Origin: Ulva prolifera
Taxonomy: Eukaryota; Chlorophyta; Ulvophyceae; Ulvales; Ulvaceae
Reading direction: 5' to 3'
DNA: 64,000 nt
Assembly (NCBI GenBank): GCA_023078555.1
Contig: CM041197.1
Span: 6,965,810-7,029,809, forward strand
Below, piece after piece: positions 1 through 64,000 of this stretch. A program made the position numbers and the translations under genes. Position 1 is the stretch's first letter. The number at the start of each line of letters is the position of its first letter. The notes beneath the pieces are model-generated. The model ran no database searches. It was not told where the DNA came from and was given only the letters and a program-made list of their open reading frames with translations.

Positions 1-1515
1 GATGCACGCCATGTGCGTTGCCCATGCACGGCACGTGCGCACGCCCGCACGACCAGATATGCACTTGCAGGTTTGGCAATTCCATTGAAGACATAAAGAA
101 GGTAATCATTTGGTGCATTCGTGTTTGAGGATGTCCTGGTGTCCAGGAGTGCTTTGTGCACCATCGCCCGCCACGTGCGTTGTCCATGCACGCCATGTGC
201 GTACCCCATGCACGGCACGTGCGCACGCCCGCACGACCAGATATGCACATGCAGTTTAAACAGGTCCATTGCAGACATGAAGAAGGTAATCATTTGGTGC
301 ATTCGTGTTTGAGGACGTCCTGGTGCCCGGGAGTGCATCCTGCACCATCACACGTCACGTGCGTTGCCCATGCACGGCACGTGCGCACGCCCGCACGACC
401 AGATGTGCACATGCAGGTTTGGCAATTCCTTTGACGACATAAAGAAGGTAATCATTTGGTGCATTCGTGTTTGAGGACGTCCTGGTGTCCGGGAGTGCTT
501 TGTGCACCATCGCACGCCACGTGCGTTGCCCATGCCCGGCACGTGCGCACGCCCGCACGACCAGATATGCACATGCAGGTTTGGCAATTCCTTTGACGAC
601 ATAAAGAAGGTAATCATTTGGTGCATTCGTGTTTGAGGACGTCCTGGTGTCCAGGAGTGCTTTGTGCACCATCGCACGCCACGTGCGTTGCCCATGCCCG
701 GCACGTGCGCACGCCCGCACGACCAGATATGCACATGCAGGTTTGACAATTCTATTGAAAACATGGAGAAGGTTATCATGTTATGCATTCGTGTTTGAGG
801 ATGTCCTGGTGTCCAGGAGTGATTTGTGCACCATCGCACGCCACGTGCGTTGTCCATGCACGCCATGTGCGTTGCCCATGCACGGCACGTGCGCACGCCC
901 GCACGACCAGATATGCACTTGCAGGTTTGGCAATTCTTTTGAAGACATAAAGAAGGTAATCATTTGGTGCATTCGTGTTTGAGGACGTCCTGGTGTCCAG
1001 GAGTGCTTTGTGCACCATCGCACGCCACGTGCGTTGCCCATGCCCGGCACGTGCGCACGCCCGCACGACCAGATATGCACATGCAGGTTTGACAATTCTA
1101 TTGAAAACATGGAGAAGGTAATCATTTGGTGCATTCGTGTTTTAGGACATCCTGGTGTCCAGGAGTGCTTTGTGCACCATCGCACGTCACGTGCGTTGTC
1201 GATGCACGCCATGTGCGTTGCCCATGCACGGCACGTGCGCACGCCCGCACGACCAGATATGCACTTGCAGGTTTGGCAATTCCATTGAAGACATAAAGAA
1301 GGTAATCATTTGGTGCATTCGTGTTTGAGGATGTCCTGGTGTCCAGGAGTGCTTTGTGCACCATCGCCCGCCACGTGCGTTGTCCATGCACGCCATGTGC
1401 GTACCCCATGCACGGCACGTGCGCACGCCCGCACGACCAGATATGCACATGCAGTTTAAACAGGTCCATTGCAGACATGAAGAAGGTAATCATTTGGTGC
1501 ATTCGTGTTTGAGGA
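1..1515. repeat. 1,200-bp offset duplication in the left array
   Basis: Bases 1-315 reappear unchanged at 1201-1515, and the copies first differ at position 316/1516. An offset of 1,200 bp equals four 162-bp plus three 184-bp monomers, so seven monomers were duplicated as a block. Confidence 0.85.
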
Positions 1516-4500
1516 TGTCCTGGTGTCCAGGAGTGCTTTGTGCACCATCGCCCGCCACGTGCGTTGTCCATGCACGCCATGTGCGTACCCCATGCACGGC
1601 ACGTGCGCACGCCCGCACGACCAGATTTGCACATGCAGTTTAAACAGGTCCATTGCAGACATGAAGAAGGTAATCATTTGGTGCATTCGTGTTTGAGGAC
1701 GTCCTGGTGCCCAGGAGTGCATCCTGCACCATCACACGTCACGTGCGTTGCCCATGCACGGCACGTGCGCACGCCCGCACGACCAGATATGCACATGCAG
1801 GTTTGACAATTCTATTGAAAACATGGAGAAGGTTATCATGTTATGCATTCGTGTTTGAGGATGTCCTGGTGTCCAGGAGTGCTTTGTGCACCATCGCACG
1901 CCACGTGCGTTGTCCATGCACGCCATGTGCGTTGCCCATGCACGGCACGTGCGCACGCCCGCACGACCAGATATGCACTTGCAGGTTTGGCAATTCCATT
2001 GAAGACATAAAGAAGGTAATCATTTGGTCCATTCGTGTTTGAGGACGTCCTGGTGCCCAGGAGTGCATCCTGCACCATCGCACGCCATGTGCGTTGCCCA
2101 TGCACGGCACGTGCGCACGCCCGCACGACCAGATATGCACTTGCAGGTTTGGCAATTCATTTGAAGACATAAAGAAGGTAATCATTTGGTGCATTCGTGT
2201 TTGAGGACGTCCTGGTGTCCAGGAGTGCTTTGTGCACCATCGCACGCCACGTGCATTGTCCATGCACGCCATGTGCGTTGCCCATGCACGGCACGTGCGC
2301 ACGCCCGCACGAACAGATATGCACTTGCAGGTTTGGCAATTCCATTGAAGACATAAAGAAGGTAATCATTTGGTGCATTCGTGTTTGAGGACGTCCTGGT
2401 GTCCAGGAGTGCCTTGTGAACCATCGCCCGCCATGTGCGTTGTCCATGCACGCCATGTGCGTACCCCATGCACGGCACGTGCGCACGCCCGCACGACCAG
2501 ATATGCACATGCAGATTTAACAGGTCCATTGCAGAAATGAAGAAGGTAATCATTTGGTGCATTCGTGTTTGAGGACGTCCTGGTGCCCAGAAGTGCATCC
2601 TGCACCATCGCACGTCACGTGCGTTGCCCATGCACGGCACGTGCGCACGCCCGCACGACCAGATATGCACATGCAGGTTTGGCAATTCCTTTGACGACAT
2701 AAAGAAGGTAATCATTTGGTGCATTCGTGTTTGAGGACGTCCTGGTGTCCAGGAGTGCTTTGTGCACCATCGCACGCCACGTGCGTTGCCCATGCCCGGC
2801 ACGTGCGCACGCCCGCACGACCAGATATGCACATGCAGGTTTGACAATTCTATTGAAAACATGGAGAAGGTAATCATTTGGTGCATTCGTGTTTTAGGAC
2901 GTCCTGGTGTCCAGGAGTGCTTTGTGCACCATCGCCCGCCACGTGCGTTGTCCATGCACGCCATGTGCGTACCCCATGCACGGCACGTGCGCACGCCCGC
3001 ACGACCAGATATGCACATGCAGTTTTAACAGGTGCATTGCAGACATGAAGAAGGTAATCATTTGGTGCATTCGTGTTTAAGGATGTCCTGGTGTCCAGGA
3101 GTGCTTTGTGCACCATCGCCCGCCACGTGCGTTGTCCATGCACGCCATGTGCGTACCCCATGCACGGCACGTGCGCACGCCCGCACGACCAGATATGCAC
3201 ATGCAGGTTTGGCAATTCCTTTGACGACATAAAGAAGATAATCATTTGGTGCATTCGTGTTTGAGGACGTCCTGGTGCCCAGGAGTGCATCCTGCACCAT
3301 CACACGTCACGTGCGTTGCCCATGCACGGCACGTGCGCACGCCCGCACGACCAGATGTGCACATGCAGGTTTGGCAATTCCTTTGACGACATAAAGAAGG
3401 TAATCATTTGGTGCATTCGTGTTTGAGGACGTCCTGGTGTCCAGGAGTGCTTTGTGCACCATCGCCCGCCACGTGCGTTGCCCATGCCCGGCACGTGCGC
3501 ACGCCCGCACGGCCAGATATGCACATGCAGGTTTGACAATTCTATTGAAAACATGGAGAAGGTTATCATGTTATGCATTCGTGTTTGAGGATGTCCTGGT
3601 GTCCAGGAGTGCTTTGTGCACCATCGCACGCCACGTGCGTTGTCCATGCACGCCATGTGCGTTGCCCATGCACGGCACGTGCGCACGCCCGCACGACCAG
3701 ATATGCACTTGCAGGTTTGGCAATTCATTTGAAGACATAAAGAAGGTAATCATTTGGTGCATTCGTGTTTGAGGACGTCCTGGTGTCCAGGAGTGCTTTG
3801 TGCACCATCGCACGCCACGTGCATTGTCCATGCACGCCATGTGCGTTGCCCATGCACGGCACGTGCGCACGCCCGCACGACCAGATATGCACTTGCAGGT
3901 TTGGCAATTCCATTGAAGACATAAAGAAGGTAATCATTTAGTGCATTCGTGTTTGAGGACGTCCTGGTGTCCAGGAGTGCCTTGTGAACCATCGCCCGCC
4001 ATGTGCGTTGTCCATGCACGCCATGTGCGTACCCCATGCACGGCACGTGCGCACGCCCGCACGACCAGATATGCACATGCAGTTTTAACAGGTCCATTGC
4101 AGAAATGAAGAAGGTAATCATTTGGTGCATTCGTGTTTGAGGACGTCCTGGTGCCCAGAAGTGCATCCTGCACCATCGCACGTCACGTGCGTTGCCCATG
4201 CACGGCACGTGCGCACGCCCGCACGACCAGATATGCACATGCAGGTTTGGCAATTCTATTGAAAACATGGAGAAGGTAATCATTTGGTGCATTCGTGTTT
4301 TAGGACGTCCTGGTGTCCAGGAGTGCTTTGTGCACCATCGCACGCCACGTGCGTTGCCCATGCCCGGCACGTGCGCACGCCCGCACGACCAGATATGCAC
4401 ATGCAGGTTTGACAATTCTATTGAAAACATGGAGAAGGTAATCATTTGGTGCATTCGTGTTTTAGGACGTCCTGGTGTCCAGGAGTGCTTTGTGCACCAT

Positions 4501-6532
4501 CGCCCGCCACGTGCGTTGTCCATGCACGCCATGTGCGTACCCCATGCACGGCACGTGCGCACGCCCGCACGACCAGATATGCACATGCAGTTTTAACAGG
4601 TCCATTGCAGAAATGAAGGAGGTAATCATTTGGTGCATTCGTGTTTGAGGACGTCCTGGTGCCCAGAAGTGCATCCTGCACCATCGCACGTCACGTGCGT
4701 TGCCCATGCACGGCACGTGCGCACGCCCGCACGACCAGATATGCACATGCAGGTTTGGCAATTCCTTTGACGACATAAAGAAGGTAATCATTTGGTGCAT
4801 TCGTGTTTGAGGACGTCCTGGTGTCCAGGAGTGCTTTGTGCACCATCGCACGTCACGTGCGTTGCCCATGCACGGCACGTGCGCACGCCCGCACGACCAG
4901 ATATGCACATGCAGGTTTGACAATTCCTTTGACGACATAAAGAAGGTAATCATTTGGTGCATTCGTGTTTGAGGACGTCCTGGTGTCCAGGAGTGCTTTG
5001 TGCACCATCGCACGCCACGTGCGTTGCCCATGCCCGGCACGTGCGCACGCCCGCACGACCAGATATGCACATGCAGGTTTGACAATTCTATTGAAAACAT
5101 GGAGAAGGTAATCATTTGGTGCATTCGTGTTTGAGGACGTCCTGGTGTCCAGGAGTGCTTTGTGCACCATCGCCCGCCACGTGCGTTGCCCATGCCCGGC
5201 ACGTGCGCACGCCCGCACGGCCAGATATGCACATGCAGGTTTGACAATTCTATTGAAAACATGGAGAAGGTTATCATGTTATGCATTCGTGTTTGAGGAT
5301 GTCCTGGTGTCCAGGAGTGCTTTGTGCACCATCGCACGCCACGTGCGTTGTCCATGCACGCCATGTGCGTTGCCCATGCACGGCACGTGCGCACGCCCGC
5401 ACGACCAGATATGCACTTGCAGGTTTGGCAATTCATTTGAAGACATAAAGAAGGTAATCATTTGGTGCATTCGTGTTTGAGGACGTCCTGGTGTCCAGGA
5501 GTGCTTTGTGCACCATCGCACGCCACGTGCATTGTCCATGCACGCCATGTGCGTTGCCCATGCACGGCACGTGCGCACGCCCGCACGACCAGATATGCAC
5601 TTGCAGGTTTGGCAATTCCATTGAAGACATAAAGAAGGTAATCATTTAGTGCATTCGTGTTTGAGGACGTCCTGGTGTCCAGGAGTGCCTTGTGAACCAT
5701 CGCCCGCCATGTGCGTTGTCCATGCACGCCATGTGCGTACCCCATGCACGGCACGTGCGCACGCCCGCACGACCAGATATGCACATGCAGTTTTAACAGG
5801 TCCATTGCAGAAATGAAGAAGGTAATCATTTGGTGCATTCGTGTTTGAGGACGTCCTGGTGCCCAGAAGTGCATCCTGCACCATCGCACGTCACGTGCGT
5901 TGCCCATGCACGGCACGTGCGCACGCCCGCACGACCAGATATGCACATGCAGGTTTGGCAATTCCTTTGACGACATAAAGAAGGTAATCATTTGGTGCAT
6001 TCGTGTTTGAGGACGTCCTGGTGTCCAGGAGTGCTTTGTGCACCATCGCACGCCACGTGCGTTGCCCATGCCCGGCACGTGCGCACGCCCGCACGACCAG
6101 ATATGCACATGCAGGTTTGACAATTCTATTGAAAACATGGAGAAGGTAATCATTTGGTGCATTCGTGTTTTAGGACGTCCTGGTGTCCAGGAGTGCTTTG
6201 TGCACCATCGCCCGCCACGTGCGTTGTCCATGCACGCCATGTGCGTACCCCATGCACGGCACGTGCGCACGCCCGCACGACCAGATATGCACATGCAGTT
6301 TTAACAGGTGCATTGCAGACATGAAGAAGGTAATCATTTGGTGCATTCGTGTTTAAGGATGTCCTGGTGTCCAGGAGTGCTTTGTGCACCATCGCCCGCC
6401 ACGTGCGTTGTCCATGCACGCCATGTGCGTACCCCATGCACGGCACGTGCGCACGCCCGCACGACCAGATGTGCACATGCAGGTTTGGCAATTCCTTTGA
6501 CGACATAAAGAAGGTAATCATTTGGTGCATTC

Positions 6533-9500
6533 GTGTTTGAGGACGTCCTGGTGTCCAGGAGTGCTTTGTGCACCATCGCCCGCCACGTGCGTTGCCCATG
6601 CCCGGCACGTGCGCACGCCCGCACGGCCAGATATGCACATGCAGGTTTGACAATTCTATTGAAAACATGGAGAAGGTTATCATGTTATGCATTCGTGTTT
6701 GAGGATGTCCTGGTGTCCAGGAGTGCTTTGTGCACCATCGCACGCCACGTGCGTTGTCCATGCACGCCATGTGCGTTGCCCATGCACGGCACGTGCGCAC
6801 GCCCGCACGACCAGATATGCACTTGCAGGTTTGGCAATTCATTTGAAGACATAAAGAGGGTAATCATTTGGTGCATTCGTGTTTGAGGACGTCCTGGTGT
6901 CCAGGAGTGCTTTGTGCACCATCGCACGCCACGTGCGTTAACCATGCCCGGCACGTGCGCACGCCCGCACGACCAGATATGCACATGCAGGTTTGACAAT
7001 TCTATTGAAAACATGGAGAAGGTAATCATTTGGTGCATTCGTGTTTTAGGACGTCCTGGTGTCCAGGAGTGCTTTGTGCACCATCGCACGTCATGTGCGT
7101 TGTCGATGCACGCCATGTGCGTTGCCCATGCATGGCACGTGCGCACGCCCGCACGACCAGATATGCACTTGCAGGTTTGGCAATTCCATTGAAGACATAA
7201 AGAAGGTAATCATTTGGTGCATTCGTGTTTGAGGATGTCCTGGTGTCCAGGAGTGCTTTGTGCACCATCGCCCGCCACGTGCGTTGTCCATGCACGCCAT
7301 GTGCGTACCCCATGCACGGCACGTGCGCACGCCCGCACGACCAGATATGCACATGCAGTTTTAACAGGTGCATTGCAGACATGAAGAAGGTAATCATTTT
7401 GTGCATTCGTGTTTGAGGATGTCCTGGTGTCCAGGAGTGCTTTGTGCACCATCGCCCGCCACGTGCGTTGTCCATGCACGCCATGTGCGTACCCCATGCA
7501 CGGCACGTGCGCACGCCCGCACGACCAGATATGCACATGCAGTTTAAACAGGTCCATTGCAGACATGAAGAAGGTAATCATTTGGTGCATTCGTGTTTGA
7601 GGACGTCCTGGTGCCCAGGAGTGCATCCTGCACCATCACATGTCACGTGCGTTGCCCATGCACGGCACGTCCGCACGCCCGCACGGCCAGATGTGCACAT
7701 GCAGGTTTGGAAATTCCTTTGACGACATAAAGAAGGTAATTATTTGGTGCATTCGTGTTTGAGGACGTCCTGGTGTCCAGGAGTGCTTTGTGCACCATCG
7801 CCCGCCACGTGCGTTGCCCATGCCCGGCACATGCGCACGCCCGCACGACCAGATATGCACATCCAGGTTTGACAATTCTATTGAAAACATGGAGAAGGTT
7901 ATCATGTTATGCATTCGTGTTTGAGGATGTCCTGGGGTCCAGGAGTGCTTTGTGCACCATCGCCCGCCACGTGCGTTGTCCATGCACGCCATGTGCGTAC
8001 CCCATGCACGGCACGTGCGCACGCCCGCACGACCAGATATGCACATGCAGTTTTAACAGGTGCATTGCAGACATGAAGAAGGTAATCATTTGGTGCATTC
8101 GTGTTTAAGGATGTCCTGGTGTCCAGGAGTGCTTTGTGCACCATCGCCCGCCACGTGCGTTGTCCATGCACGCCATGTGCGTACCCCATGCACGGCACGT
8201 GCGCACGCCCGCACGACCAGATATGCACATGCAGGTTTGGCAATTCCTTTGACGACATAAAGAAGGTAATCATTTGGTGCATTCGTGTTTGAGGACGTCC
8301 TGGTGCCCAGGAGTGCATCCTGCACCATCACACGTCACGTGCGTTGCCCATGCACGGCACGTGCGCACGCCCGCACGACCAGATGTGCACATGCAGGTTT
8401 GGCAATTCCTTTGACGACATAAAGAAGGTAATCATTTGGTGCATTCGTGTTTGAGGACGTCCTGGTGTCCAGGAGTCCTTTGTGCACCATCGCCCGCCAC
8501 GTGCGTTGCCCATGCCCGGCACGTGCGCACGCCCGCACGGCCAGATATGCACATGCAGGTTTGACAATTCTATTGAAAACATGGAGAAGGTTATCATGTT
8601 ATGCATTCGTGTTTGAGGATGTCCTGGTGTCCAGGAGTGCTTTGTGCACCATCGCACGCCACGTGCGTTGTCCATGCACGCCATGTGCGTTGCCCATGCA
8701 CGGCACGTGCGCACGCCCGCACGACCAGATATGCACTTGCAGGTTTGGCAATTCATTTGAAGACATAAAGAGGGTAATCATTTGGTGCATTCGTGTTTGA
8801 GGACGTCCTGGTGTCCAGGAGTGCTTTGTGCACCATCGCACGCCACGTGCGTTAACCATGCCCGGCACGTGCGCACGCCCGCACGACCAGATATGCACAT
8901 GCAGGTTTGACAATTCTATTGAAAACATGGAGAAGGTAATCATTTGGTGCATTCGTGTTTTAGGACGTCCTGGTGTCCAGGAGTGCTTTGTGCACCATCG
9001 CACGTCATGTGCGTTGTCGATGCACGCCATGTGCGTTGCCCATGCATGGCACGTGCGCACGCCCGCACGACCAGATATGCACTTGCAGGTTTGGCAATTC
9101 CATTGAAGACATAAAGAAGGTAATCATTTGGTGCATTCGTGTTTGAGGATGTCCTGGTGTCCAGGAGTGCTTTGTGCACCATCGCCCGCCACGTGCGTTG
9201 TCCATGCACGCCATGTGCGTACCCCATGCACGGCACGTGCGCACGCCCGCACGACCAGATATGCACATGCAGTTTTAACAGGTGCATTGCAGACATGAAG
9301 AAGGTAATCATTTTGTGCATTCGTGTTTGAGGATGTCCTGGTGTCCAGGAGTGCTTTGTGCACCATCGCCCGCCACGTGCGTTGTCCATGCACGCCATGT
9401 GCGTACCCCATGCACGGCACGTGCGCACGCCCGCACGACCAGATATGCACATGCAGTTTAAACAGGTCCATTGCAGACATGAAGAAGGTAATCATTTGGT

Positions 9501-10713
9501 GCATTCGTGTTTGAGGACGTCCTGGTGCCCAGGAGTGCATCCTGCACCATCACATGTCACGTGCGTTGCCCATGCACGGCACGTCCGCACGCCCGCACGG
9601 CCAGATGTGCACATGCAGGTTTGGAAATTCCTTTGACGACATAAAGAAGGTAATTATTTGGTGCATTCGTGTTTGAGGACGTCCTGGTGTCCAGGAGTGC
9701 TTTGTGCACCATCGCCCGCCACGTGCGTTGCCCATGCCCGGCACATGCGCACGCCCGCACGACCAGATATGCACATCCAGGTTTGACAATTCTATTGAAA
9801 ACATGGAGAAGGTTATCATGTTATGCATTCGTGTTTGAGGATGTCCTGGGGTCCAGGAGTGCTTTGTGCACCATCGCCCGCCACGTGCGTTGTCCATGCA
9901 CGCCATGTGCGTACCCCATGCACGGCACGTGCGCACGCCCGCACGACCAGATATGCACATGCAGTTTTAACAGGTGCATTGCAGACATGAAGAAGGTAAT
10001 CATTTGGTGCATTCGTGTTTAAGGATGTCCTGGTGTCCAGGAGTGCTTTGTGCACCATCGCCCGCCACGTGCGTTGTCCATGCACGCCATGTGCGTACCC
10101 CATGCACGGCACGTGCGCACGCCCGCACGACCAGATATGCACATGCAGGTTTGGCAATTCCTTTGACGACATAAAGAAGGTAATCATTTGGTGCATTCGT
10201 GTTTGAGGACGTCCTGGTGCCCAGGAGTGCATCCTGCACCATCACACGTCACGTGCGTTGCCCATGCACGGCACGTGCGCACGCCCGCACGACCAGATGT
10301 GCACATGCAGGTTTGGCAATTCCTTTGACGACATAAAGAAGGTAATCATTTGGTGCATTCGTGTTTGAGGACGTCCTGGTGTCCAGGAGTCCTTTGTGCA
10401 CCATCGCCCGCCACGTGCGTTGCCCATGCCCGGCACGTGCGCACGCCCGCACGGCCAGATATGCACATGCAGGTTTGACAATTCTATTGAAAACATGGAG
10501 AAGGTTATCATGTTATGCATTCGTGTTTGAGGATGTCCTGGTGTCCAGGAGTGCTTTGTGCACCATCGCACGCCACGTGCGTTGTCCATGCACGCCATGT
10601 GCGTTGCCCATGCACGGCACGTGCGCACGCCCGCACGACCAGATATGCACTTGCAGGTTTGGCAATTCATTTGAAGACATAAAGAAGGTAATCATTTGGT
10701 GCATTCGTGTTTG
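6533..10713. repeat. Higher-order repeat, 1,914-bp period
   Basis: Segments starting at 6533, 8447 and 10361 repeat with a 1,914-bp offset and only a few substitutions. The third copy is partial. The period equals five 162-bp plus six 184-bp monomers. Marker variants such as GTTTAAGGATGTCC at about 8101 and 10015 and GGAAATTCCTTTGACG at 7708 and 9622 repeat at the same offset. Confidence 0.85.
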
Positions 10714-13700
10714 AGGACGTCCTGGTGTCCAGGAGGGCTTTGTGCACCATCGCACGCCACGTGCATTGTCCATGCACGCCATGTGCGTTGCCCATGCACG
10801 GCACGTGCGCACGCCCGCACGACCAGATATGCACTTGCAGGTTTGGCAATTCCATTGAAGACATGAAGAAGGTAATCATTTGGTGCATTCGTGTTTGAGG
10901 ATGTCCTGGTGTCCAGGAGTGCTTTGTGCACCATCGCACGCCACGTGCGCTGTCCATGCACGCCATGTGCGTTGCCCATGCACGGCACGTGCGCACGCTC
11001 GCACGACCAGATATGCACATACAGTTTCAACAGCTCCATTGCAGACGTGAAGAAGGTTATTATGTCATGCATTCGTGTTTGAGGATGTCCTGGTGTCCAG
11101 GAGTGCTTTGTGCACCATCGCCCGCCACGTGCGTTGTCCATGCACGCCATGTGCGTACCCCATGCACGGCACGTGCGCACGCCCGCACGACCAGATACGC
11201 ACATGCAGTTTAAACAGGTCCATTGCAGACATGAAGAAGGTAATCATTTGGTGCATTCGTGTTTGAGGACGTCCTGGTGCCCAAGAGTGCATCCTGCACC
11301 ATCACACGTCACGTGCGTTGCCCATGCACGGCACGTGCGCACGCCCGCACGACCAGATGTGCACATGCAGGTTTGGCAATTCCTTTGACGACATAAAGAA
11401 GGTAATCATTTGGTGCATTCGTATTTGAGGACGTCCTGGTGTCCAGGAGTGCTTTGTGCACCATCGCCCGCCACGTGCGTTGCCCATGCCCGGCACGTGC
11501 GCACGCCCGCACGACCAGATATGCACATGCAGGTTTGACAATTCTATTGAAAACATGGAGAAGGTTATCATGTTATGCATTCGTGTTGAGGATGTCCTGG
11601 TGTCCAGGAGTGCTTTGTGCACCATCGCACGTCACGTGCGTTGCCCATGCACGGCATGTGCGTTGCCCATGCACGGCATGTGCGTTGCCCATGCACGGCA
11701 CGTGCGCACGCTCGCACGACCAGATATGCACATACAGTTTCAACAGCTCCATTGCAGACGTGAAGAAGGTTATTATGTCATGCATTCGTGTTTGAGGATG
11801 TCCTGGTGTCCAGGAGTGCTTTGTGCACCATCGCCCGCCACGTGCGTTGTCCATGCACGCCATGTGCGTACCCCATGCACGGCACGTGCGCACGCCCGCA
11901 CGACCAGATACGCACATGCAGTTTAAACAGGTCCATTGCAGACATGAAGAAGGTAATCATTTGGTGCATTCGTGTTTGAGGACGTCCTGGTGCCCAGGAG
12001 TGCATCCTGCACCATCACACGTCACGTGCGTTGCCCATGCACGGCACGTGCGCACGCCCGCACGACCAGATGTGCACATGCAGGTTTGGCAATTCCTTTG
12101 ACGACATAAAGAAGGTAATCATTTGGTGCATTCGTGTTTGAGGACGTCCTGGTGTCCAGGAGTGCTTTGTGCACCATCGCCCGCCACGTGCGTTGCCCAT
12201 GCCCGGCACGTGCGCACGCCCGCACGGCCAGATATGCACATGCAGGTTTGACAATTCTATTGAAAACATGGAGAAGGTTATCATGTTATGCATTCGTGTT
12301 TGAGGATGTCCTGGTGTCCAGGAGTGCTTTGTGCACCATCGCACGCCACGTGCGTTGTCCATGCACGCCATGTGCGTTGCCCATGCACGGCACGTGCGCA
12401 CGCCCGCACGACCAGATATGCACTTGCAGGTTTGGCAATTCATTTGAAGACATAAAGAAGGTAATCATTTGGTGCATTCGTGTTTGAGGACGTCCTGGTG
12501 TCCAGGAGTGCTTTGTGCACCATCGCACGCCACGTGCATTGTCCATGCACGCCATGTGCGTTGCCCATGCACGGCACGTGCGCACGCCCGCACGACCAGA
12601 TATGCACTTGCAGGTTTGGCAATTCCATTGAAGACATGAAGAAGGTAATCATTTGGTGCATTCGTGTTTGAGGATGTCCTGGTGTCCAGGAGTGCTTTGT
12701 GCACCATCGCACGCCACGTGCGCTGTCCATGCACGCCATGTGCGTTGCCCATGCACGGCACGTGCGCACGCTCGCACGACCAGATATGCACATACAGTTT
12801 CAACAGCTCCATTGCAGACGTGAAGAAGGTTATTATGTCATGCATTCGTGTTTGAGGATGTCCTGGTGTCCAGGAGTGCTTTGTGCACCATCGCCCGCCA
12901 CGTGCGTTGTCCATGCACGCCATGTGCGTACCCCATGCACGGCACGTGCGCACGCCCGCACGACCAGATACGCACATGCAGTTTAAACAGGTCCATTGCA
13001 GACATGAAGAAGGTAATCATTTGGTGCATTCGTGTTTGAGGACGTCCTGGTGCCCAAGAGTGCATCCTGCACCATCACACGTCACGTGCGTTGCCCATGC
13101 ACGGCACGTGCGCACGCCCGCACGACCAGATGTGCACATGCAGGTTTGGCAATTCCTTTGACGACATAAAGAAGGTAATCATTTGGTGCATTCGTATTTG
13201 AGGACGTCCTGGTGTCCAGGAGTGCTTTGTGCACCATCGCCCGCCACGTGCGTTGCCCATGCCCGGCACGTGCGCACGCCCGCACGACCAGATATGCACA
13301 TGCAGGTTTGACAATTCTATTGAAAACATGGAGAAGGTTATCATGTTATGCATTCGTGTTGAGGATGTCCTGGTGTCCAGGAGTGCTTTGTGCACCATCG
13401 CACGTCACGTGCGTTGCCCATGCACGGCATGTGCGTTGCCCATGCACGGCACGTGCGCACGCTCGCACGACCAGATATGCACATACAGTTTCAACAGCTC
13501 CATTGCAGACGTGAAGAAGGTTATTATTTCATGCATTCGTGTTTGAGGATGTCCTGGTGTCCAGGAGTGCTTTGTGCACCATCGCCCGCCACGTGCGTTT
13601 TCCATGCACGCCATGTGCGTACCCCATGCACGGCACGTGCGCACGCCCGCACGACCAGATACGCACATGCAGTTTAAACAGGTCCATTGCAGACATGAAG

Positions 13701-13900
13701 AAGGTAATCATTTGGTGCATTCGTGTTTGAGGACGTCCTGGTGCCCAAGAGTGCATCCTGCACCATCACACGTCACGTGCGTTGCCCATGCACGGCACGT
13801 GCGCACGCCCGCACGACCAGATGTGCACATGCAGGTTTGGCAATTCCTTTGACGACATAAAGAAGGTAATCATTTGGTGCATTCGTGTCTGAGGACGTCA
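10361..13900. repeat. Higher-order repeat, ~1,773-bp period
   Basis: Blocks starting at 10361 and 12134 match over most of their length. They share the TTTCAACAGCTCCATTGCAG monomer type, GTTATTATGTCATGC, and a monomer in which GTGTTTGAGG has lost one T. A third closely similar block starts at 16468. One copy (around 11640-11700) has three 22-bp modules in one monomer, the others two. Confidence 0.8.
11583..11787. repeat. Expanded ~205-bp satellite monomer with three 22-bp modules
   Basis: Between successive GTG(T)TTGAGG starts this monomer is 205 bp. The module beginning GTTGCCCATGCACGG occurs three times in a row, and one T is missing at the monomer start. It is the longest monomer seen and shows that the length classes differ by whole 22-bp modules. 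Confidence 0.85.
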
Positions 13901-13949
13901 TGGTGCCCAAGAGTGCATCCTGCAACATCACACGTCACGTGCGTTGCCC

Positions 13950-15616
13950 TTGCACGGCACGTGCGCACGCCCGCACGACCAGATATGCACATGCAGGTTT
14001 GACAATTCCTGTGAAGACATAAAGAAGGTAATCATTTGGTGCATTCGTGTTTTAGGACGTCCTGGTGTCCAGGAGTGCTTTGTGCACCATCGCACGTCAC
14101 GTGCGTTGTCGATGCACGCCATGTGCGTTGCCCATGCACGGCACGTGCGCACGCCCGCACGACCAGATATGCACTTGCAGGTTTGGCAATTCCATTGAAG
14201 ACATAAAGAAGGTAATCATTTGGTGCATTCGTGTTTGAGGATGTCCTGGTGTCCAGGAGTGCTTTGTGCACCATCGCCCGCCACGTGCGTTGTCCATGCA
14301 CGCCATGTGCGTACCCCATGCACGGCACGTGCGCACGCCCGCACGACCAGATATGCACATGCAGGTTTGGCAATTCCTTTGACGACATAAAGAAGGTAAT
14401 CATTTGGTGCATTCGTGTTTGAGGACGTCCTGGTGCCCAGGAGTGCATCCTGCACCATCACACATCACGTGCGTTGCCCATGCACGGCACGTGCGCACGC
14501 CCGCACGACCAGATGTGCACATGCAGGTTTGGCAATTCCTTTGACGACATAAAGAAGGTAATCATTTGGTGCATTCGTGTTTGAGGACGTCCTGGTGTCC
14601 AGGAGTGCTTTGTGCACCATCGCCCGCCACGTGCGTTGCCCATGCCCGGCACGTGCGCACGCCCGCACGGCCAGATATGCACATGCAGGTTTGACAATTC
14701 TATTGAAAACATGGAGAAGGTTATCATGTTATGCATTCGTGTTTGAGGATGTCCTGGTGTCCAGGAGTGCTTTGTGCACCATCGCACGCCACGTGCGTTG
14801 TCCATGCACGCCATGTGCGTTGCCCATGCACGGCACGTGCGCACGCCCGCACGACCAGATATGCACATGCAGGTTTGACAATTCCTGTGAAGACATAAAG
14901 AAGGTAATCATTTGGTGCATTCGTGTTTTAGGACGTCCTGGTGTCCAGGAGTGCTTTGTGCACCATCGCACGTCACGTGCGTTGTCGATGCACGCCATGT
15001 GCGTTGCCCATGCACGGCACGTGCGCACGCCCGCACGACCAGATATGCACTTGCAGGTTTGGCAATTCCATTGAAGACATAAAGAAGGTAATCATTTGGT
15101 GCATTCGTGTTTGAGGATGTCCTGGTGTCCAGGAGTGCTTTGTGCACCATCGCCCGCCACGTGCGTTGTCCATGCACGCCATGTGCGTACCCCATGCACG
15201 GCACGTGCGCACGCCCGCACGACCAGATATGCACATGCAGGTTTGGCAATTCCTTTGACGACATAAAGAAGGTAATCATTTGGTGCATTCGTGTTTGAGG
15301 ACGTACTGGTGCCCAGGAGTGCATCCTGCACCATCACACGTCACGTGCGTTGCCCATGCACGGCACGTGCGCACGCCCGCACGACCAGATGTGCACATGC
15401 AGGTTTGGCAATTCCTTTGACGACATAAAGAAGGTAATCATTTGGTGCATTCGTGTTTGAGGACGTCCTGGTGTCCAGGAGTGCTTTGTGCACCATCGCC
15501 CGCCACGTGCGTTGCCCATGCCCGGCACGTGCGCACGCCCGCACGGCCAGATATGCACATGCAGGTTTGACAATTCTATTGAAAACATGGAGAAGGTTAT
15601 CATGTTATGCATTCGT
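13950..15616. repeat. 876-bp offset duplication in the left array
   Basis: The block 13950-14825 recurs at 14826-15616 with an 876-bp offset (two 162-bp plus three 184-bp monomers). The shared marker is GACAATTCCTGTGAAGAC at about 14006 and 14882. It ends where the next monomer in the second copy loses one T. Confidence 0.75.
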
Positions 15617-16467
15617 GTTGAGGATGTCCTGGTGTCCAGGAGTGCTTTGTGCACCATCGCACGTCACGTGCGTTGCCCATGCACGGCATGTGCGTTGCCC
15701 ATGCACGGCACGTGCGCACGCTCGCACGACCAGATATGCACATACAGTTTCAACAGCTCCATTGCAGACGTGAAGAAGGTTATTATGTCATGCATTCGTG
15801 TTTGAGGATGTCCTGGTGTCCAGGAGTGCTTTGTGCACCATCGCCCGCCACGTGCGTTGTCCATGCACGCCATGTGCGTACCCCATGCACGGCACGTGCG
15901 CACGCCCGCACGACCAGATATGCACATGCAGGTTTGGCAATTCCTTTGACGACATAAAGAAGGTAATCATTTGGTGCATTCGTGTTTGAGGACGTCCTGG
16001 TGCCCAGGAGTGCATCCTGCACCATCACACGTCACGTGCGTTGCCCATGCACGGCACGTGCGCACGCCCGCACGACCAGATGTGCACATGCAGGTTTGGC
16101 AATTCCTTTGACGACATAAAGAAGGTAATCATTTGGTGCATTCGTGTTTGAGGACGTCCTGGTGTCCAGGAGTGCTTTGTGCACCATCGCCCGCCACGTG
16201 CGTTGCCCATGCCCGGCACGTGCGCACGCCCGCACGGCCAGATATGCACATGCAGGTTTGGCAATTCCTTTGACGACATAAAGAAGGTAATCATTTGGTG
16301 CATTCGTGTTTGAGGACGTCCTGGTGCCCAGGAGTGCATCCTGCACCATCACACGTCACGTGCGTTGCCCATGCACGGCACCTGCGCACGCCCGCACGAC
16401 CAGATGTGCACATGCAGGTTTGGCAATTCCTTTGACGACATAAAGAAGGTAATCATTTGGTGCATTC

Positions 16468-18230
16468 GTGTTTGAGGACGTCCTGGTGTCCAGGAGTGCT
16501 TTGTGCACCATCGCCCGCCACGTGCGTTGCCCATGCCCGGCACGTGCGCACGCCCGCACGGCCAGATATGCACATGCAGGTTTGACAATTCTATTGAAAA
16601 CATGGAGAAGGTTATCATGTTATGCATTCGTGTTTGAGGATGTCCTGGTGTCCAGGAGTGCTTTGTGCACCATCGCACGCCACGTGCGTTGTCCATGCAC
16701 GCCATGTGCGTTGCCCATGCACGGCACGTGCGCACGCCCGCACGACCAGATATGCACTTGCAGGTTTGGCAATTCATTTGAAGACATAAAGAAGGTAATC
16801 ATTTGGTGCATTCGTGTTTGAGGACGTCCTGGTGTCCAGGAGTGCTTTGTGCACCATCGCACGCCACGTGCATTGTCCATGCACGCCATGTGCGTTGCCC
16901 ATGCACGGCACGTGCGCACGCCCGCACGACCAGATATGCACTTGCAGGTTTGGCAATTCCATTGAAGACATGAAGAAGGTAATCATTTGGTGCATTCGTG
17001 TTTGAGGATGTCCTGGTGTCCAGGAGTGCTTTGTGCACCATCGCACGCCACGTGCGCTGTCCATGCACGCCATGTGCGTTGCCCATGCACGGCACGTGCG
17101 CACGCTCGCACGACCAGATATGCACATACAGTTTCAACAGCTCCATTGCAGACGTGAAGAAGGTTATTATGTCATGCATTCGTGTTTGAGGATGTCCTGG
17201 TGTCCAGGAGTGCTTTGTGCACCATCGCCCGCCACGTGCGTTGTCCATGCACGCCATGTGCGTACCCCATGCACGGCACGTGCGCACGCCCGCACGACCA
17301 GATACGCACATGCAGTTTAAACAGGTCCATTGCAGACATGAAGAAGGTAATCATTTGGTGCATTCGTGTTTGAGGACGTCCTGGTGCCCAAGAGTGCATC
17401 CTGCACCATCACACGTCACGTGCGTTGCCCATGCACGGCACGTGCGCACGCCCGCACGACCAGATGTGCACATGCAGGTTTGGCAATTCCTTTGACGACA
17501 TAAAGAAGGTAATCATTTGGTGCATTCGTGTTTGAGGACGTCCTGGTGTCCAGGAGTGCTTTGTGCACCATCGCCCGCCACGTGCGTTGCCCATGCCTGG
17601 CACGTGCGCACGCCCGCACGACCAGATATGCACATGCAGGTTTGACAATTCTATTGAAAACATGGAGAAGGTTATCATGTTATGCATTCGTGTTGAGGAT
17701 GTCCTGGTGTCCAGGAGTGCTTTGTGCACCATCGCACGTCACGTGCGTTGCCCATGCACGGCATGTGCGTTGCCCATGCACGGCACGTGCGCACGCTCGC
17801 ACGACCAGATATGCACATACAGTTTCAACAGCTCCATTGCAGACGTGAAGAAGGTTATTATGTCATGCATTCGTGTTTGAGGATGTCCTGGTGTCCAGGA
17901 GTGCTTTGTGCACCATCGCCCGCCACGTGCGTTGTCCATGCACGCCATGTGCGTACCCCATGCACGGCACGTGCGCACGCCCGCACGTCCAGATACGCAC
18001 ATGCAGTTTAAACAGGTCCATTGCAGACATGAAGAAGGTAATCATTTGGTGCATTCGTGTTTGAGGACGTCCTGGTGCCCAAGAGTGCATCCTGCACCAT
18101 CACACGTCACGTGCGTTGCCCATGCACGGCACGTGCGCACGCCCGCACGACCAGATGTGCACATGCAGGTTTGGCAATTCCTTTGACGACATAAAGAAGG
18201 TAATCATTTGGTGCATTCGTGTCTGAGGAC
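16468..18230. repeat. Third copy of the ~1.77-kb higher-order repeat
   Basis: It matches the blocks at 10361 and 12134 (offset 4,334 bp from 12134), including the GTTATTATGTCATGC monomers and the T-deleted start at about 17692. It is separated from the first two copies by other monomer combinations, so copies of this unit are dispersed within the array. Confidence 0.75.
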
Positions 18231-18862
18231 GTCCTGGTGCCCAAGAGTGCATCCTGCACCATCGCACGTCACGTGCGTTGCCCTTGCACGGCACGTGCGC
18301 ACGCCCGCACGACCAGATATGCACATGCAGGTTTGACAATTCCTGTGAAGACATAAAGAAGGTAATCATTTGGTGCATTCGTGTTTTAGGACGTCCTGGT
18401 GTCCAGGAGTGCTTTGTGCACCATCGCACGTCACGTGCGTTGTCGATGCACGCCATGTGCGTTGCCCATGCACGGCACGTGCGCACGCCCGCACGACCAG
18501 ATATGCACTTGCAGGTTTGGCAATTCCATTGAAGACATAAAGAAGGTAATCATTTGGTGCATTCGTGTTTGAGGATGTCCTGGTGTCCAGGAGTGCTTTG
18601 TGCACCATCGCCCGCCACGTGCGTTGTCCATGCACGCCATGTGCGTACCCCATGCACGGCACGTGCGCACGCCCGCACGACCAGATATGCACATGCAGGT
18701 TTGACAATTCCTGTGAAGACATAAAAAAGGTAATCATTTGGTGCATTCGTGTTTGAGGACGTCCTGGTGTCCAGGAGTGCTTTGTGCACCATCGCCCGCC
18801 ACGTGCGTTGTCCATGCACGCCATGTGCGTACCCCATGCACGGCACGTGCGCACGCCCGCAC

Positions 18863-18865
18863 GAC
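18863..18865. repeat. Left target-site duplication (GAC) of the CACTA element
   Basis: GAC immediately precedes CACTA here and recurs right after the other end at 36156-36158. An unoccupied satellite monomer reads CCCGCACGACCAGATATGC with a single GAC, so this is a 3-bp duplication, as expected for CACTA/EnSpm integration. Confidence 0.95.
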
Positions 18866-18883
18866 CACTAGGAGAATGGTGAC
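18866..18883 (+). repeat. Left terminal inverted repeat, 18 bp
   Basis: CACTAGGAGAATGGTGAC matches the right end (36138-36155) at 18 of 18 positions in inverted orientation. The flanking bases (GTGG against ATTC) diverge at once, so the repeat is sharply bounded. Confidence 0.97.
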
Positions 18884-19215
18884 GTGGTGGTGAGGAACGT
18901 GCGAGGACGGCTCGCGGAAGAGGGATGGATGCGTGGCGGAGCCCCCGGAACGGCGAAAGGATTGTTGGCGGAGCGTCCGGAAGGCAGCCCGGAGCGTGGG
19001 CGGAAGTTCCGCGAGCGTTCCGACCGGGTGGTTTCCAAGTGCACTCCACGTGGGTATTCCGCCGGAACGTTTCCGGAGTGGTGCCGGAACGCGCGAAGGA
19101 TCCGCAATGCATCCAGAGGACTGCTTGAGGAAGAATGCTTAAAATTTCGGAATGATTCCGGATCCGGGGACGTTCCGGCAGAGCCTTGCGGAAGCCGCCT
19201 AGAAGCCTGGACGAA
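18884..19215. promoter_or_regulatory. Left subterminal region rich in CGGAA/TTCCG
   Basis: I count 14 occurrences of CGGAA or its complement TTCCG between about 18914 and 19195, in both orientations. Clustered short motifs next to the terminal repeat are typical of CACTA elements, where an element protein (TnpA in maize En/Spm) binds them to pair the ends. A 135-codon frame at 18884-19291 is best explained by base composition and is not called as a gene. The binding role is inferred. Confidence 0.7.
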
Positions 19216-19838
19216 CATGCTGGTTCATGAGGGGTTATTACTTGGTTACTCTCTGATCGATTGTGCCGGAGGCAGAGTACGTACGTGGTGAGGTCAGCGA
19301 GGCCTCCTTTACATGTGTGCCACGTGCATGTTGCCGTTGATACGGATGTGACTCGGTATCGGTGTTTGTTATCTCCCATTCACTCTATTTTAACAGGTGC
19401 ACCAAGTTTTCAACGAGTTCATGATGATATGCGTACGCAAAACTGCCTTTCCCGCAAGACCGTATGTCATGTACGCACCATTCGCGATTCTCGTTTGACC
19501 GCGAAACTATATTCATGATGTATACAAGCAGCATGTACACCGTGGTTCCGAAACAAGACAGCTTTGTTGATGTGTTCACACGTGTTTGTAGGCAGGCGGT
19601 CATGCATAGGCAATCATAAACTAGTATTGACATTGCTTACATTGAGATCTCTTCACCTTGTGACCTCTGCATGTCCATACGGAACGACATTACTACTATA
19701 ACAAGTCATGCCACGTCTAACATGTCATATACCCCACTCATACACTCGGTCACGACCGCCTGTGTTCAGGGACAGTATCTTCTCAGCCCCCGTTGGTGTC
19801 CAACTAATAGACAGACATCTTCAACCTGAGTCTTCACC
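19216..19838. other. No gene seen; downstream region of the coiled-coil gene
   Basis: This 623-bp stretch lies between the left subterminal zone and the stop codon of the minus-strand coiled-coil gene. It is less GC-rich than its surroundings. An 82-codon minus-strand frame at 19385-19633 has no recognisable motif and no clear splice partner. It may hold the 3' untranslated region of the neighbouring gene. No repeat or RNA gene was recognised. Confidence 0.5.
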
Positions 19839-22453
19839 TCACGACAGCATCTCAATCAAGGTCTGTTGAAGGTCCCGGACCTCCTCCTGCACGCCCCGCC
19901 GCTGTATCATACCGCTTACAGTACACACATATTGAGATATACTTGTTGAGATTTACTGTGGCATACCTTGTCCTGTTTGATTGATTCATCGAGCTTCTTT
20001 GCCTGCTGACCCTTCCGGTTGCGGGCGGGGCCGGATGCCAGCTTCGCTAATTCGTCCTCAGACTTGGCTATTCTTTCATTGAGAACTTCGAGGGCATGCC
20101 TGAGACACTCTTCGTCGGCCTCTGCCTGGCGCTTCTCCAGAGCCGGATGCGTATCCTTCTTCTTTGCCTTCTGCAGAACAACGATGCTGTCACACGATCT
20201 CTCGCACCTACGGAAACAACATGACCAGCATATATACGATTTTGATGCATCAGCAAGCGCACTGCATCATCATGAACGCGCGTACATGAGCCTGGGCTTA
20301 TGATAGCACAGTTTATGTCAACCTTGTGGAGGTATGTACAGATCAAGGCGTACCGGTTCATCCTCCTGTATGTCCATGTCTGCTGGGCCGCTTCGCCGAG
20401 TCTTGGGCTGTGGCATCTCGTCGTCCGCAACTTCCGGGGCGGCTGCCACTATGTGGGGTAGGACCTCGAGTTCTACGTCATCGCTGTCAGTCGGAGGTAC
20501 ATCCTTCCGTGTTCGGTTGAGAATCGGAGGTGAAGGGGGGAGATCGGCGATTGACCTGTCGCTGCCTCTCTTGCGGGCGCGTCTCCCGCCGTTGCTGGTC
20601 TCGGCCTGCGTAGCAAAGCATGTCGCGATTCTGTATCGACGCGACTTCCACGGCTGACATCGCTTTAATATCCCTGCGTCATGTACAGCATGGCCGCGAA
20701 GACGTACCCGGCCACCCTGTTGGCTCCTCCGGTGGGTGGAACGCAACGGAGATTCCGCTGTCTGTTCCTTTTTCATCTCACCCAGGATGAAATCCCTAAA
20801 GTAGTGGTTGTCAGCCACGTACACTCCGTCTTCCCGTGCCCACTGCGCGGCCGACTTCATCGTGCCATCGCCGTAAGCAGTCCTGGTTCCGATTCTGGAC
20901 AGCTGCATGTATAGGTGATGTGTCAGTGGCGTGCGCTTGTCGCGTGCACTAGGATGCTGTTGCCTAATGTGCTCGTTGTGCAGTAGCAAAACGTCCACAT
21001 CAGATGGGTCAGTTAGGCGCGGAGCACGAGAATGGTTGGTGGGCCACCAACCATTCGGGCATGCATGCATGTCAGTATTTTCACGCGCCTCGGAATGGTT
21101 GGTGGGCCACCAACCATTAGGGCATGCATGCATGTCAGTATTCACGCGCCTCGGAATGGTTGGTGGCTCACCAACCATTCGGGCATGCCTGCATCACACT
21201 ATCCACGGGCCCCGAATGGTTGGTGGGCCACCAGCCATTCGGGCATGCATGCATGTCACTATTAACGCGCCTCGGAATGCACGCGCCTGTTCTGCAGCAC
21301 GCGCCTGTTCTTCCTCTACGTCCTTCACTGCCGCGGTCACTCTCGGGTCCTTGCGGTCTCGCTCGCTCCGCCGCATCTTCTTGTTGTGATCAAAGGCTCG
21401 TCGAGGGGAACCGCTGCAAGAAAAGGTTGATCACGACTGTGCGTGTGTGCTTACACGAACACAGGATGACCACCGATTACGGCCGAACATGTGCATCCTG
21501 ACACAGTCGTGATGTCGCATGCTCAAGAGGAAACGTACTTGTACTTCACGTCCCTCAACATGCTTTTCTGGCCCCGAAATGCTTTTACTATGTTCCTCGC
21601 AGCCGTGTACGCCGTCCCCTCTTTGCCCGCCTGCATAAGTCAATCAAGTCTGGTCGTCATCGATGTACTGTGGTGGCCATTGCGTCCCGCGGCGCACGGT
21701 CCGCGGCGACCACTTCCAGCACGAAAACAGCACTTGGGTCAATCACACTACACGCTCAGCCATACAACACAACACGAAATCATCCCAATCCACCGTAATC
21801 TTCACACTACCGTATGGCAACCGCCCCAGCAAGTCCGCCCGGCGATACAGAGTCAAGTTGTTAGCAGGCTAGCACAAGCGTACCCCCGCTGCTGCCGCTG
21901 CGATCGCACCAACGTGCTGATGCATCAGCATACTTCCTTCATACATCCGCAGCTTTGGGTCGCCGGTGTCCTTCAGCAGCGCCTGCATGAGCGGAGACGC
22001 CTTGTCCTCGTCCCTCATCTGGCCCAGGATCGCCGACAACTTGTCAGTCCACATCAGCACTCCCGACTGTAGTACCTCCCATACATGATCGCTGTCGCCC
22101 GTCGCAGCGGTAGCAGTGGAGGCCGCTGTGCGTGCCGACGCCCCTGGAGCGGAGCCTCGATTCCGGGGGTTGATGGGCTGGACCAGCACCGGGGGCTCGA
22201 TGCCGCCAGCGATCTTCCCCTTCTGGAAGTAGAAAGAAATACATGTCTTCAGGGACTCCACGTTGTCGACGTCCAATGTGGCCTTGCTGTCGTTGGCCGA
22301 CGACAGTGTCATGCCGTCCGACCCCCCTCCCCTTCTCCAGATACTCCTCGCTAGCACATCCAGCATCCCATTCGCAGAATCGTCGTCCGCTGTCTCTTTG
22401 TCGACGACGATCGCGGCATCTCGCTTGAACTGGAATTGAAGGCTGTCCGACAT
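19839..22453 (-). CDS. Multi-exon coiled-coil protein of the CACTA element, possible accessory DNA-binding protein
   Basis: I do not recognise the family. The first ATG is at 22453 (MSDSLQFQFKRD). Phase-consistent exons on the minus strand are 22453-21884, 21630-21545, 21413-21320, 20902-20782, 20673-20354, 20170-19967 and 19901-19839, giving about 485 aa. A further exon may lie between 21883 and 21631, where the frame LPYGSVKITVDWDDF is open. Charged, helical segments (KDPRVTAAVKD; ALEKRQAEADEECLRHALEV; EEVRDLQQTLIEML) predict coiled coils near the C-terminus, and RRARKRG is a likely nuclear signal. It is transcribed divergently from the transposase. Its 417-bp intron (20903-21319) contains the 61-bp palindrome array. 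The position and nuclear signal suggest a TnpA-like partner binding element ends, but that is inference. Exons 1 and 5-7 are the best supported. Confidence 0.6.
20903..21319 (-). other. Proposed long intron holding the palindrome array
   Basis: On the minus strand the donor GTAGAG follows AAGGAC at 21320, and the acceptor CATGCAG precedes 20902. Both junctions are phase 0, joining VTAAVKD to LSRIGTR. At 417 bp it is far longer than the 65-140-bp introns elsewhere in the element, because it holds four 61/62-bp palindrome units. Alternative splicing into the open frame at 21060-20910 cannot be excluded. Confidence 0.5.
21031..21277. repeat. Four-unit palindrome array, 61/62-bp period
   Basis: Units start at 21031, 21093, 21154 and 21215. 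Each has arms AATGGTTGGTGG and CCACCAACCATT around a central base, followed by a spacer rich in GCATGC and CACGCGCCTCGG. The same palindrome core occurs with a different spacer at 27181-27303 and 35228-35690. The arms could form a hairpin in single-stranded DNA or RNA, or be a two-fold symmetric protein site. Confidence 0.9.
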
Positions 22454-22732
22454 CGCGACGTATACACCAGAGAGGACCGGAACCAAACAGACACTTAGCA
22501 GCCAATACGTTTACAGTAACTCCAACTTCTTTGGTACTTGGCAAAGCCTATCCGTCGATGCTGATATCCAACCTTTTGAAAACACAGTGCCGTGTTGGTG
22601 CCCGGCCATTGGCCACAGGGACACTCCCTCGTTACATCCTCACGCATGATTATCCCCCGCCACTCAACTCGTCCCCGAGTACGCTTGCACTACGCCTGAA
22701 CCTCGTTCATACCACGCCGCTCGCTTGCCGCG
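22454..22732. promoter_or_regulatory. Divergent promoter between coiled-coil gene and transposase
   Basis: The 279-bp spacer separates the ATG of the minus-strand gene (22453) from the first in-frame ATG of the transposase (22733). It contains GCCAATAC near 22502 and the inverted CCAAT core in GCCATTGGCC near 22607. No clear TATA box is seen. It is the only space available for both promoters. The motif assignment is tentative. Confidence 0.55.
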
Positions 22733-24980
22733 ATGTCTTTCCACGCATCCAAGCAGAGTTCATCGACGTTTACTGTGCAAAGAATGGCTCCGCGTAGGCG
22801 TAAGCGTGCTGTCGACGACGACCTTGCAGAAGTTGGCGTGCTGCGCCTTGATCCTCCACTTCATGATGGGGACCGAAAGTTACTATACAAGTGCACAAAA
22901 TGTAGTAAACCGTTTGACAGGATTCTGACTGCCCAGAATCACCCCCGCGCCTGCCCCGGGGGACAAGCCGCGGCGCGCGCTCAGACTCGTGACGAGGGCA
23001 CGGGAGGTGACACAGGCAACCAGCCAGTGGCGGGCAACCAGCCTCCCGGCGTTGTCGACCTCGGTCGAGTCGACGAGGTCCTCTTCGAGGTGCGCCTGTC
23101 CCTGATCACCTCGTCTGCTCTCGAGTGCTGACTATCTGGTGATCGTGATTGGTGTCATGTGGCCAGGTCCCTGAGGGCTCCGACGTATCCGAAGAAGACT
23201 ATGGAGACGAAGATGTGGACAGCCTATACGACGACGCCAGCAGTGTCTTCTCCAGCCTGTCAGGAGATGACTGGGACACAGACTCTACTAAGGTTTGTCC
23301 TTTCGGTGTCTCCCGACGCAGCCTGATTATCCGATTTGCTCTTGTGCTGGGCACCCACCCCCTGCTCCCTGTCGGTGTAAATGGCTGGTGAATATGTGCA
23401 GAGCGACTCCCTCGATGGCCGCGAGGGTCCACAGGTCGCAGCTGAGGCTGCAGCCGTGAAGGGGACTGCCGCATGGTGGCGTCAGAGACGGATGGATCCG
23501 GTCTCCGACACCTGCCGTCTCACAGTGTTGACTGTATCAATGTGGATCGCCAGCCTGAAAAGCATGTTCCGGATGAGTGATGTTGTGGTGGACATGTGGT
23601 GTCGTTTTGTGCATTACCTACTCTTACCAGATGGGAATATGTTCCCCCCATCCTTCCACCTGGTCAAGGCTGTCCTGGCTGTACCAGATGTCTCTTCAGT
23701 GACCCGGCACGTGTGCCCACAGTGCTGGACTCTCTTCCCAGGTATAAAGCCGTGTGATCATACCCGCCACTTGGACGACGTCTGCAACACCCCAGGGTGC
23801 ACCCAGAAGCGTTTCGAGGTGGACCTGGCAGGCAAGGGTGCACCTTGCCGGAGTGTCTTCTACTTTGGGGAGGCCGCATCGCTGAAAGACCTGATTCTGC
23901 AACCTGGCGTCCTTGCCGCGGTTCGTGCTCATCGAGTGCACGCCCTAATGGATCCCGCCGGTTTCTGGCAGTCTCCTACCGGACGTGCCCTGAACGCCGC
24001 ATGCGGCGGTATTTTCGACAAGGCTGACCCGGACGAAATTGCACTGCTTTTCAGCTTGGCTGCGCCCGGCTTGAGTTCGACCTATCCTGCGTCCCCGTCA
24101 CTCAGTCGCCAGGTCATCAATATCATCTGGGTCCAGTGGGGCCCGCAGTAGCCTCTCCCCGACACTAAGTCCGCTTGCAGGGGGTGACGGCGCCCAACTG
24201 TACGTGAACAAGCAACACGGGACCACAATCTGGGGCATCCGCCTGCTGGACCTCCCCCCTCATCTGTCTCATTGCAATGAGGCCTGGATCCCCCTGGGGG
24301 TAGTCGAGGGCCCAACTGAACCCACGAACATGGACAGCATCCTTGCACAGGTCCTCGAGTTCTTCAAGAAGCATGACCCAGGTACGTGTCAGTCTGGCGA
24401 GTGTGTACCCACCGCACACTCACGTCCGCCCAGTGCTTAATGTGGCTGTGTTCACTATAAACCCCCTACAATGCAGCCAGGAAGGGGGAGGACGGGGTCG
24501 AGGCTCTCAAAGTCGAGATGCCTGACGGAACAGTTCTGCGCATCTGGCCTGTGCTCTGCTGTGTGGAGGGCGACATTCCGTGGATGCAGAAGTTGACCAA
24601 CAGCATCGGGCACGGCGGCAAGAGGGCGTGCTTCCGTTGCGCCCAGAACGGCGTCTGGGTGTTCGCAGCCAACACAGTTCGGTATGTTGGCTCCAGTTGC
24701 CGTGCCGTCGCCATGCTGCCTCTGACCACCCCTGCTTACCCCTGGCATCCCTGCCAAGCCCGCCTCCGCCACCCCCTCCGACATGGCTGGGGGGCTCACT
24801 ACTGTCCTTATCAGACATCCGCCGTGCAGCTGGCTTGGGTTCCACGGCCCGGTCATCCAGCCTCAGCCGGTTCACGCTGCGGGGCCTGATCAAGGAAAGC
24901 CCCTCACAGCGGCGCAAGAGACGGAGATTGCCGCGGGGGCGGTGCCGAGGATGGTGCCCGGCAGTATGGAACCAGACCCC

Positions 24981-25018
<38 letters not shown>

Positions 25019-27138
25019 GCACGAAGTGGTCCGAGGTTACCACCATCGACCCGGCGACACTGGCAAAGGACTGCCGGCTGAAGTACTCTGCTTCAGAGAT
25101 GTGCGCTCGCGGCCACACAGCAGACTTGTTGATCGATCAGGTGCGGCTACCCTTGTATTTGTATCTTTCCTCTGTCCTGCGGCCCATGTGCCAGCATGCA
25201 TGGTCGACGTTCTGCCATCACGCCCACCAGGTGGCTTGCATGCAGACCACCAGCCCCACGTTGGACCGCTACACCGCCAAAGACACCCTGCTGGAACGGC
25301 AGAAACTTGCGAAGAAGGAGCACATCCGCCTGGGGGTGAAAGGGTCCTCCCTGTTCAGCAGCCTCTCATACTTCAAGTGCGCACCCCTACCTCATGACAG
25401 CTGCCATACCGTCATCTGGACCCACGAATTCACCGTGACGGATGTTGTTCTTGCAGTCCCTGCCACTTCTTCCGCTACGGCGTCGCGCACGTGTTCCTCC
25501 TTGGCATCCTCATGGACTTCTGGAATCAGTGGCTGCCGAGTTCGAAGCGGCGTAAGAAAGCCCGCCCAGCAGGCCCCCGTCGGTTGTATCAGCTGCCTAA
25601 AGAGGTGGTGGCCCAGATCGCTGCCCGCGCGTCCCACATCATGCACACTTATCTGTTCAAGAAAGTGTACACCGACATCACCAAGTGCGGTCACTGGTTA
25701 CTGCTGGCAGCTGTCCCATGCACACGTGTCGTGAGCCTTACAGCTCGTGGAGGGCAGCAGGTGGCTCGCTTCAAGTTTGCACTGCTGCAGGCACCGGTCT
25801 CGGTGGCTCATGGCGGACTGGCTTGCGTTCACAGAGACATTCTCCCTGTACTTGCTGCACGACCTCAAATGGGAGCCCGACCAGGAGGGTGTTCGGCAGG
25901 TGTTCGAGGAGATGTGGACGCACCTCCGAGCAGGCACCCTGTACTTCCTGCGGTACGAGGAGCTCCAGCATACCGCACCCCGGATCAAAGCAGCTCAAGA
26001 CGCGTTGATGAAGTACGGCGCGATGGCAGAAGATCTCTTTGGGGGGGAGGTTATCTGCACCTTCGAGCTTCATGTTGCAGCCTGGCACCTACCGGACCAG
26101 GTGAGATGCTGTGGGCCTTCGTTCTTCTGTCTGGAGTTCTGTATCGAACGCATGGTGCAGCTACTCAAACGGCTGATCAAATATCGTTCCACCAAATCAC
26201 CAGAGAAAGTGTATGTCAACGATGAGCTGCTGCGGCGCACATGTATGAGATTGCTTCACAGCAGCGATACGGCAGAGGCGGCCATGCACACGTTGCAAGA
26301 GGCCGTGGCCTCTGAGAAACGCCGTCGGTCAAAACGGAGCAAGGTCCAGGCCGCAGTGGGCGACAGCGACTCTGATGGCGGTGATGACAACAGGGTGTTT
26401 GGGGCGGGTAAGGACCTCGACGCCGAAGAGAAGAAAGAAGTGATGCCGCTGGGGTACACGGGGGTCGGTGAGTTGTCCGGGCTGCCATACCTGCTCTACC
26501 ACCAGGACGCCCTGCAGGAGGTAGGGTGGCCGACCCAGCGGGTCCTGGGGGAGGGCTACGGTAGGAAAGAGGCCATCATGCGAGCGCTTGGGCTGCCGGT
26601 CGCTGGGGAAGTTGTTGCTGGGCGGCAGCTCTGTGAGGTGCACCTACGAAAATTCCTGCGAGGGCGGGCTTTGGTAGGGGATGTCCTGACCTGTGCGCAG
26701 CACACCGGTCCGGGTAAGAAAGACAATCGATGGTGCCTGCTGAAGTACCATGTAGTAGAGGAGGGTACGAATGTGGGCCAGGATCGGTACTATGTGGGCG
26801 ACTTGCAGTACATAGTCCGTGCCAGGCTTAGCACGGCAGATGGGTCTGGTATCTGTAGAACCTGCACTGTCGAGGCCAGAGACCTGTATCTCGGTGTGAC
26901 AGACGTGTACGACTGTAGTACTCCCTATACACCCGGATGCAGGGAGGCGGATGAGGTGCTGAACCGCGCTCCCGAGTTTTACAGGGTGGATGGTGTGCAT
27001 CACCGTTCCTCGGCTTACACTGGCCGGTATGTAGTGAACATAGATGCTATGGCCGGGCAGCTGGTTCCGGTGAAACGGACGGCAGGAGGTGTTCAGTACT
27101 GGCAGACAGCCAATAAGGCCTCCGGGCGTACTGTGTAA
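22733..27138 (+). CDS. CACTA/EnSpm transposase, Tnp2-like, ten exons
   Basis: It should cut and join the element ends in the nucleus. Exons with matching phases are 22733-23089, 23167-23292, 23402 to about 24074 or 24104, 24181-24381, 24477-24681, 24815-24941, 25027-25140, 25231-25376, 25457-25684 and 25791-27138. They give about 1,174-1,184 aa with no internal stop. A second ATG at 22784 (MAPRRRKRAV) is an alternative start. Residues 54-74 form a C2HC zinc finger (CTKC, then H and C). Exon 2 is acidic. Exon 3 has further paired cysteines (CPQCW; CNTPGC). Tnp2 hallmarks follow: GDGAQLY with a likely catalytic Asp, WPVLCCVEGDIPW, ACFRCAQ, LGVKGSSLFSSLSYF, AHVFLLGILMDFW, and HLPDQVRCCGPSFF then LEFCIER with a likely catalytic Glu. 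The D-x-M-H of plant Tnp2 reads GVAH here, so the second acidic residue needs alignment. The only uncertain junction is the third donor. Confidence 0.87.
24942..25026 (+). repeat. 33-base poly-C run inside a transposase intron
   Basis: C24984-25016 lies in an 85-bp intron (24942-25026). The donor GTGCCG and the acceptor ACGAAG are both phase 0. The run sits where a polypyrimidine tract is expected. Read as coding it would be poly-proline in a frame that does not connect to the next conserved exon, so the intron reading is preferred. Such runs are prone to length error in assemblies. Confidence 0.75.
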
Positions 27139-27180
27139 ACAGGTCATCCCCCAGATGGCGGGATGGGACCACCATGCGGA

Positions 27181-27411
27181 ATGCATGTGCCCAGTCAGCG
27201 CCATCGTGGAATGGTTGCTGGCCCACCAACCATTCCGCATGCGTGCAATGCATGTGCCCAGTCAGCGCCATCGTGGAATGGTTGCTGGCCCACCGCATGC
27301 GAGCAATGCACGTGCCCTGCACGGCTGAAGTGTCTACAGGAAGCCCGCGTGCACAGTGTCGATGCTGTGACGTCCTGTGGATCTCGCCAAGGCCAGCCTG
27401 GTTTCTAATGG
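27181..27411 (+). promoter_or_regulatory. Promoter module of the unknown gene: palindrome units plus 108-bp block
   Basis: About 1.6 palindrome units (27181-27303) are followed by 27304-27411. That 108-bp stretch matches the reverse complement of 35111-35218 with about four differences. In both places the order is palindromes, then block, then start codon: 180 bp here to ATG 27591, and 116 bp for the protease gene. A TATA-like TTTATAT lies at 27425-27431. It occupies the only space between the transposase stop and the next gene. Promoter function is inferred from position and duplication. Confidence 0.7.
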
Positions 27412-27590
27412 CGAGGTAATTCCCTTTATATGAGGCATCGTCGGCCCCGCGTGTCTTTACTGCATCGATCTCCACTCTGACCTGTGTGTACGTACGCGGT
27501 ATTGTCCCTCGGCTACTGACGCCGGCAGTACCCAAGCGCGTACTGCGTCTCGTTCAATACCCGCTAGCTGTTAAATTAGTTTTACAGAAG

Positions 27591-28857
27591 ATGTCGGCCG
27601 TAGGCGGCGAGGGTGCTGTTGCCTGCCGTGAAGGGGATGTCCAGCCTGACACCAGCGTCACAGTAACCATCCCGCATAGCCGTCTGCGGGTGGCGCTATT
27701 GCCCGCTATTGGGACATTAATATCTAGGTCAGGTCATTTCACCAATGTGGGGCGGGTCGGGCCCAAAGGGACGCCCGACTCCCACGCTGCTTGCGATGCT
27801 TGGTTTGACGTCGGGCTACAGGTCGTAGACCGGGTCGAAACAACCGTAGATCAGAGCGTTGCATTCGTGAAGTATGCTGTAGTCCTCGCCTGCCTGCAAC
27901 TCGGGGGGTGGCTGCGCGAGCAGGAGAGGATGTTGGTGCCCGCATGGGAGGGACTATCCGCACCCCCGCCTGGATGTGACGCCCCTTTGGCCTGGGTCAA
28001 GCTGTATGGTAGGAGGAAGGTGTGCCCATCTCAAGTGATTTTGATCCCGTCGGCTCTGCTACAGGACCCCTTGGAGGGCACTCCTAGCGCCCTTGCCCGG
28101 CCGCCACGCCGGCCCATTGTCGGGGCCTTCGACCTCATGAGGTTACCCCGAGCATGCAGGAACTGGTCAGTGGACATGTGCGCCCACGTGCCCCACCGGC
28201 GCCCGCACAGGCTTCGGATTCGGGTCGCGCCGGGCCTGCCGGCTCCGAGACAGTGCAGCAGAGCGATAGGGCGGTGCTTGGGGTCCCGTCCTTGCCGAAA
28301 ACCAAGAAGCGGAAGGAGGCGGACCCAGCCCCGAAGGCAGACACCGGTGCGTTTCAGTATTGGGTTTATGCCAAGTCATGCATTGTCGCCCGACTTGTGC
28401 AGCCGTATGGTTACGAATGCAGGTTTTGCGGAGTATGCGGTGACCGGCCCCCGGTCCATTCTGTGGGCCTGGTGCTTTTTTTTCAGTCGCATCCACCCTG
28501 ACTCCCAGCCCATGAGGGTGCCGTCCAACAAGCGGCAGAAAACCGGGGCGGAGACGGACAGTCAACAGCCCATAGGCAAAACCAAGGTGGCTGAGCCCAC
28601 CTGTAATGTGCCTGTCGGCATGAATCCGCTGTGCACCCTGTTCTTGACCGAGAAGACACTGGCCCGCACTTTTTGCGGTGAAGACGATCTGACCCCAAGC
28701 CAGCAGCTGGCGCAGAGGGTGTACCTGCAACCCTCCTGCCGCGCCGTGCTTGCACAGCATGCTGGCGCCCCCTCTACCACGGTGACACAGCTCTCCGCCG
28801 CCAGTAATCTCCTTTACCAGATCCACATCTACTTCCCTCTTCTGATTGAAGTTTATG

Positions 28858-28888
<31 letters not shown>

Positions 28889-31352
28889 TTGGAACCCCAC
28901 TTGTGTCAGGCATGCATGGTCACCGAGATTATCGAGGTCCGGTAATACTCGCTGGTAGCCTGTTGGTGTTGTCCCTCGTTCTGACTAACAATTCATCAGT
29001 TAGACCGGTCGTGGACTCGGGGTAGCTTTTGGCTTACATTCCCTCTGCCTCCAGGACATGGACACCCTCGGGGATTTTGTGGAAGCCGTCGCAAATCTTG
29101 CGCCTTTCGTAGTGCAGTACGCTGCGACGCATCCTCTGATCAAACCGGCGCCGGTGCGGCCCCTATGGACATGTATCGTGCTGTAGTCACGCTGATGATG
29201 AGTTTACACGTTCACCAATCGACTGGCGCTTCCCTAACAGATCTGCCTTGTAGGAGACCGATGTGTCTGTGATATTGTGTCCGTGGTTCGCATCTGTCGG
29301 GGCATTTCACCTAGCCATCCTCAACGCTGCTGTTTCGTACATGCCAGTACGCAAGGGCCGGTCCACCTGCGACTCCGGGCTGCAGCTGTGCATCCGATCC
29401 TACCATGTTATGGTGTACGGAACGGCGCACTCAGACCCGGATTTCAGTGCTCGGCTGCCAAACTGGCAGCTTGAAGCTCATCGTTTGGACAGCCGCTGCT
29501 TCGAGGACCCTCTTTATGCGGCCATATTCGTCACCGCCGTGAACACCTCTTGTGCGCACCTGGGGTTTCCCATCCAATCCCATGTACTGATGATGACGTA
29601 TCCGAATCATGGTGTGTTGGGATTGCCTCCCCGAGTAAGTGACCGGGTACACGGCTCGATATGCAGGGCTGACCGCCTGGGGCGTCGGGGCTCCCGTGAA
29701 AGACTTCACCAGCCTCCTCATTCCCTTGTGCCCGCCAGATACACTCTGGCATTGGGGGCTGAGGGCGTGGCGGTACCTTTGCACCGTCTCTGCAACCCCG
29801 GCTGCCCAAGAGCAGGGTGGGGTGAAGAAGAAAGCCAAGTGGTTGACCCTGGTGCCCTCGTCGTTCCAGGACATTGACGACTGGGGGTACAACGGGGCCA
29901 CTGCTCTGGCTACAAGAGCCATCGCCATGGGCCTACAGAATGAAGTCTGCTCCAGGTGTGCGGATGTGCCTACACGCTGTTTGGGGAAGTTCCCATCATA
30001 CTACAGTTGTATCGGATCGGTGTTTTGTAGCTTTTAGGACAGTCGGCTGTAACGCATGCTCTGATTATCCAGGATCGAGTTCAGCCACATCCCTAACTGC
30101 GTCCTGCAGCAGCTCCCCCCCGGTTCACAGCGTGTACCGCAGGTGTCTACTGCCGAGGTGGGTGGCAGTAGTCGCACGCGTACAGACGACAGTCCATGGG
30201 GAGTAGGGGCTGGCGACAAGCGGGACAGAGGTGATCTCGATGTCGCGCCCGGTAAGGGAAGCAAGCCCCGTCATGGCGCCACAGGTTTGGTGGTGGGGCA
30301 GTCAGCGGCTGGTGCTGGGGGTGCTGGTGGGGCTGACCCCGCCACCGCGGCCGGGGGTGCCGCTGCCGGCGCGGCTGATCAGGCCAAGCCCTCTCTGTGC
30401 GCCACGGGTGACGGGGGGGAACAGTCAGCGGCTGGTGCTGGGGGTGCTGGTGGGGCTGACCCCGCCACCGCCGCGGCCGGGGGTGCCGCTGCCGGCGCTG
30501 CTGATCAGGCCAAGCCCTCTCTGTGCGCCACGGGTGACGGGGGGGAACATTCAGCGGCTGGTGCTGGGGGTGCTGGTGGGGCTGACCCCGCCACCGCCGC
30601 GGCCGGGGGTGCCGCTGCCGGCGCTGCTGATCAGGCCAAGCCCTCTCATGGCGCCACGGGTGACGGGGGGGAACAGTCAGCGGCTGGTGCTGGGGGTGCT
30701 GGTGGGGCTGACCCCGCCACCGCCGCGGCCGGGGGTGCCGCTGCCGGCGCTGCTGATCAGGCCAAGCCCTCTCTGTGCGCCACGGGTGACGGGGGGAAAC
30801 AGTCAGCGGCTGGTGCTGGGGGTGCTGGTGGGGCTGACCCCGCCACCGCGGCCGGGGGTGCCGCTTCCGGCGCTGCTGATCAGGCCAAGCCCTCTCATGG
30901 CGCCACGGGTGACGGGGGGGAACAGTCAGCGGCTGGTGCTGGGGGTGCTGGTGGGGCTGACCCCGCCACCGCGGCCGGGGGTGCCGCTGCCGGCGCTGCT
31001 GATCAGGCCAAGCCCTCTCATGGCGCCACGGGTGACGGGGGGGAACAGTCAGCGGCTGGTGCTGGGGGTGCTGGTGGGGATGACCCCGCCACCGCGGCCG
31101 GGGGTGCCGCTGCTGGCGCTGCTGATCAGGCCAAGCCCTCTCTGTGCGCCACGGGTGACGGGAGTGGGCCATCGCTGTCCTCTTCCGAGGGGGGGTGGGA
31201 TGGTGAGAGTGTGGAATGGGGGGTCGCCTCGAGCCTGTATGGACGCAACGCCGCTAGGTGGCCTGATGGGGGAACCCTCCTGGATACTCTTGCCCGAGTT
31301 TCTGGGATTGCCAGCCCCCCCCAAGACCCCTCCACCGGGGTCCCAGACGGGG

Positions 31353-31398
<46 letters not shown>

Positions 31399-31982
31399 TG
31401 CAAGCGGTGGTTTGCCCTTCAACTCACATGACCCTGCTCTCGGCCCGCAATATAACCCTGCATCCGGGCAGGTGCTTCATGGCTTCGACCCCTCCACCGC
31501 TCTGGTTCCGTCGGTCGGGGTGACTGTTAACACGCAGGATAACAGTCGGCAAATTGTCATAACCATAGACGACGAGCTGCCTCCGTCCGGGAACGCCACC
31601 TGCAGCAGGGAGACTCTACTGCATTGTGCCGCCGCCACCTGGCGCATCATGACGCGTTGCAACCAGCGGCTCCAGTCGCCCGGTGATGACCAGAGGATCA
31701 TGCTCATGATGGTCATCTCTGGGCACGGCCTGATCCCTGATCCTGCCGCTATGGACGAGGTTATCCTACTAAGTCAGGAGGTGTGTCGCATGCTGGCTCC
31801 GGGGCCTGAATCACGGTGCTTTGTATGTCCTCATCGATGTGCATGGGATTACGGAGTGAGACAATCAGGGGCAGTGTAACAACTTGGCGCCTGTGCAGAC
31901 TCCCCAGGACGACGTGGGGGACTTACTGGAGACGCTAGACCTACTGGCCGCACCTGGAGATCAAGCTGTCGAAGATTCGTAG
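27591..31982 (+). CDS. Large CACTA-encoded protein of unknown function with 41/42-aa repeats, nine exons
   Basis: No family recognised. Starting at ATG 27591 (MSAVGGEGAVACREG), phase-matched exons are 27591-28019, 28160-28350, 28487-28850, 28910-28936, 29055-29153, 29254-29611, 29667 (or 29739)-29955, 30073-31822 and 31899-31982, about 1,196 or 1,172 aa. Two basic patches (KTKKRKE near residue 190; NKRQKTG near 220) suggest nuclear import. A central part (PWFASVGAFHLAILNAAVSY; WHWGLRAWRYL) looks globular. Exon 8 encodes seven Ala/Gly-rich repeats of 41 or 42 residues, then a glycine run and a well-conserved-looking stretch (VTVNTQDNSRQIVITIDDEL). The C-terminus is acidic (DDVGDLLETLDLL). The gene lies 452 bp after the transposase, converges on the protease gene, and shares that gene's promoter module, so the two may be co-expressed. 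A role as element cofactor is inference. The 27-bp exon and exon 7 acceptor are least certain. Confidence 0.65.
28851..28909 (+). repeat. 27-base poly-C run in an intron of the unknown gene
   Basis: C28862-28888 falls in a proposed 59-bp intron with donor GTTTATG at 28851 and acceptor TTGTGTCAG ending at 28909. As in the transposase gene, the run lies upstream of the acceptor and could serve as an all-C polypyrimidine tract. Confidence 0.6.
30296..31165 (+). repeat. Coding minisatellite, seven units of 123/126 bp
   Basis: Units start near 30299, 30421, 30547, 30673, 30799, 30922 and 31045, each beginning CAGCGGCTGGTGCTGGGGG. Lengths are 123 or 126 bp, always a multiple of three. The 3-bp difference adds one alanine. 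Each encodes about QSAAGAGGAGGADPATAA, then GGAAAGAADQAKPS and a CATGDGGE or GATGDGGE tail. Frame preservation supports a translated repeat. The complement is also open and would be proline- and histidine-rich, but it has no conserved neighbours. Confidence 0.85.
31354..31396 (+). repeat. 43-base poly-G run, coding for glycine
   Basis: The run sits in exon 8 of the unknown gene between GVPDGA and PASGGLPFNS and reads as about 14 glycines. The frame continues correctly on both sides at the length given. A change of one base would break it, so its true length matters. G runs this long can also form quadruplexes. Confidence 0.7.
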
Positions 31983-32292
31983 ATTCCATGCTGAGGCAGG
32001 GGTCTGGGGTTGGGGTGGCCTGTCGTGCAGCGTGTACGACAGTTGGGGGATACGTGGTGCCATTCAGCAGTGCTGGTGCCACCACGCCACATGGTTCTAG
32101 GCAAGTACGGTATTGTGTAGTGTCGGATCTGGCTACGGATTCATCAAGTCCCCTGTACCCCGTGTCCGCTTAGCATTACACACTACAGCTTATGCACTCG
32201 AGCTTCCACACGATATGTTACAACCGCTGCCGCCCTGACAAGAACCTACCCCTGACCGCAGCCATGCTTTTATAAAAACGCATTTATACCTG
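31983..32292. other. Spacer between two convergent genes, nothing recognised
   Basis: The 310 bp between the stop codons of the unknown gene (31982) and the protease gene (32293) must hold both 3' ends. A minus-strand frame at 32190-32459 overlaps it but is out of phase with the protease exons. No repeat, RNA gene or clear polyadenylation signal was recognised. Confidence 0.5.
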
Positions 32293-34994
32293 CTATGTCT
32301 TTCGATTGAGCGGCGGCAGTGGCGTCTTGAACAGAGCTTTGTATTGAGCCCCGAACACTCCATCCGGCTTCTGAACACTGCGGAGTATGTCGGGCCACAG
32401 TGTCGTCTGGAATAGGTGCCTGCAACATTGAGTGATTCAGCTACGGAAGGAGGTCGCACTTGCCTACCTGGTGAAATGCAAAGATTGTCAGGGTCTATAC
32501 CTCACTTCTTCTTCTGACTGGTCTGGGCAGATAGCATCATCCAGGTTGATGTCCCATCTGGCATCGGTCAGGATTCTCCGAGCTTCCGCCACCCCAACGT
32601 CACCCGCGTCGTCGCCTGCACGCCCTCTCTTCTCCCATTCTTGAATCAGGGATCGTCCGATGAGAATCCGATACAGGACCACCTCCTCTGCCTTCAGCGC
32701 CTTCAGTCTACCGACGACCAACCGGTCAACGCTGCTGCCATCTCTGAGCTGAAGTGGCGTCTCGTCCTTGCGTTTGTTGTCCACCTGTTTGATTACGTCA
32801 CACACAGTCTCTGCATACAGGCACGTGAAAACGCCGCAGTCGTACGTGTTCCGCTGCTGTGGGACGTCTTTCACCTGTACACCCACCTTGTGTATGGGAG
32901 CTGAGCCTACGTCTGCCCAGGTGTTGTATGTCAAACCGGGATGCAACCCCTCCTACAGTGTCAGGCGGCGACTGCCGAGTAGGACGCACCATGCGTAGGT
33001 TTAGTGTTTGCTTCGGCATCAATGCTGGCACATTCCCCTGTTTGGCGCCCCGCTTTGGCAGAACCCTGGGCCGACCACCCGACTGAACCTTGGGCAAGGG
33101 GGGGAGGGCGGGGGCGCCGTCAAGGCACTGACACAGAGCCACGCTCATCACCTCATTGATGGCGGTCGGTGCGGTTCCCGAGGCGCTCGGCAGGGAGTCA
33201 TACCAGCTCATTGTAGGGCTCTTTCCTGACAGCAAGAGTCCTGCGAATCGGCATGTGATGTATCAGCCCCCCGTTGCGTTGTGGATGGTGGGGGTAGCAC
33301 CAAGGACATAATGCAGTCAGGGTCATTGGAGCCGCACCTGGCGAGTACACCACTGCAAGTCCCCAGTGCTTCCCGGTGGGGACCGGGATGAGGATACACC
33401 TCGCTGCTAGTGCTTTCGCCTTCTTCAGCCACGCGATGAGGTGTTGGAGCATCGCGCGGGCCTCTGCGTCGCTGCTGGGGTCCCGACTGGCCAGGCCCTT
33501 CAGGTGGTCGGACGGGACGGCAATGACCCCCCCTCCGGCCAAGACTGCAGCCTTGACTACCCCATACTGGACTGAGGTGCTGCTGAACCACTCCGCGACC
33601 CAGAAATCCCTGAAGTGCAACACAGAGACGGTGATGGAGACCGTCGCGTCCTCAAATTTGCCGAGCTGCACCCCTACACCCTTGATAAATGAGGATCCTG
33701 AACAACCCTCAATGTCGTCCGGTCCGAACACCTGGCCGCGGAGGCGTACCCCTGTGGGGTCGTCATGAGAAGGTTCGGCTGCCAGCCACACCAGCGGGCG
33801 CGTCTGAGCCCTCTCCAGGGCTTGGAGTAGAGGCTGCCTCCGAACATCGCTACCCGGAGGCAGCAAGCACGCTGGAGACAGCGTCCCTGGCTGGACTGCC
33901 GAGGGACCTGCAGCGGCCTCCCCACCGTCTGGGGTGTCCACCTCCATAGGCGTGGCACCTCCGGCATCCTGGCGCGACGGCCCCAGAGGTGGCTCTGGGG
34001 GGACCACTGCAGCCGCAGCTTGTGCTGCGCCGTGGGCCCGCCGGCGGGGGACGGCGGGCTGCATCAGTGGATGCCCGATTGCAGCCCCCCCCGCCACTGT
34101 GGGGCCGGCGCTGCCTCCTCGTTGTGCCCCCACCGCTCCATCTTTCCGTCCAGCAGCGCCTGGATCACGTGTCCGGGTCTCACGTGACCCGGGAATACCG
34201 CCTGTGCAAACTCGCAAGGTGGACTCGTGGACAACACTTTGCCCTGAGGATTCCGCCTGCTGGATCGGCGCCCTGACGGGGGCCGGCGATTGGGCTGCGC
34301 CGACCACCCCTCCACGTGAGTCCGATGGCTGCCCTCCCATGCTCGCCAGATGGGCCGGCACATCTGGGGCCGAGAGAGGCTGCTCAATGACTGGCTCTCT
34401 CGGCCACATCGGGGTGGTCTGCGGCTCGCTATCCCGCAGCCTTCCCCACCATGCTATAATCGGGGCCCCTCCGACTGTCATCTGGATTCGCAGGAGCATC
34501 CCCCCCATGTCCTCGTCGAACCCCTGGGTCGTGGCTATGGACCGGTACAGCTGGATCTCCGGTGGCCCGCATGGGGCTCCGGTCTGTACCGCCCGCTCAA
34601 AAGCGCCTTCACGAAGCACTACCCATAACATTTTGAGGTGGATGGTCGCAGCGCTGTACTCAGTCGTCGCCTCCATGTACTCCGTCGTCAGCATTCGTCG
34701 CATTGCCTCGAAGGCTGCCATCATCCGGGGCCCCGCTGCTTCGTCGCCGGCTAATATGCTATCTATTGTGGCTACATCGCAAGCTGTTAACAGCCACCCG
34801 CATTCCATCAAGTCGACTGGAAAACCGAGTGGTCGGTACTGGACCAGTCGCGGTATACTCTGCCCTGGTAACCAATTGCCCCGCGCTGCTACCTTTACGA
34901 ATTCAAAAAATGTGGGCTCGTATTGTTTTTTTTCCTCAAGGACGGCGAGGTAATGCGACACGTTCGCCGGACTGATCCTGGTAATTATCCTCAT
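32293..34994 (-). CDS. Ulp1-like (C48) cysteine protease encoded by the CACTA element, four exons
   Basis: Predicted to cleave SUMO or another ubiquitin-like modifier. Exons on the minus strand are 34994-33338, 33225-33089, 32952-32501 and 32419-32293. All phases match and give about 790 aa. ATG 34994 (MRIITRISPANVSHY) is chosen because the longer frame to 35279 runs into the promoter palindromes. Residues 1-250 look helical and globular. Residues 250-430 are a Pro/Ala/Gly-rich linker. The protease domain fills the rest: CILIPVPTGKHWGLAV carries His543, MSWYDSLPS carries Asp562, and DVPQQRNTYDCGVFTC carries the oxyanion Gln and Cys637. All four catalytic positions of the C48 family are present. 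A 37-bp intron (32953-32989) is a less likely alternative for intron 2. Ulp1-like proteases are known passengers of several plant and algal DNA transposons, including KDZ elements and some MULEs. Their role in transposition is not settled. Confidence 0.87.
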
Positions 34995-35110
34995 TGCGAC
35001 ACTGCAGAGTAGGCACGACCAGGTTCGCGTCAAATGATCCACGGTGATACTAGGCGCATGGTGTACTGTAAAGGAGGTATATGGATACAGCGCGTGTGAG
35101 AAGCGCGTGT
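34995..35110 (-). promoter_or_regulatory. Proximal promoter of the protease gene
   Basis: This 116-bp stretch separates the protease ATG from the duplicated upstream block. On the minus strand it has an A/T-rich CCATATACC at 35084-35076, about 85 bp before the ATG. It does not match the corresponding segment of the unknown gene, so the two promoters share only their upstream part. Confidence 0.4.
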
Positions 35111-35690
35111 CCATTAGAAACCAGGCTGGCCTTGGCGAGCTCCACAGGACGTCACAGCATCGACACTGTGCACGCGGGCATCCTGTAGACACTTCAGCCG
35201 TGCTGGGCACATGCATTGCTCGCATGCGGAATGGTTGGTGGGCCAGCAACCATTCCATGATGGCGCTGACTGGGCACATGCATTGCTCGCATGCGGAATG
35301 GTTGGCGGGCCACCAACCATTCCGCGATGGCGCTGACTGGGCTCATGCATTGCTCGCATGCGGAATGGTTGGTGGGCCACCAACCATTCCACGATGGCGC
35401 TGACTGGGCACATGCATTGCTCGCATGCAGAATGGTTGGTGGGCCACCAACCATTCCGCGATGGCGCTGACTGGGCTCATGCATTGCTCGCATGCGGAAT
35501 GGTTGGTGGGCCACCAACCATTCCACGATGGCGCTGACTGGGCTCATGCATTGCTCGCATGCGGATTGGTTGGTGGGCCACCAACCATTCCACGATGGGG
35601 CTGCCTGGGCTCATGCATTGCTCGCATGCGGAATGGTTGGTGGGCCAGCAACCATTCCACGATGGCGCTGACTGGGCTCACGCTTATCGA
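35111..35690 (-). promoter_or_regulatory. Promoter module of the protease gene: 108-bp block plus seven palindromes
   Basis: Bases 35111-35218 are the inverted, ~96% identical copy of 27304-27411. Seven palindrome units with a 67-bp period follow (starts at 35228, 35295, 35362, 35429, 35496, 35563 and 35630). Each unit has arms GGAATGGTTGGTGG and CCACCAACCATTCC around one central base, then a spacer with GATGGCGCTGACTGGGC and GCATTGCTCGCATGC. Units vary at a few bases, mainly in the spacer. The array is upstream of the protease gene and also only ~465 bp from the right end, so it could serve transcription, transposition or both. Confidence 0.75.
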
Positions 35691-35961
35691 TGAGGGCTCG
35701 TTTATCGATAAGGGCTCACGCTTGTAGATCGGCGTGTCCGCGTCGCTTGTGCGCATCGCATCTACAGCTTAAAGTGCACAATTCATTCCAAACTCCACTG
35801 CTATAGGTGCACTGCGTTATCCATGAACATTCCCACGCTTAGACTGCCGGTCCAACCTGTGCGCGACAGGCTCAGCATGCCATGGCTTCCCACTGGTTCT
35901 CACCTGCGCGGGCGGCCTGTTCCTCGCCGTGGAAGAGCCCGCAGTCCTGTCAGCAGGAAAG
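35691..35961. other. Spacer near the right end, no gene seen
   Basis: It contains a short direct repeat (TTATCGAT and TTTATCGATAAGGGCTCACGC around 35686-35721, TTATCGATAA being nearly palindromic) and otherwise unique sequence. No conserved frame or RNA gene was recognised. Confidence 0.5.
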
Positions 35962-36137
35962 CATAGGACATTCCGCGGCCACCAAGGAAGCCATCGGACA
36001 TTCCGCGGCCACCAAGGAAGCCATAGGACATTCCGCCACCATCGTTCCTTGTGAAGCATACGCACGCGGGCGGAAGGTCAACAGCCTCGTAGGAACGTTC
36101 CTCTGTCAGAGGAACGCCTTCGGTTCCGCCCCGGAAT
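35962..36137. promoter_or_regulatory. Right subterminal region with 30-bp tandem repeat and TTCCG motifs
   Basis: A 30-bp unit beginning CATAGGACATTCCGCGG repeats at 35962, 35992 and 36022, the last copy being partial. With the following sequence there are six CGGAA/TTCCG motifs, plus AGGAACGTTCCT near 36091, an inverted repeat. The motif matches the left subterminal zone, so this is probably the counterpart end-recognition region. Confidence 0.7.
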
Positions 36138-36155
36138 GTCACCATTCTCCTAGTG
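36138..36155 (-). repeat. Right terminal inverted repeat, 18 bp
   Basis: GTCACCATTCTCCTAGTG is the exact reverse complement of the left end and stops at the TAGTG expected of a CACTA element. Confidence 0.97.
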
Positions 36156-36225
36156 GACCAGATATGCACATGCAGTTTTAACAGGTCCATTGCAGACATG
36201 AAGAAGGTAATCATTTGGTGCATTC
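36156..36225. repeat. Satellite remnant between the two transposons, starting with the GAC duplication
   Basis: These 70 bp continue the interrupted satellite monomer from GACCAGATATGCACATGCAG to TTGGTGCATTC. The first three bases (36156-36158) are the second GAC copy, and the last three (36223-36225, TTC) are the left duplication of the next element. Confidence 0.95.
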
Positions 36226-37340
36226 AGGCTCCCGCAAAAACATAGCACGTGAATCAGCGGCCTCGTCAGAGATACGCCCTTACAGCCGGCGGCGGCGTAG
36301 ACTATACTACCAGCGCCCCGAGGATACCGACAGCCGTGCCAGGAATCCATGCTGGGACATTTGTCGGCGTAGCGGTGGACGTCCGAGTCTCAGTGTCGAG
36401 CTGACGTGGTGCATCTCAACCGGACTGAAGGTCCCCACATGCATGGGTCACGGAAGGACATGCAGCACGTAACACATCCAAGAATTCAGGAGACAAAACT
36501 GATCGCAGAGCATCTATAGATAAAGGTCTAATCATCTGCGCAGTAGCGCGCCTCGTCGCGACGCAGCCGCAGATCTGCATGCTCGTGTAGTCGGGCTCTC
36601 GGTGCAGCTCCAAGTGGGGCCCAAGACCAAGTGCACTCAACAATCCATATCTCAGTGCATACTTCTCGGATTGCGGTAATTTTTGGTTCCCTGGATCCGC
36701 AACAGTCCTCCCAGTTAGCTGGCGCTAAGGAAAAGGTACTAGGCGTTGTCTTGGCCCAAAAAACTACTTTTTCGTCACTGCAGGCTCCAGCAGAGAGATA
36801 CAGCCACTCAAAGGTAGCCCTTGTTCAAGGCCATGGGTGAGGCATGCCAGCCCTGCGCTGCCTCCAACTCTGTCAGCCAAGTGCCAACACATATTCCTGG
36901 TGCCTCGGGAAGTGGAATGCCACACTGTAATGGTGACCATACTGATTTCCCTGAGCATATGGCAGGTGGCCCATGCATGCCACATGTATTGAGCAACACG
37001 TTGTCACGACAGCAGCTCAAGTGCCGCTGACACGATCACGTTGTCGAAATTCATCGGTTGTGATGCCGCAGTCAAGGCTGCCTTGCGGCTGCAGGTGGAT
37101 CTTACTGCATAAAGTAGCTTTTCAGGCGTCACGTTCAAACCGTGAGTTTCCCCGCACGCCACGGAATGCGTTACCGCAGTTGAGCAAAATCAAGCAGTAC
37201 ACTCGAGCATTGTTCAAGCGGGAGCACAAATATTTCGGGATAGGCCTTGCCGATATCTTGCCCAGGTCTGGATGCGGAACGTCCGGGTGATCATTGCAGA
37301 ATGTCGATCGCGGCAACTGCTATGTTTTTGCGGCACCCAG
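36226..37340. mobile_element. 1,115-bp non-autonomous DNA transposon with TTC duplication
   Basis: Unique DNA interrupts the satellite between CATTC and TTCGTGTTTGAGG, where intact monomers read CATTCGTGTTTGAGG. So TTC is duplicated (36223-36225, 37341-37343). Near the ends are inverted repeats sharing CCGCAAAAACATAGCA, extended outward as GGCTC on the left and GGGTG on the right, about 21 bp with two mismatches and one or two extra terminal bases. No frame inside has recognisable motifs: the longest is 105 codons at 36973-37290. A GG-starting end with a 3-bp duplication would fit a PIF/Harbinger-like element, although Harbinger prefers TWA targets. The superfamily is left open. Confidence 0.75.
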
Positions 37341-38035
37341 TTCGTGTTTGAGGACGTCCTGGTGCCCAAGAGTGCATCCTACACCATCGCACGTCACGTG
37401 CGTTGCCCATGCACGGCACGTGCGCACGCCCGCACGACCAGATATGCACATGCAGTTTTAACAGGTCCATTGCAGACATGAAGAAGGTACTCATTTGGTG
37501 CATTCGTGTTTGAGGACGTCTTGGTGCCCAGGAGTGCATCCTGCACCATCGCACATCACGTGCGTTGCCCATGCACGGCACGTGCGCACGCCCGCACGAC
37601 TAGATATGCACATGCAGGTTTGGCAATTCCTTTGACGACATAAAGAAGGTAATCATTTGGTGCATTCGTGTTTGAGGATGTCCTGGTGTCCAGGAGTGCT
37701 TTTTGCACCATCGCCCGCCACGTGCGTTGTCCATGCACGCCATGTGCGTACCCCATGCACGGCACGTGCGCACGCCCGCACGATCAGATATGCACATGCA
37801 GTTTTAACAGGTGCATTGCAGACATGAAGAAGGTAATCATTTGGTGCATTCGTGTTTGAGGACGTCCTGGTGCCCAGGAGTGCATCCTGCACCATCGCAC
37901 GTCACGTGCGTTGCCCATGCACGGCATGTGCGTTGCCCATGCACGGCACGTGCGCACGCCCGCACGACCAGATATGCACTTGCAGGTTTGGCAATTCCTG
38001 TGAAGACATGAAGAAGGTAATCATTTGGTGCATTC

Positions 38036-39480
38036 GTGTTTGAGGACGTCCTGGTGTCCAGGAGTGCTTTGTGCACCATCGCACGCCACGTGCGTTGTCC
38101 ATGCACGCCATGTGCGTTGCCCATGCACAGCACGTGCGCACGCCCGCACGACCAGATATGCACTTGCAGGTTTGGCAATTCCTTTGAAGACATAAAGAAG
38201 GTAATCATTTGGTGCATTCGTGTTTGAGGACGTCCTGGTGTCCAGGAGTGCTTTGTGCACCATCGCACGCCACGTGCGTTGTCCATGCACGCCATGTGCG
38301 TTACCCATGCACGGCACATGCGCACGCCCGCACGACCAGATATGCACATGCAGTTTTAACCGGTCCATTGCAGACATGAAGAAGGTAATCATTTGGTGCA
38401 TTCGTGTTTGAGGACGTCCTGGTGTCCAGGTGTGCTTTGTGCACCATCGCACGTCACGTGCGTTGCCCATGCCCGGCACGTGCGCACGCCCGCACGACCA
38501 GATATGCACATGCAGGTTTGACAATTCTATTGAAAACATGTAGAAGGTTATCATGTTATGCATTCGTGTTTGAGGATAGCCTGGTGTCCAGGAGTGCTTT
38601 GTGCACCATCGCACGCCACGTGCGTTGTCCATGCACGCCATGTGCGTTGCCCATGCACAGCACGTGCGCACGCCCGCACGACCAGATATGCACTTGCAGG
38701 TTTGGCAATTCCTTTGAAGACATAAAGAAGGTAATCATTTGGTGCATTCGTGTTTGAGGACGTCCTGGTGTCCAGGAGTGCTTTGTGCACCATCGCACGC
38801 CACGTGCGTTGTCCATGCACGCCATGTGCGTTACCCATGCCCGGCACGTGCGCACGCCCGCACGACCAGATATGCACATGCAGGTTTGGCAATTCCTGTG
38901 AAGACATAAAGAAAGTAATCATTTGGTGCATTCGTGTTTGAGGACGTCCTGGTGTCCAGGAGTGCTTTGTGCACCATCGCACGCCACGTGCGTTGTCCAT
39001 GCACGCCATGTGCGTTGCCCATGCACAGCACGTGCGCACGCCCGCACGACCAGATATGCACTTGCAGGTTTGGCAATTCCTTTGAAGACATAAAGAAGGT
39101 AATCATTTGGTGCATTCGTGTTTGAGGACGTCCTGGTGTCCAGGAGTGCTTTGTGCACCATCGCACGCCACGTGCGTTGTCCATGCACGCCATGTGCGTT
39201 ACCCATGCACGGCACATGCGCACGCCCGCACGACCAGATATGCACATGCAGTTTTAACCGGTCCATTGCAGACATGAAGAAGGTAATCATTTGGTGCATT
39301 CGTGTTTGAGGACGTCCTGGTGTCCAGGTGTGCTTTGTGCACCATCGCACGTCACGTGCGTTGCCCATGCCCGGCACGTGCGCACGCCCGCACGACCAGA
39401 TATGCACATGCAGGTTTGACAATTCTATTGAAAACATGTAGAAGGTTATCATGTTATGCATTCGTGTTTGAGGATAGCCT
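38036..39480. repeat. Higher-order repeat, 898-bp offset
   Basis: Monomer starts 38036, 38220 and 38404 recur at 38934, 39118 and 39302. The offset equals one 162-bp plus four 184-bp monomers. Shared markers are CATGCACAGCACGTG, TTTTAACCGGTCC and a monomer reading GAGGATAGCC. Related blocks recur at 40340 and 41583. Confidence 0.8.
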
Positions 39481-42400
39481 GGTGTCCAGGAGTGCTTTGT
39501 GCACCATCGCACGCCACGTGCGTTGTCCATGCACGCCATGTGCGTTGCCCATGCACGGCACGTGCGCACGCTCGCATGACCAGATATGCACATACAGTTT
39601 CAACAGCTCCATTGCAGACGTGAAGAAGGTTATTATGTCATGCATTCGTGATTGAGGACGTCCTGGTGTCCAGGAGTGCTTTGTGCACCATCGCCCGCCA
39701 CGTGCGTTGTCCATGCACGCCATGTGCGTTGCCCATGCACGGCACGTGCGCACGCCCGCACGACCAGATATGCACATGCAGTTTTAACAGGTCCATTGCA
39801 GACATGAAGAAGGTAATCATTTGGTGCATTCGTGTTTGAGGACGTCCTGGTGCCCAGGAGTGCATCCTGCACCATCGCACGTCACGTGCGTTGCCCATGC
39901 ACGGCATGTGCGTTGCCCATGCACGGCACGTGCGCACGCCCGCACGACCAGATATGCACTTGCAGGTTTGGCAATTCCTTTGAAGACATAAAGAAGGTAA
40001 TCATTTGGTGCATTCGTGTTTGAGGACGTCCTGGTGTCCAGGTGTGTTTTGTGCACCATCGCACGTCACGTGCGTTGCCCATGCCCGGCACGTCCGCACG
40101 CCCGCACGACCAGATATGCACATGCAGTTTTAACAGGTCCATTGCAGACATGAAGAAGGTAATTATTTGGTGCATTCGTGTTTGAGGACGGCCTGGTGCC
40201 CAGGAGTGCATCCTGCACCATCGCACGTCACGTGCGTTGCCCATGCACGGCACGTGCGCACGCCCGCACGACCAGATATGCACATGCAGGTTTGGCAATT
40301 CCTGTGAAGACATGAAGAAGGTAATCATTTGGTGCATTCGTGTTTGAGGACGTCCTGGTGTCCAGGAGTGCTTTGTGCACCATCGCACGCCACGTGCGTT
40401 GTCCATGCACGCCATGTGCGTTGCGCATGCACAGCACGTGCGCACGCCCGCACGACCAGATATGCACTTGCAGGTTTGGCAATTCCTTTGAAGACATAAA
40501 GAAGGTAATCATTTGGTGCATTCGTGTTTGAGGACGTCCTGGTGTCCAGGAGTGCTTTGTGCACCATCGCACGCCACGTGCGTTGTCCATGCACGCCATG
40601 TGCGTTACCCATGCACGGCACATGCGCACGCCCGCACGACCAGATATGCACATGCAGTTTTAACCGGTCCATTGCAGACATGAAGAAGGTAATCATTTGG
40701 TGCATTCGTGTTTGAGGACGTCCTGGTGTCCAGGTGTGCTTTGTGCACCATCGCACGTCACGTGCGTTGCCCATGCCCGGCACGTGCGCACGCCCGCACG
40801 ACCAGATATGCACATGCAGGTTTGACAATTCTATTGAAAACATGTAGAAGGTTATCATGTTATGCATTCGTGTTTGAGGATAGCCTGGTGTCCAGGAGTG
40901 CTTTGTGCACCATCGCACGCCACGTGCGTTGTCCATGCACGCCATGTGCGTTGCCCATGCACGGCACGTGCGCACGCTCGCATGACCAGATATGCACATA
41001 CAGTTTCAACAGCTCCATTGCAGACGTGAAGAAGGTTATTATGTCATGCATTCGTGTTTGAGGACGTCCTGGTGTCCAGGAGTGCTTTGTGCACCATCGC
41101 CCGCCACGTGCGTTGTCCATGCACGCCATGTGCGTTGCCCATGCACGGCACGTGCGCACGCCCGCACGACCAGATATGCACATGCAGTTTTAACAGGTCC
41201 ATTGCAGACATGAAGAAGGTAATCATTTGGTGCATTCGTGTTTGAGGACGTCCTGGTGCCCAGGAGTGCATCCTGCACCATCGCACGTCACGTGCGTTGC
41301 CCATGCACGGCACGTGCGCACGCCCGCACGACCAGATATGCACTTGCAGGTTTGGCAATTTCTTTGAAGACATAAAAAGGTAATCATTTGGTGCATTCGT
41401 GTTTGAGGACGCCCTGGTGTCCAGGACTGCTTTGTGCACCATCGCACGCCACGTGCGTTGTCCATGCACGCCATGTGCGTTGCCCATGCATTGCACGTGC
41501 GCACGCCCGCACGACCAGATATGCACTTGCAGGTTTGGCAATTCCTTTGAAGTCATAAAGAAGGTAATCATTTGGTGCATTCATGTTTGAGGACGTCCTG
41601 GTGTCCAGGAGTGCTTTGTGCACCATCGCACGCCACGTGCGTTGTCCATGCACGCCATGTGCGTTGCGCATGCACAGCACGTGCGCACGCCCGCACGACC
41701 AGATATGCACTTGCAGGTTTGGCAATTCCTTTGAAGACATAAAGAAGGTAATCATTTGGTGCATTCGTGTTTGAGGACGTCCTGGTGTCCAGGAGTGCTT
41801 TGTGCACCATCGCACGCCACGTGCGTTGTCCATGCACGCCATGTGCGTTACCCATGCACGGCACATGCGCACGCCCGCACGACCAGATATGCACATGCAG
41901 TTTTAACCGGTCCATTGCAGACATGAAGAAGGTAATCATTTGGTGCATTCGTGTTTGAGGACGTCCTGGTGTCCAGGTGTGCTTTGTGCACCATCGCACG
42001 TCACGTGCGTTGCCCATGCCCGGCACGTGCGCACGCCCGCACGACCAGATATGCACATGCAGGTTTGACAATTCTATTGAAAACATGTAGAAGGTTATCA
42101 TGTTATGCATTCGTGTTTGAGGATAGCCTGGTGTCCAGGAGTGCTTTGTGCACCATCGCACGCCACGTGCGTTGTCCATGCACGCCATGTGCGTTGCCCA
42201 TGCACGGCACGTGCGCACGCTCGCATGACCAGATATGCACATACAGTTTCAACAGCTCCATTGCAGACGTGAAGAAGGTTATTATGTCATGCATTCGTGT
42301 TTGAGGACGTCCTGGTGTCCAGGAGTGCTTTGTGCACCATCGCCCGCCACGTGCGTTGTCCATGCACGCCATGTGCGTTGCCCATGCACGGCACGTGCGC

Positions 42401-43010
42401 ACGCCCGCACGACCAGATATGCACATGCAGTTTTAACAGGTCCATTGCAGACATGAAGAAGGTAATCATTTGGTGCATTCGTGTTTGAGGACGTCCTGGA
42501 GTCCAGGAGTGCTTTGTGCACCATCGCACGCCACGTGCGTTGTCCATGCACACCATGTGCGTTGCCCATGCATTGCACGTGCGCACGCCCGCACGACCAG
42601 ATATGCACTTGCAGGTTTGGCAATTCCTTTGAAGTCATAAAGAAGGTAATCATTTGGTGCATTCATGTTTGAGGACGTCCTGGTGTCCAGGAGTGCTTTG
42701 TGCACCATCGCACGTCACGTGCGTTGTCGATGCACGCCATGTGCGTTGCCCATGCACGGCACGTGCGCACGCCCGCACGACCAGATATGCACATGCAGTT
42801 TTAACAGGTCCATTGCAGACATAAAGAAGGTAATCATTTTGTGCATTCGTGTTTGAGGACGTCCTGGTGTACAGGTGTGCTTTGTGCACCATCGCACGTC
42901 ACGTGCGTTGCCCATGCCCGGCACGTGCGCACGCCCGCACGACCAGATATGCACATGCAGGTTTGGCAATTCCTGTGAAGACATAAAGAAGGTAATCATT
43001 TGGTGCATTC

Positions 43011-43940
43011 GTGTCTGAGGACGTCCTGGTGTCCAGGAGTGCTTTGTGCACCATCGCACGTCACGTGCGTTGTCGATGCACGCCATGTGCGTTGCCCATG
43101 CACGGCACGTGCGCGCGCCCGCACGACCAGATATGCACATTCCGTTTTAACAGGTCCATTGCAGACATGAAGAAGGTAATCATTTGGTGCATTCGTGTCT
43201 GAGGACGTCCTGGTGCCCAGGAGTGCATCCTGCACCATCGCACGTCACGTGCGTTGCCCATGCACGGTACGTGCGCACGCCCGCACGACCAGATATGCAC
43301 TTGCAGGTTTGGCAATTCATTTGAAGACATAAAGAAGGTAATCATTTGGTGCATTCGTGTTTGAGGACGTCCTGGTGTCCAGGAGTGCTTTGTGCACCAT
43401 CGCACGTCACGTGCGTTGTCGATGCACGCCATGTGCGTTGCCCATGCACGGCACGTGCGCACGCCCGCACGACCAGATATGCACATGCAGTTTTAACAGG
43501 TCCATTGCAGACATGAAGAAGGTAATCATTTGGTGCATTCGTGTCTGAGGACGTCCTGGTGCCCAGGAGTGCATCCTGCACCATCGCACGTCACGTGCGT
43601 TGCCCATGCACGGTACGTGCGCACGCCCGCACGACCAGATATGCACTTGCAGGTTTGGCAATTCATTTGAAGACATAAAGAAGGTAATCATTTGGTGCAT
43701 TCGTGTTTGAGGACGTCCTGGTGTCCAGGAGTGCTTTGTGCACCATCGCACGTCACGTGCGTTGTCGATGCACGCCATGTGCGTTGCCCATGCACGGCAC
43801 GTGCGCACGCCCGCACGACCAGATATGCACATGCAGTTTTAACAGGTCCATTGCAGACATGAAGAAGGTAATCATTTGGTGCATTCGTGTCTGAGGACGT
43901 CCTGGTGCCCACGAGTGCATCCTGCACCATCGCACGTCAC
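43011..43940. repeat. 346-bp dimer repeat (162 + 184 bp)
   Basis: Starts at 43011, 43357 and 43703 are exactly 346 bp apart. The dimers are nearly identical, sharing CGTGTCTGAGGACG and CATGCACGGTACGTGC. The same dimer organisation recurs at about 49.0-50.5 kb. Confidence 0.85.
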
Positions 43941-44047
43941 GTGCGTTGCCCATGCACGGCACGTGCGCACGCCCGCACGACCAGATATGCACTTGCAGGT
44001 TTGGTTATTCCTTTGATGACATAAAAAGGTAATCATTTGGTGCATTC

Positions 44048-45660
44048 GTGTTTGAGGACGTCCTGGTGTCCAGGAGTGCTTTGTGCACCATTGCACGTCA
44101 CGTGCGTTGCCCATGCACGGCACGTGCGCACGCCCGCACGACCAGATATGCACATGCAGTTTTAACAGGTCCATTGCAGACATAAAGAAGGTAATCATTT
44201 GGTGCATTCGTGTTTGAGGACGTCCTGGTGTACAGGTGTGCTTTGTGCACCATCGCACGTCACGTGCGTTGCCCATGCCCGGCACGTGCGCACGCCCGCA
44301 CGACCAGATATGCACATGCAGGTTTGGCAATTCCTGTGAAGACATAAAGAAGGTAATCATTTGGTGCATTCGTGTTTGGGGACGTCCTGGTGTCCAGGAG
44401 TGCTTTGTGCACCATTGCACGTCACGTGCGTTGCCCATGCACGGCACGTGCGCACGCCCGCACGACCAGATATGCACATGCAGTTTTAACAGGTCCATTG
44501 CAGACATGAAGAAGGTAATCATTTGGTGCATTCGTGTCTGAGGACGTCCTGGTGCCCACGAGTGCATCCTGCACCATCGCACGTCACGTGCGTTGCCCAT
44601 GCACGGCACGTGCGCACGCCCGCACGACCAGATATGCACTTGCAGGTTTGGCAATTCCTTTGATGACATAAAAAGGTAATCATTTGGTGCATTCGTGTTT
44701 GAGGACGTCCTGGTGTCCAGGAGTGCTTTGTGCACCATTGCACGTCACGTGCGTTGCCCATGCACGGCACGTGCGCACGCCCGCACGACCAGATATGCAC
44801 ATGCAGTTTTAACAGGTCCATTGCAGACATAAAGAAGGTAATCATTTGGTGCATTCGTGTTTGAGGACGTCCTGGTGTACAGGTGTGCTTTGTGCACCAT
44901 CGCACGTCACGTGCGTTGCCCATGCCCGGCACGTGCGCACGCCCGCACGACCAGATATGCACATGCAGGTTTGGCAATTCCTGTGAAGACATAAAGAAGG
45001 TAATCATTTGGTGCATTCGTGTTTGAGGACGTCCTGGTGTCCAGGAGTGCTTTGTGCACCATTGCACGTCACGTGCGTTGCCCATGCACGGCACGTGCGC
45101 ACGCCCGCACGACCAGATATGCACATGCAGTTTTAACAGGTCCATTGCAGACATAAAGAAGGTAATCATTTGGTGCATTCGTGTTTGAGGACGTCCTGGT
45201 GTACAGGTGTGCTTTGTGCACCATCGCACGTCACGTGCGTTGCCCATGCCCGGCACGTGCGCACGCCCGCACGACCAGATATGCACTTGCAGGTTTGGCA
45301 ATTCCTTTGAAGACATAAAGAAGGTAATCATTTGGTGCATTCGTGTTTGAGGACGTCCTGGTGTCCAGGTGTGTTTTGTGCACCATCGCACGTCACGTGC
45401 GTTGCCCATGCCCGGCACGTGCGCACGCCCGCACGACCAGATATGCACATGCAGTTTTAACAGGTCCATTGCAGACATGAAGAAGGTAATCATTTGGTGC
45501 ATTCGTGTTTGAGGACGTCCTGGTGCCCAGGAGTGCATCCTGCACCATCGCACGTCACGTGCGTTGCCCATGCACGGCACGTGCGCACGCCCGCACGACC
45601 AGATATGCACTTGCAGGTTTGGCAATTTCTTTGAAGACATAAAAAGGTAATCATTTGGTG
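44048..45660. repeat. Run of almost pure 162-bp monomers
   Basis: Monomer starts such as 44048, 44210 and 44372 are 162 bp apart, and the 22-bp module is single throughout. Because 162 is a multiple of three, the frames stay open and produce the longest spurious frame in the array (486 codons, 44519-45979, minus). Confidence 0.85.
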
Positions 45661-45665
45661 CATTC

Positions 45666-48290
45666 GTGTTTGAGGACGTCCTGGTGTCCAGGAGTGCTTT
45701 GTGCACCATCGCACGCCACGTGCGTTGTCCATGCACGCCATGTGCGTTGCCCATGCACAGCACGTGCGCACGCCCGCACGACCAGATATGCACTTGCAGG
45801 TTTGGCAATTCCTTTGAAGACATAAAGAAGGTAATCATTTGGTGCATTCGTGTATGAGGACGTCCTGGTGTCCAGGAGTGCTTTGTGCACCATCGCACGC
45901 CACGTGCGTTGTCCATGCACGCCATGTGCGTTACCCATGCACGGCACATGCGCACGCCCGCACGACCAGATATGCACATGCAGTTTTAACCGGTCCATTG
46001 CAGACATGAAGAAGGTAATCATTTGGTGCATTCGTGTTTGAGGACGTCCTGGTGCCCAGGAGTGCATCCTGCACCATCGCACGTCACGTGCGTTGCCCAT
46101 GCACGGCACGTACGCACGCCCGCACGACCAGATATGCACTTGCAGGTTTGGCAATTCCTTTGATGACATAAAAAGGTAATCATTTGGTGCATTCGTGTTT
46201 GAGGACGTCCTGGTGTCCAGGAGTGCTTTGTGCACCATCGCACGTCACGTGCGTTGTCGATGCACGCCATGTGCGTTGCCCATGCACGGCACGTGCGCAC
46301 GCCCGCACGACCAGATATGCACATGCAGTTTTAACAGGTCCATTGCAGACATGAAGAAGGTAATCATTTGGTGCATTCGTGTCTGAGGACGTCCTGGTGC
46401 CCACGAGTGCATCCTGCACCATCGCACGTCACGTGCGTTGCCCATGCACGGCACGTGCGCACGCCCGCACGACCAGATATGCACTTGCAGGTTTGGCAAT
46501 TCCTTTGATGACATAAAAGGTAATCATTTGGTGCATTCGTGTTTGAGGACGTCCTGGTGTCCAGGAGTGCTTTGTGCACCATTGCACGTCACGTGCGTTG
46601 CCCATGCACGGCACGTGCGCACGCCCGCACGACCAGATATGCACATGCAGTTTTAACAGGTCCATTGCAGACATAAAGAAGGTAATCATTTGGTGCATTC
46701 GTGTTTGAGGACGTCCTGGTGTACAGGTGTGCTTTGTGCACCATCGCACGTCACGTGCGTTGCCCATGCCCGGCACGTGCGCACGCCCGCACGACCTGAT
46801 ATGCACTTGCAGGTTTGGCAATTCCTTTGAAGACATAAAGAAGGTAATCATTTGGTGCATTCGTGTTTGAGGACGTCCTGGTGTCCAGGTGTGTTTTGTG
46901 CACCATCGCACGTCACGTGCGTTGCCCATGCCCGGCACGTGCGCACGCCCGCACGACCAGATATGCACATGCAGTTTTAACAGGTCCATTGCAGACATGA
47001 AGAAGGTAATCATTTGGTGCATTCGTGTTTGAGGACGTCCTGGTGCCCAGGAGTGCATCCTGCACCATCGCACGTCACGTGCGTTGCCCATGCACGGCAC
47101 GTGCGCACGCCCGCACGACCAGATATGCACTTGCAGGTTTGGCAATTTCTTTGAAGACATAAAAAGGTAATCATTTGGTGCATTCGTGTTTGAGGACGTC
47201 CTGGTGTCCAGGAGTGCTTTGTGCACCATCGCACGCCACGTGCGTTGTCCATGCACGCCATGTGCGTTGCCCATGCACAGCACGTGCGCACGCCCGCACG
47301 ACCAGATATGCACTTGCAGGTTTGGCAATTCCTTTGAAGACATAAAGAAGGTAATCATTTGGTGCATTCGTGTATGAGGACGTCCTGGTGTCCAGGAGTG
47401 CTTTGTGCACCATCGCACGCCACGTGCGTTGTCCATGCACGCCATGTGCGTTACCCATGCACGGCACATGCGCACGCCCGCACGACCAGATATGCACATG
47501 CAGTTTTAACCGGTCCATTGCAGACATGAAGAAGGTAATCATTTGGTGCATTCGTGTTTGAGGACGTCCTGGTGCCCAGGAGTGCATCCTGCACCATCGC
47601 ACGTCACGTGCGTTGCCCATGCACGGCACGTACGCACGCCCGCACGACCAGATATGCACTTGCAGGTTTGGCAATTCCTTTGATGACATAAAAAGGTAAT
47701 CATTTGGTGCATTCGTGTTTGAGGACGTCCTGGTGTCCAGGAGTGCTTTGTGCACCATCGCACGCCACGTGCGTTGTCCATGCACGCCATGTGCGTTGCC
47801 CATGCACAGCACGTGCGCACGCCCGCACGACCAGATATGCACTTGCAGGTTTGGCAATTCCTTTGAAGACATAAAGAAGGTAATCATTTGGTGCATTCGT
47901 GTATGAGGACGTCCTGGTGTCCAGGAGTGCTTTGTGCACCATCGCACGCCACGTGCGTTGTCCATGCACGCCATGTGCGTTACCCATGCACGGCACATGC
48001 GCACGCCCGCACGACCAGATATGCACATGCAGTTTTAACCGGTCCATTGCAGACATGAAGAAGGTAATCATTTGGTGCATTCGTGTTTGAGGACGTCCTG
48101 GTGCCCAGGAGTGCATCCTGCACCATCGCACGTCACGTGCGTTGCCCATGCACGGCACGTACGCACGCCCGCACGACCAGATATGCACTTGCAGGTTTGG
48201 CAATTCCTTTGATGACATAAAAAGGTAATCATTTGGTGCATTCGTGTTTGAGGACGTCCTGGTGTCCAGGAGTGCTTTGTGCACCATTGC
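45666..48290. repeat. Higher-order repeats with 1,520- and 529-bp offsets
   Basis: The block at 45666 recurs at 47186 (1,520 bp) and its first three monomers again at 47715 (529 bp, two 184-bp plus one 161-bp monomer). Markers are CGTGTATGAGGACG and GGCACGTACGCACG in each copy. Confidence 0.8.
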
Positions 48291-48891
48291 ACGTCACGTG
48301 CGTTGCCCATGCACGGCACGTGCGCACGCCCGCACGACCAGATATGCACATGCAGTTTTAACAGGTCCATTGCAGACATAAAGAAGGTAATCATTTGGTG
48401 CATTCGTGTTTGAGGACGTCCTGGTGTACAGGTGTGCTTTGTGCACCATCGCACGTCACGTGCGTTGCCCATGCCCGGCACGTGCGCACGCCCGCACGAC
48501 CAGATATGCACTTGCAGGTTTGGCAATTCCTTTGAAGACATAAAGAAGGTAATCATTTGGTGCATTCGTGTTTGAGGACGTCCTGGTGTCCAGGTGTGTT
48601 TTGTGCACCATCGCACGTCACGTGCGTTGCCCATGCCCGGCACGTGCGCACGCCCGCACGACCAGATATGCACATGCAGTTTTAACAGGTCCATTGCAGA
48701 CATGAAGAAGGTAATCATTTGGTGCATTCGTGTTTGAGGACGTCCTGGTGCCCAGGAGTGCATCCTGCACCATCGCACGTCACGTGCGTTGCCCATGCAC
48801 GGCACGTGCGCACGCCCGCACGACCAGATATGCACTTGCAGGTTTGGCAATTCATTTGAAGACATAAAGAAGGTAATCATTTGGTGCATTC

Positions 48892-50580
48892 GTGTTTGAG
48901 GACGTCCTGGTGTCCAGGAGTGCTTTGTGCACCATCGCACGTCACGTGCGTTGTCGATGCACGCCATGTGCGTTGCCCATGCACGGCACGTGCGCACGCC
49001 CGCACGACCAGATATGCACATGCAGTTTTAACAGGTCCATTGCAGACATGAAGAAGGTAATCATTTGGTGCATTCGTGTCTGAGGACGTCCTGGTGCCCA
49101 GGAGTGCATCCTGCACCATCGCACGTCACGTGCGTTGCCCATGCACGGTACGTGCGCACGCCCGCACGACCAGATATGCACTTGCAGGTTTGGCAATTCA
49201 TTTGAAGACATAAAGAAGGTAATCATTTGGTGCATTCGTGTTTGAGGACGTCCTGGTGTCCAGGAGTGCTTTGTGCACCATCGCCCGCCACGTGCGTTGT
49301 CCATGCACGCCATGTGCGTACCCCATGCACGGCACGTGCGCACGCCCGCACGACCAGATATGCACATGCAGTTTTAACAGGTCCATTGCAGACATGAAGA
49401 AGGTAATCATTTGGTGCATTCGTGTCTGAGGACGTCCTGGTGCCCACGAGTGCATCCTGCACCATCGCACGTCACGTGCGTTGCCCATGCACGGCACGTG
49501 CGCACGCCCGCACGACCAGATATGCACTTGCAGGTTTGGCAATTCCTTTGATGACATAAAAAGGTAATCATTTGGTGCATTCGTGTTTGAGGACGTCCTG
49601 GTGTCCAGGTGTGTTTTGTGCACCATCGCACGTCACGTGCGTTGCCCATGCCCGGCACGTGCGCACGCCCGCACGACCAGATATGCACATGCAGTTTTAA
49701 CAGGTCCATTGCAGACATGAAGAAGGTAATCATTTGGTGCATTCGTGTTTGAGGACGTCCTGGTGCCCAGGAGTGCATCCTGCACCATCGCACGTCACGT
49801 GCGTTGCCCATGCACGGCACGTGCGCACGCCCGCACGACCAGATATGCACTTGCAGGTTTGGCAATTCATTTGAAGACATAAAGAAGGTAATCATTTGGT
49901 GCATTCGTGTTTGAGGACGTCCTGGTGTCCAGGAGTGCTTTGTGCACCATCGCACGTCACGTGCGTTGTCGATGCACGCCATGTGCGTTGCCCATGCACG
50001 GCACGTGCGCACGCCCGCACGACCAGATATGCACATGCAGTTTTAACAGGTCCATTGCAGACATGAAGAAGGTAATCATTTGGTGCATTCGTGTCTGAGG
50101 ACGTCCTGGTGCCCAGGAGTGCATCCTGCACCATCGCACGTCACGTGCGTTGCCCATGCACGGTACGTGCGCACGCCCGCACGACCAGATATGCACTTGC
50201 AGGTTTGGCAATTCATTTGAAGACATAAAGAAGGTAATCATTTGGTGCATTCGTGTTTGAGGACGTCCTGGTGTCCAGGAGTGCTTTGTGCACCATCGCC
50301 CGCCACGTGCGTTGTCCATGCACGCCATGTGCGTACCCCATGCACGGCACGTGCGCACGCCCGCACGACCAGATATGCACATGCAGTTTTAACAGGTCCA
50401 TTGCAGACATGAAGAAGGTAATCATTTGGTGCATTCGTGTCTGAGGACGTCCTGGTGCCCACGAGTGCATCCTGCACCATCGCACGTCACGTGCGTTGCC
50501 CATGCACGGCACGTGCGCACGCCCGCACGACCAGATATGCACTTGCAGGTTTGGCAATTCCTTTGATGACATAAAAAGGT
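48892..50580. repeat. Higher-order repeat, 1,015-bp offset
   Basis: Monomer starts 48892 and 49238 recur at 49907 and 50253. Both copies contain a GTACCCCATGCACGG monomer next to a GTGTCTGAGG monomer and a 161-bp monomer with CATAAAAAGG. Confidence 0.75.
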
Positions 50581-53500
50581 AATCATTTGGTGCATTCGTG
50601 TTTGAGGACGTCCTGGTGTCCAGGAGTGCTTTGTGCACCATTGCACGTCACGTGCGTTGCCCATGCACGGCACGTGCGCACGCCCGCACGACCAGATATG
50701 CACATGCAGTTTTAACAGGTCCATTGCAGACATAAAGAAGGTAATCATTTGGTGCATTCGTGTTTGAGGACGTCCTGGTGTACAGGTGTGCTTTGTGCAC
50801 CATCGCACGTCACGTGCGTTGCCCATGCCCGGCACGTGCGCACGCCCGCACGACCAGATATGCACTTGCAGGTTTGGCAATTCCTTTGAAGACATAAAGA
50901 AGGTAATCATTTGGTGCATTCGTGTTTGAGGACGTCCTGGTGTCCAGGAGTGCTTTGTGCACCATCGCACGCCACGTGCGTTGTCCATGCACGCCATGTG
51001 CGTTACACATGCACGGCACATGCGCACGCCCGCACGACCAGATATGCACATGCAGTTTTAACCGGTCCATTGCAGACATGAAGAAGGTAATCATTTGGTG
51101 CATTCGTGTTTGAGGACGTCCTGGTGCCCAGGAGTGCATCCTGCACCATCGCACGTCACGTGCGTTGCCCATGCACGGCACGTGCGCACGCCCGCACGAC
51201 CAGATATGCACTTGCAGAATTGGCAAGTCCTTTGAAGACATAAAGAAGGTAATCATTTGGTGCATTCGTGTTTGAGGACGTTCTGGTGTGCAGGTGTGCT
51301 TTGTGCACCATCGCACGTCACGTGCGTTGCCCATGCACGGCACGTGCGCACGCCCGCACGACCAGATATGCACTTGCAGGTTTGGCAAGTCCTTTGAAGA
51401 CATAAAGAAGGTAATCATTTGGTGCATTCGTGTTTGAGGACGTCCTGGTGTCCAGGAGTGCTTTGTGCACCATCGCACGCCACGTGCGTTGTCCATGCAC
51501 GCCATGTGCGTTGCCCATGCACGGCACGTGCGCACGCCCGCACGACCAGATATGCACATGCAGTTTTAACCAGTCCATTGCAGACATGAAGAAGGTAATC
51601 ATTTGGTGCATTCGTGTTTGAGGACGTCCTGGTGCCCAGGAGTGCATCCTGCACCATCGCACGTCACGTGCGTTGCCCATGCACGGCACGTGCGCACGCC
51701 CGCACGACCAGATATGCACATGCAGTTTTAACCAGTCCATTGCAGACATGAAGAAGGTAATCATTTGGTGCATTCGTGTTTGAGGACGTTCTGGTGTCCA
51801 GGAGTGCTTTGTGCACCATCGCACGCCACGTGCGTTGTCCATGCACGCCATGTGCGTTGCCCATGCACAGCACGTGCGCACGCCCGCACGACCAGATAAG
51901 CACTTGCAGGTTTGGCAATTCCTTTGAAGACATAAAAAGGTAATCATTTGGTGCATTCGTGTTTGAGGACGTCCTGTTGTCCAGGAGTGCTTTGTGCACC
52001 ATTGCACGTCACGTGCGTTGCCCATGCACGGCACGTGCGCACGCCCGCACGACCAGATATGCACATGCAGGTTTAATAGGTCCATTGCAGACATGAAGAA
52101 GGTAATCATTTGGTGCATTCGTGTTTGAGGACGTCCTGGAGTCCAGGAGTGCTTTGTGCACCATCGCCCGCCACGTGCGTTGTCCATGCACGCCATGTGC
52201 GTTGCCCATGCACGGCACATGCGCACGCCCGCACGACCAGATATGCACTTGCAGGTTTGGCAAGTCCTTTGAAGACATAAAGAAGGTAATCATTTGGTGC
52301 ATTCGTGTTTGAGGACGTCCTGGTGTCCAGGAGTGCTTTGTGCACCATCGCACGCCACGTGCGTTGTCCATGCACGCCATGTGCGTTGCCCATGCACGGC
52401 ACGTGCGCACGCCCGCACGACCAGATATGCACATGCAGTTCTAACCAGTCCATTGCAGACATGAACAAGGTAAACATTTGGTGCATTCGTGTTTGAGGAC
52501 GTCCTGGTGCCCAGGAGTGCATCCTGCACCATCGCACGTCACGTGCGTTGCCCATGCACGGCACGTGCGCACGCCCGCACGACCAGATATGCACTTTCAG
52601 GTTTGGCAATTCCTTTGAAGACATAAAGAAGGTAATCATTTGGTGCATTCGTGTTTGAGGACGTCCTGGTGTCCAGGTGTGCTTTGTGCACCATCGCACG
52701 TCACGTGCGTTGCCCATGCACGGCACGTGCGCACGCCCGCACGACCAGATATGCACTTGCAGGTTTGGCAAGTCCTTTGAAGACATAAAGAAGGTAATCA
52801 TTTGGTGCATTCGTGTTTGAGGACGTCCTGGTGTCCAGGAGTGCTTTGTGCACCATCGCACGCCACGTGCGTTGTCCATGCACGCCATGTGCGTTGCCCA
52901 TGCACGGCACGTGCGCACGCCCGCACGACCAGATATGCACATGCAGTTTTAACCAGTCCATTGCAGACATGAAGAAGGTAATCATTTGGTGCATTCGTGT
53001 TTGAGGACGTCCTGGTGCCCAGGAGTGCATCCTGCACCATCGCACGTCACGTGCGTTGCCCATGCACGGCACGTGCGCACGCCCGCACGACCAGATATGC
53101 ACTTGCAGGTTTGGCAAGTCCTTTGAAGACATAAAGAAGGTAATCATTTGGTGCATTCGTGTTTGAGGACGTTCTGGTGTCCAGGAGTGCTTTGTGCACC
53201 ATCGCACGCCACGTGCGTTGTCCATGCACGCCATGTGCGTTGCCCATGCCCGGCACGTGTGCACGCCCGCACGACCAGACATGCACATGCAGTTTTAACC
53301 AGTCCATTGCAGACATGAAGAAGGTAATCATTTGGTGCATTCGTGTTTGAGGACGTCCTGGTGCCCAGGAGTGCATCCTGCACCATCGCACGTCACGTGC
53401 GTTGCCCATGCACGGCACGTGCGCACGCCCGCACGACCAGATATGCACATGCAGGTTTAATAGGTCCATTGCAGACATGAAGAAGGTAATCATTTGGTGC

Positions 53501-56459
53501 ATTCGTGTTTGAGGACGTCCTGGAGTCCAGGAGTGCTTTGTGCACCATCGCCCGCCACGTGCGTTGTCCATGCACGCCATGTGCGTTGCCCATGCACGGC
53601 ACATGCGCACGCCCGCACGACCAGATATGCACTTGCAGGTTTGGCAATTCCTTTGAAGACATAAAGAAGGTAATCATTTGGTGCATTCGTGTTTGAGGAC
53701 GTCCTGGTGTCCAGGTGTGTTTTGTGCACCATCGCACGTCACGTGCGTTGCCCATGCCCGGCACGTGCGCACGCCCGCACGACCAGATATGCACATGCAG
53801 TTTTAACAGGTCCATTGCAGACATGAAGAAGGTAATCATTTGGTGCATTCGTGTTTGAGGACGTGCTGGTTCCCAGGAGTGCATCCTGCACCATCGCACG
53901 TCACGTGCGTTGCCCATGCACGGCACGTGCGCACGCCCGCACGACCAGATAAGCACTTGCAGGTTTGGCAATTCCTTTGAAGACATAAAAAGGTAATCAT
54001 TTGGTGCATTCGTGTTTGAGGACGTCCTGGTGTCCAGGAGTGCTTTTTGCACCATTGCACGCCATGTGCGTTGCCCATGCACGGCACATGCGCACGCCCG
54101 CACGACCAGATATGCACATGCAGTTTTAACCGGTCCATTGCAGACATGAAGAAGGTAATCATTTGATGCATTCGTGTTTGAGGACGTCCTGGTGCCCAAG
54201 AGTGCATCCTGCACCATCGCACGTCACGTGCGTTGCCCATGCACGGCACGTGCGCACGCCCGCACGACCAGATATGCACATGCAGTGTTAACCAGTCCAT
54301 TGCAGACATGAAGAAGGTAAACATTTGGTGCATTCGTGTTTGAGGACGTCCTGGTGCCCAGGAGTGCATCCTGCACCATTGCGCGTCACGTGCGTTGCCC
54401 ATGCACGGCACGTGCGCACGCCCGCACGACCAGATATGCACTTTCAGGTTTGGCAATTCCTTTGATGACATAAAGAAGGTAATCATTTGGTGCATTCGTG
54501 TTTGAGGACGTCCTGGTGTACAGGTGTGCTTTGTGCACCATCGCACGTCACGTGCGTTGCCCATGCCCGGCACGTGCGCACGCCCGCACGACCAGATATG
54601 CACATGCAGGTTTGACAATTCTATTGAAAACATGGAGAAGGTTATCATGTTATGCATTCGTGTTTGAGGATGTCCTGGTGTCCAGGAGTGCTTTGTGCAC
54701 CATCGCACGCCACGTGCGTTGTCCATGCACGCCATGTGCGTTGCCCATGCACGGCACGTGCGCACGCCCGCACGACCAGATATGCACTTTCAGGTTTGGC
54801 AATTCCTTTGATGACATAAAGAAGGTTATCATTTGGTGCATTCGTGTTTGAGGACGTCCTGGTGTACAGGTGTGCTTTGTGCACCATCGCACGTCACGTG
54901 CGTTGCCCATGCCCGGCACGTGCGCACGCCCGCACGACCAGATATGCACATGCAGGTTTGACAATTCTATTGAAAACATGGAGAAGGTTATCATGTTATG
55001 CATTCGTGTTTGAGGATGTCCTGGTGTCCAGGAGTGCTTTGTGCACCATCGCACGCCACGTGCGTTGTCCATGCACGCCATGTGCGTTGCCCGTGCACGG
55101 CACGTGCGCACGCCCGCACGGCCAGATATGCACTTGCAGGTTTGGCAATTCCTTTGAAGACAAAAAGAAGGTAATCATTTGGTGCATTCGTGTTTGAGGA
55201 CGTCCTGGTGTCCAGGAGTGCTTTGTGCACCATCGCACGCCACGTGCGTTGTCCATGCACACCATGTGCGTTGCCCATGCACGGCACGTGCGCACGCCCG
55301 CACGACCAGATATGCACTTGCAGGTTTGGCAATTCATTTGAAGACATAAAGAAAGTAATCATTTGGTGCATTCGTGTTTGAGGACGTCCTTGTGTCCAGG
55401 AGTGCTTTGTGCACCATCGCACGCCACGTGCATTGTCCATGCACGCCATGTGCGTTGCCCATGCACGGCACGTGCGCACGCCCGCACGACCAGATATGCA
55501 CATGCAGTTTTAACAGGTCCATTGCAGACATGAAGAAGGTAATCATTTGGTGCATTCATGTTTGAGGACGTCCTGGTGTCCAGGTGTGTTTTGTGCACCA
55601 TCGCACGTCACGTGCGTTGCCCATGCCCGGCACGTGCGCACGCCCGCACGACCAGATATGCACATGCAGTTTTAACAGGTCCATTGCAGACATGAAGAAG
55701 GTAATCATTTGGTGCATTCGTGTTTGAGGACGTCCTGGAGTCCAGGACTGCTTTGTGCACCATCGCACGCCACGTGCGTTGTCCATGCACGCCATGTGCG
55801 TTGCCCATGCACGGCACGTGGGCACGCCCGCACGACCAGATATGCACTTGCAGGTTTGGCTATTCCTTTGAAGACATAAAGAAGGTAATCATTTGGTGCA
55901 TTCGTGTTTGAGGACGTCCTGGTGTCCAGGTGTGTTTTGTGCACCATCGCACGTCACGTGCGTTGCCCATGCCCGGCACGTGCGCACGCCCGCACGACCA
56001 GATATGCACATGCAGTTTTAACAGGTCCATTGCAGACATGAAGAAGGTAATCATTTGGTGCATTCGTGTTTGAGGACGTCCTGGTGCCCAGGAGTGCACC
56101 CTGCACCATCGCACGTCACGTGCGTTGCCCATGCACGGCACGTGCGCACGCCCGCACGACCAGATATGCACTTGCAGGTTTGGCAATTCCTTTAAAGACA
56201 TAAAGAAGGTAATCATTTAGTGCATTCGTGTTTGAGGACGTCCTTGTGTCCAGGAGTGCTTTGTGCACCATCGCACGCCACGTGCGTTGTCCATGCACGC
56301 CATGTGCGTTGCCCATGCACGGCACATGCGCACGCCCGCACGACCAGATATGCACATGCAGTTTTAACCGGTCCATTGCAGACATGAAGAAGGTAATCAT
56401 TTGGTGCATTCGTGTTTGAGGACGTCCTGGTGCCCAGGAGTGCATCCTGCACCATCGCA

Positions 56460-59400
56460 CGTCATGTGCGTTGCCCATGCACGGCACGTGCGCACACCCG
56501 CACGACCAGATATGCACTTGCAGGTTTGGCAAGTCCTTTGAAGACATAAAGAAGGTAATCATTTGGTGAATTCGTGTTTGAGGACGTTCTGGTGTCCAGG
56601 AGTACTTTGTGCACCATCGCACGCCACGTGCGTTGTCCATGCACGCCATGTGCGTTGCCCATGCACGGCACGTGCGCACGCCCGCACGACCAGATATGCA
56701 CATGCAGTTTTAACCAGTCCACTGCAGACATGAAGAAGGTAAACATTTGGTGCATTCGTGTTTGAGGACGTCCTGGTGCCCAGGAGTGCATCCTGCACCA
56801 TCGCACGTCACGTGCGTTGCCCATGCACGGCACGTGCGCACGCCCGCACGACCAGATATGCACTTTCAGGTTTGGCAATTCCTTTGAAGACATCAAGAAG
56901 GTAATCATTTGGTGCATTCGTGTTTGAGGACGTCCTGGTGTCCAGGTGTGCTTTGTGCACCATCGCACGTCACGTGCGTTGTCGATGCACGCCATGTGCG
57001 TTGCCCATGCACGGCACGTGCGCACGCCCGCACGACCAGATATGCACATACAGTTTCAACAGCTCCATTGCAGAGATGAAGAAGGTAATCATTTGGTGCA
57101 TTCGTGTTTGAGGACGTCCTGGTGCCCAGGAGTGCATCCTGCACCATTGCGCGTCACGTGCGTTGCCCATGCACGGCACGTGCGCACGCCCGCACGACCA
57201 GATATGCACTTTCAGGTTTGGCAATTCCTTTGATGACATAAAGAAGGTAATCATTTGGTGCATTCGTGTTTGAGGACGTCCTGGTGTCCAGGAGTGCTTT
57301 GTGCACCATCGCACGTCATGTGCGTTGTCGATGCACGCCATGTGCGTTGCCCATGCACGGCACGTGCGCACGCCCGCACGACCAGATATGCACATTCAGT
57401 TTTAACAGGTCCATTGCAGACATGAAGAAGGTAATCATTTAGTGCATTCGTGTTTGAGGACGTCCTGGTGCCCAGGAGTGCATCCTGCACCATCGCACGT
57501 CACGTGCGTTGCCCATGCACGGCACGTGCGCTCGCCCGCACGACCAGATATGCACATGCAGTTTTAACAGGTCCATTGCAGACATGAAGAAGGTAATCAT
57601 TTGGTGCATTCGTGTTTGAGGACGTCCTGGTGTCCAGGTGTGTTTTGTGCACCATCGCACGTCACGTGCGTTGCCCATGCCCGGCACGTGCGCACGCCCG
57701 CACGACCAGATATGCACATGCAGTTTTAACAGGTCCATTGCAGACATGAAGAAGGTAATCATTTGGTGCATTCGTGTTTGAGGACGTCCTGGAGTCCAGG
57801 ACTGCTTTGTGCACCATCGCACGCCACGTGCGTTGTCCATGCACGCCATGTGCGTTGCCCATGCACGGCACGTGCGCACGCCCGCACGACCAGATATGCA
57901 CTTGCAGGTTTGGCAATTCCTTTGAAGACATAAAGAAGGTAATCATTTGGTGCATTCGTGTTTGAGGACGTCCTGGTGTCCAGGTGTGTTTTGTGCACCA
58001 TCGCACGTCACATGCGTTGCCCATGCCCGGCACGTGCGCACGCCCGCACGACCAGATATGCACATGCAGTTTTAACAGGTCCATTGCAGACATGAAGAAG
58101 GTAATCATTTGGTGCATTCGTGTTTGAGGACGTCCTGGAGTCCAGGACTGCTTTGTGCACCATCGCACGCCACGTGCGTTGTCCATGCACGCCATGTGCG
58201 TTGCCCATGCACGGCACGTGCGCACGCCCGCACGACCAGATATGCACTTGCAGGTTTGGCAATTCCTTTGAAGACATAAAGAAGGTAATCATTTGGTGCA
58301 TTCGTGTTTGAGGACGTCCTGGTGTCCAGGTGTGTTTTGTGCACCATCGCACGTCACATGCGTTGCCCATGCCCGGCACGTGCGCACGCCCGCACGACCA
58401 GATATGCACATGCAGTTTTAACAGGTCCATTGCAGACATGAAGAAGGTAATCATTTGGTGCATTCGTGTTTGAGGACGTCCTGGTGCCCAGGAGTGCACC
58501 CTGCACCATCGCACGTCACGTGCGTTGCCCATGCACGGCACGTGCGCACGCCCGCACGACAAGATATGCACTTGCAGGTTTGGCAATTCCTTTGAAGACA
58601 TAAAGAAGGTAATCATTTGGTGCATTCGTGTTTGAGGACGTCCTGGTGTCCAGGAGTGCTTTGTGCACCATCGCCCGCCACGTGCGTTGTCCATGCACGC
58701 CATGTGCGTACCCCATGCACGGCACGTGCGCACGCCCGCACGACCAGAAATGCACATGCAGTTTTAACAGGTCCATTGCAGACATGAAGAAGGTAATCAT
58801 TTGGTGCATTCGTGTTTGAGGACGTTCTGGTGTCCAGGAGTACTTTGTGCACCATCGCACGCCACGTGCGTTGTCCATGCACGCCATGTGCGTTGCCCAT
58901 GCACGGCACGTGCGCACGCCCGCACGACCAGATATGCACATGCAGTTTTAACCAGTCCACTGCAGACATGAAGAAGGTAAACATTTGGTGCATTCGTGTT
59001 TGAGGACGTCCTGGTGCCCAGGAGTGCATCCTGCACCATCGCACGTCACGTGCGTTGCCCATGCACGGCACGTGCGCACGCCCGCACGACCAGATATGCA
59101 CTTTCAGGTTTGGCAATTCCTTTGAAGACATAAAGAAGGTAATCATTTGGTGCATTCGTGTTTGAGGACGTCCTGGTGTCCAGGTGTGCTTTGTGCACCA
59201 TCGCACGTCACGTGCGTTGTCGATGCACGCCATGTGCGTTGCCCATGCACGGCACGTGCGCACGCCCGCACGACCAGATATGCACATACAGTTTCAACAG
59301 CTCCATTGCAGACATGAAGAAGGTAATCATTTGGTGCATTCGTGTTTGAGGACGTCCTGGTGCCCAGGAGTGCATCCTGCACCATTGCGCGTCACGTGCG

Positions 59401-59730
59401 TTGCCCATGCACGGCACGTGCGCACGCCCGCACGACCAGATATGCACTTTCAGGTTTGGCAATTCCTTTGATGACATAAAGAAGGTAATCATTTGGTGCA
59501 TTCGTGTTTGAGGACGTCCTGGTGTCCAGGAGTGCGTTGTGCACCATCGCACGTCACGTGCGTTGTCGATGCACGCCATGTGCGTTGCCCATGCACGGCA
59601 CGTGCGCACGCCCGCACGACCAGATATGCACATTCAGTTTTAACAGGTCCATTGCAGACATGAAGAAGGTAATCATTTGGTGCATTCGTGTTTGAGGACG
59701 TCCTGGTGCCCAGGAGTGCATCCTGCACCA
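56460..59730. repeat. Block duplication, 2,238-bp offset
   Basis: The series starting at 56574, 56920 and 57266 reappears at 58812, 59158 and 59504, including the marker monomers TTTTAACCAGTCCACTGCAG and TTTCAACAGCTCCATTGCAG. Two 346-bp dimers at 57774 and 58120 lie between them. Confidence 0.7.
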
Positions 59731-62700
59731 TCGCACGTCACGTGCGTTGCCCATGCACGGCACGTGCGCACGCCCGCACGACAAGATATGCACTTGCAGG
59801 TTTGGCAATTCATTTGAAGACATAAAGAAGGTAATCATTTGGTGCATTCGTGTTTGAGGACGTCCTGGTGTCCAGGAGTGCTTTGTGCACCATCGCCCGC
59901 CACGTGCGTTGTCCATGCACGTCATGTGCGTACCCCATGCACGGCACGTGCGCACGCCCGCACGACCAGAAATGCACATGCAGTTTTAACAGGTCCATTG
60001 CAGACATGAAGAAGGTAATCATTTGGTGCATTCGTGTTTGAGGACGTCCTGGAGTCCAGGACTGCTTTGTGCACCATCGCACGCCACGTGCGTTGTCCAT
60101 GCACGCCATGTGCGTTGCCCATGCACGGCACGTGCGCACGCCCGCACGACCAGATATGCACTTGCAGGTTTGGCAATTCCTTTGAAGACATAAAGAAGGT
60201 AATCATTTGGTGCATTCGTGTTTGAGGACGTCCTGGTGTCCAGGTGTGTTTTGTGCACCATCGCACGTCACGTGCGTTGCCCATGCACGGCACGTGCGCA
60301 CGCCCGCACGACCAGATATGCACATTCAGTTTTAACAGGTCCATTGCAGACATGAAGAAGGTAATCATTTGGTGCATTCGTGTTTGAGGACGTCCTGGTG
60401 CCCAGGAGTGCATCCTGCACCATCGCACGTCACGTGCGTTGCCCATGCCCGGCACGTGCGCACGCCCGCACGACCAGATATGCACATGCAGTTTTAACCA
60501 GTCCACTGCAGACATGAAGAAGGTAAACATTTGGTGCATTCGTGTTTGAGGACGTCCTGGTGCCCAGGAGTGCATCCTGCACCATCGCACGTCACGTGCG
60601 TTGCCCATGCACGGCACGTGCGCACGCCCGCACGACCAGATATGCACTTGCAGGTTTGGCAATTCCTTTGAAGACATAAAAAGGTAATCATTTGGTGCAT
60701 TCGTGTTTGAGGACGTCCTGGTGTCCAGGAGTGCTTTGTGCACCATTGCACGTCACGTGCGTTGTCGATGCACGCAATGTGCGTTGCCTATGCACGGCAC
60801 GTGCGCACGCCCGCACGACCAGATATGCACATTCAGTTTTAACAGGTCCATTGCAGACATGAAGAAGGTAATCATTTGGTGCATTCGTGTTTGAGGACGT
60901 CCTGATGCCCAGGAGTGCATCCTGCACCATCGCACGTCACGTGCGTTGCCCATGCACGGCACGTGCGCACGCCCGCACGACCAGATATGCACTTGCAGGT
61001 TTGGCAATTCCTTTGAAGACATAAAAAGGTAATCATTTGGTGCATTCGTGTTTAAGGACGTCCTGGTGTCCAGGAGTGCTTTGTGCACCATTGCACGTCA
61101 CGTGCGTTGTCGATGCACGCCATGTGCGTTGCCCATGCACGGCACGTGCGCACGCCCGCACGACCAGACATGCACATTCAGTTTTAACAGGTCCATTGCA
61201 GACATGAAGAAGGTAATCATTTGGTGCATTCGTGTTTGAGGACGTCCTGGTGCCCAGGAGTGCATCCTGCACCATCGCACGTCACGTGCGTTGCCCATGC
61301 ACGGCACGTGCGCACGCCCGCACGACCAGATATGCACTTGCAGGTTTGGCAAGTCCTTTGAAGACATAAAGAAGGTAATCATTTGGTGCATTCGTGTTTG
61401 AGGACGTTCTGGTGTCCAGGAGTGCTTTGTGCACCATCGCACGCCACGTGCGTTGTCCATGCACGCCATGTGCGTTGCCCATGCACGGCACGTGCGCACG
61501 CCCGCACGACCAGATATGCACATGCAGTTTTAACCAGTCCACTGCAGACATGAAGAAGGTAAACATTTGGTGCATTCGTGTTTGAGGACGTCCTGGTGCC
61601 CAGGAGTGCATCCTGCACCATCGCACGTCACGTGCGTTGCCCATGCACGGCACGTGCGCACGCCCGCACGACCAGATATGCACATTCAGTTTTAACAGGT
61701 CCATTGCAGACATGAAGAAGGTAATCATTTGGTGCATTCGTGTTTGAGGACGTCCTGGTGCCCAGGAGTGCATCCTGCACCATCGCACGTCACGTGCGTT
61801 GCCCATGCACGGCACGTGCGCATGCCCGCAAGACAAGATATGCACTTGCAGGTTTGGCAATTCATTTGAAGACATAAAGAAGGTAATCATTTGGTGCATT
61901 CGTGTTTGAGGACGTCCTGGAGTCCAGGAGTGCTTTGTGCACCATCGCACGCCACGTGCATTGTCCATGCACGCCATGTGCGTTGCCCATGCACGGCACG
62001 TGCGCACGCCCGCACGACCAGATATGCACATACAGTTTCAACAGCTCCATTGCAGACATGAAGAAGGTTATTATGTCATGCATTCGTGTTCGAGGACGTC
62101 CTGGTGTCCAGGAGTGCTTTGTGCACCATCGCACGCCACGTGCGTTGTCCATGCACGCCATGTGCGTTGCCCATGCACGGCACGTGCGCACGCCCGCACG
62201 ACCAGATATGCACATGCAGCTTTAACAGGTCCATTGCTGACATGAAGAAGGTAATCATTTGGTGCATTCGTGTTTGAGGACGTCCTGGTGCGCAGGAGTG
62301 CATCCTGCACCATCGCACGTCACGTGCGTTGCCCATGCACGGCACGTGCGCACGCCCGCACGACCAGATATGCACTTTCAGGTTTGGCAATTCCTTTGAT
62401 GACATAAAGAAGGTAATCATTTGGTGCATTCGTGTTTGAGGACGTCCTGGTGTCCAGGAGTGCTTTGTGCACCATCGCACGTCACGTGCGTTGTCGATGC
62501 ACGCCATGTGCGTTGCCCATGCACGGCACGTGCGCACGCCCGCACGACCAGATATGCACATTCAGTTTTAACAGGTCCATTGCAGACATGAAGAAGGTAA
62601 TCATTTGGTGCATTCGTGTTTGAGGACGTCCTGGTGCCCAGGAGTGCATCCTGCACCATCGCACGTCACGTGCGTTGCCCATGCACGGCACGTGCGCACG

Positions 62701-64000
62701 CCCGCACGACAAGATATGCACTTGCAGGTTTGGCAATTCATTTGAAGACATAAAGAAGGTAATCATTTGGTGCATTCGTGTTTGAGGACGTCCTGGTGTC
62801 CAGGAGTGCTTTGTGCACCATCGCCCGCCACGTGCGTTGTCCATGCACGCCATGTGTGTACCCCATGCACGGCACGTGCGCACGCCCGCACGACCAGATA
62901 TGCACATGCAGTTTTAACAGGTCCATTGCAGACATGAAGAAGGTAATCATTTGGTGCATTCGTGTTTGAGGACGTCCTGGAGTCCAGGACTGCTTTGTGC
63001 ACCATCGCACGCCACGTGCGTTGTCCATGCACGCCATGTGCGTTGCCCATGCACGGCACGTGCGCACGCCCGCACGACCAGATATGCACTTGCAGGTTTG
63101 GCAAATCCTTTGAAGACATAAAGAAGGTAATCATTTGGTGCATTCGTGTTTGAGGACGTCCTGGTGTCCAGGTGTGTTTTGTGCACCATCGCACGTCACG
63201 TGCGTTGCCCATGCCCGGCACGTGCGCACGCCCGCACGACCAGATATGCACATGCAGTTTTAACAGGTCCATTGCAGACATGAAGAAGGTAATCATTTGG
63301 TGCATTCGTGTTTGAGGACGTCCTGGTGCCCAGGAGTGCATCCTGCACCATTGCACGTCACGTGCGTTGCCCATGCACGGCACGTGCGCACGCCCGCACG
63401 ACCAGATATGCACTTGCAGGTTTGGCAATTCCTTTGAAGACATAAAAAGGCAATCATTTGGTGCATTCGTGTTTGAGGACGTCCTGGTGTCCAGGAGTGC
63501 TTTGTGCACCATTGCACGTCACGTGCGTTGCCCATGCACGGCACGTGCGCACGCCCGCACGACCAGATATGCACATGCAGGTTTAATAGGTCCATTGCAG
63601 ACATGAAGAAGGTAATCATTTGGTGCATTCGTGTTTGAGGACGTCCTGGAGTCCAGGAGTGCTTTGTGCACCATCGCACGCCACGTGCGTTGTCCATGCA
63701 CGCCATGTGCGTTGCCCATGCACAGCACGTGCGCACGCCCGCACGACCAGATATGCACTTGCAGGTTTGGCAATTCCTTTGAAGACATAAAGAAGGTAAT
63801 CATTTGGTGCATTCGTGTTTGAGGACGTCCTGGTGTCCAGGTGTGTTTTGTGCACCATCGCACGTCACATGCGTTGCCCATGCCCGGCACGTGCGCACGC
63901 CCGCACGACCAGATATGCACATGCAGTTTTAACAGGTCCATTGCAGACATGAAGAAGGTAATCATTTGGTGCATTCGTGTTTGAGGACGTCCTGGTGCCC

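Follow-up and report, generated by a model that had tools for sequence, protein, structure and literature searches.

A CACTA element of 20.5 kb, CACTA elements carrying Ulp1 and giant multi-gene EnSpm elements from algae have already been published. The 20.5-kb element, Tgmt* of soybean, is putatively autonomous (PMC2613891). ULP domains in five grapevine families, described as CACTA-ULP, are read as captured, and rice proteins hold Tnp2 and ULP1 together (PMC2528002). In Ectocarpus, giant EnSpm elements extend up to 15.2 kb, and red-algal EnSpm elements with several accessory genes are cited in the same work (PMC12477816).

The element analysed here lies in a 64-kb window (the whole stretch of DNA analysed, 64,000 nucleotides) and is a clean, ordinary new example of the known CACTA class of cut-and-paste DNA transposons, with a gene combination of its own; the present understanding of CACTA transposition stays as it was. 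No description of it was found in the literature searched, most subscription papers lying outside that search. It shares with Tgmt* the CACTA ends, the 3-bp duplication, a many-exon transposase gene and possible autonomy, and the asymmetric subterminal repeats of Tgmt*, able to form stem-loops, are a further likeness (PMC2613891). However, the ends of Tgmt* are 13-bp imperfect repeats whereas those of the present element are 18 bp and identical, and Tgmt* has one large gene yielding the transposase and a presumed binding protein, where separate genes are predicted here; the excerpts on Tgmt* describe no separate protease gene, in contrast to the protease gene predicted in the present element (PMC2613891). 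The division between transposase and subterminal-binding protein in En/Spm of maize is the model used here (PMC2613891), although any counterpart of the TnpA role among the proteins of the present element is only putative.

Like the CACTA-ULP elements of grapevine and rice (PMC2528002), the element is a CACTA transposon with an Ulp1-type protease domain, but here the protease is predicted to have a gene of its own, with three exons, running opposite to the transposase gene. A SUMO-type protease in this position extends the grapevine and rice pattern of proteases travelling with transposons (PMC2528002), and testing is simpler with a separate gene than with a fusion. Giant algal EnSpm elements, likened by description, resemble it in size class, in EnSpm class and in extra genes mostly without assigned function, and a gene opposite to the transposase strand likewise occurs in a giant Sola element (PMC12477816). 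The multi-gene layout as a whole recalls reports from algae, a resemblance that serves as a lead.

Element boundaries and the empty satellite site

1-18865 and 37341-64000: satellite, monomers of 162 and 184 bp
18863-18865, no strand: left copy of the target-site duplication GAC
18866-36155, no strand: whole CACTA element, 17,290 bp
18866-18883, plus strand: left terminal inverted repeat, CACTAGGAGAATGGTGAC
36138-36155, minus strand: right terminal inverted repeat, 18/18 identical to the left
36156-36158, no strand: right copy of the target-site duplication GAC

The right end is the exact reverse complement of CACTAGGAGAATGGTGAC without a mismatch, and the inverted identity between the two termini breaks off at base 19. 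Even with 3 mismatches allowed, the only two matches of the repeat in the 64-kb window are the element ends, against a mean of 0.01 matches in shuffled sequence (n = 100, no shuffle with 2); exact matches to the terminal inverted repeats numbered 0 in a collection of viral contigs. The repeats begin with CACTA (CAC..GTG) and are flanked by the 3-bp duplication GAC, checked against the satellite empty site, both of which are features of CACTA/EnSpm elements. The sequence of the element and window contains no N bases.

Most of the window is satellite, in which the 162- and 184-bp monomers form pairs with a period of 346 (Tandem Repeats Finder). Satellite anchors were located with up to 3 mismatches (n = 263), and at the position corresponding to the insertion point 247/263 read GAC and 241/263 read GACCAG. 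The original prediction that every neighbouring monomer supplies an unoccupied site therefore holds for nearly every monomer, though not strictly for all. Removal of 17,290 + 3 bp, together with a second insert of 1115 + 3 bp, gave anchor spacings over the scar of 184, 162, 162 and 184, which is the array's own rhythm. In the rejoined array the spacing is exactly 162 or 184 in 243 of 263 cases, the remainder being 183 (10), 161 (8), 160 (1) and 205 (1). When the reconstructed site was aligned to the satellite (blastn, E up to 1e-50), 260 of 288 alignments crossed both junctions, the best with 92.5% identity over 2024 bp.

As the ends, the GAC duplication, the empty sites and the restored satellite rhythm all agree, the boundaries are exact to the base. 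The earlier claims of base-exact limits, of 18/18 identical inverted ends and of matching GAC copies were all confirmed at the positions given above, and the further claim that the element is complete is supported as well; the element is likely full-length. Insertion into a regular satellite provides base-exact ends and a ready empty site from a single copy, and with both in hand the element is a good reference for its family in the host.

The second insertion (36226-37340, 1115 bp) occupies the same satellite stretch 70 bp downstream of the CACTA element and has imperfect 21-bp inverted ends (GGCTCCCGCAAAAACATAGCA, 90%) with TTC on either side; the satellite rhythm is restored only if this insertion and one TTC are also taken out. 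It is probably a non-autonomous DNA transposon from a different family. Within the satellite, the 162- and 184-bp monomers differ by a 22-bp sub-unit, and the single spacing of 205 is approximately consistent with one further sub-unit. One satellite word was absent from the collection of viral contigs, and three matches of an 18-base satellite word in Bacteroides/Bacteroidales contigs were taken as chance. Four sequence words from the element or satellite were absent from the published text searched, the coverage of which was partial. The window yielded no Rfam matches at gathering scores and no tRNA.

Predicted genes

19839-22453, minus strand: gene A, hand-made 7-exon model, 502 aa, coiled-coil-like C-terminus (by eye)
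22733-27138, plus strand: predicted transposase, hand-made 10-exon model, 1163 aa, with D388, D485, C(2)C 504, H(4)H 809 and E834
27591-31982, plus strand: gene C, hand-made 8-exon model, 1177 aa, seven 123-126-bp internal repeats
32488-35114, minus strand: predicted Ulp1/SENP-type cysteine protease (Peptidase_C48), hand-made 3-exon model, 766 aa

Four gene models were built by placing GT-AG introns with fitting phases by hand. Each ends in a single terminal stop, and when the models are read in +1 or +2 every frame contains 12 to 51 stops; since introns were picked to keep frames open, the intactness of the models is partly conditional on that choice, the least certain splice choices being those at the end of gene C and around exons 5-7 of the transposase. 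Searched singly, ten unspliced open frames had no Pfam hit (E ≤ 0.01), whereas the spliced models did. The four genes expected in the element are supported by four spliced models, and transposase and protease genes are both present as predicted, but as multi-exon models rather than the single open frames first supposed. TGTAA, a green-algal poly(A) signal, has 20 matches (6 plus, 14 minus strand) and was uninformative.

Transposases of EnSpm and its relatives show the motif order D, C(2)C, H(3-4)H, E (PMC12730594). In our model the only H(3-4)H among 1163 aa is at 809-814, with E834 after it, and the C(2)C at 504-507 is one of four instances of this common pattern. The spliced model shows the order, C(2)C and H(3-4)H both falling between the second D and E, where D388 and D485 are assigned as the two D by likeness and not by alignment. 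The presence of a transposase, as originally proposed, is supported by this predicted motif order. DUF4218, which adjoins the transposase domain in plant CACTA proteins, was the sole transposase-related Pfam family to match, and it scored below the cutoff (E 0.026 over the full-length model; two overlapping segments gave 0.0067 and 0.0031). Transposase_21 and Plavaka, presumably the Pfam models of the relevant transposase families, had no match in the ten open frames (E ≤ 0.01), the spliced model (E ≤ 1) or its segments (E ≤ 10). The D-x2-H expected in transposases of the CACTA/EnSpm clade is not evident at the expected place, which reads RYGVAHVF. PDB sequences gave no match (E ≤ 10), the AlphaFold2 model of exon 10 had a mean pLDDT of 41, unusable for a fold search, and no relatives appeared when two parts were compared with viral contigs and one part with phage records. 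A Zn_ribbon_8 match (E 0.084) was below cutoff and is not believed.

The protease model matches Peptidase_C48 above the Pfam cutoff (E 9.5e-11) and the SENP1 chain with E 1.4e-8 over a span that includes the His, Asp, Gln and Cys regions; its HW, YDS, PQQ.N and DCG align with their SENP1 counterparts, placing H, D, Q and C. Judged by its predicted protein, the element's 'protease' is a Ulp1/SENP-type (C48) cysteine protease, so that the gene claimed earlier is real by profile and residues, and it was found on the minus strand, opposite the transposase. Sub-cutoff matches to LupA (E 0.1) and HTH_5 (E 0.26, or 0.066 in one segment) were not believed.

Genes A and C gave no Pfam domain above cutoff, and neither gene A nor the first 580 aa of gene C had an NCBIfam match (E ≤ 0.1). 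In gene A, sub-cutoff matches to Snx8 BAR (E 0.028) and SesA (E 0.72) were not believed, nor was one to SET_TTL (E 0.01) in gene C. The C-terminal exon of gene C is uncertain, with an alternative stop at 31877-31879. Its internal repeats (30299-31162) are seven tandem units of 123-126 bp, encoding ~42 residues each and rich in Ala and Gly. Long homopolymeric stretches comprise 33 C at 24984-25016 and 27 C at 28862-28888, both in predicted introns, and a 48-bp G run (95%) at 31349-31396 within the predicted coding sequence of gene C.

Autonomy and age

The element is possibly autonomous, judging from its predicted genes. A competing explanation, to which we give somewhat less than an even chance, is that this is a non-autonomous or already inactive copy of the same class, mobilised in trans by a related element at another genomic site. 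There is precedent in the giant Ectocarpus families, where the predicted transposase is often a pseudogene, which implies mobilisation in trans (PMC12477816), and hand-chosen splice sites could conceal a defect in our models; yet all four models lack an internal stop, the transposase model has the full motif order and the protease retains the C48 residues.

Identity at 18/18 end positions tells little about age, since with neutral change as high as about 8% per site the ends would still be intact with a probability of 5%. The stop-free 10,824 nt of predicted coding sequence set a tighter, model-dependent bound of about 0.9% neutral change, assuming correct models and no selection on them after insertion. 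The element may be young, as first proposed.

Classification and proposed mechanism

18884-19183, no strand: left subterminal region, 13 CGGAA/TTCCG per 300 bp
35838-36137, no strand: right subterminal region, 6 CGGAA/TTCCG per 300 bp
35955-36044: three 30-bp direct repeats inside the right subterminal region

None of the other 260 canonical 5-mers in the two 300-bp subterminal regions is as enriched as CGGAA, which occurs there 19 times, counting both strands, compared with 39 times in the other 16.7 kb of the element. When the regions were shuffled 500 times the mean was 2.4 and the maximum 9, with 0/500 reaching 19. Reiterated subterminal motifs of this kind (13 + 6) are a feature of CACTA/EnSpm elements, in which TnpA-like proteins typically bind subterminal repeats (PMC2613891).

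The ends, the 3-bp duplication, the subterminal CGGAA enrichment, the transposase motif order and a weak DUF4218 match together lead to assignment to CACTA/EnSpm, and the CACTA class of the original prediction is upheld. Counting against it are the sub-cutoff DUF4218 score, the lack of Transposase_21, Plavaka and PDB matches, the D-x2-H not evident at its expected place and the hand-placed introns. We place the probability at about 0.93 that the locus is a full-length CACTA/EnSpm (CMC-clade) DNA transposon inserted in one satellite monomer by the following mechanism. An element-encoded DDE transposase, together with an element-encoded protein on the subterminal CGGAA repeats, would pair the 18-bp ends; the transposase would cut the element out and join it at a staggered 3-bp cut, duplicating GAC. 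The products of genes A and C are candidates for the putative CGGAA-binding protein. The protease may remove a SUMO or SUMO-like tag from the transposase or from a host silencing factor, and the present copy may still be mobile.

Membership of a related superfamily inside the CMCT clade, such as Plavaka, rather than EnSpm proper is unlikely. CMCT lineages mostly share CA..TG ends, 2-5 bp duplications and the same motifs, Plavaka transposases are recognisably similar to those of EnSpm (PMC12730594), and no strong family match separates EnSpm from Plavaka for the present transposase, but EnSpm is characterised by the combination seen here of CACTA ends, 3-bp duplication and subterminal repeats. 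KDZ (Zisupton) was set aside on its 8-bp target-site duplication (PMC12730594), compared with 3 bp here.

Palindromes and inverted module

21030-21279, no strand: a ~61-bp unit present four times, containing palindrome GGTTGGTGGGCCACCAACC, within a predicted gene A intron
27180-27411, plus strand: module upstream of gene C, duplicated in inverted orientation upstream of the protease gene
35111-35683, minus strand: module upstream of the protease gene, in which 67-bp tandem repeats contain the palindrome

The palindrome GGTTGGTGGGCCACCAACC occurs 12 times with up to 2 mismatches, in three places in the element: 4 sites in the predicted gene A intron, 1 upstream of gene C and 7 upstream of the protease gene. 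The right edge of the block of ~61-bp units overlaps the end of exon 3 in the gene A model. The module at 35111-35683 matches 27180-27411 at 93-98% in nine inverted pairs (I1-I9), and the inverted duplication (27180-27411 against 35111-35418) has arms of, for example, 119 bp (97%) and 115 bp (95%). Although satellite arrays are easily misassembled, an artefact joining two unrelated pieces within the satellite is very improbable, given the perfectly matching ends, exact duplication, restored repeat rhythm and absence of N, and because the inverted module links the middle to the right of the element and the palindrome common to both also occurs in the left part.

Turning from the CACTA/EnSpm assignment to the function of these repeats, GAATGGT is present in both the inverted ends and the palindrome blocks, a coincidence spotted after the fact. 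The element holds 25 copies (22 in palindrome blocks, 2 in the ends, 1 elsewhere), and the 45.5 kb of satellite hold 0. The element could be a self-regulating unit, in which one of its proteins would bind both the ends and the gene switches, coupling transposition to control of the accessory genes, while the Ulp1-type protease would strip SUMO-based silencing marks; we consider this distinctly unlikely. An overlap with the palindrome unit as large as that of the ends was found for 505 of 100,000 shuffled ends and for 496 of 16,060 ordinary 18-base stretches of the element.
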